64,000 bases of DNA, from positions 310,001 to 374,000 of the forward strand of contig NZ_AUHV01000004.1 of NCBI RefSeq assembly GCF_000423365.1, in the 5' to 3' direction. The notes below the pieces were generated by a model that was not told the DNA's origin, searched no databases, and was given only the letters and a program-made list of their open reading frames with translations. A program made the position numbers and the translations under genes. Origin of the DNA: Maritalea myrionectae DSM 19524. Lineage in GTDB: Bacteria; Pseudomonadota; Alphaproteobacteria; Rhizobiales; Devosiaceae. Below, piece after piece: positions 1-64,000 of the stretch; the stretch's first letter is position 1; every line of letters begins with the position of its first letter.

Positions 1-1
1 C

Positions 2-3000
2 CAAGACCCGACCAGCAAAGCCTATCTCGCTGAAGCGGTGCATCATTTTGAAGGTGCGTTTGATCCCGATGCGATGCTGAAAGCTGCGCAAAAGATTTTC
101 GATCGGCACGAGATTTACCGCACTGTCTTTTTTGAAGAACAGGGAGAACCTGTTCAGCAGATTCTGCCGCATCACCAGGTTGACTATCCCAGCATTGATG
201 CCACGCACATTGTGCCTGACGCGCGAGAGGATTTTATCAAGCAGACATTTGCCGAAGTTCTGCCGGGCATTTTTGATTTGGGCGAACTGCCCTTGGCACG
301 TTTTGCTTTGATCAAATTTTCCGACGAGCACTACGCCTTACTGCATCAGGAACATCACATTGTGCATGATGGATGGGGCGGTTCAGAATTCACGGCCGAA
401 CTGATGGGCTGGTATCATCATTTTGCGACACCTGATTACGAATTCGCGCCAGCTGATGTGCCGCAATATTCGGATTTTTTGCTGACCCAGTCAAAATGGC
501 TCGCCTCGCCGGATGCGGAACGCCAAAGAGCCTATTGGGTTGAACAACTTGCAGATGCGCCCCGTGCTGTGCCGATTTTTGGCAAGAAATCGACGCGTCT
601 GGGCTTTGAAGGTGGTTATGAACGCATCGACTTCACCCGCGCTGAGTGGTGCAAATGTGAGGAGATTTGCCGCGAAATAGGTGTGACGCCTTTTGGTTTC
701 ACCTCGGCGGTGTTGAACCTGATGCTTTGGCAATATTCGGGCGAGCGGGACATTGTTTTTGGTGCGCCATTTGCCAACCGAAATTGGCTGAATAGCCAAT
801 CAATCCTCGGCATGTTGGTGAACACATTGGTGCTTCGCGCAAAAATTGATCCAGACCAAGATGCGCTTTCATTTATTCAGGAAACGCAAAAGACAATTGA
901 TGCCGCCTATGCCAATCAGGAAATGCCCTTTGGCACTGTGGTAGAAGCGCTCAATCCAGATCGTTTTGGCGGGCAGAATCCGCTGTTCAATGTGTTGCTT
1001 GGCTTTCACGACACACCGATTGATGTGGACGACATAGTTGGGCTGCGCTGGCGCAAAGATGAAACGGTGATTTCGCAAACCACAAAGTTTGATTTGGACT
1101 GTCTTGTAGTCAACCGCGACAGCCATTTCACGGACAACGACATGGTTTCGTTTCTCTGGGAATATCGCAGTGATATTTATGATGCTTCAGAAATTCGCCA
1201 CTTTGTTGAGAGCTTCAAAAAGGTGTTCTTGGCGCTTTGTGAAGCGCAGCACATGGCCATTGCCGATGTGCCGAGCCTGACGGTTGAACATAAGGATATA
1301 CTGCTGTTCGATTGGGGACGTGGCCACGATGTGCCAGCCCATGTGCGGGCGCAGCTCGATGGCACGAGCTTTATTGACGCGCTCAACGAACAACTGAAGA
1401 CCCAAGGTGATCACATTGCGTTGCGGGCGGGCCACGAGGCGATGAGCTATCGCCAATTGGATGAACGATCCGACGCGTTGGCTTCCGCGCTTGAAAACAA
1501 GGTGCAGCCGAATGACCGCGTGGCAATTTATGCGGCGCGTGGCATGGCCCAAATTGTGGCAATGGTTGCGGTGCAGAAGTTGCAGGCCACCATTGTTTGC
1601 CTTGATCCCTCTCTGCCCGATGGGCGTGTTGAGCATATGTTGCGCGACAGTGCGCCGAGCATTGTGCTTTGGGAGGGCGCATTGCCGCCGCAAGCTCAAC
1701 CTTTCGAATGCAAGGCGATCAGCGAGGCAATTGCTTCAGATACTGGTTTTGCCAACCAGGCGGCTCAAGATGGGCAGTTGGCTTACGTGAATTACACATC
1801 AGGCTCTACCGGACAGCCCAAGGGTGTAGAGATTTATGCCAACAGTTTGTTAGACGAATGTGCGCACCTGATGTCGATTATGGAGCTAGATGCTCAATCA
1901 CGCGGTGTCAGCCTTTCTCACACAGGCTTTGATGCCTATCATGGCGAGATTTGGCCCTTGTTGCTTGCAGGCGGCAGCATTTCTCTGATTGCGGATCAAG
2001 AGCGAGATGATTTGAGTCGCTTGATGCAGTTGATGCGGGAGCACCAGATCAGCGTAGCCTGCTTGCCAACCGGGTTGCTGGAAGAGGCCATCAACAGCGA
2101 TGTAGCTTGGCCGGATAGCTTGAAAGTTCTGGCAGCTGGCGGAGATCGGCTGTCGGCAGTTCGTTTGCCTGTCGGATTTGATGCGAAACTGCTTAATCTT
2201 TACGGCCCGACTGAAACCACCATTGATGCGACATTTTATAAAGTGCCACGCGATGAGCGTGAAGCACCGCCGATTGGGCGACCGGCCGCTTACACAAATG
2301 CTTTGGTGATGGACGGTGGACGGCTTTGCCCGATTGGCGCACCGGGAGAATTGGTGATCGGGGGCACGGGCATTGCCAAGGGTTACCGCAATTTACCGAC
2401 TGAAACCGCCAAGTCTTTTGTGCAGTTCGCCGAATGGCCGAATGAACGATTTTATCGCACTGGAGACAAAGTGCGATGGCGCCATGATGGGCAGTTGGAG
2501 TTTTTGGGGCGCATTGATGACGAAATCCAATTGCGGGGCTATCGGATTGCGCCCGCAGAGATTGTGAATAATTTGCAGAGCCATGCTGACGTGGCACAAG
2601 CCGCAGTTGCGGTGAAAAACGGATCGCTTTGTGCTTATGTGACGGTGGCAGGCACAATCGATGAAGACAAGCTGACACGTCACCTTAAAGCGCAGATGGC
2701 CAAAGTGTTGCCGAAATATATGGTGCCCAACACAATTATGGTGTTGGACCGTCTGCCGCTGACGCCGCAGGGCAAGGTGGACGTGAAAGCGCTGCCAGAA
2801 ACGATCAGCCAGACCGCGCGGTTCATTGCACCAGAAACGCCAACCGAAAAAGAATTGCATGCGCTTTGGTGCGTGGCGCTCAATATCGAACAACTCAGCA
2901 TTGCAGATAATTTCTTCACGGTGGGTGGGCATTCGCTCTTGGCCATTCGGTTGATCGGGCGCATTCGTGATCAGTTCAATGTCGAACTCAAGGTGAATGA

Positions 3001-3106
3001 CTTTTTCGACCATGCGACCGTGCAAGATTTAGCTGAATACATTGATCTCATTCAGAGCAGTCTCGCCGAACCTGAATCTGACTATCAATTTGATGGTGAG
3101 TTCTAA
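2..3106 (+). CDS. Non-ribosomal peptide synthetase, C-A-T module (5' end outside window)
   Basis: One NRPS elongation module that activates an amino acid and condenses it onto an upstream peptidyl chain. The frame is open to the left edge (it begins QDPTSKAYLAEA, which is the C1/C2 part of a condensation domain), so the start and any earlier domains lie outside. The condensation motif HHIVHDG is near nt 353-373, the adenylation core TSGSTGQPKG near nt 1795-1824, A5 is NLYGPTE, and the carrier-protein motif GGHSLL is near nt 2925-2942. By eye the specificity residues read D-A-G-C-L-A-L-I-D-K, which I cannot assign to an amino acid. The C-terminus is acidic and aromatic (SDYQFDGEF), which resembles the short motif bound by TubC-type docking domains such as the one that opens the next protein. 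The stop overlaps the next start as TAATG, so the two are probably translationally coupled. Confidence 0.93.
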   Translation, partial: QDPTSKAYLAEAVHHFEGAFDPDAMLKAAQKIFDRHEIYRTVFFEEQGEPVQQILPHHQVDYPSIDATHIVPDAREDFIKQTFAEVLPGIFDLGELPLARFALIKFSDEHYALLHQEHHIVHDGWGGSEFTAELMGWYHHFATPDYEFAPADVPQYSDFLLTQSKWLASPDAERQRAYWVEQLADAPRAVPIFGKKSTRLGFEGGYERIDFTRAEWCKCEEICREIGVTPFGFTSAVLNLMLWQYSGERDIVFGAPFANRNWLNSQSILGMLVNTLVLRAKIDPDQDALSFIQETQKTIDAAYANQEMPFGTVVEALNPDRFGGQNPLFNVLLGFHDTPIDVDDIVGLRWRKDETVISQTTKFDLDCLVVNRDSHFTDNDMVSFLWEYRSDIYDASEIRHFVESFKKVFLALCEAQHMAIADVPSLTVEHKDILLFDWGRGHDVPAHVRAQLDGTSFIDALNEQLKTQGDHIALRAGHEAMSYRQLDERSDALASALENKVQPNDRVAIYAARGMAQIVAMVAVQKLQATIVCLDPSLPDGRVEHMLRDSAPSIVLWEGALPPQAQPFECKAISEAIASDTGFANQAAQDGQLAYVNYTSGSTGQPKGVEIYANSLLDECAHLMSIMELDAQSRGVSLSHTGFDAYHGEIWPLLLAGGSISLIADQERDDLSRLMQLMREHQISVACLPTGLLEEAINSDVAWPDSLKVLAAGGDRLSAVRLPVGFDAKLLNLYGPTETTIDATFYKVPRDEREAPPIGRPAAYTNALVMDGGRLCPIGAPGELVIGGTGIAKGYRNLPTETAKSFVQFAEWPNERFYRTGDKVRWRHDGQLEFLGRIDDEIQLRGYRIAPAEIVNNLQSHADVAQAAVAVKNGSLCAYVTVAGTIDEDKLTRHLKAQMAKVLPKYMVPNTIMVLDRLPLTPQGKVDVKALPETISQTARFIAPETPTEKELHALWCVALNIEQLSIADNFFTVGGHSLLAIRLIGRIRDQFNVELKVNDFFDHATVQDLAEYIDLIQSSLAEPESDYQFDGEF

Positions 3107-6100
3107 TGGTTCTTGAGCTTTTGCGGCAAGCCAAGGCAGAAGGTATTCAGCTTTATGTGGAAGCTGGGAAACTAAAATTTCGGGCGCGTACCCAACCGCC
3201 GAGCGATGATCTTCGCCAAGCGATTATGGGCCACAAATCAGATTTGATCGCTTTTTTTGAAGATCATACCCCTTCACAACAAAACGAGGGTCCACTCGCC
3301 GAAAACCCGATGGCTGCTGCCCCCTTATCTCAAACGCAACGGCGTGTTTTTTATCAAGAAACAGCGTTTGATCTGCAAGATACCTATGTGTTGCGGGCGG
3401 CCTATCGCTTTGACGGGCAGCTGGACGCCCAGCGGCTACAACGGGCGCTTAATGACATTTTAGATCGGCACACGATTTTACGTTCCCAATTTACACTTGA
3501 TGATGCGGGCGAAGCGACGCAAACGCCCCTCGCCGATGTGGAACTCGCATTGGATGTTCAAGATGATTTAGACTTTGACACATGGCTGACGGCGCAAATG
3601 GCCGTTCCGCTGGATATCGGCAACGGCATGGTTTGCTATGCGGGGCTGTTGCGGCATCAAGACGCAAGCTATCTGTTTTTTGCCTTCCATCATTTGGTAT
3701 TTGACGGCTGGTCGTTTGATTGTTTTTACAAAGAACTGTCAGCGCTTTACGGCATCAATGAAGGACAAAACCTTCCAGAACTTCCCTTTCAATATGGCGA
3801 CTTTGCGCGGTGGCAGGGCGGCAAAGACTGGTCGAACAAAAGCCGTCAATATTGGCAGGAACAGCTAGACGGCGCGTCAATTCTAAACACCATCAAACCC
3901 GATCATGCCCGCCCGTCGCAAGCAAGTTTTTCTGGCCGCCTTCTAACTGTTCCGGTTGAACGAAAAAGCTTGGATGGACTGCGCGCTTTGGCGCGAGAAT
4001 GTGAATGCAGCCTCTATTCGGTGATGTTGGCTGCATTTTGTGTGGTGGTGGTGCGATATAGCCAGACGGAGGACTGCGTGATTGGCACGCCTGTGGCAGG
4101 TCGGCGAGGCGCAAAACTTGATGATTTGATTGGCTTTTTCGCCAATATGGTGCCGCTGCGGGTACAGACAGATCATCAATTGAGCTTTCGCGACCTTATC
4201 CGCCGTGTGCACAAAACCAATTTGGCTGCGCAGGCCCATCAGGACTTGCACTTTGAGCGGATTATCGACCAGCTTGGCTTTGCGGGTGAAGCGAGTTTTA
4301 CGCCCCTCACCCAGTTGATCTTTTCACTCGCTGAAGAAGCTGAAACTTGCCCAATATTGGATGGAAAAAAGGGCGCCCGGATTGACCTTGATGCGTACCA
4401 TCTTGGATTTGAAATCGAACTACATTTAACTGGCACGTCAGACGGCGGCCTAGTTGCCAATTGGCTTTATGCGGACAGGCTATTTGAGCAAGAAACCATT
4501 GAATCCATTGCCCAAACATATGCTTATGCCTTGGAATGTTTGACAAGCGAACCTGACCAGAAGCTCGCCAAGGTGGCCCTTGTTGCGCCTGAACTTCAGG
4601 AAAACTGGGATGCTATCAACAGCGTATCTGCCCCCTATCCCCTTAAACTAGGTTTTGCAGATCTATTTGAAAAGCAGGTTGAGAAAACACCAGACGCAAA
4701 CGCCTGCGCTTGGCTGGGCAAAGATGGTGCTGTTCAACAGCTGAGTTATGCCGATCTGAACGCACGTGCCAATGGACTGGCTTCCCAATTGATCGCGAAT
4801 GGTGCGCAAGTGGGCAGCAGAGTGGGCATTTTTGTTGGTCATGAAGCCGACAATTTGATTGCTTTGATTGCCGTGCAAAAATTCGGTGGCGCCTATGTCG
4901 TGCTGGATAGCAATAATCCGGCAGCACGCAATGAGCAGATTATTCAGGATACGGAATGTACCCATTTGATCGGGACGGCGCAGCAATTTGTGGATTTCCC
5001 TCAAACTATATGCGTTGAACCTGACGGACGAAATGAGGCGCAAAGTCCGAGCCGAGCCGGCAACGGTTGGCATAGTGAAATGCTCGCGGTATTTGTGTTC
5101 ACGTCCGGTTCAACGGGCAGACCAAAAGGCTCGGCGTTGCCCGCCAGTGCGCTGACCAATCTGATTTTTGCCAGCAAGGAGCGGCTTGGTTTTGCATCCG
5201 GACAATGTTTCGGCGTGGCCTCCACCCTCACCTTTGACGCACATCTTTTCGAGATTTATGTCGCGCTGGCCTTTGGCGGGGCCATTGCACTGTTTGAACC
5301 AACACGGTTTCGTGACGGAAAACTGCTGAACCAAGATCAAGAACTGCTCGCGGTTGATTATTTGTTCGCCACACCAACGACTTGGCAATATCTGCTTGAT
5401 GATGGCTGGTGCCCCAAGGCTCAACAGACGATCATTTCCGGTGGCGAAGCTCTTTCAGACCAGCTTAAATCCAAACTGTATACCGCCAATCGTGATATAT
5501 GTCTGATCAATATCTACGGCCCGTGTGAATGCACCGGTTATGTTTTGGCGTCTACGCTGAGCGACGGTGAAGACGTGCATGTTGGCGAGCCGCTGCCGAA
5601 TACTGGTGCCCATGTGCTTGATGCATATGGTAACCCTTGCCCAGCCCATTGCGAAGGCGAATTGGTGCTGTCGGGCGCACAAGTGGGTCTGTATTACCTA
5701 AACAATGAGAGGCTGACGGCAGAACGGTTTGGCAAGCTTAATGTTGGTGGACGGACTGTGCGGACCTATGCCACGGGCGATGTGGCGAAACGATGCGCTG
5801 ATGGGACGATCAAAATCATTGGTCGCCGTGACTTCCAGGTTAAAATTAACGGTGTGCGTATTGAACTGGAAGAAGTTGAAACGGCACTGATGCATCATGA
5901 AGCAGTGAGCCAGGCAGCCGTTATTGCAAACGCTTTGCCTGATGGCAGCAAACAACTGCTGGCTTATGTTCAAACGACACTTGAACCTGTGCAAGCCAGC
6001 AGCGTTTTGACCAGATTTCTCGCAGAGAACCTGCCGCCAAGCTTTATGCCTGCGCACTATATTCTGCTTGATGAAATGCCTTTGACCAGCAGTGGCAAAA

Positions 6101-9100
6101 TCAACCGGAAAGCACTGCCCGCAGCGGATATTACGCAGGAGGTACAGCTAGGCACTGCGCCGCGCAATCGGGCTGAGCAAGACTTGTGCGCGTTATGGAG
6201 CAAGCTGCTCGAGCGCGATGTTGTTGACGTGCGCGCCAGCTTTTTCGCTCTCGGTGGCTATTCGCTTTTGGCCATCAAGATGCTCAATCAGGTCAATAAG
6301 CATTTTGGCAGTCAACTCGCTCTACGGGATGTGATCAAAAATCTGACGATAGAGGCAATCGCCTCAGCATTGGATGCCAACCAAACGAACGCTGGCGCGG
6401 TATCGACTAATATTGAACGGCAAGATTTGTCGCAGCCACTGCCCCTCTCCTTTTCTCAGGAACGCATGTGGGCAATTGACCAAATTGATGCCCACGGTCG
6501 GTTCTACACCATACCCTTAGTGTTTGAGATTGATGGCGAATTTGATCTCGACAGGTTAGCAGCTTTCTTTGATCAGTTTGTCGAAGAAAATCCAATTTTA
6601 CATACGACCTATCTGCAAAAAGCTGATCATGCCTATCAGCAAGTATTGCCCTTTAAACCTGGGGTTCTAAGCGTTTCAGACATGCGCCAAAGCCAAGACA
6701 TGCCATCGCACTTGGCTGATTTGGAAGATCGGATTTTAAACGCGCCATTTGACTTATCCTCGGGGCAGATTTTCCGCGCGGCGCTGGCGATTTTGAGTGA
6801 AGAGAAATCGCGTCTGTTTATTGCGGTGCACCATATTGCGTTTGATGGCAAGTCTGTTGGTATTTTCATTGACCAGCTTAAGGCGTTTTTCAACGGTTCC
6901 AGCCAAGTGGCGGATGCCAATTTGAATTTTGCAGACATCGCGGTTTGGCAACATGATCATTATGATGGCGACCAAGATCTTGCTTATTGGGTAGACCGGT
7001 TGGAGGACGCGCCGCAATTGCATCAATTGCCATTGGATGCGGCGCGACCCGCGCAGCCTTCGCATAAGGGGCAAACGATTAGCGCTGCACTGAGTGAGGA
7101 GGTTTCAAGCAAGCTTGACGCTCTCGCGGCGCGACTAGGTGTGACCGAATTCGCCACCCTGTTTGACGCATTCGCGGCCTATCTCTGCCATGTGCAGGGG
7201 CAAGCTGATATCGTGATCGGCACAGCAGTGGCCAACCGTGAGCGTGACGCGTTTGAGGGCATCATCGGCAATTTCGTCAATTCTGTCGCGTTGCGGGTGC
7301 AACCTGACTTTTCCGCTTCCTTCAGTGATTTTCTACGTGCCGCCCATGCACAATTTCAAGAAGATATGGCGCACCAATCGCTGCCGTTTGAAAAGCTGGT
7401 TGACCGCCTTCAGCCTGGCCGCAGCTTTGCACATAGTCCGATTTTCCAAATCATGATGGTGCAGGACAATAGCGAGAGCGGTGCAATAGATTTGGGCGGT
7501 GCGCAAATGCGGATGATTGATCCGGTTGAGACTGAGGCCAAATTTGATTTGTCTGTGGGTGTTCGCCGCGGCGATGTGATCAGCTTCAATATCAATTTTG
7601 CGACCGATATTTTTGACGCATCACGAATTCAAAATTTGACCGAAGGTTTTGTTGATTTTCTTGAAAAAGCGGTTGCAGAACCGGCAGCGTCACTTGATCA
7701 ATTATTGCCACTAACGAAGTTGGAACCCGCTCTTTTCGGGCCTAAAGCTGACATTAATGCGACACCATTTATCGAGCGGTTTGCCTATTGGGTGCAAATG
7801 GAAGGCGACGCAACGGCCATTCGCTTTGAAGGCCAAAGCATCAGCTATGCCGAGTTAGATGCGGCGGCGGAACAATTGGCAGACAAACTAGCCTCCCATG
7901 AAATTGACGCAGGTAGTTTGGTGGGAGTTCATATCGCGCGCGGGCCGCGTATGATCGAGGCGATCCTTGCCGTTCATAAACTGGGTGCAGCCTACTTGCC
8001 GCTCGATCCGGGTTATCCTGAATCGCGATTGGCGCAGATTGTGGCGAGTGCGCGTCCGCATTTAATTGTTACTGAAGAGATCAATAGAGGCTTGGAAGCT
8101 CACCAATTTTCAGTTCGGGATCAGCAGTTTTATCAGGCATCTGATGCGCAATTGCCTGTGCAAGTCGCTACTGATGCGGCGTATGTGATTTATACGTCTG
8201 GTTCTACTGGTGCGCCAAAAGGCGTGGAAGTTGGGCATCGCAGCTTGTGCAATTATCTTGATGCCGTCGCCAGGCAATTTGAGATGGCGCGCGATGATCG
8301 TGTTTTGCAGGTGACCTCACTTAGTTTCGATATTGTAGTGACGGAAATTCTTGCGCCGCTGAGTATTGGCGCGAGTGTCGTGCTTACAGCGCCAGGGCAA
8401 GAGCTTGATGCGGCGTTCATTGCTGATTTGGTTGAGACAGAAGGCGTCAGCTTGGTGCAGATGGTGCCATCCATGCTATCGCTTTTGGTGGATCAAAACA
8501 GAAAATTTGTGACTGTCCGGCGTGTGCTTTGCGGTGGTGAGGCGAGCTCGACTGCACTATTTCAAACGGCAAAATCGACCTTCTCTAACGCTAAATTGAC
8601 CAATGTATATGGCCCGACAGAGGCCACTGTTTGGGCAAGCGCTTATGATTTTAGCGGAAATGAAACAGATGGCACCGTGTCCATTGGCGTGCCGCTACAA
8701 AACATCTCGTTTTATGTGCTGAACCAAAATCAGCGCCCTGTGAATGCTGGGAACAGAGGCGAACTCTATATTGGTGGCGATGCGCTCGCTTATGGCTATC
8801 TGCATGCGGATGAATTGACGCAAAAGGCGTTTGTTCAAATTCCGGGTTCTGCGCAGCGCCTATATAAGACGGGCGATCTGGTTCAGCAGCGACCGGACGG
8901 CACGTTCGCGTTTGTAGGACGCACCGACAGTCAGGTGAAAGTTCGCGGTTATCGTGTTGAGCTTGGAGAGATTGAGGCACAGTTGAACGCGCTTGGGGTG
9001 CAGCATGCTGTGTGCCAATTGCGTGATAATCGGTTGATCGCTTTTATTTCCAATGGAGAGCCAAACGCTCTGAGCGCTGAGCTGGCGCAGGTGTTGCCGG

Positions 9101-9483
9101 ATTACATGGTGCCCTCATTGATTATTCAGCTTGAACAATTTCCGCTGACCCCCAATGGCAAGATCGATCGGCGCGCGCTAGCAGACCTTGAAATTGGTAT
9201 GACGCCCGCCGCCACCGAAGAACCGCCGCAAGGTGAAGTTGAAGCCACCTTGGCGGAGATTTGGACCGATGTTTTGGGACTGGAAAATATTGGTCGCCAT
9301 GCGAACTTTTTCACCATTGGCGGACATTCCATGCTGGCCATTCGGGTGGTCACCATTTTGCGCGAAATGCTGGAAGAACATGTGGATGTGAAGGTGATTT
9401 TTGAACGGCCAACCATCGCCAGCCTAGCTGCATATTTAGAAGAATTTTACCTGCAAGACGAACTGGACGGGACGACACAATGA
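3106..9483 (+). CDS. Non-ribosomal peptide synthetase, docking-C-A-T-C-A-T (two modules)
   Basis: A 2125-aa protein that adds two residues. Residues 1-55 form a TubC-type beta-hairpin docking domain (LLRQAKAEGIQLYVEAGKL, then a Lys-Ser-Asp-Leu-Ile helix). Module 1 has condensation motif HHLVFDG (about residue 195), adenylation core TSGSTGRPKG (about 666) and carrier motif GGYSLL (about 1050). Module 2 has HHIAFDG (about 1242), TSGSTGAPKG (about 1697) and GGHSML (about 2073). The first specificity code reads D-A-F-F-I-G-I-G-Y-K, close to Ile/Val-type codes. Its A5 motif is unusual (NIYGPCEC instead of NxYGPTE). The second code reads D-I-T-Q-L-G-V-V-W-K, which is unassigned and has some likeness to glycine codes. 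There are no epimerisation or methylation domains. The ATG overlaps the previous stop, and the stop overlaps the next start as ATGA. Confidence 0.95.
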   Translation: MVLELLRQAKAEGIQLYVEAGKLKFRARTQPPSDDLRQAIMGHKSDLIAFFEDHTPSQQNEGPLAENPMAAAPLSQTQRRVFYQETAFDLQDTYVLRAAYRFDGQLDAQRLQRALNDILDRHTILRSQFTLDDAGEATQTPLADVELALDVQDDLDFDTWLTAQMAVPLDIGNGMVCYAGLLRHQDASYLFFAFHHLVFDGWSFDCFYKELSALYGINEGQNLPELPFQYGDFARWQGGKDWSNKSRQYWQEQLDGASILNTIKPDHARPSQASFSGRLLTVPVERKSLDGLRALARECECSLYSVMLAAFCVVVVRYSQTEDCVIGTPVAGRRGAKLDDLIGFFANMVPLRVQTDHQLSFRDLIRRVHKTNLAAQAHQDLHFERIIDQLGFAGEASFTPLTQLIFSLAEEAETCPILDGKKGARIDLDAYHLGFEIELHLTGTSDGGLVANWLYADRLFEQETIESIAQTYAYALECLTSEPDQKLAKVALVAPELQENWDAINSVSAPYPLKLGFADLFEKQVEKTPDANACAWLGKDGAVQQLSYADLNARANGLASQLIANGAQVGSRVGIFVGHEADNLIALIAVQKFGGAYVVLDSNNPAARNEQIIQDTECTHLIGTAQQFVDFPQTICVEPDGRNEAQSPSRAGNGWHSEMLAVFVFTSGSTGRPKGSALPASALTNLIFASKERLGFASGQCFGVASTLTFDAHLFEIYVALAFGGAIALFEPTRFRDGKLLNQDQELLAVDYLFATPTTWQYLLDDGWCPKAQQTIISGGEALSDQLKSKLYTANRDICLINIYGPCECTGYVLASTLSDGEDVHVGEPLPNTGAHVLDAYGNPCPAHCEGELVLSGAQVGLYYLNNERLTAERFGKLNVGGRTVRTYATGDVAKRCADGTIKIIGRRDFQVKINGVRIELEEVETALMHHEAVSQAAVIANALPDGSKQLLAYVQTTLEPVQASSVLTRFLAENLPPSFMPAHYILLDEMPLTSSGKINRKALPAADITQEVQLGTAPRNRAEQDLCALWSKLLERDVVDVRASFFALGGYSLLAIKMLNQVNKHFGSQLALRDVIKNLTIEAIASALDANQTNAGAVSTNIERQDLSQPLPLSFSQERMWAIDQIDAHGRFYTIPLVFEIDGEFDLDRLAAFFDQFVEENPILHTTYLQKADHAYQQVLPFKPGVLSVSDMRQSQDMPSHLADLEDRILNAPFDLSSGQIFRAALAILSEEKSRLFIAVHHIAFDGKSVGIFIDQLKAFFNGSSQVADANLNFADIAVWQHDHYDGDQDLAYWVDRLEDAPQLHQLPLDAARPAQPSHKGQTISAALSEEVSSKLDALAARLGVTEFATLFDAFAAYLCHVQGQADIVIGTAVANRERDAFEGIIGNFVNSVALRVQPDFSASFSDFLRAAHAQFQEDMAHQSLPFEKLVDRLQPGRSFAHSPIFQIMMVQDNSESGAIDLGGAQMRMIDPVETEAKFDLSVGVRRGDVISFNINFATDIFDASRIQNLTEGFVDFLEKAVAEPAASLDQLLPLTKLEPALFGPKADINATPFIERFAYWVQMEGDATAIRFEGQSISYAELDAAAEQLADKLASHEIDAGSLVGVHIARGPRMIEAILAVHKLGAAYLPLDPGYPESRLAQIVASARPHLIVTEEINRGLEAHQFSVRDQQFYQASDAQLPVQVATDAAYVIYTSGSTGAPKGVEVGHRSLCNYLDAVARQFEMARDDRVLQVTSLSFDIVVTEILAPLSIGASVVLTAPGQELDAAFIADLVETEGVSLVQMVPSMLSLLVDQNRKFVTVRRVLCGGEASSTALFQTAKSTFSNAKLTNVYGPTEATVWASAYDFSGNETDGTVSIGVPLQNISFYVLNQNQRPVNAGNRGELYIGGDALAYGYLHADELTQKAFVQIPGSAQRLYKTGDLVQQRPDGTFAFVGRTDSQVKVRGYRVELGEIEAQLNALGVQHAVCQLRDNRLIAFISNGEPNALSAELAQVLPDYMVPSLIIQLEQFPLTPNGKIDRRALADLEIGMTPAATEEPPQGEVEATLAEIWTDVLGLENIGRHANFFTIGGHSMLAIRVVTILREMLEEHVDVKVIFERPTIASLAAYLEEFYLQDELDGTTQ

Positions 9484-12400
9484 GTGGGCAAACAATTTCA
9501 GCACCATCAAAGAAGTCACGGTTTTCGCGCGATCGTTTGAAGCAGGTGAAGGCCAATGCGGGCATTCCCCGTTTGCCGCGTGATGGTCGGCCATTGCCTG
9601 CGTCTGCAGCACAAAAGATGTTTTGGTTGCTCTCTCAGGGTGAAGATGCAAGCGCAGCCTATATTTTGCAGGCCATGTTGCATTTGGACGGCCATATTGA
9701 TCAGGATATGCTCGCTCAGGCCTTTCAATGCTTTTCTGATCGCCATGAGGCATTGCGCACGTCATTCGAGATGTCTAGTGACGGTCTGGTGCAACATATA
9801 GCGGCCGTTGGAACACCCTTCCCGCTGAGTTTTGAACGTTCGGAAAGCATTGCACAACGTGATGCACAAATTAGCAAAGCTGTCGCCATGCCGATGGATT
9901 TGGGTCGGGGTGCGTTGGTGAAGGCGTATCTGTTTAGCGTTGGCGATGAGGACCATATTTTACTTGTGTTGGCGCACCATACGGTGGCTGATCGCGATAG
10001 CTTGGGCCTTATGCTGCAAGAAGTTGCTACTGAGTACAGCGCGCTTGTTGCTGGAGCTCAAGCGCCTGCAAATGCTGACGCCCTTCCTTATGCCGACTTT
10101 GCGGCTTGGGAGCAGGACAAAGTTGCGAAAACGCAATTGGCGCGTGAAAAGCAGTTCTGGCGGCAAAATTTGGCGGACTGCCCAGCACTTTCCACGCCAG
10201 TCTCTGAAAAGAAGCGACCCAAGGTGGCTGAATTTGAAGGGCAAACGCTGGCGTTTACGCTCGACGCCGACGTCACCGCGAAGGTCCAATCCTTTTCACG
10301 CCAGGCTGGTGTAACTGATTTTACCACCGCCCTCGCCGCATGGGTGATTTTACTGCAAACGCAGGCGCATCAATATGATGTGGTGACGGGCACACCGGTA
10401 TCGCTGCGGAATTTGCCGGAACTGCGCAATAGTTTTGGTCCGCTGGTCAATTCATTGCCGCTGCGCTTTGGCACTCTGTTTGACCAGTCAGCCGACCAAT
10501 TGGTGCGGCAGGTTCAGTCAGTGTTTTTGGCGGCGCAGAACCACCAAAACATTCAATTTGACCAAATTATTGAGGCTGTAAATCCACCGCGAAATCCATC
10601 GCATAGCCCGCTATTTCAAACCATGTTTTCTTGGGCGCAATCTGATGATGATGGCGAGTTGAAGTTTGGTGATTGTTTGGCCACCCCAAGCACACTTGGT
10701 GGCCAAACAGCGCAATTGGACCTTACGTTGGATCTGGTGCTGCGGGGCAATCAGATAAATGGCGAATTTGAATTTGCGACGGCGTTGTTTTCACCTGAGG
10801 AGGTTGAGGCGCTTTCAATTCGTTATCAGCACATCTTGGAGCAGTTGGTTGCGCGTGATGGTGATGAGTCTGCCTATATATCGGCAGGTTTGTTTGCCAA
10901 ACCTTCTCGCCTTATTGGGTTGGGCCAAGCTGAAGATGATGCGCCATTGGTACATGATTTGATTGCCCAGCAAGCCGAAGCCCGACCCGTTCAAATCGCT
11001 GTGCGGGACAGTGAACGTTCCATCAAATATGCAGAATTTGAGCATCGCGCCGAACAGATGGCGCATTTGTTGCGGGCCAAAGGCATTTCCGTTGGCGATA
11101 GGGTCGCGATTTGTCTGCCCCGCTCAGCAGAGATGTTTATTGCGGCTCAGGCCATTTTGAAAATTGGTGCCTGCTTTGTGCCGATTGATTACACCTACCC
11201 TTCTGCCCGCAAGGCCTTCATTGTGAAGGATTGTGATGCGAAAGCTGTCATTGTGGGCGATGCAGATGCCTCTACTTTTGCTGATGTGCCGATGGTTCGG
11301 TTTGCGGAGTGCATTGATGCAGGTGGCTTTGAGTTGCCCGCTGCTGAGGCGCTGCGGGATCAGCTGGCCTATATCATCTATACATCTGGCTCCACCGGCA
11401 CTCCCAAAGGCGTATTTGTGCGCCATGATGCGTTGGCACAAATGGCGCAGAATTGGCGGCATGAGTTTGGATTTGATGCGCACATGAATGTGCTGCAGAT
11501 GGCCAGCTTTGGCTTCGATGTCGCGATTGCGGACTTCTTCCGTACTTCGTGCTTTGGCGGAAAATTGGTTTTGTGCCCTAAGGAGACATTGTCTGACCCT
11601 ATCGGGTTGGCTGGCCTGATTAAACAAGAAGGCATTAACGCAGCAGACTTTGTACCTGCTGTTTTGGACAGTTTGACGGAAGATAAAGACTTGGCTCGCG
11701 ACTGCTTTAGCCAGTTTCGGCTGGTCCTTTGTGGTTCTGACCATTGGTCGTTGGATCATGCGCTGCGTCTGCGTGCGATATGCCCTGCAAGCTGCCAAAT
11801 TGTGCATGCCTATGGGCTAACTGAAACAGTGGTTGATGCACTTTATTCTGATGTACGCGAAGTTGAAGATGGTGCCAGCAGCTTGCCAATAGGTGCCCCA
11901 ATTGGTGCAAATGTCGCCTTAATCTGTGGGCCTGATTTGAACGTGTTGCCACAAGGTGCTGAAGGCGAAATCTGTATACAGGGCGAGTGCTTGGCTGGCG
12001 GTTATTGGCAGCAAGATGAATTGACCGCGGCTAAATTTGTTCGGAAAGCGAACGGTGAGATTTTGTTTCGCTCGGGCGATTTAGGTCGTCTAAATGCAGA
12101 CGGGCAAATTGAGTTTCTTGGGCGGATAGATCGGCAAATTAAAGTTCGTGGTTATCGCATTGACCCTAGCGAGTTGGAACATGCAATTTTAGGTTTCGGG
12201 GCTAAGCAGGTTTTTGTTTGCGAGCGAAATGGGCGGTTGGTTGCCTATGTGGTTGGGCAGTTGGATATGGACGCGCTGGCTTCGCATTTGCGGGCTGCAT
12301 TGCCGGATTTCATGGTGCCTGCACATTTGGTGCCGATGGATAGTTTCCCGCTGACCACCAACGGCAAGATTGATCGCGATCGCCTTCCGCTACCTGAGAT

Positions 12401-15400
12401 AAATCAAGAGTATGCAGCACCAATTGGCGACATTGAAGAAACGCTTACCGAAATCTGGCACGAGTTTCTGGGTGGTGCGCCTATTGGTCGATTTGACAAT
12501 TTCTTTGAACGTGGCGGCCATTCAATGCTCGCTGTCCGCATGGCGCTTAAGGCAAGTGAAATGTTGGGTCGACAAGTCGATGGGACTCAGGTTTTTGCAC
12601 ATCCCACTTTGGCAGAATTTGCCGCCACGGTGCAGCTGTTAGATGCGCAGGGCCCGAAGCTAACAAAACGCAAACATGTGACACATATGCCGCCGTCCTA
12701 CGGGCAGGAATCCTTGTGGTTGCTGGCGCAAGATGTGGAGCAAAATGCGGCCTATAATATGCCAATGGGGTGGCGGCTATCGTCAGACGCAGATGTGGGT
12801 GCGATTAAGCAAGCTTTGACGGCCTTAATGGAGCGCCATGAAGCATTACGCACCTCATTTATTTCGGCGGATGGGGCGCCGCAACTTGAAATTCAAATGT
12901 CGGCTCCGCCGCTTTATTGGCGGGAGCTTACGCCGGCGGCAGACCAAATTGATGCAGAAATTGCAGCGGAAATTGCGCGGCCATTTGATCTGCAGGAAGC
13001 TCCCCTGCTTCGCGCCTGCTTGATCAGGAACCAAGATGGTCAAGACCTTCTTTTGGTGACCATGCACCACATCATTTCTGATGGCTGGTCGATGGATATC
13101 TTTGCGCGTGAGTTTTCCGAACTTTACGCGACGTTCAAGCGCGGGGGCGCCAACATGCTTGCGCCGCTGGATTTGCAATATAGCGACTTTGTTGCGTGGC
13201 AGCGGGAAAATTTGACTGCGGAAAAACGTGCTGAGCAGGCAGATTATTGGGCGAAACAATTGGTCAATGCGCTATCGCTTTTGCCTCTACCAACCGATCA
13301 TCAGCGGCCGGCGGTGCAAGATTTTAAAGGTGATAGCGTTGCGGTGAAGATTGAAGGCGAATTGCTGACGCAATTGCGCGCCTTCGCCCAGCAGAACGCC
13401 ACCACTGTGTTTAGCGTTGCCCTTTCGGCATGGAGTTACATGCTGGCCAAGCTTTCTGGTGAAAAAGATGTGGTGACCGGCGTACCGACCGCCAACCGCA
13501 AGCCGAAAGAAGTTGAAGACATTATTGGCTTTTTCGTCAACACGCTCGCATTGCGTTTGGACCAAACTGAAATTGCCACGCCGGCGGCGTTGATTAAGCT
13601 CGCTTCCGAAACCTTGCAAGAAGCCCAGCAGCATGCGGATATTCCGTTTAATCATGTTGTGGAACGGTTGAACCCTGCACGCTCGCGGAGCTATAGCCCA
13701 ATTTTCCAAAACATGCTGGCTTGGGAAAATGCGCGCGGTGCATCTGGCGAAACGCGCCCTTCAGACTTTGAGCCCATGCCGCTGCAACTCGATAATGCGA
13801 AGTTCGATTTGCTGTTGGAAGCAACTGAGTTTGATGACTCCATCGCGGGCAGTCTGCAGTTTGCCACCAGTTTGTTTTCCCGCCAAACAATCGAGAAATA
13901 TGCGCAATATTTCGAGCATATTTTGGCGGCGTTTGTGCAGCAACCAAACGCTGAGCTGGCCAAGATAGGACTTGCGCCCAAGGAACGTGCGCAAGCTGAC
14001 CTTGAAAGATGGCTGCAACCTGTTGCTGATTATGATGAGGCGTTGCGCACATTGCCGCGTTTCAAAGCAGTTTGTGCGGCGCACGCCAACGAATTGGCCG
14101 TTGAGAAAGATGGTCGTCAGCTGAGTTTTGACGAATTGGAACATTGTGTCAATCGTTTGGCCCATGATCTGCTTGAGGCAGGCTACAGCTTTGATCAGCC
14201 AGTGGGGATTTGGGCAGATCGGTCGATTGAAACCATCATCTCCATTTTCGCCATATTGAAAGCTGGCGGCGCGATTATGCCGCTCGATCCGTCGCATCCG
14301 CGTGATCGCCTTGATTTTATCTTGGGCCATGCGCAAGCGCAGCTGATCCTGTCATCTGACGCAAAAGCGACCAATGCTACGATTGACGCAAATGTTCAGG
14401 TCCATCAGGTCGATCTACAAGGTCTGCTGGATTCTAAAGCGCCTGCGGATTTTGAAGATGCGGTGCCCTATCCGTTAGACCCTGCCTATGTGCTTTATAC
14501 CTCAGGCACCACGGGTACGCCAAAAGGCGTGGTGCAATCGCACCGCACGCTTGACAATGTGATCAATTGGCAGTTTACGGATGGGACTACGCCAAGACGC
14601 GTGCTGCAATTTGCGTCGCTGACATTCGACGTGTCGATGCAGGAGATTTTCACGTCGTTGTGCGCCGGGTCCTCCCTGGTGCTGATTTCGCAAGACAACG
14701 CGAAAGATGTTGCGAATTTGGCTGGTTTTATCGCCGCGCAGAAAATTGACAGGGCGTTTTTGCCTGTTGCGGTGCTGCATATTATTGCCGAGACATGTGG
14801 CGATTTAGATGAGTTTGGCGGGTGTGAATTTATCACTGCTGGTGAGGCGCTGAAGATCACAGATGCGGTGCGCCAGAACCTGCCAAAGCTCGGCAAATAT
14901 GCGCTGAACAATCATTACGGCCCAACGGAAACCCATGTGGTGACCCACCACCGGCTGCCATTGGACAGCATCAAAGATTGGCCGCATGTTTCGCCCATCG
15001 GGAAACCGATCGCCAACACCAATCTTTATATTTTGGACGAGGCCCAAAATCCTGTGCCAGATGGTGTTGTGGGCGAACTCTATTTGGGCGGCAATAATGT
15101 GGCGCTGGGTTATCTCAACCGTCCTGACCTTACGGCCGAACGTTTTCTGGACGATCCATTTTCCCCGCGCGAAGGCGCGAAAATGTTTAAAAGCGGCGAC
15201 TTGGTGCGGCGCGATGAATATGGCGTGATTCACTATTTGGGGCGCGCTGATGATCAGGTGAAAATACGCGGTTTCCGTGTGGAACCAGGGGAAATTGAAA
15301 CTGCGCTGCGTGCGCACCCCAATGTGCGAGATTGCGTGGTCCTGGCGCGCCCACGGCCCAACGGCCCCTTGGCGCTTGTGGCTTACTTCACAGGTGCTAT

Positions 15401-18400
15401 TTCCGTAGAGAAATTGCGGACGCTGGCGAAAGACAAATTGCCTGAATATATGGTGCCAACTGCATGGCAACACCTTCGCAACATGCCGCTAAATTCGAGC
15501 GGTAAAATTGACCGCAAGGCGCTGCCCGCGCCGAATTGGCAAAAGGCGACCGCCGACAAAGCTCCATTGCGGACAGAAATCGAAAAAGCGCTCGGCGAAA
15601 TTTGGTCGACTGTACTGGGCGTGGATGAAATTGGCGCGAATGATGATTTCTTCGCTTTGGGTGGCCATTCATTGTTGGCGGCCAAACTTGCCTTCCGGAT
15701 CAATCAGCATTTCGAGATTGATCTGAAGCTATCTGATTTGATGGGTCATTCTGTGCTTGGGGATTTGGCTGCGCATATTGATCGGCAAGCGAACAAAGGC
15801 ACCGTTTCGACGCAGATTACGCTAACGCCAGATCCAAAAAATCGTTACGCACCCTTCCCGCTGGGCGATATTCAGCAGGCTTATCTTGTTGGCCGTAATG
15901 ATGAATTTGATTTGGGTGGCGTTGGCGCTCACTCCTACAATGAATTGCGTATTCGGAACTTCGATGTCGAACGGTTTGAAGCCGCTTTGAACAAGGTGAT
16001 CGCCCGCCATGATATGTTGCGTGCTATTTTCACCGATGATGGGCAGCAGCAGGTTTTGGCAGATGTTCCAGCCTATAAGATTGCTATTCACGACATTTCT
16101 GATCGGGGATCAGAGGTGCAAGAGCACGCGTTGAACGCGAACCGCAACCGCTTGTCGCATCAGGTTTTCGATGCGGGACAATGGCCGTTATTTGGGTTTG
16201 AAGTGACGCAGCTTGGTGACCGACTTAGTCACCTTCATATGAGCCTTGATGCGCTTATTCTTGATGCGGCCAGCACGTCGATTTTCCTTTATGAACTAAA
16301 CCGTTTTTATGCTGATCCGGGATTGGATTTGCCTGAAATTGGCGTCAGCTTCCGTGATTATGTGTTGGCAGAGCAGGAGTTCCGCAAAGGCGCGAGCTAT
16401 CGCGCGGATTTAGATTATTGGCTGTCACACTATGACGATATGCCAGCGGGGCCGCAATTGCCGTTGGTGCGCACGCCAGAAAGCTTGAAAGCGCCGGAAT
16501 TTGTGCGCCGCGAAAAGGTGATCTCGCGGGACGAATGGTTGGCGCTCAAGCAGGTGGCCAATGAACAGCAGGTAACGCCCTCAGGCTTGCTTCTTGCTGC
16601 TTTCTGCCTGACCCTTAATCGCTATGCGCAAAGTGGTGAGTTCAGCCTGTCGCTGCCGCTGTTTAACCGCCTTCCTGTGCACCCTGAGATTGACCGTGTG
16701 ATTGGCGATTTCACGTCTGTGCTGCTTTATCGCCAGCGTGCGGAGAAAGACCAGCAATTTGCGGCATTCGCGCAAAATATTCAGCAGGATTTATGGCGGG
16801 ATATGGACCATGCCAAAATTTCTGGCATTGAAATTATGCGCGAATTGGGTCGCAAATTCGGGGTGCAACCGAGCGGTTTGCCGGTTGTGTTCAACTCCAC
16901 ACTGACCGAAATGGTTGATGGCGCAAATGCAGAAGCCGAAGTGAAGGCTTGGGATGCGGAGAATGTGCATACTATTACGCAGACGCCGCAGGTTTGGCTG
17001 GACCATACCATTATGGAAGAACAGGGCGAGCTGATCTTCAATTGGGATAGTATCGACGCGCTGTTTCCGGATGGGTTGATGGATGCGATGTTTGCTGACT
17101 ATTGCCAGCTTTTGGACGTACTTAGCGATGGTGCGCAATGGCAGGCGAGAACCGATGAATTGTTTGATCAGAAGCTGCTTGATCAAGCAGCACCCCTCGC
17201 CGACCTCACTACGTTAAATGGATTGTTTGAGCGGCAAGCCGCCATAACGCCGGATAATGTGGCCGTGATTGCCCATGATCGAACGCTGACTTATGGCGAA
17301 GTGCTTCAGGAAGCGCAGGCGCTTGCGGCGCGGTTGCAGGATCAGGGCTGCGCGCCTGGCGATATTGTTGGCATTTTCCTCGAGCCGAGTTGGCAGCAAA
17401 CTGTTGCTGCACTGGGTATTTTGATGGCGGGTGGCGTATATTTGCCGCTGGATCGCAACTTACCTGAGGCGCGGCTAGAGAAGATTTTGGCCAAAACCAA
17501 CAGTCGGGTTGTGCTGGTGGAAGACGGTTTTGCAGAGCCAGATGTTTTGCCGCCTCATGTTGAGGCTGTCATTGTGGACGCAGGCGCGGACGGACGTAAA
17601 CCTGCGCCAGTTGAACGCAACATGGATGATTTGGCCTATATCATTTTCACCTCTGGTTCGACAGGCGAACCAAAAGGCGTGATGATTGATCACGGTGGGG
17701 CGTGCAACACTATTTACGACATCAATGAGCGGATCGGCTTGCACCAAGAAGATCGTATTTTGGGCGTTTCAGCGCTTAATTTCGATCTTTCCGTCTATGA
17801 TATTTTCGGGGCTTTGAGCACAGGTGCTGCCCTTGTGGTGCCGGAGGCTGACAAGAGCCGCGATCCGCAACATTGGCTTGAGTTGATCAATGCGCATGAT
17901 GTGAGCGTGTGGAACTCTGTGCCTGCCTTGCTCGGCCTTTTGGCAGATCACGCCAACGCAATGTCTGCACCCTATTCTTTGCGCGTGGCCATGATGTCTG
18001 GCGATTGGATACCGCTTGATTTGCCGGACAAGGTGCGGACGCAAAGCCCTGAGACGCAGATTTGGAGTTTGGGTGGCGCAACGGAAGCGTCGATCTGGTC
18101 GATTTGCTATCCAATTGAGACAGTTGATCCAAGCTGGAAGAGTATTCCATACGGCAAGGCGCTAAAGGGACAAAGCTTCCATGTGCTTGATGATCAGTTG
18201 AATGCCCGTCCTACATGGGTGGTAGGCGAGCTGTATATTGGTGGCCGTGGGGTTGCCCTTGGCTATTATGGCGATCAGGAACGCACAGACGCGGCATTTG
18301 TTGAGCATCCTAAAACGGGCGAGCGGCTCTATCGCACCGGGGATTTGGGGCGCATGTTGCCTGACGGCAATATCGAATTTATGGGCCGTGCCGACACGCA

Positions 18401-19706
18401 AGTGAAAGTGCAAGGCTATCGCATCGAGCTTGGCGAAATTGAAGCTGCGCTCGATAAACATGCTGCTGTGGATGCGGCCGCCGTGCGGATTTGGGGCAAA
18501 ACCATGGAGGAGAAGCGCCTCGCCGCCTATGTGGTGACGTCAGACAGTGAATTGACTGAGGATGCTCTGCGGGATCATTTGGCGCAATTGCTGCCTGCCT
18601 ATGAAATTCCATCAAGCATCAGCTTTATTGATCAAATGCCGCTTTCGGCCAATGGGAAAGTTGACCGGAAGAAATTGCCCAAACCTGAAATGAAGACGCA
18701 GGCCAGCATTGCTATAGAATTGGGGCCGGACGAGCAGAAAATTGTGGCCATTGTTGAAAAGGCGTTGAAGCAAAGTGCAATCGCCATAGATGCAAATTTG
18801 TTGGCTCTGGGGGCAACATCGCTCGACATTGTTCGGATCAGCAATGCGCTGTCGGCGGAGATGGGTTTTCGGCCCAAGCTTGCCCGATTTATGCGGGCGC
18901 CGACAGTGACCACGCTTTTTGATATTTGGCAGGAAACACGCCCTGTTGAAGATCCTAAGCCTGAGCACACAGAGGCTGCGCCGCGCATTATTGAAGATAA
19001 AGCAGAGCGTGAAGCCTTTAAGGCTGCGGAAAAAGGACGTCGCAAATTTGATCCGGAGGCTAAGCGGGTGCCGTTGGATATCGAGCCAGAAGAGCGTGAT
19101 GTGTTTGAGGCAAACCGCTCAGTGCGCGAGTTTTCAGATGCGCCAGTGGACAAGCGTGCATTTTCAATGCTGCTGGCCGCCATTATGCAAAACCCTGCTG
19201 AAGGGCGTCCGCGCTTTCAATATGCCTCTGCGGGCGGGCTCTATCCTGTGCAGACCTATCTTTATGTGAAGCCTGAACGTGTGATTGGCATACCTGGCGG
19301 CTGTTACTATGTTGATCCGAAAGATCGCTCTTTGGTGGCCACGGGAAGCGGCAAAGCGCTTTCGGCGGATGCTTATGACTATTTTGTCAATCGACCGACT
19401 TTTGAAGGCGGCGCATTTGCCCTGTTCTTCGTGGCGGATGATGCGGCTATTCGACCGCTTTATGGCGATCAGGGCCGTGATATGTCGCTGATTGAAGCTG
19501 GTTTGGTTGCCCAACATTTGACGCACCGCGCGGGCGAAATTGGCCTTGGCCTATGTGGCATTGGCGAGATGATCAATGAAGCTTTGTGCGATTTGTTCGA
19601 TCTTGGGCCACACCATCATCTTATTTATTCCATGATCGGCGGCATCCCCGCCACCGCGCCTGCGCACGATGATCCATCCGAAGAGGTGGAGGAGTTTGAA
19701 ATATGA
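9480..19706 (+). CDS. Non-ribosomal peptide synthetase, C-A-T-C-A-T-Cy-A-T-Ox (thiazole-forming)
   Basis: A 3408-aa, three-module protein. It has no hairpin docking domain and begins with a basic stretch of about 45 residues. Module 1: the condensation motif is HHTVADRDS (about residue 166), with Arg in place of the usual Gly after the Asp. Its adenylation code D-V-A-D-L-G-A-V-D-K most resembles an Arg-type code (weak call). Module 2: HHIISDG (about 1196); code D-V-Q-F-I-A-H-V-V-K, the proline signature. Module 3: the condensation His-His motif is replaced by DALILDAAS (about 2257), the DxxxxDxxS motif of heterocyclisation domains. Its code D-L-Y-N-M-S-L-I-W-K is a cysteine signature. Carrier serines lie near residues 1014, 2063 and 3114. 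Residues about 3190-3390 are a nitroreductase/SagB-type flavin oxidase (NRSVREFSDAPVD, SAGGLYPVQ). Together module 3 should turn Pro-Cys into Pro-thiazoline and then thiazole. It overlaps both neighbours as ATGA. Confidence 0.95.
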   Translation: MSGQTISAPSKKSRFSRDRLKQVKANAGIPRLPRDGRPLPASAAQKMFWLLSQGEDASAAYILQAMLHLDGHIDQDMLAQAFQCFSDRHEALRTSFEMSSDGLVQHIAAVGTPFPLSFERSESIAQRDAQISKAVAMPMDLGRGALVKAYLFSVGDEDHILLVLAHHTVADRDSLGLMLQEVATEYSALVAGAQAPANADALPYADFAAWEQDKVAKTQLAREKQFWRQNLADCPALSTPVSEKKRPKVAEFEGQTLAFTLDADVTAKVQSFSRQAGVTDFTTALAAWVILLQTQAHQYDVVTGTPVSLRNLPELRNSFGPLVNSLPLRFGTLFDQSADQLVRQVQSVFLAAQNHQNIQFDQIIEAVNPPRNPSHSPLFQTMFSWAQSDDDGELKFGDCLATPSTLGGQTAQLDLTLDLVLRGNQINGEFEFATALFSPEEVEALSIRYQHILEQLVARDGDESAYISAGLFAKPSRLIGLGQAEDDAPLVHDLIAQQAEARPVQIAVRDSERSIKYAEFEHRAEQMAHLLRAKGISVGDRVAICLPRSAEMFIAAQAILKIGACFVPIDYTYPSARKAFIVKDCDAKAVIVGDADASTFADVPMVRFAECIDAGGFELPAAEALRDQLAYIIYTSGSTGTPKGVFVRHDALAQMAQNWRHEFGFDAHMNVLQMASFGFDVAIADFFRTSCFGGKLVLCPKETLSDPIGLAGLIKQEGINAADFVPAVLDSLTEDKDLARDCFSQFRLVLCGSDHWSLDHALRLRAICPASCQIVHAYGLTETVVDALYSDVREVEDGASSLPIGAPIGANVALICGPDLNVLPQGAEGEICIQGECLAGGYWQQDELTAAKFVRKANGEILFRSGDLGRLNADGQIEFLGRIDRQIKVRGYRIDPSELEHAILGFGAKQVFVCERNGRLVAYVVGQLDMDALASHLRAALPDFMVPAHLVPMDSFPLTTNGKIDRDRLPLPEINQEYAAPIGDIEETLTEIWHEFLGGAPIGRFDNFFERGGHSMLAVRMALKASEMLGRQVDGTQVFAHPTLAEFAATVQLLDAQGPKLTKRKHVTHMPPSYGQESLWLLAQDVEQNAAYNMPMGWRLSSDADVGAIKQALTALMERHEALRTSFISADGAPQLEIQMSAPPLYWRELTPAADQIDAEIAAEIARPFDLQEAPLLRACLIRNQDGQDLLLVTMHHIISDGWSMDIFAREFSELYATFKRGGANMLAPLDLQYSDFVAWQRENLTAEKRAEQADYWAKQLVNALSLLPLPTDHQRPAVQDFKGDSVAVKIEGELLTQLRAFAQQNATTVFSVALSAWSYMLAKLSGEKDVVTGVPTANRKPKEVEDIIGFFVNTLALRLDQTEIATPAALIKLASETLQEAQQHADIPFNHVVERLNPARSRSYSPIFQNMLAWENARGASGETRPSDFEPMPLQLDNAKFDLLLEATEFDDSIAGSLQFATSLFSRQTIEKYAQYFEHILAAFVQQPNAELAKIGLAPKERAQADLERWLQPVADYDEALRTLPRFKAVCAAHANELAVEKDGRQLSFDELEHCVNRLAHDLLEAGYSFDQPVGIWADRSIETIISIFAILKAGGAIMPLDPSHPRDRLDFILGHAQAQLILSSDAKATNATIDANVQVHQVDLQGLLDSKAPADFEDAVPYPLDPAYVLYTSGTTGTPKGVVQSHRTLDNVINWQFTDGTTPRRVLQFASLTFDVSMQEIFTSLCAGSSLVLISQDNAKDVANLAGFIAAQKIDRAFLPVAVLHIIAETCGDLDEFGGCEFITAGEALKITDAVRQNLPKLGKYALNNHYGPTETHVVTHHRLPLDSIKDWPHVSPIGKPIANTNLYILDEAQNPVPDGVVGELYLGGNNVALGYLNRPDLTAERFLDDPFSPREGAKMFKSGDLVRRDEYGVIHYLGRADDQVKIRGFRVEPGEIETALRAHPNVRDCVVLARPRPNGPLALVAYFTGAISVEKLRTLAKDKLPEYMVPTAWQHLRNMPLNSSGKIDRKALPAPNWQKATADKAPLRTEIEKALGEIWSTVLGVDEIGANDDFFALGGHSLLAAKLAFRINQHFEIDLKLSDLMGHSVLGDLAAHIDRQANKGTVSTQITLTPDPKNRYAPFPLGDIQQAYLVGRNDEFDLGGVGAHSYNELRIRNFDVERFEAALNKVIARHDMLRAIFTDDGQQQVLADVPAYKIAIHDISDRGSEVQEHALNANRNRLSHQVFDAGQWPLFGFEVTQLGDRLSHLHMSLDALILDAASTSIFLYELNRFYADPGLDLPEIGVSFRDYVLAEQEFRKGASYRADLDYWLSHYDDMPAGPQLPLVRTPESLKAPEFVRREKVISRDEWLALKQVANEQQVTPSGLLLAAFCLTLNRYAQSGEFSLSLPLFNRLPVHPEIDRVIGDFTSVLLYRQRAEKDQQFAAFAQNIQQDLWRDMDHAKISGIEIMRELGRKFGVQPSGLPVVFNSTLTEMVDGANAEAEVKAWDAENVHTITQTPQVWLDHTIMEEQGELIFNWDSIDALFPDGLMDAMFADYCQLLDVLSDGAQWQARTDELFDQKLLDQAAPLADLTTLNGLFERQAAITPDNVAVIAHDRTLTYGEVLQEAQALAARLQDQGCAPGDIVGIFLEPSWQQTVAALGILMAGGVYLPLDRNLPEARLEKILAKTNSRVVLVEDGFAEPDVLPPHVEAVIVDAGADGRKPAPVERNMDDLAYIIFTSGSTGEPKGVMIDHGGACNTIYDINERIGLHQEDRILGVSALNFDLSVYDIFGALSTGAALVVPEADKSRDPQHWLELINAHDVSVWNSVPALLGLLADHANAMSAPYSLRVAMMSGDWIPLDLPDKVRTQSPETQIWSLGGATEASIWSICYPIETVDPSWKSIPYGKALKGQSFHVLDDQLNARPTWVVGELYIGGRGVALGYYGDQERTDAAFVEHPKTGERLYRTGDLGRMLPDGNIEFMGRADTQVKVQGYRIELGEIEAALDKHAAVDAAAVRIWGKTMEEKRLAAYVVTSDSELTEDALRDHLAQLLPAYEIPSSISFIDQMPLSANGKVDRKKLPKPEMKTQASIAIELGPDEQKIVAIVEKALKQSAIAIDANLLALGATSLDIVRISNALSAEMGFRPKLARFMRAPTVTTLFDIWQETRPVEDPKPEHTEAAPRIIEDKAEREAFKAAEKGRRKFDPEAKRVPLDIEPEERDVFEANRSVREFSDAPVDKRAFSMLLAAIMQNPAEGRPRFQYASAGGLYPVQTYLYVKPERVIGIPGGCYYVDPKDRSLVATGSGKALSADAYDYFVNRPTFEGGAFALFFVADDAAIRPLYGDQGRDMSLIEAGLVAQHLTHRAGEIGLGLCGIGEMINEALCDLFDLGPHHHLIYSMIGGIPATAPAHDDPSEEVEEFEI

Positions 19707-22700
19707 GTGCTATTCGCCTTCTCAATGAACTCGAAAGCTTGGGTGTGACCCTTCTTGTGCAAGATGGAAATCTGAAAGTGAAAGCGGCGAAGGGTGCAAT
19801 TTCACCAGAGCTTTTGCAGCAAATGAAGCAGCACAAACCCGCTTTGCTGTCTCTATTGCGATTGCGCCAAGGCCGGGATTATCCGCAATCGTTCAACCAG
19901 GCACAATTATGGTTTTTGGATCGGTTGGAGCCGAAAAACCCGCGTTATAACAATCCGCTCGCCTTTCGGATAAAGGGTGCATTGGATCAGGATGCCATGG
20001 GCAAGGCTTTTGATCTTATCGTTCAACGGCACAGTATTTTGCGCACAGTCTTTTTTGATCTTCAGGGTGAGCCGCGCCAGCGAGTTTTGCTGGAAAATGA
20101 TCGCGCCCTAGTTGTTATTGACCTGCAATCGGAGCCCGAAAAACTGGACGAAATCGTGCGCACAGAGGCGCAAACGGGTTTTGATCTGGAACAGGAAACG
20201 GCCATTCGCGCACAGCTTATAAAGCTGGGTGCGGACGGTCATGTCTTGCTGCTGAATGTGCATCATATATGCGCCGATGGCTGGTCTATTGGCATTTTAG
20301 TGGACGAAATTTTCAAGGCATATGAGGGGTTTGCCGCCAGCGAGATGCCCGAGTTTACACCGCTTCCGCTGCAATATGCAGAGTTTGCGGAAACGCAACG
20401 CAATAAATTATCGTCCGATGAAATGCAGCGGCAAGTTGATTATTGGCGGGCGGAACTGAGCGATGCGCCTGATTTGTTGGACTTGCCGACGGATCGACCC
20501 CGCCCAGCCGAACAATCAATGAATGGGGCCCATTTCCGCAATCTGATCGATGGTCCTTTATTCCAGGAAATTGACAATCTTTGCCAAAAGCTTCGCGTAA
20601 CACCGTTTGCGATTTTCCTGGCGGTGCATGCCTTGGTGATGGGGCGTTTTAGCGGGCAAAGCGATATTTGCACCGGCACGCCACTGGCCGGACGCGACCA
20701 GCAAGAGCTGGAAGGGCTTATTGGCCATTTTATCAATACAGTCGTTATTCGTGCGCAATTTGACGATCAGATGCAACTTGCTGATTTGGTTGCCCAAATG
20801 AACGACAAGGTGTTGGGCGCGATGGACCATCAGGATATTGCGTTTGAAAAAGTGGTTGAGGCAGTCAATCCAAAGCGCTCGGCCAGCTATTCACCGCTGT
20901 TTCAAACCATGCTGATTTTTCAAAATATGCCTGTGGGTGAGCAAGCCAATGGTGTGTTGGACATTTCGCCGATGGAGACAGACAGCGCCACGGCAAAATA
21001 TGACATCACCATCGAACTGTTTGAAAATCAGGATAATTTCCAGCTTGGCTTTGAATATAATAGCGACCTGTTTGATCAAAGCACGATTGAAAGCATGGCG
21101 CATGCGTTCACCCATGCCTTAAAGGCTGTGAGTTCAAGGCCGACCATTTCGGTAGGCGATATTGCGTTGATTGATCTTGATGCGTATCGCGCGCAACTGC
21201 ATGACACATCAGCGCTCGATGATGAACTTACCAGCATCCCTGCCCGTTTTTCCGAAGTTGTGACACAATTTCCGCAATCGCGTGCCGTTACGGATGCAAA
21301 GCAGCACCTTGATTTTGCTGAATTAGATGGGAAAGCGAACCAAGTCGCGCAGTTGCTTTCGTCGAAATCTATCCAAAAGGGAGACGTTGTCGCGCTCAGT
21401 GCAGAGGCTGGCTGTAATTATGTTGTCGCACTACTTGGCGTTCTCAAAGCAGGGGCAACTGCGCTGCCGCTTGATCCGAGCTTGCCAAGCGAACGCAAGC
21501 AGCAAATTTTGGCGGATGCACAAGCGAAACTGGTGTTTGCTTCGGGTGAAACTGCATTTGACGCTCCTGAAATTGTCGATTTGGAACAGTTACTGGCCGA
21601 ATTAGATGCATTTGCTGCAACGTCTCCTGCTGTTGAAATTGAAGCATCTGACAATGCGATTTTGATTTTCACCTCCGGCTCGACCGGCACCCCAAAGGGT
21701 ACATATGTCACTCATAAGGGGTTGGTTAATCTGGCGACTTGGACTGAAAGTGTATTTCCGCTCGGTGCGCAGGAAAGTGTTTTACAAAAGAGCGCTATTG
21801 GGTTTGACGCCAGTTTGTGGGAATTTTTCTGGCCCCTTCTTTCAGGTCATGAGTTGGTGTTGGCACAGGGGGATGCGCGGAAAAACCCCGCCCACCTGCA
21901 TGAGCTTGTGAATGCGCACCAGATCGCGGCCATTCAGTTTGTACCAGCAACACTGCAATTGTTTTTGGATGCGCTGCCGGAGCAAGGCAGCCACAGCCTG
22001 AAATATGTTTTTTGCGGTGGAGGCGCGCTGACAACAGATTTAGCGCGTTTGGTGACTGAGAAGCTACCCCAGGTTCAGTTGATCAATGTTTACGGCGTGA
22101 GCGAATGTGCAGTGGATTCTGCCTATCACATCTTTGATCCGGATCGAGATGACCATTTGCATGTGCCAATTGGCAAAGTGATTTCACGTACCAGCATTTG
22201 CTTGCTGGATGAGAAAGGCCTGCCTGTGCCACGTGGCGCTATTGGCGAAATCTGCATTGCTGGTGCTGGGGTTGGCAATGGCTATCATCAGCGGGATGAA
22301 CTCACGTCTAAGACTTTTATTGATCATCCGTATCTACCGCAGACCAAGCTATATCGCACTGGCGATTTGGGCGTAGAGAACAGAAACGGCGAACTTCGCT
22401 TTATTGGCCGCAAGGATTTTCAGCTCAAAATCAATGGCTTCCGCATAGAGCCTGGTGAAATTGAAGCCGGATTGCGGCGTTGTGGCTGCGCCCTTGCAGC
22501 TGTTATTGGCTGGCGAGACCAGCTGGTGGCATTTGTGCAAGGGGGCGATGAGCCTGACAATTTGCAAGCGGCGCTAAAGCAGTTTCTGCCCACCTATATG
22601 GTGCCGTCGATGATCATTCACCTTGACCAGTTGCCGCTAAATGCCAGCGGGAAGATTGATCGCAAGGCCCTGCCCGACCCGGCTGACTTTATGGCAAGCA

Positions 22701-23713
22701 ACGCGGTGAACCAAGCCAGCCCGCGCGATGACACCGAGATGAAGCTTTATCGCATTTGGAAGAATATTTTGCTGCATCCGACCATTGGCATTCGCGATAA
22801 TTTCTTTGCCATTGGCGGTAGCTCCATTTCCGCGATCAAAATGGTGCACCAGATCAAGGAAAGTTTTGGCGTGCAGTTGGCGCTGAAGAGCATCATCACC
22901 AGCCCGACCATTGAAGAGTTAGGCGCAATGCTGCGTGGCGATGCGGCGGAGCGGCAGGATGAAGATCATTTAATCACCCTGCAACCGGGCGATGGGTCGA
23001 CCAATGTGGTGTGCGTGCACCCCGCGGGCGGCACGGCATTTTGCTATCTGTCTCTGGCCAAAACTCTAGACGAAAATATCGGCGTTTATGGCCTGCAATC
23101 TATGGGTTTGAACGCCAATGAAGTGGCCTGCACGTCCGTTGAGGATATGGCGGCGCATTATCTCCCTTTAATCGAGCCCTTGATGGATCGACCGATGGTG
23201 ATCACCGGGCTGTCCTTCGGCGGTTTGGTCGCGCACGAGATGGGTCGCTTGCTGAGCGCCCGGGGCAAGCAAGACATTTCGGTGGTGTTGCTTGATACCC
23301 AAGGCACCCATGACGTTGAAGCGCGCCGAATGATTGATGTGGTGGATTTACCCGAATTCCGCGACAAGTTGGTGCGATTTAACGGCACCTATCCTGGCAT
23401 TGATGACGCTCAGATCGAGCGTTACTTCAATGTCTATAATCAAAACCGCTTGGCCGTGCGTGATTATGAAGTTCCGGTGAGCGGTGCGCGGATGGCATTT
23501 ATCCAAGCGCGCAGTGATCTGCCCCGCCCATTTTTGCATGAAACACGCGCCTATTGGCGCAGCCGCACTGACGGCGAATTTTCTGTGAAATTGGTGCGAG
23601 GAGATCATTGGGAAATGCTGGAAAGTGACGAGCTCAAGATCGTGAAAAATGTGATGTTGAAAGAGTTGGATGCCATCGCCCCGGCATCTGAACTGGAGGT
23701 GGCTAATGGATAA
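19703..23713 (+). CDS. Non-ribosomal peptide synthetase, docking-C-A-T-TE (terminal module)
   Basis: A 1336-aa protein. Residues 1-55 are a TubC-type docking domain (LLNELESLGVTLLVQDGNL, then KPALLSLL). The condensation motif is HHICADG (about residue 187), the adenylation core TSGSTGTPKG (about 657) and the carrier motif GGSSIS (about 1040). The C-terminal 240 residues are a type I thioesterase (HPAGGTAF, active-site GLSFGG near residue 1170, C-terminal GDHWEML with the likely catalytic His). It should add the last residue of the peptide line and release the product by hydrolysis or cyclisation. The specificity residues read D-A-W-Q-F-G-V-V-D-K, near Gln/Glu-type codes. A5 is atypical (NVYGVSEC). 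The preceding protein ends SEEVEEFEI, an acidic hydrophobic tail that fits docking to this N-terminus. The ATG overlaps the previous stop (ATGA). Confidence 0.95.
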   Translation: MSAIRLLNELESLGVTLLVQDGNLKVKAAKGAISPELLQQMKQHKPALLSLLRLRQGRDYPQSFNQAQLWFLDRLEPKNPRYNNPLAFRIKGALDQDAMGKAFDLIVQRHSILRTVFFDLQGEPRQRVLLENDRALVVIDLQSEPEKLDEIVRTEAQTGFDLEQETAIRAQLIKLGADGHVLLLNVHHICADGWSIGILVDEIFKAYEGFAASEMPEFTPLPLQYAEFAETQRNKLSSDEMQRQVDYWRAELSDAPDLLDLPTDRPRPAEQSMNGAHFRNLIDGPLFQEIDNLCQKLRVTPFAIFLAVHALVMGRFSGQSDICTGTPLAGRDQQELEGLIGHFINTVVIRAQFDDQMQLADLVAQMNDKVLGAMDHQDIAFEKVVEAVNPKRSASYSPLFQTMLIFQNMPVGEQANGVLDISPMETDSATAKYDITIELFENQDNFQLGFEYNSDLFDQSTIESMAHAFTHALKAVSSRPTISVGDIALIDLDAYRAQLHDTSALDDELTSIPARFSEVVTQFPQSRAVTDAKQHLDFAELDGKANQVAQLLSSKSIQKGDVVALSAEAGCNYVVALLGVLKAGATALPLDPSLPSERKQQILADAQAKLVFASGETAFDAPEIVDLEQLLAELDAFAATSPAVEIEASDNAILIFTSGSTGTPKGTYVTHKGLVNLATWTESVFPLGAQESVLQKSAIGFDASLWEFFWPLLSGHELVLAQGDARKNPAHLHELVNAHQIAAIQFVPATLQLFLDALPEQGSHSLKYVFCGGGALTTDLARLVTEKLPQVQLINVYGVSECAVDSAYHIFDPDRDDHLHVPIGKVISRTSICLLDEKGLPVPRGAIGEICIAGAGVGNGYHQRDELTSKTFIDHPYLPQTKLYRTGDLGVENRNGELRFIGRKDFQLKINGFRIEPGEIEAGLRRCGCALAAVIGWRDQLVAFVQGGDEPDNLQAALKQFLPTYMVPSMIIHLDQLPLNASGKIDRKALPDPADFMASNAVNQASPRDDTEMKLYRIWKNILLHPTIGIRDNFFAIGGSSISAIKMVHQIKESFGVQLALKSIITSPTIEELGAMLRGDAAERQDEDHLITLQPGDGSTNVVCVHPAGGTAFCYLSLAKTLDENIGVYGLQSMGLNANEVACTSVEDMAAHYLPLIEPLMDRPMVITGLSFGGLVAHEMGRLLSARGKQDISVVLLDTQGTHDVEARRMIDVVDLPEFRDKLVRFNGTYPGIDDAQIERYFNVYNQNRLAVRDYEVPVSGARMAFIQARSDLPRPFLHETRAYWRSRTDGEFSVKLVRGDHWEMLESDELKIVKNVMLKELDAIAPASELEVANG

Positions 23714-26700
23714 ACTCAACTCACTTGCTGAGCGTTTTTGCAAGATCGTCAAAAACTTTCCTGACCACATTGCCGTGGAGGATGGATCGACCAAACTAAC
23801 TTATCGAGCGCTCGATAAGCTAAGCGATCAGTTTGCCCATGGGCTCGGCGTCAAGAAGATTGAAGTTGGCGCAATTGTAGGGCTGATGTTGCCTCGGTCT
23901 TGGGAGCAAATTGTCGCCATCTTGGGCATTGTTAAAGCTGGTGCTGTGGCCGCGCCGCTAGACCGCCAAAGCCCCAAAAGTCGCATCAAGGAGATGGCAG
24001 AAGATATCGGCTGCGCCCTCATTCTGGCCCGCGACAAATCAACGAAGATTGGCGGGCAGCGCTGTGCTGTTTTTTCAAGCATTTTAGATGCGGGCAAGAA
24101 GAGTAAATTCAAAGCTCATGAGCGTTCAAAAGAAGCGCTTAGCTTTGTGTTTTTCACGTCAGGTTCGACCGGCAAGCCGAAAGCTGTTTTGGTGCCGGAA
24201 CGCGGTGTTCTGCGGCTGGGCATGCAAGGCTATATTCCCTTGGATGAAAATGTGCGTGTGGGACACATCTCTAATCCATCATTTGATGCGATAAATTTTG
24301 ATATTTGGGCGCCTTTACTGAACGGTGGGACTTGCGTTGTTTTCCCTGACGGCGCGTTTGATGATTTCGGCACTTTTTCAGCGCAACTCGCCGCCCAAAA
24401 AATCGACACCATGTTTATGACAGTAGCGCTGTTTAACGCGATTGTTGGCGAGCAGGAGCACTGCTTTGCGAACCTATCGTCCTTGTTGATTGGCGGCGAG
24501 CAAATCAACACGCAAACGGTTCTGAAATGGTATAAAACCAACTCGAAAAGCGATTGCACAATTTACAATGTGTATGGCCCCACCGAGTGCGCGACGTTCT
24601 CGCTGAACTATCCTATTCCTCGCAATGAAAAAGCCGCAAATGCGCCGATTGGGCGGCCACTTCCGGGCACGAAACTCGCCATTGTCGATGCTGATTTACA
24701 TATGTTAGAGGACGGCCAAAAAGGTGAGTTGCTTATTTCAGGTGACGCGGTGGCGCTCGGCTATCATGAGCGGCAGGAGCTGAATGATCAGGCCTTTGTG
24801 AAGCTGAACGGCAAGTTGCATTATCGCACCGGTGACCTGGTCCAACGCAACGCTGACGGCACGATCAGCTATGTCGGGCGCATTGGGCGACAGGTTAAGA
24901 TTCGCGGTTTTCGAGTGGAACCGGGCGAAATAGAGACCATTTTGAACCGCCACCACGCGATTGAAAATGCGCATGTATTGGCGGCAAAATCCACTTCTGG
25001 CACGCTTGAACTGCATGCTTTTGTGGTGCCTGCTGATGAAGTTACCATTGAGAGCCTTTACGCCTATCTGCAGGAGCATTTGCCTACATACATGGCGCCG
25101 CATCATTTTTATCGCCTGACGCATTTGCCAACTAATGCCAATGGTAAGATCGATCAAGATGCGTTGTTGGATGGCAGCCATCCGCGTTGGCAACGGGCAA
25201 GTTCTGCCGTGGACCTCACGCCTGAGGTCAAGGCGCTGCGCGACATCGCCGATGTTGTGTTGGAACAGCCAGATTTGGATGACACAATTACGTTTTTGAA
25301 CGCGGGTGGCGATAGCCTGTCGGCATTGCGATTCAAGCATCAAGTTGCGCGTGAACTCAATCTCTCACTTTCGATTGCAGACATTTTATCGCTACCGTTG
25401 AAGGATTTGCATGACAAATCCACTCCCATCGAGGATGCTTCACTGGTATTCAGACAGCCTCAAAACGGCACAAGCCCAGCGACAAGTGAGCAAAAACGGC
25501 TTTGGCTGGATGCGCAGCGCTATCCCGACTCACGGGCATATTCTGTGCCGCTGGTGTTTAAAATTGCAGGTCCAGTTGATGCAGAAAAACTAGAACACGC
25601 TTTCAATTCTCTTTTTAGACACCATGCTTCATTTCGCACGGCATATCGTGAGGTTGACGGTGAATTGATGCAGGTGGTGCTTGAGGAAAGCGCTTGCACG
25701 TTTGAATCGTTTCGGGCTGGGAAATATAAAGCGAAGGATTGGGAAGGCTTTGCCAAAGAACTATTTGGGCAAAATTTCGATTTGAGTGAGCCTTCGCTTT
25801 GCCGTGCCTGTTGGTTGCCATTTAATGGGCATGAAGGCGTTTTGCTGATCAATGCGCATCACATCCTATTGGACGGTTGGTCACTCGACTTGATGTTGCA
25901 GCAGCTTTCCTTCCTGTATAGCGGCGAATTGCTGCCAGAAGATGCTGGCCCTGAAATGGGGCAATTTGCATTCTGGCAGCGTGAGCACTATTCGACCGGC
26001 GCATATTTGGCCAAGCGCAAAGCGCTTTGTGATCTGTGGCTCGACGATGACAGCTCGTATGCTCCACTGCCCGCACAATGTGCATCCGATGACCAGGCGG
26101 CGTTTGTTACGCGAAAGTCTTTCGGGTCTAAGGCTGGGCAGATTGTGCGGCGTTGCGCTGCAACCTACAATGTGACCCCTTTTAACCTATATTTAGCGGC
26201 CTTCTCGCTGGCCTACGCCCATATCACCGGCCAACAGACGTTTAAGTTGGCAACGCCAGTAAGCAACCGATCAAATCCAACTTTTGCCAATACGATCGGC
26301 ATGATGGCCAACACCATGTTGCTGCCCGTTCATCTGGCGCCCGAACAGTCATTGCGTGACGTATTTGGAGCAAATTGGGCAAGTTGGGCGGAATTGTTGC
26401 AGTTTGATGATGTTGCCTTTGAGCATTTCATTGAAGATATAGCAGAAGCTGGCCGCGCTGACGCAGGCCGATTTGATGCGATGTTTGTGTTGGAAAACAC
26501 GGATTATGACCAACTTCAGCTGGCCCAGTGCAGAACACGCTTTGAAACACCCTCTCATGTGGATGGCAAGGCGCCGATCACGGCCTTTGTTTTGGAAACC
26601 GCTGATGGGCCAGAGCTGATTGTTGAAGCTCAGTCGCGGTATTTTACGCAGGACGATATTGATCGACTTTGCGACAGCTTTGCCAAAGCGCTTTACGGGT

Positions 26701-29700
26701 TGGCCGAATTAGACGCGCCGATAGAGCAATTTACACTGCCGCTCATTGATGAACTGTCTGCACCGAACACAGACGTTACGCCAAAAACTGTTGCTGAAAT
26801 GTTGCGAGAACAAGCGGCGCTGACGCCTTCTACAATTGCCGTTGTGGATGGGTATCACTGGCTGAGCTATCGCGCCCTCATCCAGCATTCATGGAAATTG
26901 ATTGATGAGCTGAACGCTCAACTAGGCGATCGTAAAGCTGGCGATGTGATCGGTGTTTATATTCAACCGTCGCGTGAACATATCGTTTCATTGATCGCGT
27001 TGGCGCAAATGAACATTACCATTTTGCCACTCGATCCCAGCTATCCGGACGATATGCTGCAACGCATTGTTGAGAAAGCAAAGCCGACGCTCATTCTCAC
27101 CCATCCCAAAGCTGAACCCCGCAGTTTTGCCGGTGTGGACGTCTATGAAGTCAACCTCAACCAGCCTTCGCAAAACAAACCCGCCTCACATGAGGGCAAA
27201 AACCCGCTTTATCTGCTTTACACATCTGGTTCGACAGGCGAACCGAAGGGTGTTTATGTGCCCGATGATGCATTATGCAATCTGCTTCAATGGCAAAAGC
27301 GGGAAGGCACATTGGCGAAAGCTGCTATCACTCAGCAATTCTCCAAACTGTCATTCGATGTAAGTTTTCAAGAGATTTTCACTACGCTCACAACGGGTGG
27401 CACCTTCCACATCATCGAACCTGAATTGAGGCAAGATCCAGCGATCTTGTTGGAAGAAATGCGCGACAATCGCATTGAACGCATTTTCCTGCCCTTTGTT
27501 GCCCTGAAGCTTTTGGCTGAAACCGCGCTTCGCGCCGGGATCATTTTGCCTTATCTGAAAGAAGTCGTTTCAGCAGGAGAAGAGCTGGTGAGTACGCCGG
27601 CGCTGAAAACCTGGTTCAAGAAATTGCCGCAAGCCCGGCTGATCAATCATTATGGGCCGAGCGAAACCCATGTGGTGAGTGCCTATAATCTGCCCGAAGA
27701 TGTGGATCAATGGCCCGACAGCGCACCAATTGGACGTCCGATTTCCAATGTTTCTTTCCGCATTACAAATGCCCAAGACAGCGAAGACGGGTCTGGTGAG
27801 CTACTGGTTTCTGGTGATTTTGTACGCCCCTGTTATGTCGATGACGAGGACAACCAAAAAGCATTTGAAACAGATTTAGACGGTCGTGTATGGTACAAAA
27901 CGGGAGATCGCGTTGCGGTGACCCGCAATTATCATTTTGCTTATCGTGGCCGTTTGGACAATCAAATCAAATTGTCCGGACATCGCATTGAACTGCAGCA
28001 GATTGAGGCAGTGCTAAACCGTATATCGGGTATCGCCCTGGCCATCGTTGTTCAAATATCTGACAATGAACTGACCTGCTTTTACGAGCCAAATGGTACA
28101 TTACCTGCACTGAACAAGGTGAACGCGCATCTATCTCGCCACCTGCCGGATTATGTGCGGATAAATAGCTTGGTGCCGATGGATAGCTGGCCCAAAACAC
28201 CCAGTGGGAAAATAGACCGCAAAAAACTGAAGCTGCAAAAAGCTTCCATCGAGCAACTTGGGGCAAACGACGCGAGGGAAACGTGGTCGAACCAGACAGA
28301 GCAACAGCTTGCTGATCTCTTTCGCGACATTATTCATCGTGAAATTCGACCGGAGCAAAGCTTCTTTGATGCGGGGGCGACAAGTTTAGACCTCATTCGC
28401 TATCGGGATGCCTGCCAATCAGCATTAGGCATTAGCCTGCCGGTTGCATTGCTTTTCCAGTATAGCAGCATTGAAAAGCTGGCACGGCATTTGGGACCGC
28501 AACAGGAAGCGCAAAGCGCACCGGAACCCAAGCAACGCACCAACCATGAGAAAATGGCAATTGTTGGCATATCGATTAGTGTTGCGGGCGCGGAAAACTA
28601 TGAATCGTTCACCGATTTGGTGGTGAATAATCGCACCGGTATTGAACGATTTAATGCGGAGAACGGCAAGGTTGGTGCCCGCAGTCAGCTCAAAAATATG
28701 ATGGGTTTTGATCCTGCTTATTTTGGCATTTCCAAACCCGAAGCCAAGCTGATGGATCCGCAGCAGCGTCACCTGCTTATGGGGGCAGTGCATTGTTTGC
28801 AGGACGCGGGTGTAAATCCCCAACGAGTGCAGGAACGCATCGGCGTGATGGCAAGTGCAGGTGAAAACACATATTTTCAAGATGCATTGCGCGGTGAGTA
28901 TGCTGCGGACTTGCCTGATAGTTTTCAAATGGCCCTGCACCACGACAAGGACTTTTTAGGCTCAAAAATCGCCTATCGCTTGGGGCTAACCGGTCCGGCA
29001 ATTGCGGTGCAGGCAGCCTGCGGCAGTTCATTGATTGGTTTACACATGGCCGCAGGCATGTTGCGCAACAATGATGCGGACATGATGCTGGTGGGTGGCT
29101 GCCTAATCGATGCCACTTTGCAAGACGGCTATAGCTATCGACCGCAGCATATTTTCTCAAAAGACGGGTTTTGTCGACCGTTTGACCAAGATGCCTCGGG
29201 GACTATTGGGGCCAGCGGATATGGATTTGTTTTGCTCAAGCCTTTGTCAAAGGCGATTGCCGACGGGCATAAAATCTATGCCGTGCTTGAGGGTTCGGCG
29301 ATCAATAATGATGGCCACGACAAAATGAGTTACACCGCACCTTCGGTGAAAGGACAAGCGTCCGTATTGAAGTTGGCGCTTATGGATGCAGGGCTGCAAC
29401 CAGATGATGTGTCGTTGATTGAAGCCCACGGCACAGGCACGGCTTTGGGTGACCCGATTGAAATTGAGGCGCTGCGACAGGCGTATGGCCCGCGCAAAAC
29501 CCAGCTCGCTGTGAGTTCATTGAAAAGCCAAATCGGCCATATGGGCGCTGCGGCGGGTTTGGTCGGGCTCATTCGGGCCATCGTTGCATTGCAAACGAAA
29601 AAGCTGCCGCCAAATCTAAACTTTAAACGATTGAACCCGGAGATCGACTTCGGTGACATGCCTTTGGTTTTCCCCGCGCGGAGTGAAGCCTGGAAAACTG

Positions 29701-32700
29701 ATGTGCTAAAGCGCGCCGCAGTGAGCAGCTTTGGGATTGGGGGCACAAATGCCCATGCCATTATTGGTGAACCAGCCCCCTACCCAGAAATGACAAAAGA
29801 TGTGCCACAAGCACTTTTGCTTTCAGCTCACAGCGCAACAAGTCTGCAGAAATGGGCGGCGCAGATTGCAGATTATTTAACTGCGCACCCCAACCGCCTC
29901 AATGACGCACTCCAATTCTTGCAATCTGGCACCCCGCATTTGCCTTATCGCACCGGGTTCCTGGTGACTGATGTCGCAAACGCCATTGAACAGTTGCGCG
30001 AAGTGACTGGCGGGAAGAAGGCGCACAGCCAAGCCCAAGTGTTTCTGCGTGATGACAATATGGAGGACGCGCTGACCGCTTGGCTTGACGGGGCAATGCT
30101 GGACATTGAACATGTCGTAGCGCCACGACCTGACGGCTTTCCACTTTATCCTTTTGACCTGCAACATTATGAGCTGTCGCGAAAGGCTGCGACATCGCCG
30201 GCAACAGGTTTTCAAGACATTGAACGCCTTAAGTCGGAACAATGGCTGCATGTACCTACATGGCAAAATTGCGGACGAGTTAGTCAAATTGGCACCCGCC
30301 GCGCGCTTGGCATTGTTTTGCATGCGGACGCTTTGACGCCAGAGGAAAAGCGGTGTTTTGAGCAGGCCTATCCAAAGGTCATTTTCGTAAAACATGGCGA
30401 AAAATTTGCGCAAACCGACACAAACGAATTCATTGCGTCTCTCTCGAGCGAAGATTTCTCCTGCATCGGTGCAAAGGCAAATGCGGACGCGCATTCACAA
30501 GTCGATATTATTCATTTCTCGCCAGCACAAATGGTACATGAGCTAACCACTCACAATCTGGACTTGGCCCAAACCTATTGTTTGGATGCCATACCACCTA
30601 TTTTAGCTTTGGCCGACCAGCTTAATGGAACAGATCTACGGGTTATTTGTGTTTCCAAAGAAGGTTCAGACTTATCGGGGCAGATCAACGCGCCGCTTTC
30701 TGGGCTGCTGGCCGGTGCCCAAACTGTGCTTTCATCTGAGCGTGACTTAAAGAGCTGTTGGATTGATCTAGAAGCGAACGATCTAAACGGTTTCGCGCCT
30801 ATCTTGATGGATGACGGCCTGACGCCTGGTCGATATGGCCTGCGCTATGGGTCGTTGTGGGCGAGGCAAAGGACTGCCGCACCTGCACCGATGCGGTCAG
30901 AACATCGCGGAACCGCGCAACAGACCTATTTGGTCATCGGAGCCAATGGCGGCATTGGGCGCAATATTTGTCGTGAGCTTTTGTCGGATGAAAATGTGCA
31001 TTTGGAGATCACAACACGAAGCGGCGATGTGCCGGGTGACCTTTTAGAATTCGCCGATCGAATAAATGCGCATCAGCTCGACCTCACAGATATGGAAGCA
31101 ACTTTGCCTCAACTCGATCAAAAAGAGATTGCAGGTGTTGTCTTTGCGGCAGGTGTGGCTTCAGGTGCGATGCTAACCCATCGTGATTCAGAGGAGATGC
31201 GCAGCTTAAACAGTGTGAAAATTCAAGGGCTTTTGAAACTTGAACGCTGGATTGAAACTCATCAGCCAAAGCGGGTGATCTATTGCTCCTCCATGAGTTC
31301 GGAATTTGGCGGCATTGGCCAGCTCGATTATGCTGCAACCAACGGATTGATGGATAGCTTTGCTTTTTGGGTTAATCCTCAATCGCCGCATACAATCCGA
31401 ACCACCATCAATTGGGATATTTGGCGCGAAAGTGGCATGGCGATTTCGGCCCTGCATCACGATGTAACTCACCAACAGCATTTGGCCTTTGGGTTGAGTG
31501 ACCAAGAGGGCAGAGACATTTTCAAGCGGTGTCTTAACACCACTCGCCCTCAAATCATGGTGTCAACTGTTGCGCTGGAGCACGCGAAACGCTTTTACTC
31601 ACCCGCGTCGACAACAGAAAACAGAGCGACCGACGCCCATGATGATCCGGCAATATTTGTTGTTGAGGCGATTGCGCACCTTGTTGGTGCCGATCAGGTC
31701 GAGGCCTCGCAACGCTTGGATGAGTTGGGGCTCGACTCGCTCGCCACTCTTGATTTGATTGACGACATCAAATCAAAATTTGATGTTGCGCTGTCATTGT
31801 CGGATTTACCGCCCTCTTTACAGGTGTCGGCGTTGATCAACTTGATCAACGAAAAAAGCCATAAGCCAGACATCGCAGCCATATTGCAGACAATCCTGGC
31901 TGAACTGTTAGGCAGCGATGATTTTTCAGTGTCCAACTCATTTGGCGAACTGGGCTTGGACTCGTTGATGGCGCTCGATATGATTGACGAAATCAAGAAG
32001 CGTTTCGGCATTCAATTGCCCCTCTCCGCATTTCATGATGAGGCAACACTGAATGATGTTGTTCAATATGTCGTCGAGGATATTGAAAACCGACACGAGG
32101 CACCCGATGCCATGCAACAGGCAGTAACGGTAGATTGTTGGCAAAAGGGAAATGGCACCAAAAGCATCTGTTTTGTCCATCCTGTCGGCGGTGAAACAGC
32201 CTCCTATCGTGCAATTTTCCAAAGATTGCCCAAGTCCATTTCTGTGTTTGCCATATCTGATCCCAATTTGCGCCAAGAACCGGGCCAGAGCTTTGGCATT
32301 AAAAGCCGGGCAAAGGCCTATTTACAAGCACTTGATGAAAAAACCGGCGGCGAACGCAGTCAGTTAGAGCTTGTTGGTTGGTCGTTTGGCGGCTGGGTGG
32401 CACAAGAAATGTGTCGACTTGCGGAACAAGAAGAACATGCCATCGGCTATCTTACAATGATCGACCCGCCCGAACCCGATTGTGGCACCCAAGTCAGCGT
32501 TCACTCGAAAGAGGATATTCAAGAGGCATTTCTCTACGATTTGGCACCGCGCTTGAAGCATACGCACGACGATCGAGTTTCTTTGAAAAGCCAAATTGCG
32601 CCGGAACTGCAGGTGCATCTGGATAATCTTGTGCGCTGCTGCCAGCTGAATATGGCAGCCATGCGCGACCATTCGCCGGGCGAGCTTGAACAAACCAAGG

Positions 32701-32918
32701 TGCATCTATTCATCGCCAATGATGTCGCCGAAGGATTGCTGGTGAACCCAATTCAGCCAACAGAACACGTGCAAAAATGGAAGGAACGCTTGGCCAAAAT
32801 AACGCACGGTGCCGTGCTGCAGGCAGATCATTATTCGATCATGCAATCACCGAATATCGAGCAGATCATAGATCAGTTCTTTTCAGATCAAAGCCAGCCC
32901 ATTAGAGTGCCGAGCTGA
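23706..32918 (+). CDS. Hybrid NRPS-PKS, A-T-C-A-T-KS-KR-ACP-ACP-TE, no acyltransferase
   Basis: A 3070-aa hybrid. I chose ATG 23706 because GGAGG sits 6 nt upstream and the adenylation domain begins at once; an upstream in-frame start at 23670 would lie inside the previous gene. A1 core TSGSTGKPKA (about residue 150), code D-A-F-F-L-G-V-T-F-K (branched aliphatic type); carrier GGDSLS (about 536). Condensation HHILLDG (about 718); A2 core TSGSTGEPKG (about 1173), code D-V-Q-F-V-A-H-V-V-K (proline type); carrier GATSLD (about 1560). KS runs from about 1615 to 2030, with Cys in AACGSSL (about 1772) and His in EAHGTGT and IGHMGAAAG. A linker with a YPF motif follows and no acyltransferase is seen. 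The ketoreductase (about 2400-2640) has GANGGIG and YAATN. Two carriers with GLDSL (about 2678 and 2753) precede a thioesterase (GWSFGG about 2892, His about 3042). Expected chemistry is aliphatic residue, then Pro, then a reduced C2 extension. The acyl donor must be loaded in trans. Confidence 0.95.
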   Translation: MDKLNSLAERFCKIVKNFPDHIAVEDGSTKLTYRALDKLSDQFAHGLGVKKIEVGAIVGLMLPRSWEQIVAILGIVKAGAVAAPLDRQSPKSRIKEMAEDIGCALILARDKSTKIGGQRCAVFSSILDAGKKSKFKAHERSKEALSFVFFTSGSTGKPKAVLVPERGVLRLGMQGYIPLDENVRVGHISNPSFDAINFDIWAPLLNGGTCVVFPDGAFDDFGTFSAQLAAQKIDTMFMTVALFNAIVGEQEHCFANLSSLLIGGEQINTQTVLKWYKTNSKSDCTIYNVYGPTECATFSLNYPIPRNEKAANAPIGRPLPGTKLAIVDADLHMLEDGQKGELLISGDAVALGYHERQELNDQAFVKLNGKLHYRTGDLVQRNADGTISYVGRIGRQVKIRGFRVEPGEIETILNRHHAIENAHVLAAKSTSGTLELHAFVVPADEVTIESLYAYLQEHLPTYMAPHHFYRLTHLPTNANGKIDQDALLDGSHPRWQRASSAVDLTPEVKALRDIADVVLEQPDLDDTITFLNAGGDSLSALRFKHQVARELNLSLSIADILSLPLKDLHDKSTPIEDASLVFRQPQNGTSPATSEQKRLWLDAQRYPDSRAYSVPLVFKIAGPVDAEKLEHAFNSLFRHHASFRTAYREVDGELMQVVLEESACTFESFRAGKYKAKDWEGFAKELFGQNFDLSEPSLCRACWLPFNGHEGVLLINAHHILLDGWSLDLMLQQLSFLYSGELLPEDAGPEMGQFAFWQREHYSTGAYLAKRKALCDLWLDDDSSYAPLPAQCASDDQAAFVTRKSFGSKAGQIVRRCAATYNVTPFNLYLAAFSLAYAHITGQQTFKLATPVSNRSNPTFANTIGMMANTMLLPVHLAPEQSLRDVFGANWASWAELLQFDDVAFEHFIEDIAEAGRADAGRFDAMFVLENTDYDQLQLAQCRTRFETPSHVDGKAPITAFVLETADGPELIVEAQSRYFTQDDIDRLCDSFAKALYGLAELDAPIEQFTLPLIDELSAPNTDVTPKTVAEMLREQAALTPSTIAVVDGYHWLSYRALIQHSWKLIDELNAQLGDRKAGDVIGVYIQPSREHIVSLIALAQMNITILPLDPSYPDDMLQRIVEKAKPTLILTHPKAEPRSFAGVDVYEVNLNQPSQNKPASHEGKNPLYLLYTSGSTGEPKGVYVPDDALCNLLQWQKREGTLAKAAITQQFSKLSFDVSFQEIFTTLTTGGTFHIIEPELRQDPAILLEEMRDNRIERIFLPFVALKLLAETALRAGIILPYLKEVVSAGEELVSTPALKTWFKKLPQARLINHYGPSETHVVSAYNLPEDVDQWPDSAPIGRPISNVSFRITNAQDSEDGSGELLVSGDFVRPCYVDDEDNQKAFETDLDGRVWYKTGDRVAVTRNYHFAYRGRLDNQIKLSGHRIELQQIEAVLNRISGIALAIVVQISDNELTCFYEPNGTLPALNKVNAHLSRHLPDYVRINSLVPMDSWPKTPSGKIDRKKLKLQKASIEQLGANDARETWSNQTEQQLADLFRDIIHREIRPEQSFFDAGATSLDLIRYRDACQSALGISLPVALLFQYSSIEKLARHLGPQQEAQSAPEPKQRTNHEKMAIVGISISVAGAENYESFTDLVVNNRTGIERFNAENGKVGARSQLKNMMGFDPAYFGISKPEAKLMDPQQRHLLMGAVHCLQDAGVNPQRVQERIGVMASAGENTYFQDALRGEYAADLPDSFQMALHHDKDFLGSKIAYRLGLTGPAIAVQAACGSSLIGLHMAAGMLRNNDADMMLVGGCLIDATLQDGYSYRPQHIFSKDGFCRPFDQDASGTIGASGYGFVLLKPLSKAIADGHKIYAVLEGSAINNDGHDKMSYTAPSVKGQASVLKLALMDAGLQPDDVSLIEAHGTGTALGDPIEIEALRQAYGPRKTQLAVSSLKSQIGHMGAAAGLVGLIRAIVALQTKKLPPNLNFKRLNPEIDFGDMPLVFPARSEAWKTDVLKRAAVSSFGIGGTNAHAIIGEPAPYPEMTKDVPQALLLSAHSATSLQKWAAQIADYLTAHPNRLNDALQFLQSGTPHLPYRTGFLVTDVANAIEQLREVTGGKKAHSQAQVFLRDDNMEDALTAWLDGAMLDIEHVVAPRPDGFPLYPFDLQHYELSRKAATSPATGFQDIERLKSEQWLHVPTWQNCGRVSQIGTRRALGIVLHADALTPEEKRCFEQAYPKVIFVKHGEKFAQTDTNEFIASLSSEDFSCIGAKANADAHSQVDIIHFSPAQMVHELTTHNLDLAQTYCLDAIPPILALADQLNGTDLRVICVSKEGSDLSGQINAPLSGLLAGAQTVLSSERDLKSCWIDLEANDLNGFAPILMDDGLTPGRYGLRYGSLWARQRTAAPAPMRSEHRGTAQQTYLVIGANGGIGRNICRELLSDENVHLEITTRSGDVPGDLLEFADRINAHQLDLTDMEATLPQLDQKEIAGVVFAAGVASGAMLTHRDSEEMRSLNSVKIQGLLKLERWIETHQPKRVIYCSSMSSEFGGIGQLDYAATNGLMDSFAFWVNPQSPHTIRTTINWDIWRESGMAISALHHDVTHQQHLAFGLSDQEGRDIFKRCLNTTRPQIMVSTVALEHAKRFYSPASTTENRATDAHDDPAIFVVEAIAHLVGADQVEASQRLDELGLDSLATLDLIDDIKSKFDVALSLSDLPPSLQVSALINLINEKSHKPDIAAILQTILAELLGSDDFSVSNSFGELGLDSLMALDMIDEIKKRFGIQLPLSAFHDEATLNDVVQYVVEDIENRHEAPDAMQQAVTVDCWQKGNGTKSICFVHPVGGETASYRAIFQRLPKSISVFAISDPNLRQEPGQSFGIKSRAKAYLQALDEKTGGERSQLELVGWSFGGWVAQEMCRLAEQEEHAIGYLTMIDPPEPDCGTQVSVHSKEDIQEAFLYDLAPRLKHTHDDRVSLKSQIAPELQVHLDNLVRCCQLNMAAMRDHSPGELEQTKVHLFIANDVAEGLLVNPIQPTEHVQKWKERLAKITHGAVLQADHYSIMQSPNIEQIIDQFFSDQSQPIRVPS

Positions 32919-33004
32919 TAATGGGGGAAACGCGACCACTTCATCCAAAAGCAAGGCTTGCAGATTTGGTGGTGCGGCTGGTTCTGGGGAGGACATCAAC
33001 CACA

Positions 33005-34570
33005 ATGATCAGGAGAATTTTGGCAGGCATCGCCCTGGTGTTTTTTGTGGCCGCATCAGCGCAGGCGCAACACACATTGCGCGTGGCTTATGATGCGGAT
33101 CCGGTTTCGCTTGATCCATATGAGCAGCTTTCTGGCGGCACATTGCAATTGTCCCACCTTATTTTCGATCCCTTGGTGCGTTGGACACAGGACCATCAGT
33201 TTGAGGCACGGTTAGCAGAAAGATGGGAATATTTGGATGATCGCACAATGCGGTTCTATTTGCGCAAAAATATTGTTTTTCATAGCGGCAATGAGCTTAC
33301 CGCAAACGATGTGGAGTGGACCTTCAACCGCTTGAAAAAAAGCGGTGATTTCAAAGCTATTTTTGAACCGTTCAAATCCATAGAAGTGGTCAACGATCAT
33401 GTGTTTGATGTGCGGATGGATCAACCCTACCCGCTTGTTCTTCATTCTATGACCTATCTGTTTCCCATGGACCGAGCGTTTTATTCAGGCAAAACCGCAG
33501 ATGGCAAAGACAAAGCCGAGATTGTGAAACATGGCAATAGTTTCTCCTCCCGCAATGCGTCAGGCACCGGACCGTTTACTGTGACCGAGCGCGAACAAGG
33601 TGTGCGAAGTGTTTTTGCGCGATTTGATGATTATTGGGACGATGCCAGCATGGGGAATGCGGGCAATGTTGACCAAATCATTTTGACACCCATCAAAGAG
33701 GATTCCACGCGCCTTGCCGCCCTGCTCTCAGGCGCAGTGGACTTTATTGCCCCAGTGGCACCTTCCAACCTGCAAAATGTTGCGGAACACCCCGAAACGA
33801 AGCTGATCACGATGCCGGGCACGCGCGCGATCACGTTCCAACTCAATATGGGCCGTGTGCCTGCATTCAGAAATGTAAGAGTTCGGCAGGCTGTTGATTA
33901 TGCCATTAACAATGCGGGGATTGTTGATCGAATTATGCACGGTTTTGCGACGGTGAGCGCGCAGATGAGTCCGGCAGGCTATCCCGGCCATATCGAGGAA
34001 TTGGTACCGCGATTTGACGTTGAAAAAGCTAAGCAACTTATGGCTGATGCCGGTTATGCCGATGGATTGGACGTCACCATGCTGGCGCCGCACAACCGCT
34101 ATGTGAATGATGAACGTATTGCCCAAGCTGTGGCGCTGATGCTGAGCAAAATCAATATAAATGTTGACCTGCAAACCATCCCCAAAGCGCAATATTGGAC
34201 CCAATATGATGCGCGGGCCGCAGATATGATGATGATTGGCTGGCATTCTGACACTGAGGACAGCGCCAATTTCCATCAATTTCTTACGGCATGTCCGAAC
34301 GAGGAAACCGGGCAAGGCCGATATAACTCGTCTGGCTATTGCAATCCCTATGCTGACGAGCTGATGCGGCGCGCTAATTCCGAGATGGATAAAGACGAAC
34401 GCACCAAGTTGCTGCGGCAGCTGGAACAGATCTTGTTCGATGATGCAGCTTTTGTCCCGCTACATTGGCAAAATTTGGCTTGGGGCGTGCGCGAGGGCAT
34501 TTTGGCTGAGGATATCGTGAATGCACAAAATGCTCCCTATTTTGGCGACCTTGTGATGGAGCCAAACTAA
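33005..34570 (+). CDS. Peptide-type ABC transporter, periplasmic substrate-binding protein (SBP_bac_5)
   Basis: Captures a peptide-like ligand in the periplasm for the permeases encoded next. The family is recognised from the N-terminal LRVAYDADPVSLDPY segment, the LSHLIFDPLVRW and LAERWEY stretches, and a length of 521 aa typical of DppA/OppA proteins. I chose ATG 33005 because it is followed directly by a clean Sec signal peptide (MIRRILAGIALVFFVAASA-QAQ) and preceded by GGGGAGG about 12 nt upstream. An in-frame ATG at 32921 would add 28 polar residues before the signal. The gene lies 86 nt after the hybrid NRPS-PKS gene on the same strand, with no terminator seen between them. The ligand cannot be read from sequence; dipeptides, oligopeptides, nickel or opine-type metallophores are all known for the family. 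Confidence 0.92.
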   Translation: MIRRILAGIALVFFVAASAQAQHTLRVAYDADPVSLDPYEQLSGGTLQLSHLIFDPLVRWTQDHQFEARLAERWEYLDDRTMRFYLRKNIVFHSGNELTANDVEWTFNRLKKSGDFKAIFEPFKSIEVVNDHVFDVRMDQPYPLVLHSMTYLFPMDRAFYSGKTADGKDKAEIVKHGNSFSSRNASGTGPFTVTEREQGVRSVFARFDDYWDDASMGNAGNVDQIILTPIKEDSTRLAALLSGAVDFIAPVAPSNLQNVAEHPETKLITMPGTRAITFQLNMGRVPAFRNVRVRQAVDYAINNAGIVDRIMHGFATVSAQMSPAGYPGHIEELVPRFDVEKAKQLMADAGYADGLDVTMLAPHNRYVNDERIAQAVALMLSKININVDLQTIPKAQYWTQYDARAADMMMIGWHSDTEDSANFHQFLTACPNEETGQGRYNSSGYCNPYADELMRRANSEMDKDERTKLLRQLEQILFDDAAFVPLHWQNLAWGVREGILAEDIVNAQNAPYFGDLVMEPN

Positions 34571-34627
34571 TGCCAACTCCTAATTTTCAACATATCGCGC
34601 GACGGCGCCAAAGCATTTCAAACTAGT

Positions 34628-35578
34628 ATGATTATCTATTTAGCAAAACGTTTTTTCCAGGCGATATTGGTGCTGGTGGTCATTTCACTGATCGGATTCG
34701 CCGTGCAAGATAGTCTGTCGCCGCAACAGGCCGTTGGTGCGATCCAAACGGCGCAAAATATTGAAGAAACGGGTTTTGCCGAGAGATATTTCCACTTTTT
34801 GTCCGGCGTAGTGCAAGGCGATTTAGGCACCAGCTATTTTTTCAAAGAGCCCGCGCTCGAGGTGATTTTAAAAAAGATGCCTGCCACGCTTGAGTTGATG
34901 TTCGCCGCCGCCCTAATTGTTGCGGCACTGTCGGTGCCATTTGGGGTTTTCACCGCTCTTTATCCAAACCATATGTTGAGCCGGTTTATATTGAGCGCCT
35001 CAATTTTGGGGCTTTCAATTCCGGTTTTCGTGACGGGGATTTTGCTTATTTATCTTTTCTCAGTCGAATGGAGTGTGCTGCCCTCGTTCGGACGTGGCCA
35101 GATTGTCCCTATTGTTGGATATTGGGAGACCAACTTCGCCTCACTTGATGGGCTTAAGCACATCATCTTGCCGGCACTGGCGTTGGCGTCAATCATGTTG
35201 CCGTTGTTCATACGTCTTATCCGCGCTGAAATGCGTCAGGTCCTCAAAAGCGAATATGTAAAATATGCGCGCGCCCGTGGCCTTTCGCCTTTCCGCATTT
35301 ATTTTGTACATGCACTTAAAAACACACTTTTGCCTGTGGTCACGGTGGGTGGCATTCAAATTGGCACCCTTGTGGCTTACACGATTTTAGCGGAGACCAT
35401 TTTCCAATGGCCAGGTATGGGGTTCATGTTTCTTGAGGCGGTCAATCGCGGAGATGCGCCTCTGATTGTGGCTTATTTGATGGTCGTGGGTGCAATCTTC
35501 GTCGTGATCAATACCCTTGTTGATGTGCTTTACGGCCTGATAAACCCAACAATAGATATGGCGAGGATGGGCGCGTGA
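34628..35578 (+). CDS. Peptide-type ABC transporter permease (DppB-like)
   Basis: An inner-membrane subunit of 316 aa in the binding-protein-dependent transport family. It has an N-terminal membrane segment (FFQAILVLVVISLIGFAV) and several later hydrophobic spans. The cytoplasmic EAA-type loop (EYVKYARARGLSPFRIYF) contacts the ATPases. It is shorter in its first periplasmic loop than E. coli DppB but otherwise standard. It follows the binding protein by 57 nt and overlaps the second permease by 4 nt (GTGA), so the subunits are probably made together. Confidence 0.92.
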   Translation: MIIYLAKRFFQAILVLVVISLIGFAVQDSLSPQQAVGAIQTAQNIEETGFAERYFHFLSGVVQGDLGTSYFFKEPALEVILKKMPATLELMFAAALIVAALSVPFGVFTALYPNHMLSRFILSASILGLSIPVFVTGILLIYLFSVEWSVLPSFGRGQIVPIVGYWETNFASLDGLKHIILPALALASIMLPLFIRLIRAEMRQVLKSEYVKYARARGLSPFRIYFVHALKNTLLPVVTVGGIQIGTLVAYTILAETIFQWPGMGFMFLEAVNRGDAPLIVAYLMVVGAIFVVINTLVDVLYGLINPTIDMARMGA

Positions 35579-36513
35579 GCGATCAGAATATGCCGGCCTA
35601 TGCCAGAGTGTTCACAAGCAATTTGTCGCTCAATTTGCGGCACAACCCCGTCGCGTTTATCTCACTTGCCATTTTCCTCTTGCTGTTTTTGCTCGCCCTC
35701 TTCGCGCCGCTTATTGCGCCATACAATCCGTTTGATACGACGCAAATTGATATTTTAGACAGTGAACTGCCTCCGTTTTGGGCCGAGCAATCGGACCCTT
35801 CCTTTTTGTTTGGCACAGATGGTCAAGGGCGCGACATGTGGTCGATTATGCTTTATGGGCTGCGCCTCTCTCTAATGATTGGCATTGGTGCGGTGGTGGT
35901 GCAAACGCTGCTCGGGGTAAGCATTGGCTTGATCAGCGGCTATGTGGGCGGTCGGTTGGATAGTTTGCTGATGCGATTGGCCGACATTCAATTGTCTTTT
36001 TCGACCTTGATGGTCGCCATCGTGTTTTTGGCGGTGACCCAAGTTGTGGGTGGTCGTGCCTTTTTTGCTCAATATGCCCCTGTGTTGCTGATCACCATCA
36101 TCGGCCTGGCGGAATGGCCGCAATATGCGCGCACGGTGCGCGCCACAGTGCTGGCGGAGAAACAAAAGGAATATGTGGATGCCGCACGCATCATGGGGTT
36201 TGGCCCTCTGCGGATCATGGTGCGCCACATTTTGCCGAACTCGCTATCATCAATTTTCGTTATCTCTACAATTCAAATCGCCAATGCGATTATTGCGGAA
36301 GCATCTCTCAGCTTCTTGGGCTTGGGGATGCCGATCGCCTATCCGTCACTTGGCTCTTTGATCTCAAGCGGCTTTGATTATCTTTTCTCGGGCAGTTGGT
36401 GGATCACAACCTTGCCGGCCGCGCTGCTCGTGGTACTGATACTTGTTGTGAACCTTTTGGGTGATTGGCTTCGCGATACAATCGGTCCCCGCATTCTGCA
36501 GGGAGCTCGCTAA
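35575..36513 (+). CDS. Peptide-type ABC transporter permease (DppC-like)
   Basis: The second inner-membrane subunit, 312 aa, with a GTG start inside the stop of the previous gene. The N-terminal cytoplasmic part (LRHNPVAFISLAIFLLLFL) runs into the first membrane span, followed by the DppC-type segment FGTDGQGRDMWS. The EAA-type loop is EYVDAARIMGFGPLRIMVRH. It pairs with the DppB-like protein to form the channel. Its stop shares one base with the ATG of the first ATPase gene (TAATG). Confidence 0.92.
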   Translation: MSDQNMPAYARVFTSNLSLNLRHNPVAFISLAIFLLLFLLALFAPLIAPYNPFDTTQIDILDSELPPFWAEQSDPSFLFGTDGQGRDMWSIMLYGLRLSLMIGIGAVVVQTLLGVSIGLISGYVGGRLDSLLMRLADIQLSFSTLMVAIVFLAVTQVVGGRAFFAQYAPVLLITIIGLAEWPQYARTVRATVLAEKQKEYVDAARIMGFGPLRIMVRHILPNSLSSIFVISTIQIANAIIAEASLSFLGLGMPIAYPSLGSLISSGFDYLFSGSWWITTLPAALLVVLILVVNLLGDWLRDTIGPRILQGAR

Positions 36514-37496
36514 TGGCGCTTTTATCTGTTCAAGACTTGAGTGTGAAGTTTGGAGGCGAGTTTGGCGCTGTCTCTGCGGTCAAAAATGTTTCTTTTGACC
36601 TTCATCGCGGGGAGCGGCTGGGCATCGTCGGAGAATCTGGAGCGGGCAAATCAATTACCGGCTTCGCTTTGATGAACTTACTGAGCGCTCCCGGCTTTAT
36701 CAATCGTGGCAAGGTTTTGTTTGATGGCAAAGACATTGTGCGCATGAGCGAGCGCCAATTGCGCAAGGTGCGTGGCAACCGCATGGCCATGATTTTTCAA
36801 GATCCATTAGTGACGCTCAATCCAGTTTTGACCATTGGTCAGCAAATGATTGAAACACTTCTGGCTCATCGACGTTTGCGACGTGATGAGGCCGAGTTCA
36901 TCGCCATTCAGAAATTGCGCGAAGTCTATATATCGTCGCCCGAAATGCGCATGTCGCAATATCCGCATGAGCTTTCGGGTGGGATGCGTCAACGCGTGAT
37001 CATAGCCATTGCGCTATTGCTTGATCCTGATTTGATCATTGCCGACGAACCCACGACCGCACTCGACGTGACCACGCAGGCCGACATTCTGGAACTATTG
37101 CTGCATTTGTGCATGTCGAACAATGTTAGCCTTATCCTCATTACACATGATCTCGGGGTTGTTTGTCAGCTTACAGAACGCATTATGGTTATGTATGCGG
37201 GGGAAGTTGTTGAAACCGGCAAAACCCGCGAAGTGATCAACGACCCGCAACATCCCTACACACAGGGATTAATCTCAGCACTGCCGCAACAGACTTTGCC
37301 GGGTCATACGCTCAAATCGATTAAGGGTTATATGCCGTCGCTTTTGTCGATGCCTTCGGGGTGTCCGTTCCATCCGCGTTGCGCGTACGCCCTTGATGAA
37401 TGCCGGGAGCACCGCCCCAAACTTGTGCATTATCGCGATGCATCGGTGGCTTGCCATGAGGTCAATCGTCTGCATCAAGAAACCTTAGCGGAATGA
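36513..37496 (+). CDS. Peptide-type ABC transporter ATP-binding protein (DppD-like)
   Basis: An ATPase of 327 aa that drives transport. Walker A is GESGAGKS, the signature is LSGGMRQR and Walker B is LIIADEPTTALD. The C-terminal oligopeptide-transporter extension carries the cysteine-containing GCPFHPRCAYALDEC segment typical of DppD/OppD. I chose ATG 36513, which overlaps the previous stop and has GGGAG just upstream; a start at 36465 would lie inside the permease gene. Confidence 0.93.
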   Translation: MALLSVQDLSVKFGGEFGAVSAVKNVSFDLHRGERLGIVGESGAGKSITGFALMNLLSAPGFINRGKVLFDGKDIVRMSERQLRKVRGNRMAMIFQDPLVTLNPVLTIGQQMIETLLAHRRLRRDEAEFIAIQKLREVYISSPEMRMSQYPHELSGGMRQRVIIAIALLLDPDLIIADEPTTALDVTTQADILELLLHLCMSNNVSLILITHDLGVVCQLTERIMVMYAGEVVETGKTREVINDPQHPYTQGLISALPQQTLPGHTLKSIKGYMPSLLSMPSGCPFHPRCAYALDECREHRPKLVHYRDASVACHEVNRLHQETLAE

Positions 37497-37509
37497 GGAC
37501 ATCACAATA

Positions 37510-38517
37510 ATGAATGCTCACACCCCGCTGGTGGACATAAAAAACCTTCACATGCATTTCGAAACCAAAACGCGTGCTTTTGATGCCTCATCACTTTGGC
37601 GGGGCAAGCGGTTTGTTCATGCGGTCAATGATGTCTCATTTTCGATTGAGAAAGGGGAAGCCTTTTGCCTGGTTGGGGAATCGGGGTGCGGAAAATCCAC
37701 CATCGCGCGACTAATCACTGGGCTAGAGCGCCCGACATCGGGTGAAATCCATTTTGCGGGGCAACGCGTTGATCAACTTTCGCGTGCCAAGCAACGGCCG
37801 CTGCGCAAACGCATGCAGATGATTTTCCAAAATCCATATGCATCCCTCAACCCGCGCATGACTGTTGAGCAGGCTCTTGTGGAGCCATTGAAGCATCATT
37901 TTCCCGATTACTCCGTGCAAGATATTCAGCAGCGCAAGGTGGATATTATGCGGGCTGTTGGGATTGATCAGACATGGAGCGACCGATATCCGGATGCATT
38001 TTCAGGTGGTCAGCGCCAGCGCATCGCAATTGCACGCGCCCTCACCGTTGACCCTGAATTCATGATCGCTGATGAGCCTATCTCGGCGTTAGATGCTTCA
38101 ATTCAAGCGCAAATTCTAAATCTTATGCTTGAAGCGCGTGAAGAACGCGGCATAACATATTTGTTTATTGCGCATGATTTAAATGTGGTTCAGCATTTTG
38201 CGACGCGTGTCGCTGTTCTCTATTTGGGGTCTATTTGTGAAATTTCGAGCACCCGTTCACTTTTTGAACATCCGAAACACCCATATACACGGGCGCTCCT
38301 TTCTGCCATTCCGCAACTCAAGGATGATAAACCGAAACATGTTCGCTTGCGCGGTGAAATCCCGACGCCGTTTGCGCCCCCTAAAGGATGCCCGTTTGAG
38401 AGCCGCTGCGTTTTTGCCAACAATCGATGCCGGCATGAACGCCCTCGCCAAATGCGCCAACCAGATGGGAGCACGGTAGCGTGTCACGGCGTTGAGGAAA
38501 ATCGTTTGGATGACTAA
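37510..38517 (+). CDS. Peptide-type ABC transporter ATP-binding protein (DppF-like)
   Basis: The second ATPase, 335 aa. Walker A is GESGCGKST, the signature is FSGGQRQR and Walker B is MIADEPISALD. The C-terminal GCPFESRC segment is the usual Dpp/Opp extension. It starts 13 nt after the DppD-like gene, with GAGG upstream. Five consecutive genes therefore give a complete importer, with no outer-membrane receptor nearby. Confidence 0.93.
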   Translation: MNAHTPLVDIKNLHMHFETKTRAFDASSLWRGKRFVHAVNDVSFSIEKGEAFCLVGESGCGKSTIARLITGLERPTSGEIHFAGQRVDQLSRAKQRPLRKRMQMIFQNPYASLNPRMTVEQALVEPLKHHFPDYSVQDIQQRKVDIMRAVGIDQTWSDRYPDAFSGGQRQRIAIARALTVDPEFMIADEPISALDASIQAQILNLMLEAREERGITYLFIAHDLNVVQHFATRVAVLYLGSICEISSTRSLFEHPKHPYTRALLSAIPQLKDDKPKHVRLRGEIPTPFAPPKGCPFESRCVFANNRCRHERPRQMRQPDGSTVACHGVEENRLDD

Positions 38518-38549
38518 CCACCCACACATTACTGAGATGGATTAAAGCG

Positions 38550-39458
38550 TTGGACCTTGTTTGGCTCAAAGATTTTGAAGCGCTCACCGTGCAGAAAAGC
38601 TTTTCGCGGGCGGCAGAGGTGCGCAATGTCAGCCAACCCGCGTTTTCACGCCGTATCCGTGCGCTTGAAGATGAAGTGGGCGTAAAGCTTATCGATCGTC
38701 AAACATTACCGCTATCCTTGACCCCCGCAGGTCAAGTTTTTCTGTCACAAGCCAAAATCATCTTAGAGACATTTTCAGAGACCGTTGAGCGTTGCCAAAC
38801 CATTGATGCGGCGAATGAAAACCAAATCCGCTTCGCGACCACACAATCGCTTTATCTCACCCATTACAAAACCCACATCGCCCCATTGGTGGATCAGGTG
38901 GGGCTGGACGTTGATCTGAACTCTTCTGCGTGGGAGGCGAGCAAATTCGTGACCGCCTTGCAGCAGAATTATTGCGACATCATTTTGACCTATTGGCATC
39001 CGAATATGGATTTTCTGGCGCCACTTGAGGTGGCTCAGTGCGACTATATTACTTTGTCGACGGATCGCTTGCTGCCAGTGACCGGGATTGAGAATAATGT
39101 GCCGCTCTTTTGCCTGGAAAAAGGCAAAAATAGCTCCCTTCCCCTGTTGGGCTATGGCAACACCTCTTCTCTTCGTCCGGTGGTGGATGGGATATTATCA
39201 CGAGAGATTCACCCAAAGAGTGTATTTATCGTGAGCAAAAACGCATTGGCGGTGTCGATTAAAGCGATGATTTTAAAAGGGTTTGGCTTTGGCTGGTTGC
39301 CCTTTGACCTCTGCCAAGAGGACCTTGAAACAGGCAAATTGCATCAAATGGGGGATGCGCGACTTACTGAGAAGCTGGAAATCAGGCTTTATAAGAAAAA
39401 AGACAATGACAAACCAACACTGCAACGCTTATGGCGCGAGATTGAGAGCCACGCGTAA
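38550..39458 (+). CDS. LysR-family transcriptional regulator
   Basis: A DNA-binding regulator of 302 aa with a TTG start (GAGATGG lies upstream). The N-terminal winged helix-turn-helix is clear (FEALTVQKSFSRAAEVRNVS, then QPAFSRRIRALEDEVGVKL). An effector-binding domain follows. It lies 32 nt after the transporter ATPase on the same strand and may regulate the transporter operon and perhaps the synthetase genes. That role is inferred only from position, since LysR genes are more often divergent from their targets. The effector is unknown. Confidence 0.9.
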   Translation: MDLVWLKDFEALTVQKSFSRAAEVRNVSQPAFSRRIRALEDEVGVKLIDRQTLPLSLTPAGQVFLSQAKIILETFSETVERCQTIDAANENQIRFATTQSLYLTHYKTHIAPLVDQVGLDVDLNSSAWEASKFVTALQQNYCDIILTYWHPNMDFLAPLEVAQCDYITLSTDRLLPVTGIENNVPLFCLEKGKNSSLPLLGYGNTSSLRPVVDGILSREIHPKSVFIVSKNALAVSIKAMILKGFGFGWLPFDLCQEDLETGKLHQMGDARLTEKLEIRLYKKKDNDKPTLQRLWREIESHA

Positions 39459-39653
39459 AAACCGTTGCAGGCGGGTAACTGCGTGCGCCCCAAATTCGAT
39501 GTCACGCAGACAAGATTGCGCTCGACAACCACGAAATTGGTCTGGCTGTGCGACCATAAGGCACACAAAAACATACTGTTTAGGGTTTTATCATGCGCAT
39601 AATCGGTTAGGGTTCTCGTATTAAGTGCGTTCTATTATCTCAAAATCCACCAT

Positions 39654-39672
39654 CATCAATTTGTAATTGATG
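39654..39672. promoter_or_regulatory. Perfect inverted repeat just upstream of the patatin gene's ribosome binding site
   Basis: Arms CATCAATT (39654-39661) and AATTGATG (39665-39672) are separated by TGT. The Shine-Dalgarno AGGA follows at 39677-39680 and the ATG is at 39687. It could be an operator or an RNA hairpin controlling translation. The rest of the 228-nt gap from 39459 shows no gene that I can support. Confidence 0.4.
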
Positions 39673-39686
39673 TGACAGGAAAACAA

Positions 39687-40847
39687 ATGCTCAACTCATT
39701 GCGAATTAACAATTTTGCGCTGGTTTTGGCGGTCATCGTTACGGCCGTACTTGGCGGCTGCGCTGCTGACCGCGCCAATCGATCTGGCTATTCCATCGAA
39801 ATGAGCAGCAACGCAATTGTCCCGCACATTGAGAATGCACGCATTTGGGCCGATGACCCGAAAATCGCAAGTGGCGGCCTATGGTCACCAAGCGCCCTCA
39901 AGGACATTAATGCCCCGATTAGCATGTTGACCTTGTCTGGTGGCGGTGCGGAAGGTGCATTTGGCGCGGGCTTTTTGAAGGGGTGGAGCCAAACAGGCAC
40001 ACGGCCGCAGTTTAGTGTCGTCAGTGGCACGAGCGCAGGCGCTTTGCTCGCCCCATTTGCTTTTCTTGGCCCTAAATATGATCACGTCTTGGCGCAAATC
40101 TTTACCCAAGAACGCACCAGCAAACTTGTGCGCGTCGCCGGATTGTCGGCCATTTTTGGCACAAGCGTGTTTAGCGCCGAGCCGCTGGAGAAGATGGTGG
40201 CGCACTATGTGACACCGGAACTCATTCAAGAAATTGCCAAAGAACATGCCAAGGGCCGCAGGCTCTATGTCATCACCACAAATATCGACACGCAGCGCAC
40301 GGCCATATGGAACATGGGCGCCATTGCCTCGGCAAAAACGCCAGCCGCATTGGGCCTGTTCCGCAAGGTCCTTTTGGCATCAGCCAGCGTACCTGGGGTG
40401 TTGCCGCCGCAATATATTGAAGTCTCGCATAACGGACAATCCTTTAGGGAAATGCATTTGGATGGCGGCGTCACGGCAAACATCATGTTGCTGCCGGAAG
40501 CTATTTTGCAAACCGGCCATTATCGCAGGCTCGCCTCAAAACCCACGCTTTATTTGTTGTTTAATGGTAAGATCGGTCATGAATATAAACTCGTGAAGCC
40601 GCAAACCATTAGCATTTTGGAGCGATCATTTGGCACCGCGATCAAAGCGAGTTCGCGTCAAAGCATTATTGCGGCACGCCAATTCGCGAAATCGCAGGGG
40701 TGGAACCTCAAAATCGCCGCGCTGGCCACCGACTTTGAATCGCCCTTGAATGAAGTTGAGCTAAATGAGCAAGAGCTGACCGCACTGTTCGATGAAGGCG
40801 TAAAGAGTGGTAGTCAACGCGACGCTTGGCGGGAAAGCTTTGAGTAA
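39687..40847 (+). CDS. Patatin-like phospholipase, predicted lipoprotein
   Basis: A lipid acyl hydrolase of 386 aa. The oxyanion-hole motif is LSGGGAEGAF, the nucleophile elbow is SGTSAGAL (GxSxG) and the Asp of the Ser-Asp dyad is in HLDGGVTAN. The N-terminus is a lipoprotein signal (hydrophobic core LVLAVIVTAVL followed by GGC), so it should be membrane-anchored on the periplasmic side. I chose ATG 39687 because AGGA lies 6 nt upstream; a GTG at 39672 would add five residues. The substrate is unknown. Its 3' end faces the nucleosidase gene, and a short hairpin (TAAGCG/CGCTTA, 40845-40862) spans both stop codons. Confidence 0.88.
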   Translation: MLNSLRINNFALVLAVIVTAVLGGCAADRANRSGYSIEMSSNAIVPHIENARIWADDPKIASGGLWSPSALKDINAPISMLTLSGGGAEGAFGAGFLKGWSQTGTRPQFSVVSGTSAGALLAPFAFLGPKYDHVLAQIFTQERTSKLVRVAGLSAIFGTSVFSAEPLEKMVAHYVTPELIQEIAKEHAKGRRLYVITTNIDTQRTAIWNMGAIASAKTPAALGLFRKVLLASASVPGVLPPQYIEVSHNGQSFREMHLDGGVTANIMLLPEAILQTGHYRRLASKPTLYLLFNGKIGHEYKLVKPQTISILERSFGTAIKASSRQSIIAARQFAKSQGWNLKIAALATDFESPLNEVELNEQELTALFDEGVKSGSQRDAWRESFE

Positions 40848-40859
40848 GCGTTCGTCCGC

Positions 40860-41510
40860 TTAAGAAGTTTCAAGCGCCTCGATGATGCCATCGACCAATT
40901 TTGCGAGCTTTTCATCGAGCAACGGCAACAGTTCCGTCCAATCGTTGAATTGCTGCAACTCCTTTTTGCCGTCACTTATGCCGCGTAGGGCAATTAGAGG
41001 CACATCGAACGACTGGCACACCCTTTTGACGGCAAAGGTTTCCATATCAACCATTTCTGCGCTCAATTGCTCAAATTCATCTCCGACAATCACTTTGCCG
41101 CCGGTTGAAAGGGTCGCTTTGGGTATAAAATCAAATTGCGGAGCCAACTCTAATGCCGCGGGCAAATCGACAAAGGGGGTTAGCCCCTTTTCAAACCCAA
41201 TCGCAGACGCGTCCATATCGCGATAGCTTACCGATTTGGCTTGATAGATTTCGCCCTGTTGTAGGCTCGCTGAGCCGGAGGAACCGAGCAGCAAAGCATA
41301 ATCCGGTGCTTTTTCGCACTGTTGCATGACTCGGGCCGTATTCATTGCGGCTTCCACCGGGCCAACACCGACGATATAGGGATCAACTCTCGCCTTTAGA
41401 TGAGTGCCATATTCGATGGTTGTGGCCATAAGTGGCAGAATTTGCATTCCATTTTTCAGATGTAGTGATTTGCCCAAAATTTCATTCCCCAGCTTGGAGC
41501 GCCGATTCAT
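40860..41510 (-). CDS. 5'-methylthioadenosine/S-adenosylhomocysteine nucleosidase family protein
   Basis: A cytoplasmic enzyme that cleaves adenine from methylthioadenosine and related nucleosides. Family features are the early Glu in TTIEYG, the IVGVGPVEAA segment, the VDMET purine-binding motif and ALRGISDGK with the catalytic Asp. The length is about 216 aa from ATG 41510. An alternative ATG at 41447 gives a protein beginning directly with the first strand (MQILPLMATTIEYG), and neither has a strong ribosome binding site. It is divergent from the MFS gene; the 96-nt gap between them shows no clear operator. Confidence 0.82.
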   Translation of the reverse strand: MNRRSKLGNEILGKSLHLKNGMQILPLMATTIEYGTHLKARVDPYIVGVGPVEAAMNTARVMQQCEKAPDYALLLGSSGSASLQQGEIYQAKSVSYRDMDASAIGFEKGLTPFVDLPAALELAPQFDFIPKATLSTGGKVIVGDEFEQLSAEMVDMETFAVKRVCQSFDVPLIALRGISDGKKELQQFNDWTELLPLLDEKLAKLVDGIIEALETS

Positions 41511-41606
41511 TTTATCCAACCCCAGTATGCCTTAGAAAAAATCGAAAAAAAGCGGGTTGTGATTTTTTATTTGCCGTGATTAGGGTACGCGGAATTCTGT
41601 TGAACA

Positions 41607-42872
41607 ATGATTGGACTATTCGGTATGTGGGGCGCTATTCGAGCCGCGTGGCCGCTATTTGTGGGTATGATTCTGCTGATGGTCAGCAATGGCCTTTTGT
41701 CGACCATATTGACGATCCGTGCGCAGGAAATTGGCTATAGCGAAACCACCATTGGTTTGGTCCAGTCGGGCTACCCAATCGGCTTCATTCTGAGCTGTTT
41801 TATCACCCCCATAATGATCAATCATTCGGGACACGTCAGGGTTTTCGCCGCTCTGGTTTCCATCGCCAGCACCTCCGCACTTATCCACCTGATCACAGAC
41901 GATCCGGCCATTTGGGTCGTAATGCGCGTCCTTTCCGGCTTTTGTTTTTCCGGCATCTATATTGTTGCAGAAAGCTGGCTGAACTCCCTTGCGGATAATA
42001 AAAACCGCGGCTCGCTGCTTTCTTCATATTTTGTGGTGCAAACCGCTGGCTATATGGTCGGGCAACTGATGATCGGCCTTTCAGCACCAGGTGCCATAAC
42101 CCTGTTCATTTTCACCTCAGTGCTGCTGTCTGTATCACTTGTGCCAATCTTGATTGCAGCAACCACCCAGCCGAGCCTTGAAGAACCCCAACGCGTGACG
42201 ATTTTTGAATTGTTTCACATTTCGCCCATGGCGGTGATTGGCGGATTCTTTATCGGCATTTCAAACGGCGGGCTTGCCTTTGTGACAGCGATTTACGCCC
42301 GCAATGTGGGCCTGAGCGTGCCGATGACAGGTTATTTGCTTGCCGCAACGACGTTGGGCGGTTTGCTGTTCCAATTCCCGTTGGGCAAGCTCTCGGATAT
42401 ATTTGATCGACGTTTGGTGATTATCATTTCATCCATCATCAATGGGCTGGTCTGCTTTGTAATGGTCTCTGTGGGTACCCCTCACCTCTATCCAATCATA
42501 TTGTTCGGCGGTTTCCTGGTTATGGGCGGCTTCACCCTGCCCGTCTATTCGATCTGCATGGCGCACATGAATGACTATTTGAAACCTCAGCAAATGGTTG
42601 CGGCCTCGAGCACGTTGGTTCTTGTGTTTTCAGCCGGTATGGTTATTGGCCCGATTGGCGGCGCATTTGTGTTGGATCGTTTTGGCGGCACGGGCATGTA
42701 CGTATTCTACGCCATGGTCGCGTTGATTATGGCCGGGACCGGTATCCAGCGTTTGATCAAAAGCGACAAAGGCGAAGTCGACGACAAAGACAATGCCGTC
42801 CCCTTTGCGGCTACTACTACGCCCGAGGCCACACAGATGCATGTCGATGATTTGACCGAATCGACCCCATAG
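41607..42872 (+). CDS. MFS transporter (YcaD-like)
   Basis: An inner-membrane major facilitator of 421 aa with about 12 hydrophobic spans. Recognisable features are the first span (AAWPLFVGMILLMVSNGLL), the RVLSGFCFSGIYIVAESWLN segment and the YcaD-type LFQFPLGKLSDIFDRR loop. The C-terminal 40 residues are polar and likely cytoplasmic. The substrate is unknown. A GC-rich hairpin (CCCCATAG/CTATGGGG, 42865-42888) overlaps the stop codon but has no T-run, so it is at best a weak terminator. Confidence 0.85.
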   Translation: MIGLFGMWGAIRAAWPLFVGMILLMVSNGLLSTILTIRAQEIGYSETTIGLVQSGYPIGFILSCFITPIMINHSGHVRVFAALVSIASTSALIHLITDDPAIWVVMRVLSGFCFSGIYIVAESWLNSLADNKNRGSLLSSYFVVQTAGYMVGQLMIGLSAPGAITLFIFTSVLLSVSLVPILIAATTQPSLEEPQRVTIFELFHISPMAVIGGFFIGISNGGLAFVTAIYARNVGLSVPMTGYLLAATTLGGLLFQFPLGKLSDIFDRRLVIIISSIINGLVCFVMVSVGTPHLYPIILFGGFLVMGGFTLPVYSICMAHMNDYLKPQQMVAASSTLVLVFSAGMVIGPIGGAFVLDRFGGTGMYVFYAMVALIMAGTGIQRLIKSDKGEVDDKDNAVPFAATTTPEATQMHVDDLTESTP

Positions 42873-42982
42873 TCAGTTGGCTATGGGGCTCTTGCAGTAA
42901 TCTCCACGTGCGTCGTGTCGCCTAGTCGACAGCCCTGGCGGAAGCTTTGGCTGCGCAATGCGTTGTGGTAATATCTGCGTAA

Positions 42983-44299
42983 ATGACGAAAACACTGGCT
43001 GTTGTTGGCACCACATGCTTGGCACTTTTCAGCATCGTATTTGCTGAGGCGGGCGAACTTGTGCCCCGCGGCGAAACGGCCTTTTCCCTCGCCCAGCCGG
43101 GGATGACCTCCGAGGACCTTGCAGAGTTCAATTATGGTCGAGACATTTTCAACCATGTTTGGACGACGGTGGAACATGCTGATGGCACCCAAAGCGGGTT
43201 GGGGCCGCTATATAGTGCAAATTCGTGTGCCGCCTGTCACATTAATGATGGCCGCGGGCATCCGCCAGAGAAAGAAGGCAGTCCAACCCAATCGCTTGCG
43301 GTGATAGTCGGCATACCGCAAACGGACCAATCTCCCTTGCCTGACCCCATTTATGGGAAACAGATTCAAGATATCGCCAGCGGCACCGCGCCTGAGGCGC
43401 GTGTTGTTGTGCAATATGGCGAAGAGAAAATTGAACTCGCCGACGGCACGGCGGTGAATTTGCGCCGCCCAACAATTCGCCTCGAGGAACTGGCCTTTGG
43501 CCCTATGGATAAACAAACGCGTATTTCTGGACGCATTGCGCCGCAAATAATCGGATTGGGTTATCTGGAAGATGTTTCAGCCGAACAATTAGCCGTTCTC
43601 GCTGATCCTGAAGACCGCGGCGGGGATGGGATAAGTGGCAAAATCTCGTTGCTGGACGATGGCGAGATTGGTCGGTTTGGCTGGAAAGCGTCAGCGCCGA
43701 CTTTGCACTTTCAAACGGTCAAGGCGGCGCATTTAGATATGGGGCTATCCACGCCAGATTTTGACTTTTTTGCTGGCGACTGTACCGAATACCAGACAAC
43801 ATGTTTGACCGCTGGTCGCGAAAAGCCACCACAAGGCAAGACCGAGTTAAACCGTAACCAAGTGCGCCTGCTGGTGATTTACGCAGCGCATTTACGTGTG
43901 CCACCTGCACGCAATATGGACGATCCGGCGGTTATGCTGGGCAAGAAACTGTTTAAAGAAATTGGCTGCGCGAGCTGTCACTATGACCAAAAGCTCAACC
44001 CAGATATGCCGCGAGCCGCTTATACAGACATGCTATTGCACGATATGGGCGATGATCTCGCCGATCCAATCTATGGCGACCAATATTTGGCCCAAGAATG
44101 GCGAACGCCTGCCCTTTGGGGGATTGGCTACACTGAAGAAGTGGGCGGACATTTGGCGTTTTTGCACGATGGCCGCGCCCGGACTTTGACGGAAGCCATC
44201 ATGTGGCATGGTGGCGAAGGCACAGCGGCGCGTGATCAGTTTGCAAAGCTAAGCGGAGTAGATCGTGCGGCCCTACTGGCTTTCTTGAACGCGATTTAG
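42983..44299 (+). CDS. Di-haem oxidoreductase (DUF1111 family), secreted
   Basis: A periplasmic c-type cytochrome of 438 aa, with signal peptide TLAVVGTTCLALFSIVFAEA. Two haem-binding motifs are visible: CAACH (with INDGRG after it) and CASCH. The first is in the NSCAACHINDGRG context typical of DUF1111 proteins, sometimes named thiol oxidoreductases or putative peroxidases; the reaction is not established. The 3' end overlaps the convergent EamA gene by 4 nt. Confidence 0.87.
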   Translation: MTKTLAVVGTTCLALFSIVFAEAGELVPRGETAFSLAQPGMTSEDLAEFNYGRDIFNHVWTTVEHADGTQSGLGPLYSANSCAACHINDGRGHPPEKEGSPTQSLAVIVGIPQTDQSPLPDPIYGKQIQDIASGTAPEARVVVQYGEEKIELADGTAVNLRRPTIRLEELAFGPMDKQTRISGRIAPQIIGLGYLEDVSAEQLAVLADPEDRGGDGISGKISLLDDGEIGRFGWKASAPTLHFQTVKAAHLDMGLSTPDFDFFAGDCTEYQTTCLTAGREKPPQGKTELNRNQVRLLVIYAAHLRVPPARNMDDPAVMLGKKLFKEIGCASCHYDQKLNPDMPRAAYTDMLLHDMGDDLADPIYGDQYLAQEWRTPALWGIGYTEEVGGHLAFLHDGRARTLTEAIMWHGGEGTAARDQFAKLSGVDRAALLAFLNAI

Positions 44300-45186
44300 C
44301 GCGGCATGTTGCGTCGGAATCCTTCTTTGAACGCCACAATGGCAGCGCTGCCGACAATGAAGGGCAAAGCAGCGTAAAAGCTGAAGCCAGGAATATTTCC
44401 GAATATGGTCACCCCAATAATCACTGCCCAGATCAATGACAAATATTCAAATGGCGCGAGCTTTGATGCTTCGCCCAATTGGAAACTGGTGGTGACCAGA
44501 ATATGGGCAAAACCGCCAAACAAGCCGGCACCAAGCAACAAAATTTCCTGCTTGTAATCCGTTTCAGCCCAGCCGAACGGCAGCGTGCACAGGCCGACGA
44601 CAGCGCAGGTGAGTGCAAAATAAAACGCGATGGCGGCAGGATGTTCGGTTTTGGCGAGGTTGCGGATTTGAATAATGGACGCTGCCGTGAGCACTGCTGC
44701 CAAAACGCCCAGACCAACGCCCATCAAATATGATTCATTATCGGTGCGGCTATTCATTAACTCGGGCACCACCAAAACTCCAGTGCCAAACACGCCTAAG
44801 ATCACCGCGATCCACCGCACAGCAGGCACCAACTCTTTCAAAAAGATTTGCGCAAAGATCACCACAAAGATTGGCGATAGATAGGTCAACATGGTTGCTT
44901 CAGCAATGGTGAGAAAAGCCAACGTCGCGAAAGACGCGAACATGGCACAACACCCGGTGATGCAGCGAAAAACGTGCCGAATGGGATATTTTGATTTCAG
45001 GCCACGCGGAAATTCGCCGCGTATCCAGAGATAGCCAACGAGCGGAATCAGGGCGTACGCACTGCGGTAAAAGACAATTTGACCCGTCGGCGCAACATCC
45101 GACAGGCCCTTAACGCACGCGACCATCAGGGCAAATAGGATGCCCGAACTGATCCGCAGAACGATGGCAAGATTATCTTGTGACAT
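44296..45186 (-). CDS. EamA-family (DMT) permease
   Basis: An inner-membrane drug/metabolite transporter of 296 aa with about ten spans in two EamA repeats (SGILFALMVACVKGLSDVAP in the first; LGVLAAVLTAASIIQIRNLA in the second). Substrate unknown. I chose ATG 45186 (MSQDNLAIVLRI), preceded by GGTGGA; an upstream in-frame ATG at 45213 would add nine residues. The chosen start lies at the edge of a 26-bp palindrome that also contains its ribosome binding site. It follows pgi on the same strand. Confidence 0.85.
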   Translation of the reverse strand: MSQDNLAIVLRISSGILFALMVACVKGLSDVAPTGQIVFYRSAYALIPLVGYLWIRGEFPRGLKSKYPIRHVFRCITGCCAMFASFATLAFLTIAEATMLTYLSPIFVVIFAQIFLKELVPAVRWIAVILGVFGTGVLVVPELMNSRTDNESYLMGVGLGVLAAVLTAASIIQIRNLAKTEHPAAIAFYFALTCAVVGLCTLPFGWAETDYKQEILLLGAGLFGGFAHILVTTSFQLGEASKLAPFEYLSLIWAVIIGVTIFGNIPGFSFYAALPFIVGSAAIVAFKEGFRRNMPR

Positions 45187-45210
45187 GGTCCACCAAATTG
45201 GTTGGACCAT
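45185..45210. promoter_or_regulatory. 26-bp near-perfect palindrome over the EamA start region
   Basis: Arms ATGGTCCA (45185-45192) and TGGACCAT (45203-45210) flank inner arms CCAA and TTGG. The right half contains TGGT-N3-ACCA, the core seen in operators of FadR-type GntR regulators. It sits between the end of pgi and the EamA gene and covers the putative ribosome binding site of the latter. No T-run follows, so it is not a typical terminator. Confidence 0.45.
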
Positions 45211-45247
45211 CAAACTAACCTAGCCATCAATTTGCGCAATGATTCTT

Positions 45248-46885
45248 TTAATCGCGCCAAGCGTGGAATTGCGCCAACAGGCCTTCAGTGGAACCATCAT
45301 GTTGGCTCGAGGCTTTGGCACCTTTCACCTTTGGCAGGATGGCTTTGGCCAATTGTTTGCCCAGTTCGACGCCCCACTGGTCGAAGCTATTGATGTTCCA
45401 AATAGCGCCTTGAACGAACACTTTGTGCTCGTATAGAGCAATCAATTTGCCAAGCATTTTTGGCGTCATCTTGGCGTAGATCAATGTGTTGGACGGGCGG
45501 TTGCCCTCAAACACTTTATGTGGCGTGAGCGCTTCAATTTCAGCGTCTGATAGGCCCTGCTCTTTCAATTCTGCCACCACTTGATCGGCGCTTTTGCCGA
45601 GCATTAGCGCTTCGGATTGAGCGAAACAGTTGGCCACCAGCTTTTGATGATGTTCGGGCAAATTGTCGTGTGCTTGCGCGGCGACGAGGAAATCGACGGG
45701 AATGATGTCGGTGCCCTGGTGGATCAATTGATAAAAGGCGTGCTGGCCGTTGGTGCCGGGTTCGCCCCAAACGATAGGGCCGGTTTTGCGGGTGACTTTT
45801 TCGCCATTGAGCTGAACGGACTTGCCGTTGGATTCCATATCCTGCTGCTGCAAATAGGCGGCGAAACGGTTCATGCGCTGATCGTAGGGCAAAACGGCGT
45901 GCGTGGCATGGCCCCACACATTGCGGTACCACACGCCCAACACGGCCATGATCACTGGCATGTTTTCTGCGAGTGGCGCGGTGAGGAAATGCTGGTCGAT
46001 TTCAAAGGCACCAGCGAGAAATTCGTCAAACTGGTCTGGGCCGATGGCCAGCATGACGGGCAAGCCAATGGCGGACCAGACGGAGTAGCGGCCGCCTACC
46101 CAATCCCAGAAACCAAAGATACGATCATGGGCGATACCAAACTCGGCGCAGGCTTCCAGATTGGTCGAGAGTGCCGCGAAATGATCTTTCACCGCTGCAT
46201 CACCCAGCGCATCCACCAGCCACGTGCGGGCGGTGTTGGCGTTGGTCATGGTTTCATCGGTGGTGAAGGTTTTGGAGGCGACCAGTACAAGCGTGGTTTC
46301 GGGCTGCAGCCGCGCCAGCGTGTCGGCAATATCTGCGCCATCCACGTTTGAAACGAAGTGCGGCGTGAGGCCTGCGTCAATGTAGGGCCGCAATGCGTTG
46401 CACACCATGGCGGGGCCAAGGTCTGACCCGCCAATGCCGATATTGACCACATCGGTGATTTTCTGGCCTGTGGCGCCTTTGATGTCGCCAGAGCGGACGG
46501 CATTGGCAAAAGTGCGCATATTGGCCAGGACCTCGCGCACGTCGGGCATCACGTCTTTCCCGTCGACCATCACGGGTTGATCGCCCTGATAGCGCAGCGC
46601 CATATGCATGACGGCACGATCTTCTGTCGAATTGATATGCTCGCCCGCCCACATGGCATCGCGCCGCACTTCCACATTGGCAGCTTTGGCGAGATCGATT
46701 AGCGCGTTGAATGCGCTCTCATCGATGAGATTTTTGGAATAATCAAGAGCCAGATCATCCAGCTTGAGGCTGAATTTACCGAAACGATCGGGGTCAGATT
46801 TAAACATCTCCCGCATTTCGGCATCTGCCAGTCGAGAGTGATGATTTGATAAATCGTTGAAAGCTGAATCGATCGTTAGGGACAT
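45248..46885 (-). CDS. pgi: Glucose-6-phosphate isomerase
   Basis: Interconverts glucose 6-phosphate and fructose 6-phosphate in the cytoplasm. The 545-aa length matches the long bacterial form. Signature segments are present: GIGGSDLGP, the [13 protein letters not shown] phosphate-binding loop, [12 protein letters not shown], and [20 protein letters not shown] with catalytic Glu and His. The near C-terminal [12 protein letters not shown] carries the catalytic Lys. It lies 12 nt after tgt and is probably the next gene in the same operon. Confidence 0.97.
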
Positions 46886-46897
46886 GATCTTTCCTTA

Positions 46898-48031
46898 TTA
46901 TGACAGGGGCGGAATATCACCTTTCGCCCAACCCTCGCGGGTTTCGGCCGCGAAATCATCAAAACGATCTGCAGCAATGGCATCACGCATGCCCTGCATC
47001 AGTGTTTGATAATAGGCCAAATTGATCTGCGACAAAATCATGGCGCCCAACATCTCATTGGCACGAATGAGATGGTGCAAATAGGCCCGCTGATAGATCT
47101 GACAGTTGGGATTGGACGAGGTTTCATCCAAGGGACGTGCATCGTCTTTATGACGTGCATTTTTGAGGTTGATCACACCATATTTGGTGTAGGCATGACC
47201 GTGGCGTCCGGCGCGTGTAGGGTGCACGCAATCGAACATATCAATGCCGCGTTTGACCGCGCCGAGCAAATCGTCCGGCTTGCCCACGCCCATCAAATAG
47301 CGGGGCCGATCTTGAGGCAAAGCAGGTGTTGTGTAGTCCAACACCTCAAACATGGTTTCCTGCGGCTCACCTACCGCAAGGCCACCGACAGCGTAGCCCT
47401 TGAAACCAATTTCTGTAAGCGCCTGCGCAGAACGCAAGCGTAAATCTTCTTGGTCGCCGCCCTGAACAATCCCAAACAGCGCCCGGCCCGGCTGGATGCC
47501 AAATGCATTTTTGGACCGCTCGGCCCAACGGATGGAGAGTTCCATAGCGCGTTGAATATCTTCGCGGGTGGATGGCAAGGCCACACATTCATCGAGCTGC
47601 ATTTGGATATCCGCACCCAACAGGGTTTGGATTTCAATGGAGCGCTCTGGCGTGAGCATATGTTTGGAGCCATCAATATGGGATTTGAACGACACCCCGT
47701 TCTCGTCCAGCTTGCGCAATTTGGCCAAGCTCATCACCTGAAAGCCGCCAGAATCTGTGAGGATGGGGCGCGACCAATTGGCAAATTTGTGCAGGCCACC
47801 CAAATGGGCCACCCGCTCCGCGCCGGGGCGCAGCATCAAGTGGTAAGTGTTGCCAAGGATAATGTCGGCGCCTGTTTCGCGCACCTGTTCGGGATACATG
47901 CCTTTCACTGTGGCGGCTGTGCCGACCGGCATAAAGGCAGGCGTGCGGATATTGCCGCGCGGGGTGGAAATTTCACCAAGGCGCGCGCCGTTGCTTTCAG
48001 ATTTGAAGTCAAAAGCAAAATCAGTCGTCAT
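46898..48031 (-). CDS. tgt: Queuine/preQ1 tRNA-guanine transglycosylase
   Basis: Exchanges guanine 34 of GUN-anticodon tRNAs for preQ1 during queuosine synthesis. The length is 377 aa, with general-base Asp in DSGGFQ and nucleophile Asp in FDCVHPTR. In the zinc region the usual CxCxxC is reduced: the segment before YQRAYLHHL reads SSNPNC, so only the last Cys and the later His remain. The catalytic residues are intact, so it is probably still active. The ATG shares one base with the queA stop (TAATG). Confidence 0.95.
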
Positions 48032-49107
48032 TATTTATCCTTGTCCGCGCTGTCATCACGAAACAGCAGCGACGCATCGCCAAATGAATAGAAGCGATAT
48101 TTGTTGTCGATCGCGTGTTTATAGGCCTTTTGCATGGTTTCAAAGCCTGAAAAGGCCGAAACCAGCATGAAAAGCGTTGATTTTGGCAGGTGGAAGTTGG
48201 TCATCAGCACGTCGACGGCGTTAAATCGATAGCCCGGGGTAATGAAGATGTCTGTTTCACCGCAAAACGGCTTCAGCTCGCCATCAAAGGCCGCGCTTTC
48301 CAACAGCCGCAAGCTGGTGGTACCCACTGCAAAAACCCGTCCGCCTTTGGTTTTGGCGTTCTTTATGGTGTCGATGGTCGCTGGGGTGATCTCACCCCAT
48401 TCCGCGTGCATTTTATGGTCTTCAGTGTTGTCCACTTTGACGGGCAGAAACGTCCCTGCCCCAACATGTAGCGTCACTTCTTCGATCTTCACGCCCTTGG
48501 CGCGGATGGCATCGAGCAAGCGGTCGGTGAAGTGCAAACCAGCTGTTGGCGCCGCCACGGCCCCATCATGCTTTGCATAGATGGTTTGATAGTCTGTGTC
48601 GTCCTGATCTTCATGGTCGCGCTTGGCGCCAATATAGGGCGGCAGCGGCATGGCCCCGCGAGCTTTGATCGCCTCGTCCAGCTCCGCGCCTTTTTCGGCG
48701 AACTTAAGCTGAACCTCACCGGCGTCGGCTTTTTCCACCACTTGGGCGCGCAAAGGGTCGACGCCCTCGCGCAAAAATTCGACGTGATCACCGATGGCTA
48801 GTTTTTTAGCTGGACGCGCAAAAGCACGCCACTGGCTGGGATCGACCCGCTTATGCAAATTGACCGAAATCTTCGCCACAGCGTCGCCGCGAGTCCGCGT
48901 GCCCACCAATTCGGCGGGCAGCACTTTGGTGTTGTTGATCACCAGCACATCGTTTTCGGACAGAAATTCCAACAGTTCGGAAACCGACCGATCTTGAATT
49001 TCATTTGCCGGATCGACCACAAGCATGCGCGCAGAATCACGTGGCACCGCAGGATGCAGTGCCACAAGATCGTCCGGCAATGTAAAATCGAAATCGTCTA
49101 CGCGCAT
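48031..49107 (-). CDS. queA: S-adenosylmethionine:tRNA ribosyltransferase-isomerase
   Basis: Transfers the ribosyl part of SAM to preQ1-modified tRNA to give epoxyqueuosine. The length is 358 aa, with the family N-terminus ([25 protein letters not shown]), [20 protein letters not shown] and the C-terminal [16 protein letters not shown]. It directly precedes tgt, the enzyme acting one step earlier, and follows the cytoplasmic cyclophilin by 9 nt. Confidence 0.97.
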
Positions 49108-49116
49108 AAAGCGAGT

Positions 49117-49587
49117 TTAATCCGCAGCGACACGCAGAGACAAAATCTGATCCGGATCAGCAACAGGTTCACCGCGCTTAAGCTGGTCAATCGCGTCCAT
49201 ACCATCAATCACTTGACCCCAAACGGTGTATTGACCGTCCAAGAATGATTGATCGTCAAAGCAGATGAAGAATTGTGAGTTGGCTGAGTTCGGGTCCATT
49301 GTGCGGGCCATTGAACATGTGCCGCGCTTATGGGGCGTGTCGTTGAACTCTTGCTCTAGATCTGGCTTTTCTGAGCCACCAGTTCCTGTGCCGTTCGGGC
49401 AACCGGCTTGAGCCATAAAACCTTCAATTACACGGTGAAATACGATCCCGTCATAAAAGTTTTCGCGTGCCAGCTCTTTGATGCGCTCAACATGCTTTGG
49501 CGCCACGTCTGGCAATAGCTTGATGACCACACTGCCTTTTGATGTTTCCATAAGCAATGTGTTTTCAGGATCTTTAATATCAACCAT
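49117..49587 (-). CDS. Cyclophilin-type peptidyl-prolyl isomerase, cytoplasmic
   Basis: Catalyses cis-trans isomerisation of proline peptide bonds. The cyclophilin core is complete: FHRVIEGFMAQAG, MARTMDPNSANSQFFI and FLDGQYTVWGQV. ATG 49587 was chosen because GAGGAGA lies 6 nt upstream; upstream in-frame starts would add a 23-residue unrelated stretch. The product is 156 aa with no signal peptide. A second cyclophilin gene lies 87 nt upstream in the same direction, a pairing common in alphaproteobacteria. Confidence 0.94.
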   Translation of the reverse strand: MVDIKDPENTLLMETSKGSVVIKLLPDVAPKHVERIKELARENFYDGIVFHRVIEGFMAQAGCPNGTGTGGSEKPDLEQEFNDTPHKRGTCSMARTMDPNSANSQFFICFDDQSFLDGQYTVWGQVIDGMDAIDQLKRGEPVADPDQILSLRVAAD

Positions 49588-49674
49588 TTTGTTCTCCTCA
49601 ACACTGGAATCAGCGTTGTTTGGTCGTTTCATATGGCGGTGGATGCGCAGATCCACCGCTATTCGATTGGGGTT

Positions 49675-50289
49675 TTACTGGTCTTTGACGCGAAATGAAA
49701 CAATTTTATCCGGGTCAACCACCTGCCCGTTGCGATTTTGGTCGCCTTTTTTGATTTGGTGGACATGTTCCATGCCATCTTTGACATAGCCAAACACTGT
49801 ATATTGTCCGTTCAAGAACGATGCGTCCTCGAAAGTGATAAAGAATTGCGAGTTGGCTGAGTTTGGGTTTTGGCTTCTTGCCATACCCAAAGTGCCGCAC
49901 TGATAATTTGTGTCGGTAAACTCAGCGGGCAAGTCCGGATAATCAGAGCCGCCCATGCCCGTGCCTGTCGGGTCGCCGGTCTGGGCCATAAAGCCTTCAA
50001 TCACGCGGTGGAACACCACATTGTCGTAAAAGCCTTCATTGGCCAGAGTTGTGATCCGCTCCACATGCTTGGGCGCCAAATCAGGGCGCAGTTCAAACTC
50101 AACTGTGCCGGTTTTCAGTTCCATTTCCATGGCCACGGTTTCAACGCCTTCAGGCGCAGCCGGCGTTTCACAGGCCGGATAGGCTTGCGCCTTGGTCATT
50201 TCGGTAAAAGCCACATAGCCAAACAGGCTGATGAAGGCGACACCAAGCATGGTGAACACCCGATTCTTATTGGTCATTTGTTCGGTCAT
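49675..50289 (-). CDS. Cyclophilin-type peptidyl-prolyl isomerase, exported or membrane-anchored
   Basis: A 204-aa cyclophilin with an N-terminal hydrophobic segment (VFTMLGVAFISLFGYVAF) followed by AQAYPACE, which could be a signal peptide or an anchor. The core motifs are FHRVIEGFMAQTG, MARSQNPNSANSQFFI and FLNGQYTVFGYV. It is therefore likely the periplasmic partner of the cytoplasmic enzyme encoded next. The start overlaps the coaD stop by 4 nt (ATGA). Confidence 0.93.
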   Translation of the reverse strand: MTEQMTNKNRVFTMLGVAFISLFGYVAFTEMTKAQAYPACETPAAPEGVETVAMEMELKTGTVEFELRPDLAPKHVERITTLANEGFYDNVVFHRVIEGFMAQTGDPTGTGMGGSDYPDLPAEFTDTNYQCGTLGMARSQNPNSANSQFFITFEDASFLNGQYTVFGYVKDGMEHVHQIKKGDQNRNGQVVDPDKIVSFRVKDQ

Positions 50290-50780
50290 TTATTCTTCAA
50301 TACATTTAGAACTGCGTTGGGGACAAAAGCAGAGATGTCTCCGCCCATTTGCGAGATTTGCCGCACCAAAGTGGCCGATATGTGACGAACATGTGGGCTC
50401 GATGGCACAAAAACGGTTTGCAAATCCGGCGCCATTTGCGCGTTCATGCCCACCATTTGCATCTCATAGTTATAGTCTGTGGTGTCGCGCAAGCCGCGAA
50501 TGATGATATTGGCGTGCAAATTGCGGGCAGCATGGATCATCAAGCCGTCAAATTGAGCAATATCCACGACCACATCATTGCGTTTGGCGATTGGAGCGAT
50601 GGCTTGTTGCAACAGCTGCAAGCGCTCGTCGCCTGTTAGAATTGGGGACTTGCCGTGATGAGTGCCCACGCCAACGATGAGCCTGTCGACCAGCCGACAA
50701 GCGCGCTCGATTACGTCAATATGACCATTGGTAATTGGATCAAATGATCCCGGATAAAAACCGGTACGTTTCTCCGCCAT
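50286..50780 (-). CDS. coaD: Phosphopantetheine adenylyltransferase
   Basis: Catalyses the penultimate step of coenzyme A synthesis, which also supplies the phosphopantetheine arm needed by carrier proteins. The length is 164 aa, with GSFDPITNGHIDVIERA containing the nucleotide-binding TxGH and ISATLVRQI near the C-terminus. ATG 50780 has GAGG about 6 nt upstream; the longer in-frame start at 50825 adds 15 unconserved residues. It lies 7 nt after the LysE-type gene. Confidence 0.96.
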   Translation of the reverse strand: MAEKRTGFYPGSFDPITNGHIDVIERACRLVDRLIVGVGTHHGKSPILTGDERLQLLQQAIAPIAKRNDVVVDIAQFDGLMIHAARNLHANIIIRGLRDTTDYNYEMQMVGMNAQMAPDLQTVFVPSSPHVRHISATLVRQISQMGGDISAFVPNAVLNVLKNK

Positions 50781-50787
50781 AAATGCC

Positions 50788-51411
50788 TCAGCTTTTTTGT
50801 TGTAGCGCCAACCATGCGCCACCAAATATTAGGAACCCGCCGCTTAGCTTGTTCAATATTGCGACGCGCTGTTGTGATAATAGGTTACGCGCCTTACTCG
50901 CCGCAAGGGCATAACAGCTATCAATGGTGGCAAAAAATGTAACCGTGATGAGGCCCAAAATCATAATTTGCGGTGCAACGGCTTGTTGTGTGTCGATAAA
51001 TTGGGGCAAAAACGCGCCCAAAAACAGCAATGCTTTGGGGTTGGCCATGGTAACCAAAAAGCCTTGCAATACATATTCGCGCATGGTGCGCCCGTCAGCC
51101 AGCGTTTGGTCAAATTTCAGGCCAGACCGATTGCGGATCATTTTCCAACCCAAATAGATCAAATAAGCGGCACCCAAGAGTTTTAACCAGAAGAAGGCGT
51201 TGCCCATCACGGAGATCACGGCTTCAAGCCCGAGCGCAACGATGGCCACCATCAACAAAACTGCAATTTGCGCGCCCAAAATCGTCCCCAAGCCGCCTTT
51301 GATGCCGCGTGATAGCGCGTTGGCGACAATGATTGTGACGGTTGGGCCAGGCACAATGGCTAAAAAGAAACAGGCTGTTATGAACGCCAACAGCATGGTG
51401 CTATCCAGCAT
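50788..51411 (-). CDS. LysE/RhtB-family amino acid exporter
   Basis: An inner-membrane protein of 207 aa with about six spans. The family segment near the N-terminus (FFLAIVPGPTVTIIVANAL) and the central TMANPKALLFLGAFLPQF are typical of RhtB-type homoserine/threonine or amino acid efflux proteins. The substrate is not predictable. It is the first gene after the gyrA terminator and starts the coaD-to-pgi run. Confidence 0.9.
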   Translation of the reverse strand: MLDSTMLLAFITACFFLAIVPGPTVTIIVANALSRGIKGGLGTILGAQIAVLLMVAIVALGLEAVISVMGNAFFWLKLLGAAYLIYLGWKMIRNRSGLKFDQTLADGRTMREYVLQGFLVTMANPKALLFLGAFLPQFIDTQQAVAPQIMILGLITVTFFATIDSCYALAASKARNLLSQQRVAILNKLSGGFLIFGGAWLALQQKS

Positions 51412-51422
51412 AATATCCTCCC

Positions 51423-51453
51423 AAAGAAAAAGGCCGAGAAAATCCCGGCCTCT
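51423..51453 (-). terminator. Rho-independent terminator downstream of gyrA
   Basis: Read on the minus strand, AGGCCGGGA pairs with TCTCGGCCT (one G-T pair) around a TTT loop, followed by a T-rich run. It lies 6 nt after the gyrA stop and separates gyrA from the LysE-coaD operon. Confidence 0.85.
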
Positions 51454-51458
51454 TATTA

Positions 51459-54236
51459 TTATTCATTTTCTGGCTGATCGCCACCTGAAGTTGGTGGTGG
51501 CGTATCTGTTGCCGTTTCATCGCCATCTTCGTCTTCATCCGGTTCAGGCTCTGAAATGCGCTCGACAGACACCACTTTCTCATCTTTGGCGGTCGACAGG
51601 ACAGTGACACCCTGGGTTGCGCGTCCAGCAATTCGAATGCCATCGACTGGCACGCGGATCAGTTTACCGCCATTGGTCACGAGCATGATTTGATCATCAT
51701 TTTCGGCTGGGAACGACGCCACGATGCGGCCGTTACGTTCGCTCATGGCCATAGCTGTGATGCCTTTACCACCGCGGCCTGTCTTGCGGTATTCATAAGA
51801 AGAGGTGCGTTTACCGTAGCCATTTTCAGAAATGGCAAGGATGAACTGTTCTGCCGCACTCATTTCCGCATAACGCTCTGACGACATTTCAACGTCGCCG
51901 ACGCTGAGATCTTCATCACTGTCTGGCACATCTTCTGCATCGCCATCCATCAAGCGCCGCAATTTCAAATAGGCGCCGCGTTCTTCAGGCGTTGCGTCGA
52001 GATGGCGAATGATCGACATGGCGATGACTTCGTCGCCTTCGGCCAAGCGAATGCCGCGCACGCCAACTGAATTACGGCTGGTGAAGACACGCACATCATC
52101 AACTGAGAAGCGCATGGCTTGGCCAAGTGCCGTTGTCAGCAATACGTTATCGATGGCTGAACATGTTTCCACGTCCACAATGCCATCGCCCTCTTCCAGC
52201 TTCATGGCGATTTTGCCGTTGCGGTTAACATTGATGAAGTCTGCCAATGAGTTCCGCCGCACGGTGCCGCGCTTAGTGGCAAACATAATGTCGAGATCCT
52301 GCCAGGTGTTCTCGTCTTCCGGCAACGGCATGATTGACGTTATGTGTTCGCCTTCCTGCAGCGGCAGAATGTTGACCAATGCCTTGCCGCGCGAATTGGC
52401 CGCGCCGACAGGCAGACGCCATACTTTAAGTTTATAGACGATGCCGCGACTGGTGAAGAACAGGACGGGTGTGTGGGTGTTTGCCACGAACAAACGGGCC
52501 ACAAAATCCTCGTCACGCGTCGCCATGCCGGAGCGGCCTTTACCTCCGCGGCGCTGTGCCCGATAGGTTGAGAGCGGTACGCGCTTGATATAGCCGCCAT
52601 GGGATACGGTCACAACCATATCCTCGCGGGCAATCAAATCCTCATCGTCAACATCGCCAACTGCATCAACAATCTCGGTACGACGTTCAGTGCCGTAGCG
52701 GTCGCGCACTTCGATCATTTCTTCGCGAATAATCTCGATCACGCGCTCTTTTGACCGCAAAATATCGAGATAGTTCTCAATTTCGGCACCCAGCTTGTTC
52801 AATTCGTCGCCGATCTCGTCGCGTCCCAATGCGGTAAGCCGCTGCAAACGCAAATCGAGAATGGCTTTCACCTGCTCTTCAGAGAGATAATAGGTGCCGT
52901 CGTCATTAACCTTGTGGCGCGGATCGTCGATCAATTTGATCAGGACTTCCACATCCCGTGCAGGCCAAGCGCGCTCAAGCAAACGGCCGCGAGCGGTTGC
53001 AGGATCCGGCGCTGTGCGGATCAATTGAATCACTTCATCCACATTGGCCACGGCAATCACCAAGCCAACCAATACGTGGGCGCGATCGCGAGCTTTATTG
53101 AGCAAGAATTTAGCGCGGCGTGTGACAACCTCTTCGCGGAAATCCACGAAGGCTGTCAAAATATCGCGCAACGTCATTTGCTGCGGTTTGCCGCCATTCA
53201 AGGCAACAAAGTTGCAGCCGAATGAGGATTGCAGCGGCGAGAACTTATAAAGCTGGTTCAGCACAATGTCCGCAACAGCGTCGCGCTTGAGTTCAATCAC
53301 CACCCGCATGCCGTTACGGTCAGATTCATCGCGAATATCGGAAATGCCCTCAATGCGCTTATCGCGCACCAATTCAGCGATTTTCTCGATCATCGAGGCT
53401 TTATTCACCTGATAGGGAATTTCGGTGATGATTAGAGCTTCGCGGTCTTTGCGAATTTCTTCAACATTCACCAAACCACGCATCAAAACAGAACCGCGCC
53501 CAGTTTCATAAGCAGAACGAATGCCCGAACGGCCAAGAATAATGCCCGCTGTGGGGAAATCCGGCCCTGGCATGATTTCCATCAACTCGTCGGTGGTGAT
53601 GTCTGCATTGTCCATCAGGGCAATGGCTGCGTTGATCACCTCCACCAAATTGTGGCTGGGAATATTTGTCGCCATGCCCACGGCAATGCCGCCTGAGCCG
53701 TTGACCAACAGATTGGGGAAGCGCGCCGGCAGGATGGTCGGTTCGCTCTCGGTGTTATCGTAGTTGTCGCGGAAATCGACTGTGTCGCGATCAATATCAT
53801 CCAGAAGTGCTGTCGACACCCGCTCCATGCGCACTTCGGTATAACGCATCGCAGCAGGCATATCGCCATCAATCGAACCAAAGTTGCCCTGGCCATCGAT
53901 CAAGGGCAGCCGCATGGAAAACTCTTGTGCCATCCGCACGAGCGCGTGGTAAACCGCTGTGTCACCGTGCGGGTGATATTTACCGATCACATCACCAACA
54001 ACACGCGCCGACTTGCGGTACTGCTTGTTCCACTCATACCCATTTTCATGCATCGAATAGAGAATGCGGCGGTGCACAGGCTTGAGGCCATCGCGTACAT
54101 CTGGCAGGGCCCGGCTCACAATCACGCTCATGGCGTAATCAAGATAGGAGCGGCGCATTTCGTCCGTAACAGAAATCAAAGAGATCGCTGAATTGGGTTC
54201 ATTTTCAGGTGTTTGGTCGTTGGGCGTATCGGTCAC
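51459..54236 (-). CDS. gyrA: DNA gyrase subunit A
   Basis: The breakage-reunion subunit of gyrase, 925 aa with a GTG start. The catalytic Tyr is in AAMRYTEVR. The C-terminal part carries the beta-pinwheel repeats, with the GyrA box as QRRGGKG, and ends in an acidic tail. The quinolone-contact region reads [12 protein letters not shown], so the position equal to E. coli Ser83 is Thr and that of Asp87 is His. It is divergent from the RND transporter gene across a 253-nt gap and ends at a clear terminator. Confidence 0.97.
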
Positions 54237-54395
54237 GGCTGTTCTTATTGCTGTTGCGTGTGCGTTAACCCACTTTTCTTAAGTGATTCCGCAAGAAAAG
54301 ACCAATAAGTTTGCGCTCTTGTGCACATCTGATCGCTTGTTTTTGGCCAATTTGAACCGAATTTAACTCAAACTTGGCAATATCATGGCAATTTC

Positions 54396-54432
54396 GCGCA
54401 GAATCTGCTTTGTTCTGCGCAAAACGAACAAA
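54396..54432. promoter_or_regulatory. Overlapping inverted repeats in the gyrA/RND divergent intergenic region
   Basis: Two perfect inverted repeats share bases. GCGCAGAA (54396-54403) pairs with TTCTGCGC (54413-54420), and TTTGTTC (54409-54415) pairs with GAACAAA (54426-54432). They lie about 160 nt upstream of gyrA and 60 nt upstream of the RND gene. The two structures cannot form at once. No clear -35/-10 pair could be assigned in the rest of the 253-nt gap. Confidence 0.4.
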
Positions 54433-54489
54433 CAATAAGAGTTGCAACCCGCAACTACTTAGTCGCGGGCACCATTGGAGCGTTGTACA

Positions 54490-56739
54490 TTGTCAATCGG
54501 TTTCGGCCTCGAACGCATCGGGCTTCTTACACTTAAATATCCAAAAATCGTCACCGCTATCTTGGCCGCTTTCACTATTCTATGTTTGGTGCAGGTGCCG
54601 CGCATTACGATTGATGGGGATTTGCTGCGCCTCTACAAAGACTCTGGCGAATATTACGACACCTATGTAGAGCTGGGCGAACGGTTCGGCACATTTGAGA
54701 ATGATGCATACATTCTGGTCAAATCCGATCAGCTCACCGATCCTGAAGTGATCGAGACCATGCGTGAATTGGCGCTGGAGCTTGAGCTGAACAGCTTTGC
54801 TAGTGGCACATTGTCCCCCTTCTCTCTGCGTAAGCCCGCACAAGAAGATGGTGTGACCCGCCCCGCCGTGCCGGAAGACATGCAAAGCGCCGATGAAGTG
54901 GCCGCCGCTTTAAATGATTTGCGGCAAAACGATCCGATGATGCGCAATTTGATTGTGGAAGATCTGACCGGATTGGTCATGCTCATGTTCCCCAATCCCG
55001 ATATGCTCAAAGGGGATGGTGAAACCCGCATGATTGCGGAACTCAGAGAGTTGATCAGCTTTTACGATGATCCCCGCTATGAGATTGAGCTAACAGGGCC
55101 GCCCATTTGGAAATCTGAATTGCTGAATGCTAGCAAATCGGACCAGATCAAATTCACGGCGTCCGGGATTATCTTGGGCTTTCTCACCGCATTTTTGGCA
55201 TTTCGCACATTCTGGGGCGCTGTTTTGGCGACCCTTGCTCCGTTCGTCTCTGTATTGTGGGTTGTGGGCAGCGTGGTGCTTATTTTCGGCTCCTTCACCT
55301 TCCTGACCAATATTCTAACGGCATTGGTGCTGGTGATCGCCTTCGCGGAGAGTATGTTCTTTTGCTTCCACTGGCTCCGATTATCGCGTGAAGGTATGGA
55401 CCATGAAGAGGCAATCCGAGAAACCGTCATTCGGGTCAGCCCCGCTTGTGCGTTGACCTCAGTGACAACAGTAATTGCATTCCTGTCGCTTTCAATCGCG
55501 CCAGGGCAAGGCATTTTTGAATTTGCGATTACGGGCGCATTGGCCATCCCTATGGCGTTTCTAGCGTTGGTCACCTTTTTGCCATTGGCGCTGCGTGCCG
55601 CAACACGTGCAGGCTTTAAGCCGAAAAAGGCACCAAGCGTGGCCCTGACAGCGATCATCCCACCCTTGTCACGACTTGCCGAACGGCGGTACCGCCCGGT
55701 GGCGATTTTGGGGGTTATCGCTTTTGTTGCAATGCTTTATCCGCACTTCCAGTTGCAGCCTACATTCTCCTTCCAGCAGTTTTTGCCGAAAGGGTCTGAT
55801 GCGTTGGACACGTCCGAAGCCATTGACCAGGGTGTAGGCGGTGTGGCGCCGCTCTATGTGTCGATCCCCCTGCTCGATAATGATCCGCAGATCACAGACA
55901 GCGATTTCGAGCGCGTCGAGACCGTACATGAGATTTTAGAAGGCATTTTCGGCAAAGGCAAAGTGATCTCCGGCGCCAGCTTTAATCATTATAGCGAGGC
56001 TGGCTTTAGTCGAGAACAAATCTTTGATGCTGTGGGTCCATTTATGAAGCGTCGCTTTATCACCGATGAGGGCGATCTTGCGATGGCCACGGCCTTTATG
56101 CCGACCCAATTGGGTTCTGCTGAGGTGCGCGAACTTGTTGAAGAAACCGACGCAGCACTGACCGCCGCAGGCCTTGGCGACACCTCCATTTCCGGCTTCA
56201 GGGTACTTTCAGCTTATGAGAGCGTCGAGATGATCCAACGGCTCCAGGATGGCCTGACCATCGCGGTGCTTCTATCGATTTTGATTATTGGCGTTGCCTT
56301 TAGATCATGGCGCGTCGCGTTGATATGTGTCATCCCGAACTTTGCCCCAATTTTGGGCACCGAACTGTATCTTTGGGTGTCGGGAGCTGGATTGCAGCTA
56401 ACTACCGTCATCTCCCTGACCATCGCTTTTGGTATTGCTGTGGATGATACAATTCACTTTATGAACCACTATGTTCGAGCAAGGCAGCAGAACTATGGGC
56501 ATAAAGAAGCAGTGATGCGTACACTTGAGCGCGTTGGCCCCGCGTTAATCGCGACAACAGCAATCCTTTGCGCAGGCACAACCGTAGTTATATTCTCAGT
56601 GTTGCCGCAGGTCGCCCTATTTGGGGCACTATGCGTGCTTACACTCTTCTTGGCTTTGCTGGGCGATTTGATTATTCTACCTGCATTGCTCATCGCCGGG
56701 GGGCGATTGTTTAGATCCTTTGGAGGACAACCGAAATGA
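54490..56739 (+). CDS. RND/MMPL-family transporter
   Basis: A large inner-membrane transporter of about 749 aa with two repeats of a membrane segment, a large periplasmic loop and five further spans. Sequence features are the first span (IVTAILAAFTILCLVQVP), DGDLLRLYKDSGEYYDTY at the start of the loop, and the fourth-span type motif SLTIAFGIAVDDTIHFMNH. The likely start is TTG 54490 (SIGFGLERIG), with GGAG 9 nt upstream; an in-frame TTG at 54475 is also possible. The substrate is unknown, and some related proteins carry lipids or hopanoids. It overlaps the next gene by 4 nt, suggesting the secreted product is its partner. Confidence 0.88.
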   Translation: MSIGFGLERIGLLTLKYPKIVTAILAAFTILCLVQVPRITIDGDLLRLYKDSGEYYDTYVELGERFGTFENDAYILVKSDQLTDPEVIETMRELALELELNSFASGTLSPFSLRKPAQEDGVTRPAVPEDMQSADEVAAALNDLRQNDPMMRNLIVEDLTGLVMLMFPNPDMLKGDGETRMIAELRELISFYDDPRYEIELTGPPIWKSELLNASKSDQIKFTASGIILGFLTAFLAFRTFWGAVLATLAPFVSVLWVVGSVVLIFGSFTFLTNILTALVLVIAFAESMFFCFHWLRLSREGMDHEEAIRETVIRVSPACALTSVTTVIAFLSLSIAPGQGIFEFAITGALAIPMAFLALVTFLPLALRAATRAGFKPKKAPSVALTAIIPPLSRLAERRYRPVAILGVIAFVAMLYPHFQLQPTFSFQQFLPKGSDALDTSEAIDQGVGGVAPLYVSIPLLDNDPQITDSDFERVETVHEILEGIFGKGKVISGASFNHYSEAGFSREQIFDAVGPFMKRRFITDEGDLAMATAFMPTQLGSAEVRELVEETDAALTAAGLGDTSISGFRVLSAYESVEMIQRLQDGLTIAVLLSILIIGVAFRSWRVALICVIPNFAPILGTELYLWVSGAGLQLTTVISLTIAFGIAVDDTIHFMNHYVRARQQNYGHKEAVMRTLERVGPALIATTAILCAGTTVVIFSVLPQVALFGALCVLTLFLALLGDLIILPALLIAGGRLFRSFGGQPK

Positions 56740-57272
56740 AATTGAAGCATATCGCAAATGCTTTTAAAGCGCTGATTTTGGGCGCCGTATTGGCCAGTGG
56801 CTTTTCAACGCCTAGCTTTGCGGGCAAAGCGGACATTGAACTACTGAAAAGCTATGTCGGCAATTGGCGCGGTCGCGGCGAGGCCAAGCTTGCCTCCACG
56901 GGAGCCGACGAAACCGTTTTGTGTAAAATGGATTTTACCGACACCGGCCCAGACCGGATCGGCCTGACAGGACGTTGTTCATTGGCAGGCAGCACCTTTT
57001 CGATGCGCGGGACAGTCGCCTATGTCGAAAAGAATCGCCGCTATGAAGCTGTGATGTCGTCCAACACCAGTTTTTCCGGCGTGGCGGTTGGTCGTCGGTC
57101 GGGCAAGAATTTAAATTTCTCTCTGCTCAATGTGAAATCAGAATCCGATGATGCTTTCGACATCGGTGTTGGGTTACAATTGCGCAATGGCCAGATCTAC
57201 GTAAAGTTTGATATTGTGCACAAAGAGAGTGGTGGCAAATCTACTGCCAATATTCCGTTCTCGAAAAGCTAG
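56736..57272 (+). CDS. Hypothetical secreted protein, 178 aa
   Basis: I do not recognise a family. The N-terminus is a Sec signal peptide (hydrophobic ALILGAVLASGF, likely cleavage after SFA). The mature part begins KADIELLKSYVGNWRGRG and is rich in alternating hydrophobic and polar residues, which suggests a beta-sheet or lipocalin-like fold. Cysteines appear at TVLCKMDF and TGRCSL and could form a disulfide. It has a strong GGAGG site and overlaps the RND gene by ATGA, so it is probably a periplasmic accessory of that transporter. It ends before a strong shared terminator. Confidence 0.8.
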   Translation: MKLKHIANAFKALILGAVLASGFSTPSFAGKADIELLKSYVGNWRGRGEAKLASTGADETVLCKMDFTDTGPDRIGLTGRCSLAGSTFSMRGTVAYVEKNRRYEAVMSSNTSFSGVAVGRRSGKNLNFSLLNVKSESDDAFDIGVGLQLRNGQIYVKFDIVHKESGGKSTANIPFSKS

Positions 57273-57287
57273 ATTTCATACGCCTAC

Positions 57288-57321
57288 AAAAAAGGCCGCT
57301 CAAGTGAGCGGCCTTTTTTTT
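57288..57321. terminator. Bidirectional Rho-independent terminator
   Basis: Stem GGCCGCTCA (57294-57302) pairs with TGAGCGGCC (57305-57313), with a run of As before it and a run of Ts after it. It serves the secreted-protein gene on the + strand and ssb on the - strand. Confidence 0.93.
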
Positions 57322-57336
57322 CGATCATTCGATGGA

Positions 57337-57819
57337 TCAAAACGGGATATCATCATCCATATCACCGGCATCGAAGGATGGTGCATTGGCTTGTGGCCGA
57401 CCACCGCCGCCTTGATTATTATCGCCGTAAGACGAACCACCTTGACCACCGGCGCCTGCATTGTCGCCGCGCCCACCGAGCATGGTCAGGGTTGAGTTAA
57501 AGCCTTGCAACACGATTTCAGTCGAATAGCGATCATTGCCATCCTGATCTTGCCATTTGCGCGTTTGCAATTGGCCCTCAATATAGACTGTCGAGCCCTT
57601 TTTCAGATATTGCTCGGCCACGCGGCAAAGACCTTCACTAAAGATCACAACGCGGTGCCATTCTGTCCGCTCGCGCTGTTCGCCGCTGTTCTTATCGCGC
57701 CAACGCTCTGAAGTGGCAATGCGCAGATTAACAATCGGGCGTCCATCGTTGGTGCTGCGCACTTCCGGGTCAGCCCCAAGATTACCAACCAAAATTACCT
57801 TATTTACACTGCCTGCCAT
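57337..57819 (-). CDS. ssb: Single-stranded DNA-binding protein
   Basis: Coats single-stranded DNA in replication and repair. The OB-fold begins [19 protein letters not shown] and includes [23 protein letters not shown] glycine-rich linker leads to the acidic protein-interaction tip DDDIPF. ATG 57819 gives 160 aa and has AGGGA about 9 nt upstream; the longer in-frame ORF to 57879 adds 20 residues before the conserved start. It is divergent from uvrA, as is common in alphaproteobacteria. Confidence 0.96.
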
Positions 57820-57953
57820 CGTATTTTCCCTTTCAGGCGTCATATTGGAAATGTCGCCAATATGTGCATCCAATTTCAAAACTCAATCGTAGCTTTTATG
57901 TGCACAACACGCCAAAAGAATGAAGGAGTGTTTCTCACTCATCCACAATCCAC

Positions 57954-57985
57954 TTGACGTATCTTTATTTGTTCTATTTATGTTC
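57954..57985 (+). promoter_or_regulatory. Probable LexA (SOS) box and promoter between ssb and uvrA
   Basis: GTTC at 57971-57974 and GTTC at 57982-57985 are separated by seven bases, matching the alphaproteobacterial LexA operator GTTC-N7-GTTC. A -35-like TTGACG lies at 57954-57959, placing the box over the expected -10 region of a promoter reading toward uvrA. The rest of the 277-nt gap between the two start codons shows no gene. Confidence 0.75.
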
Positions 57986-58096
57986 TACACAAAAATGAGC
58001 AAAGTCAACTCTTGTGATTCATTTTTAAGCACCCTAGGTTGAGCAGCGCAGTTCAGTTTGAACGGATCAAGACGCAGTAACAAGCAGGAAGTCTAC

Positions 58097-60979
58097 ATGT
58101 CGAAATCGGCAATTAATAATCGCGAAATCACCATTCGTGGCGCCAAAGAACACAATCTCAAATCAGTTGATTTGGTCCTTCCGCGGGACGAATTGATTGT
58201 GATGACCGGCCTTTCAGGTTCGGGCAAATCATCGTTGGCGTTTGATACGATTTATGCCGAGGGACAACGCCGCTATGTGGAAAGCCTTTCCGCCTATGCG
58301 CGCCAATTCCTGGAGATGATGCAAAAGCCAGACGTTGAGCAAATTGACGGTCTGTCCCCTGCTATTTCGATCGAACAAAAAACCACGTCAAAGAACCCGC
58401 GCTCGACCGTGGGTACGGTCACAGAAATCTACGATTATCTGCGCTTGTTGTTCGCGCGCGTCGGCATCCCCTATTCGCCTGCGACCGGCTTGCCGATTGA
58501 AAGTCAAACCGTCACCCAAATGGTGGATAAGATTTTGGCGCTCGAGGAAGGCACTCGGCTCTACTTATTGGCGCCGATCGTGCGGGGCCGTAAAGGTGAA
58601 TACAAAAAGGAACTCGCCGGGTTGATGAAGCGCGGCTTTCAGCGTGTGCGAATTGATGGCGAGTTTTACGAAATCCCCGACGCCCCTGTGCTCGACAAAA
58701 AGTTTAAGCACAATATTGATGTGGTGGTGGACCGCATTGTCGTTTCTGGAGATATGCAGGCGCGGCTAGCAGAGAGTTTTGAAACGGCGTTGCAACTCGC
58801 TGAAGGCATTGCGATTGCCGAAATTGTCGCCAGCGAAGGCGAAAATACACAGATGGTGTTTTCAGAAAAGTTTGCTTGCCCTGTTTCAGGCTTCACCATC
58901 GCCGAAATTGAGCCGCGGCTGTTTTCCTTCAACAACCCTTTTGGTGCCTGTCCGAAATGTGATGGCTTGGGCGCGGAGGCAAAGGTTAGTGAAGACCTGG
59001 TGGTGCCAGACGAGACGCTCAGCTTAAAGAAAGGTGCGATTGCCCCTTGGTCACGCACATCAGCCCCCTATTATGCGCAAACATTAAAAGCCGTTTGTTC
59101 GGCCTATGGGGCATCGATGGACACGCCTTGGCAGGAGCTGAGTGCGGATGTGCGCCAAGCCGTGCTGCACGGCACTGGCGGCAAGGAGATCGAATTTGTT
59201 TATGACGACGGCTTGCGCTCCTACAAAACGCAAAAGGCGTTTGAAGGCGTTGTGGGCAATCTTACGCGCCGCTATCGCGAGACCGAAAGTGCGGGGATGC
59301 GCGAAGAGATTGAAAAATACATGTCTTCCGCTCCGTGTGATTCTTGTGGCGGCTATCGGTTGAAGCCGGAAGCGCTGGCTGTGAAAATCGATGGCAAACA
59401 TATCGGTGAGATTTCACAAAAATCTATTCGTGAGGCCCATGTTTGGTTTGAAAACATTTCAGCTAAACTGTCTGACACGCAAAAGGAAATTGGCGAACGG
59501 ATTTTGAAAGAAATTCGCGACCGCCTCAATTTCTTGGTTGATGTGGGCCTTGATTATCTGAGCCTTTCCCGGAACTCGGGGACCCTATCAGGCGGTGAAA
59601 GCCAGCGTATCCGGTTGGCGTCACAGATCGGTTCTGGTTTGACGGGCGTGCTTTATGTGTTGGACGAACCGTCCATTGGCCTGCACCAGCGAGACAATGC
59701 ACGCTTGCTCGAAACGCTGCGGCGGCTGCGCGATTTGGGCAATACGGTGATTGTGGTTGAGCACGATGAAGACGCAATCATGACCGCTGACCATGTGGTG
59801 GATATTGGCCCAGGTGCCGGTGTGCATGGCGGCGAGATCGTTGCCGAGGGCAAGCCACAGGACATTTTGAAACACAAAACCAGCCTCACGGGGCAATATT
59901 TGTCCGGCAAAATGGGCGTAAAGGTTCCGGCAGAGCGTCGCCCCATATCCGACACACGCAAAATCTCAGTTACTGGCGCAACAGGCAACAATTTGAAGAA
60001 TGTTGACGTGGATGTGCCTTTGGGCTGCTTTGTTGCGGTTACTGGGGTTTCTGGTGGTGGCAAGTCGACGCTGATCCTTGATACGATGTATGCGGGCATT
60101 GCGCGCAAACTGAACGGTGCGCGTCTAATGCCCGCCCCGCACGACCAATTGCTCGGTTTAGAGTTTTTGGACAAGGTGATCGATATTGACCAAAGCCCGA
60201 TTGGGCGGACACCACGCTCCAACCCCGCGACTTATACAGGCGCGTTTACGCCCATTCGCGAATGGTTTGCGGGTCTGCCGGAAGCCAAAGCCCGCGGCTA
60301 TGCTCCTGGTCGCTTTTCGTTCAACGTTAAAGGTGGTCGGTGTGAAGCCTGCCAAGGCGATGGCGTATTAAAAATCGAAATGCACTTCTTGCCTGATGTT
60401 TATGTCACTTGTGATGTTTGCCACGGCAAGCGTTATAATCGTGAGACGCTGGAAGTTCAGTTTAAGGGCAAGTCTATTTCCGATGTTTTGGAAATGACAG
60501 TAGATGAAGGCGTTGAGTTCTTTTCTGCCGTTCCGTCCATTCGCGATAAAATGGTGACCTTGCAGCGTGTGGGGCTGGGGTATGTCAAAATTGGGCAACC
60601 AGCCACAACCTTGTCGGGCGGCGAAGCGCAGCGGGTAAAGCTCTCCAAAGAATTGTCAAAGCGCGCCACAGGCCGCACGCTTTATGTGCTTGACGAGCCA
60701 ACCACTGGCTTGCACTTCCACGATGTGGCGAAGTTGCTTGAGGTGCTGCACGAATTGGTGGATCAAGGAAACACGGTCGTGGTGATTGAACACAATCTGG
60801 AAGTGGTCAAGACAGCCGATTGGGTGATTGACTTGGGGCCCGAAGGCGGCGACGGCGGCGGCGAGTTGGTGGCTGAAGGGCCGCCTGAGGCAATTATTGA
60901 CGAACCGCGCTCCCACACGGGCCATTTCTTGAAAGAATTATTGGCCCGTCGGCCATCAGCCCAAGATGCGGCGGAGTGA
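58097..60979 (+). CDS. uvrA: Excinuclease ABC subunit A
   Basis: The damage-sensing ATPase of nucleotide excision repair. ATG 58097 gives 960 aa and has AGGAAG 6-7 nt upstream; an earlier in-frame start at 58058 adds 13 residues. Two ABC modules are visible: Walker [10 protein letters not shown] and GVSGGGKST; signatures SGGESQR and SGGEAQR. The zinc segment in the second half is CEACQGDG and CDVCHGKR. The first zinc segment has CPVSG in place of CPxC, with CPKCDG after it. Regulation by LexA is likely from the upstream box. Confidence 0.97.
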
Positions 60980-61019
60980 TCTAGCCTAACTCTCTTTCAT
61001 GACAATTATACCATTGGTG

Positions 61020-61053
61020 CATGCGGCTCACACATATCTGGGCCGCATGTTTT
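61020..61053 (+). terminator. Probable terminator downstream of uvrA
   Basis: CATGCGGC (61020-61027) pairs with GCCGCATG (61042-61049) around a 14-nt loop and is followed by TTTT. It lies 40 nt after the uvrA stop. Confidence 0.65.
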
Positions 61054-61123
61054 GCGTTTCGGGCGCGCCCGATGTGCAGGTACAATACCTCTGTATTTTA
61101 CAAAATTGCCACAGGAGCGCCCC

Positions 61124-61285
61124 ATGGCTCACCCTTTAATGACATCCCTTGAAGACCTTCTTCACTTCCGCCAAACCCTATTGGAACTGGATTGTAGCGT
61201 TACGGCTGAAAATGATCATCTCGGATTGTTTAAGCCTGAAATTCAAATTGACACAGGCCACGGCTCACGAAAAACCACTTCTTAA
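61124..61285 (+). CDS. Possible small protein, 53 aa, unknown
   Basis: A short reading frame with a well-placed ribosome binding site (AGGAG, 61113-61117, 6 nt before ATG). The protein begins MAHPLMTSLEDLLHFRQTL, is mildly acidic overall, and has no membrane segment or motif that I recognise. It stands alone between the uvrA terminator and the DUF1127 gene. The site and codon pattern support it, but no family was recognised. Confidence 0.5.
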   Translation: MAHPLMTSLEDLLHFRQTLLELDCSVTAENDHLGLFKPEIQIDTGHGSRKTTS

Positions 61286-61291
61286 CCAGCA

Positions 61292-61322
61292 TTGCAAAAA
61301 ACGCATAGGCGCGTTGCAAAAA
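61292..61322. repeat. Spaced direct repeat upstream of the DUF1127 gene
   Basis: TTGCAAAAA occurs at 61292-61300 and again at 61314-61322, 22 bp apart (about two helical turns). An inverted pair ACGC/GCGT lies between them. It is about 90 nt upstream of the DUF1127 start and could be a regulator site. Confidence 0.35.
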
Positions 61323-61404
61323 TACCGTCTACTCAAGTGCGATTAGCAAGCCTATATACAGGTCAACAAACGGAACACACCACTGCAAACCAAGGAGATG
61401 AGCA

Positions 61405-61554
61405 ATGGATTTTGGTAAAACTTTTCGCCGCTGGGCTTCATACCGCAAAACTGTTCGTGAACTGAGCGTTCTTGATGATCGTGAATTGAACGATTTGGGC
61501 ATTACACGCGGTGACATTCAGCCATTGGCACGTGAGCATGCTGAACGCATCTAA
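61405..61554 (+). CDS. DUF1127 (YjiS-like) small protein
   Basis: A 49-aa protein of the arginine-rich DUF1127 family, common in alphaproteobacteria. The typical pattern is seen: an amphipathic RRWASYRKTVRELSVLDDR helix, then ELNDLGITRGDI, then a short final helix. AAGGAG lies 7 nt before the ATG. Some family members are small regulators of phosphate, stress or carbohydrate functions through RNA or protein contacts; the role of this one is not known. A strong terminator follows 37 nt later, so it is a single-gene unit. Confidence 0.9.
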   Translation: MDFGKTFRRWASYRKTVRELSVLDDRELNDLGITRGDIQPLAREHAERI

Positions 61555-61591
61555 TGCGTTGAACACTCGACAAGACCTCCCGAATCTTTAA

Positions 61592-61620
61592 ACACCCGCC
61601 CTTTTCGCGGGTGTTTTTTT
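61592..61620 (+). terminator. Rho-independent terminator of the DUF1127 gene
   Basis: ACACCCGC (61592-61599) pairs with GCGGGTGT (61607-61614) across a seven-base loop and is followed by six more Ts. Confidence 0.92.
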
Positions 61621-61669
61621 ATGGCTGAATTTTGTTGCGTTCGCCCCAGTTTCCTTGCTAACTGCCCCC

Positions 61670-63055
61670 ATGACAGATCATTCAAAAATTCTACATATTG
61701 TTGGCGGCGGCCTAGCCGGTTCTGAAGCCGCATGGCAAGCCGCAGAGCTTGGCGTGCAAGTGGTGTTGCATGAAATGCGCCCTGTGCGCAAAACGGATGC
61801 ACACCAAACAGATGGCTTGGCCGAGTTGGTTTGTTCCAACTCATTTCGTTCGGATGACCACGAGCATAATGCCGTGGGTTTGCTGCATGAAGAAATGCGC
61901 CGCTGCAACTCCGTGATCATGGCGTCAGCGGATAAATCCAAGCTGCCTGCCGGCGGAGCGCTGGCGGTTGACCGGGATGTATTTTCCGATGCCGTCACAG
62001 CCCAGTTGGAAGCACACCCCAATATCACCATTGAGCGCAGCGAAGTTGACGGCTTGCCGCCAAAAGAGTGGCAACATGTGATCATCGCAACTGGGCCGCT
62101 CACCTCGCCAGCCTTGGCTGAAGGCATTCAGTCTGTCACCGGCGAAGATTCCCTTTCCTTTTTTGATGCGATTGCGCCGATCATTCATAAGGAAAGCATC
62201 AATTTTGATATTGTCTGGGCACAATCGCGATATGACAAACCTGGCCCTGGCGGCACAGGCGCTGACTATTTGAACTGCCCGATGGATGAAGCGCAGTACA
62301 ATGCGTTCGTCGATGCCTTGTTGGAAGGCGAAAAAACTGAGTTCAAAGAGTGGGAAAACGTCCCCTACTTTGATGGGTGTTTGCCGATTGAGGTGATGGC
62401 CGAGCGTGGACGCGAAACCTTGCGTTTTGGCCCCATGAAGCCAGTTGGCTTGACCAACCCCAACAATCCGGATGTGAAGCCACATGCCATCGTGCAGCTG
62501 CGCCAAGACAACGCGCTGGGCACCTTATGGAATATGGTTGGGTTTCAGACCAAGCTGAAATATGGCGCACAAGCCGAAATCTTACGCAAGATTCCCGGGT
62601 TAGAAGATGCCAAATTTGCCCGTCTTGGCGGCTTGCACAGGAACACGTTCCTCAATTCGCCCGCACTGCTGGATGAACAGCTTCGGCTAAAAGCTGATCC
62701 GCGCTTGCGCTTTGCTGGTCAAGTTACCGGCGTCGAGGGCTATGTTGAAAGCGCTGGGCTGGGCCTGGTTGTTGGTCGTTTGGCGGCAAACGAAATTTTG
62801 GGCCATCAAATTGATGCTCCGCCCAAAACCACCGCTTTGGGCGCGTTGGTGCACCACATTACGGGCGGACATTTGGCGGATGAGACAAATGGCATCAAGA
62901 GCTTTCAGCCGATGAATGTTAATTTTGGCCTGTTCCCGCCTGTAGAAGTGACAAAACCCGAAGGCGTGAAACGTTGGCGCGGCCCCGACCGGGGCAAGGC
63001 AAAAAAACGTGCAACGTCAGCGCGCGCCCTCGAACATTTAGAACAATGGCGCTAA
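61670..63055 (+). CDS. trmFO: Methylenetetrahydrofolate-tRNA (uracil-54-C5)-methyltransferase, FAD-dependent
   Basis: Makes ribothymidine 54 in tRNA using methylenetetrahydrofolate and reduced FAD. The N-terminal FAD site is [14 protein letters not shown], followed by EMRP and [10 protein letters not shown]. Later conserved stretches are [34 protein letters not shown] and [19 protein letters not shown] 61670 gives 461 aa; a TTG at 61655 would add five residues. There is no clear ribosome binding site. The stop overlaps the convergent DUF4153 gene by 4 nt. Confidence 0.96.
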
Positions 63056-64000
63056 TCGGCGCCATTGGTTTGTTTTTCAAACACATAGAAATCCAAACGC
63101 ACGACTTTGCGCGCCATATCGGGGTCCATATCGATGTTGGCTTCATGCAGATTCAGATAGAGAGTATGCTCCGCGCCCGTGATTTTTATGGTGTTTTCCG
63201 GCATAGTGGTGACAGTTAGGTTTTGCTGATTGATCCAGGTGGTGAGGTCGTAGCGTGAGAATTGCACATCATCGCGCATCACGACCAAATCTTTGTCATC
63301 CATGCGGAATTCGTAAGGTCCAAGCTGCTGGCTGCAACAGGGCAATTCAACACGACCATAAAATTTGTAGGTCCCTGAGAGATCCAACGGCTCTTCATTG
63401 GTTAGCCGAACAAACTCAATCGGCCGGTTGTTTGGCACTATATCTGGAAGCCCCAGCAGCGCCGCGAATTTCTCACGCGAAATCTCGCCATCAAACTCAA
63501 ATCCTTTGATCTCAAGTTCTCTGGACAGTGCTGTGCGCCCTTCTTTCGAATTCAATAAATAGTTCGCCGCACCGCGAAGACGTTGGGCTGCCTCATCGTC
63601 GTCATCCGCCTCCTTCCATCGTTCGTAGTTTTGCTCAAAACGCGCGAGTTGATCGCGTATTGACCAAATCTCCAAATTGAAGGGCCCGAAGGAAACCAAA
63701 AGCAAAATGAGCGCTGCCAAAGCCGGTAAGAGCCGGATATCCAAGCGATTGAAGATGCCGACGCCCACAATCAAACTGGTCCACAACGCCCCCGCCAACA
63801 GCAATATTCGCTCTGGCGTAAGGCCATAGGCCGCGACGCGAATGTAGATCGCAATGATCAGCATGATCACCGGAACGATGGCCAGAAAGGGCCAGAAGCG
63901 CAGATATTTTGCCACAACGGGCTTTTCGCGCATGAATTTTGGATAAAGCAGCAGATGGTTGAGCCCAGCGACACATATGAAACCGATCACCATCCAACCA
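63052..64000 (-). CDS. DUF4153-type membrane protein (5' end outside window)
   Basis: The C-terminal 316 residues of a membrane protein whose frame runs off the right edge. It has two or three visible hydrophobic spans ([34 protein letters not shown]) and the DUF4153-like stretch [14 protein letters not shown]. The C-terminal half is soluble and mostly charged, with a CCSQQ motif. Function unknown. A methionine at 63993 could look like a start, but codons upstream of it stay open. Confidence 0.75.

Follow-up and report, generated by a model that had tools for sequence, protein, structure and literature searches.

The window, meaning the whole 64,000-nucleotide stretch of Maritalea myrionectae DSM 19524 DNA that was analysed, carries five consecutive NRPS genes on its + strand. 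The last of them, NRPS5, encodes an NRPS-PKS hybrid and is followed by genes for a peptide importer and a LysR-type regulator. The features referred to below, in window coordinates, are:

1..3106, + strand: NRPS1, in-window part; its longest frame begins upstream at G000:C3:308220, and the whole protein is A-T-C-A-T, 1628 aa
3106..9483, + strand: NRPS2, TubC-type dock-C-A-T-C-A-T; second A code Gly-like
9480..19706, + strand: NRPS3, three C-A-T modules and a C-terminal nitroreductase-type oxidase; codes Arg-, Pro- and Cys-like
19703..23713, + strand: NRPS4, TubC-type dock-C-A-T-TE; A code Gln-like; putative ester-forming release module
23706..32918, + strand: NRPS5, 3070 aa, assigned from Pfam matches and residues as the signature NRPS-PKS hybrid of a detoxin/rimosamide-like (DRL) cluster
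23748..25148, + strand: NRPS5 A1, presumably aliphatic code DAFFLGVTFK
25467..26705, + strand: NRPS5 C domain, HHILLDG
26793..28205 (borders approximate), + strand: NRPS5 A2, proline code DVQFVAHVVK
28548..30014, + strand: NRPS5 KS and C-terminal linker
30924..31430, + strand: NRPS5 KR, catalytic part
31593..31805 (borders approximate), + strand: NRPS5 ACP1, an extra carrier found in two Maritalea proteins only
31884..32072, + strand: NRPS5 ACP2, the carrier common to all 14 DRL hybrids compared
32166..32879, + strand: NRPS5 TE
33014..34570, + strand: SBP_bac_5 peptide-binding protein of an Opp/Dpp-type importer; start chosen by comparison with G005, another genome of the genus, a longer frame running from 32921
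34628..38517, + strand: two permeases and two ATPases (OppB, C, D, F type)
38550..39458, + strand: LysR-type regulator, final gene of the insertion described below

The NRPS5 reading frame is open from 23670 to 32918. The protein starts at the ATG at 23706, which is preceded by GGAGG, and the gene overlaps the end of NRPS4 (stop 23713) by 8 bases. Pfam matched two AMP-binding domains, one condensation domain, the N and C parts of a KS, one KR, four PP-binding domains and one thioesterase in NRPS5, in the order A-T-C-A-T-KS-KR-ACP-ACP-TE. No condensation domain ahead of the first A domain and no acyltransferase (AT) were found in NRPS5 by Pfam. The preliminary description had given this domain order for 23706-32918, with an initial A domain lacking a C domain, a TE of its own and no AT, and was confirmed on all these points. 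Among PDB sequences, those closest to the KS came from both AT-less and AT-containing polyketide synthases.

Specificity codes were read from a MAFFT alignment. The A1 code, DAFFLGVTFK, is one that we take to be aliphatic, and the A2 code, DVQFVAHVVK, is one position apart from that of the ppp-type protein (DVQFIAHVVK). According to PMC11796379, the code of the second A domain of PppD is consistent with proline. The aliphatic and proline codes called earlier were thus borne out, and the prediction was not refuted by the A-domain specificity that had been named as a possible objection to it, since the second A domain carries the proline code. All catalytic residues of NRPS5 are in place: the Ser of T1 and T2, HHILLDG, the Cys/His/His of the KS, SYN in the KR, the Ser of both ACPs, and the Ser (GWSFGG) and His of the TE. 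The same codes and residues recur in the NRPS5 of G005, which is 74% identical, indicating that they are not due to chance. With these codes and intact residues, a Val/Ile-Pro unit extended by a reduced C2, as previously proposed, is well supported as a prediction.

NRPS1-4 together contain eight A domains, and all 8 condensation-domain matches in the genome fell inside the five NRPS genes. The codes of peptide modules 4-8 presumably mean Gly, Arg, Pro, Cys and Gln; with modules 1-3 left as X, the full order is X, X, X, Gly, Arg, Pro, Cys, Gln. The third C domain of NRPS3 has a Cy-like D motif. The C domain of NRPS1, in the first extension module, has the motif EHHIVHDG, which is the signature of ureido-forming C domains according to PMC11212132. 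NRPS4, like NRPS5, ends in a TE. Upstream of NRPS1, genes for an MFS protein, a GSCFA protein and a 220-aa protein lie on one strand, and those for a TauD protein, a 218-aa protein, a PPTase and a type II TE lie on the opposite strand. Pfam gave no match for the 220-aa protein (SGNH-like by its published counterpart) or the 218-aa protein.

This gene set was compared with that of two ppp-type genomes of the same taxonomic order, one of them G378; the arrangement of their cluster genes agrees with that published for ppp, and we infer both to be Pseudovibrio. Identities to the ppp-type counterparts were 63% for TauD, 49% for GSCFA, 35% for the SGNH-like protein, 43% for NRPS3 (PppB) and 44% for NRPS4 (PppC). 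The 218-aa protein matched only weakly (31% over 108 residues). PPTase, TEII and MFS genes are also common to both clusters. The Maritalea cluster therefore has the DRL dioxygenase (TauD family, PipE/PppK), the DRL trio of GSCFA, SGNH and a protein of unknown type (PipDFG/PppHIJ), its third member being a weak match. It also has a second NRPS line, whose terminal TE, on NRPS4, is a candidate for esterifying the product of the hybrid.

Protection of Bacillus cereus from blasticidin S is a trait associated with the products of DRL clusters, and antidote activity has been described for pseudovibriamide B (PMC12911931). In the ppp system, a ureido heptapeptide is made by PppABC, and PppD gives an NRPS-PKS product. 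Mutants without pppD, or without pppH, I or J, retained only PA, a pppA mutant retained PC, and hydroxylation of the proline required PppK (PMC11796379). The PppD product has been seen alone as pseudovibriamide C and is the proposed ester partner of the peptide from the neighbouring NRPS genes (PMC11796379, PMC12911931). In the pip system, PipC has no AT and its ACP is loaded by FabD in trans, the ester is formed by the PipB TE, and the last acetylation is assigned to PipDFG (PMC12828459).

Taken together, NRPS5 is very probably the signature hybrid of a DRL cluster with a ppp-like peptide line and gene set, operating by the pathway given below (probability about 0.92). The A codes were of one type in 14/14 aligned DRL hybrids, and the catalytic residues were intact in all nine DRL hybrids examined. 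The resemblance to the detoxinine core pointed out in the preliminary description was right. Its term 'self-contained' was an overstatement for the last of five NRPS genes whose neighbours match ppp, where the PppD product is the proposed ester partner. The novelty seen in an alphaproteobacterial, AT-free protein also did not hold: PppD comes from an alphaproteobacterium (PMC11796379), and according to PMC12828459 none of the PipC homologues encoded in known DRL clusters has an AT. NRPS5 is a known kind of enzyme, and the chemistry that had seemed novel is published for its counterparts. The idea of a separate assembly line making a novel C2-extended product was rejected because the DRL family has already been published. 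No paper linking Maritalea to a DRL-type cluster was found among those listed in the literature searched; one that contained both terms deals with hopanoids, judging by its title.

By analogy with the published homologues, from which every catalytic step and the product are drawn, NRPS5 would load Val or Ile and condense it with Pro. The prolyl thioester would be extended with malonyl given in trans, most likely by housekeeping FabD, and the KR would reduce the ketone to a beta-hydroxy acid. A single PF00698 acyltransferase match was found in the genome (E up to 0.01). It lies at a distance of 1.6 kb from a FabF-sized KS, consistent with FabD being the trans-acting AT. NRPS1-4 would assemble roughly eight residues into a ureido-linked peptide with the C-terminal run Gly-Arg-Pro-thiazole-Gln. 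The TE of NRPS4 would esterify this peptide onto the hydroxyl of the NRPS5 product, which the NRPS5 TE would then release. The ring of the proline would be hydroxylated by TauD and O-acylated by the trio of GSCFA, SGNH-like and 218-aa proteins. The codes and the ureido motif thus predict a compound in which a peptide of eight residues, related to pseudovibriamide A, forms an ester with a Val/Ile-Pro-C2 unit. For the homologue, the non-hydroxylated Val-Pro-C2 and Ile/Leu-Pro-C2 forms were reported at m/z 259.166 and 273.182 (PMC11796379). Ketide extension, whose lack in the product was the other objection named beforehand, has been reported for the homologues.

NRPS5 might instead make a short product as its sole purpose, never joined to the NRPS1-4 peptide, which its possession of both a loading A domain and a TE would allow. 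In addition, pseudovibriamide C (PC) is still formed in the ppp system after pppA deletion (PMC11796379), and Microbulbifer has a homologous gene, yet its extended congeners were not detected according to PMC10616845. We nevertheless regard this as very improbable, since NRPS5 overlaps NRPS4, since NRPS4, NRPS5 and the tailoring genes occur together in two Maritalea species and the ppp-type genomes, and since the homologous Pseudomonas system no longer gave full-length products when PipB had lost its TE or the serine of that TE (PMC12828459). Within the DRL reading, assignment to the ppp subtype is based on the peptide line and the gene content and not on NRPS5, because NRPS5 is only 38% identical to the ppp-type hybrid (over 2915 positions) and did not group with the ppp-type pair. 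In a tree built from nine hybrids, the two Maritalea proteins branched apart from a group comprising the ppp-type, G731 and Streptomyces hybrids (support 81/86, long branches flagged). Both results speak against regarding NRPS5 itself as an ortholog of PppD.

The traits shared with the ppp cluster of Pseudovibrio brasiliensis are the aliphatic and proline codes, the AT-less hybrid, the TE-terminated NRPS line, and the TauD, trio, PPTase, TEII and MFS genes as neighbours. Also shared are the ureido C domain in the first extension module and the module run Gly-Arg-Pro-Cys-Gln, with an Arg-Pro-Cys(thiazole, Ox)-Gln section and a nitroreductase-type domain. For Arg-Pro-Cys-Gln, the Maritalea codes equal or closely resemble their ppp-type counterparts. 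In G378, the seven A codes of the peptide line presumably mean Tyr, Thr, Gly, Arg, Pro, Cys and Gln. They fit the published pseudovibriamide order: pseudobulbiferamide is Phe1-Dhb2-Gly3-Arg4-Pro5-Thz6-Gln7, and in pseudovibriamides Tyr replaces Phe1 (PMC10616845). Modules 4-8 of the Maritalea line agree with residues 3-7 of pseudobulbiferamide in this order. In contrast to ppp, with seven peptide modules in three genes, Maritalea has eight in four. Its hybrid has tandem ACPs, an importer and LysR are attached, and the PPTase and TEII genes lie at the opposite side of the cluster. The ppp cluster is on a plasmid, whereas the Maritalea cluster lies beside a tRNA-Lys on a large contig with housekeeping genes.

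The pip cluster of Pseudomonas entomophila likewise has an AT-less KS-KR-ACP-TE arrangement (PipC), a TE-terminated NRPS partner, the oxygenase PipE and the PipDFG trio. Its partner is a tetrapeptide, whereas that of Maritalea would have eight residues; the PipH acetyltransferase is absent among the Maritalea genes given to Pfam, and FabD loading is experimental in pip but predicted for Maritalea. The mbp (pseudobulbiferamide) cluster of Microbulbifer also combines a ureido peptide line with thiazole and a hybrid, MbpD. Unlike that of Maritalea, it is plasmid-borne and has seven modules, and the extended product was not detected (PMC10616845). On the Streptomyces plasmids NBC_01558 and NBC_01176, the hybrid gene is followed directly by GSCFA, hypothetical and TauD genes and is directly preceded by a single NRPS gene (1326-1371 aa), no others being listed in the stretch.

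The doubled carrier domain, the eight-module ureido-type line, and the importer and LysR within the insertion are new details of the Maritalea cluster. Eight modules are not claimed as exclusive to Maritalea: in G1136, presumed to belong to the genus Pseudovibrio, an extra 1099-aa NRPS gene lies at G1136:C4:34036-37335, and an eighth module may exist there. In an alignment of 14 DRL hybrids (2 from Maritalea, 8 from other genomes and 4 from plasmid records), tandem ACPs were present in the two Maritalea proteins and in none of the other 12, where KR and a single carrier are followed by the TE within 111-140 residues of the KR, compared with 190 in Maritalea. Of 11 segments compared between the two Maritalea species, the extra ACP1 showed the lowest conservation (33% vs 65% for ACP2). 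This would be expected if it were a degenerate, functionless duplicate in a protein behaving exactly like PppD, a reading that is plausible but which we do not favour, as the modifiable serine is kept in both carriers in both species. With its tandem ACP, the protein is a natural system for asking whether doubling the carrier makes a difference to an AT-less module.

Complete matches to a KS-to-TE query were obtained in 2/61 relatives, a set including all 6 genomes of the genus, two of which contain the cluster. An A2-to-TE query (E up to 1e-150) matched 3/397 genomes of the order, 3/385 of the class and 2/398 of the phylum sample, each count including the window's own genome, and 6/87 genomes in the family of G378, G378 included. 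G005 has the whole cluster in the same order, its NRPS3 and NRPS4 being 92-93% identical. In a scan of genome contigs with an A2-KS query, Maritalea mobilis had a matching locus (82% identity, equal to the value for G005 in the query alignment, so that G005 may be this species and the window another Maritalea); the other three of the four loci in that scan (24-30% identity) were dropped as not being true relatives. A known class of antibiotic antagonists or signals is thus extended to Maritalea (Devosiaceae), a further alphaproteobacterial genus, as an insertion beside a tRNA-Lys.

The insertion was recognized from G001, which lacks the cluster and is the genome in which the empty site was read. 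Here a left-flank 307-aa gene (no Pfam match) and the tRNA-Lys directly neighbour the right-flank patatin gene, indicating that the genes from the type II TE through LysR represent one insertion or, less likely, one loss. The distance between glmU and pgi was 3.8-15 kb in four cluster-free genomes and 54-55 kb in the two carriers, the contig of G004 being short. The tRNA-Lys(TTT) (L009:5379-5454) forms the left edge of the insertion in both carriers and is also present at the empty site of G001. No direct repeat of the tRNA 3' end was found in the window with up to 3 mismatches allowed, and none of the ORFs given to Pfam, which were part of all ORFs, matched an integrase family. At the DNA level, identity to G005 was 80-91% in NRPS2-4, fell to 67-80%, with parts hardly alignable, at about 28000-43000 of the window, and was 80-92% afterwards. 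The low-identity stretch spans the KS part of NRPS5, the importer, the patatin gene and an MFS gene, and looks as if it came from a more divergent allele.

Between NRPS5 and the patatin gene lie those for the SBP, two permeases, two ATPases and LysR. No NCBIfam match at the cut-off was obtained for the importer or LysR (for the ATPases and LysR, among the best 25 matches). A promoter and terminator scan of 32700-39800 gave 7 and 9 sites, compared with 7.2 and 8.6 in shuffled sequences, and was therefore uninformative; it contained no + strand terminator-like site between NRPS5 and SBP. Most likely, the importer and LysR are passengers with an ordinary role in peptide uptake. Importer relatives (SBP 59-69%) occurred without NRPS genes in all five contexts read (G520, G874, G921, G934 and Phaeobacter pP14_a, the G870 match being left out; pP14_a was the one record opened among 206 plasmid records with an SBP match), and a related LysR followed in three of the five.

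Other DRL clusters agree with a passenger role, since an importer of this type adjoined none of those read. No importer operon was found next to seven other clusters (G378, G354, G731, G1128, G1129, G1136 and G917), several of whose contigs end nearby. In G917, two SBP_bac_5 genes are on the cluster's contig about 17 kb or more away, and G1131, which also matched the A2-to-TE query, was left out of this reading. Four DRL plasmid records, whose gene tables are incomplete, list no importer; one has a lone substrate-binding protein several genes off. Near the DRL cluster of G960, a complete importer lies at a distance of 1.6 kb from the cluster's type II TE, with frames of 275 and 198 aa between them, the first GntR-like by eye. 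At first this seemed to be independent support, but the binding protein is 74% identical to Maritalea importers located elsewhere, indicating that such nearness can arise by chance. The importer as a general DRL component was thus not borne out.

What speaks against a mere passenger is that an SBP ortholog (83%) occurs in both cluster carriers and in none of the four non-carriers of the genus, whose best matches reach 28-31%, and that the operon directly follows NRPS5 within the stretch absent at the empty site. The importer and LysR could conceivably form a receptor branch, in which SBP would bind the depsipeptide or its fragments, the importer would return them to the cytoplasm and LysR would read them; or the importer could be a DRL-insensitive copy of the transporter type that DRL compounds are thought to block. 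Both are unlikely, and because the importer stands alone elsewhere we offer the receptor role only as a hypothesis. As a candidate DRL receptor or target, the importer is concrete but has weak support; the ppp receptor is described as unidentified in PMC11796379, and the molecular targets of the pip products in B. cereus and in the producers are still to be identified according to PMC12828459.

Several observations were made on related genes. DRL-type hybrids are encoded on Serratia proteamaculans and S. marcescens plasmids typed as conjugative (L073:19995-28925 and L076:13399-22341). Their second A code is slightly different (DVQFVAMVV), and GSCFA and TauD are absent from the listed annotation, which is possibly incomplete. 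The DRL cluster of G731, another genome of the phylum, has two adjacent TauD-type oxygenases (L060:7481-9294; G731:C1:252481-254294) with 54% and 47% identity to the Maritalea TauD. The latter (L009:7824-8699; G000:C3:303824-304699) is identical at 291/291 residues in both Maritalea species despite 78/876 base differences, the remaining cluster proteins compared between the two being 74-96% identical, which suggests that the TauD sequence may be under unusually strong constraint.
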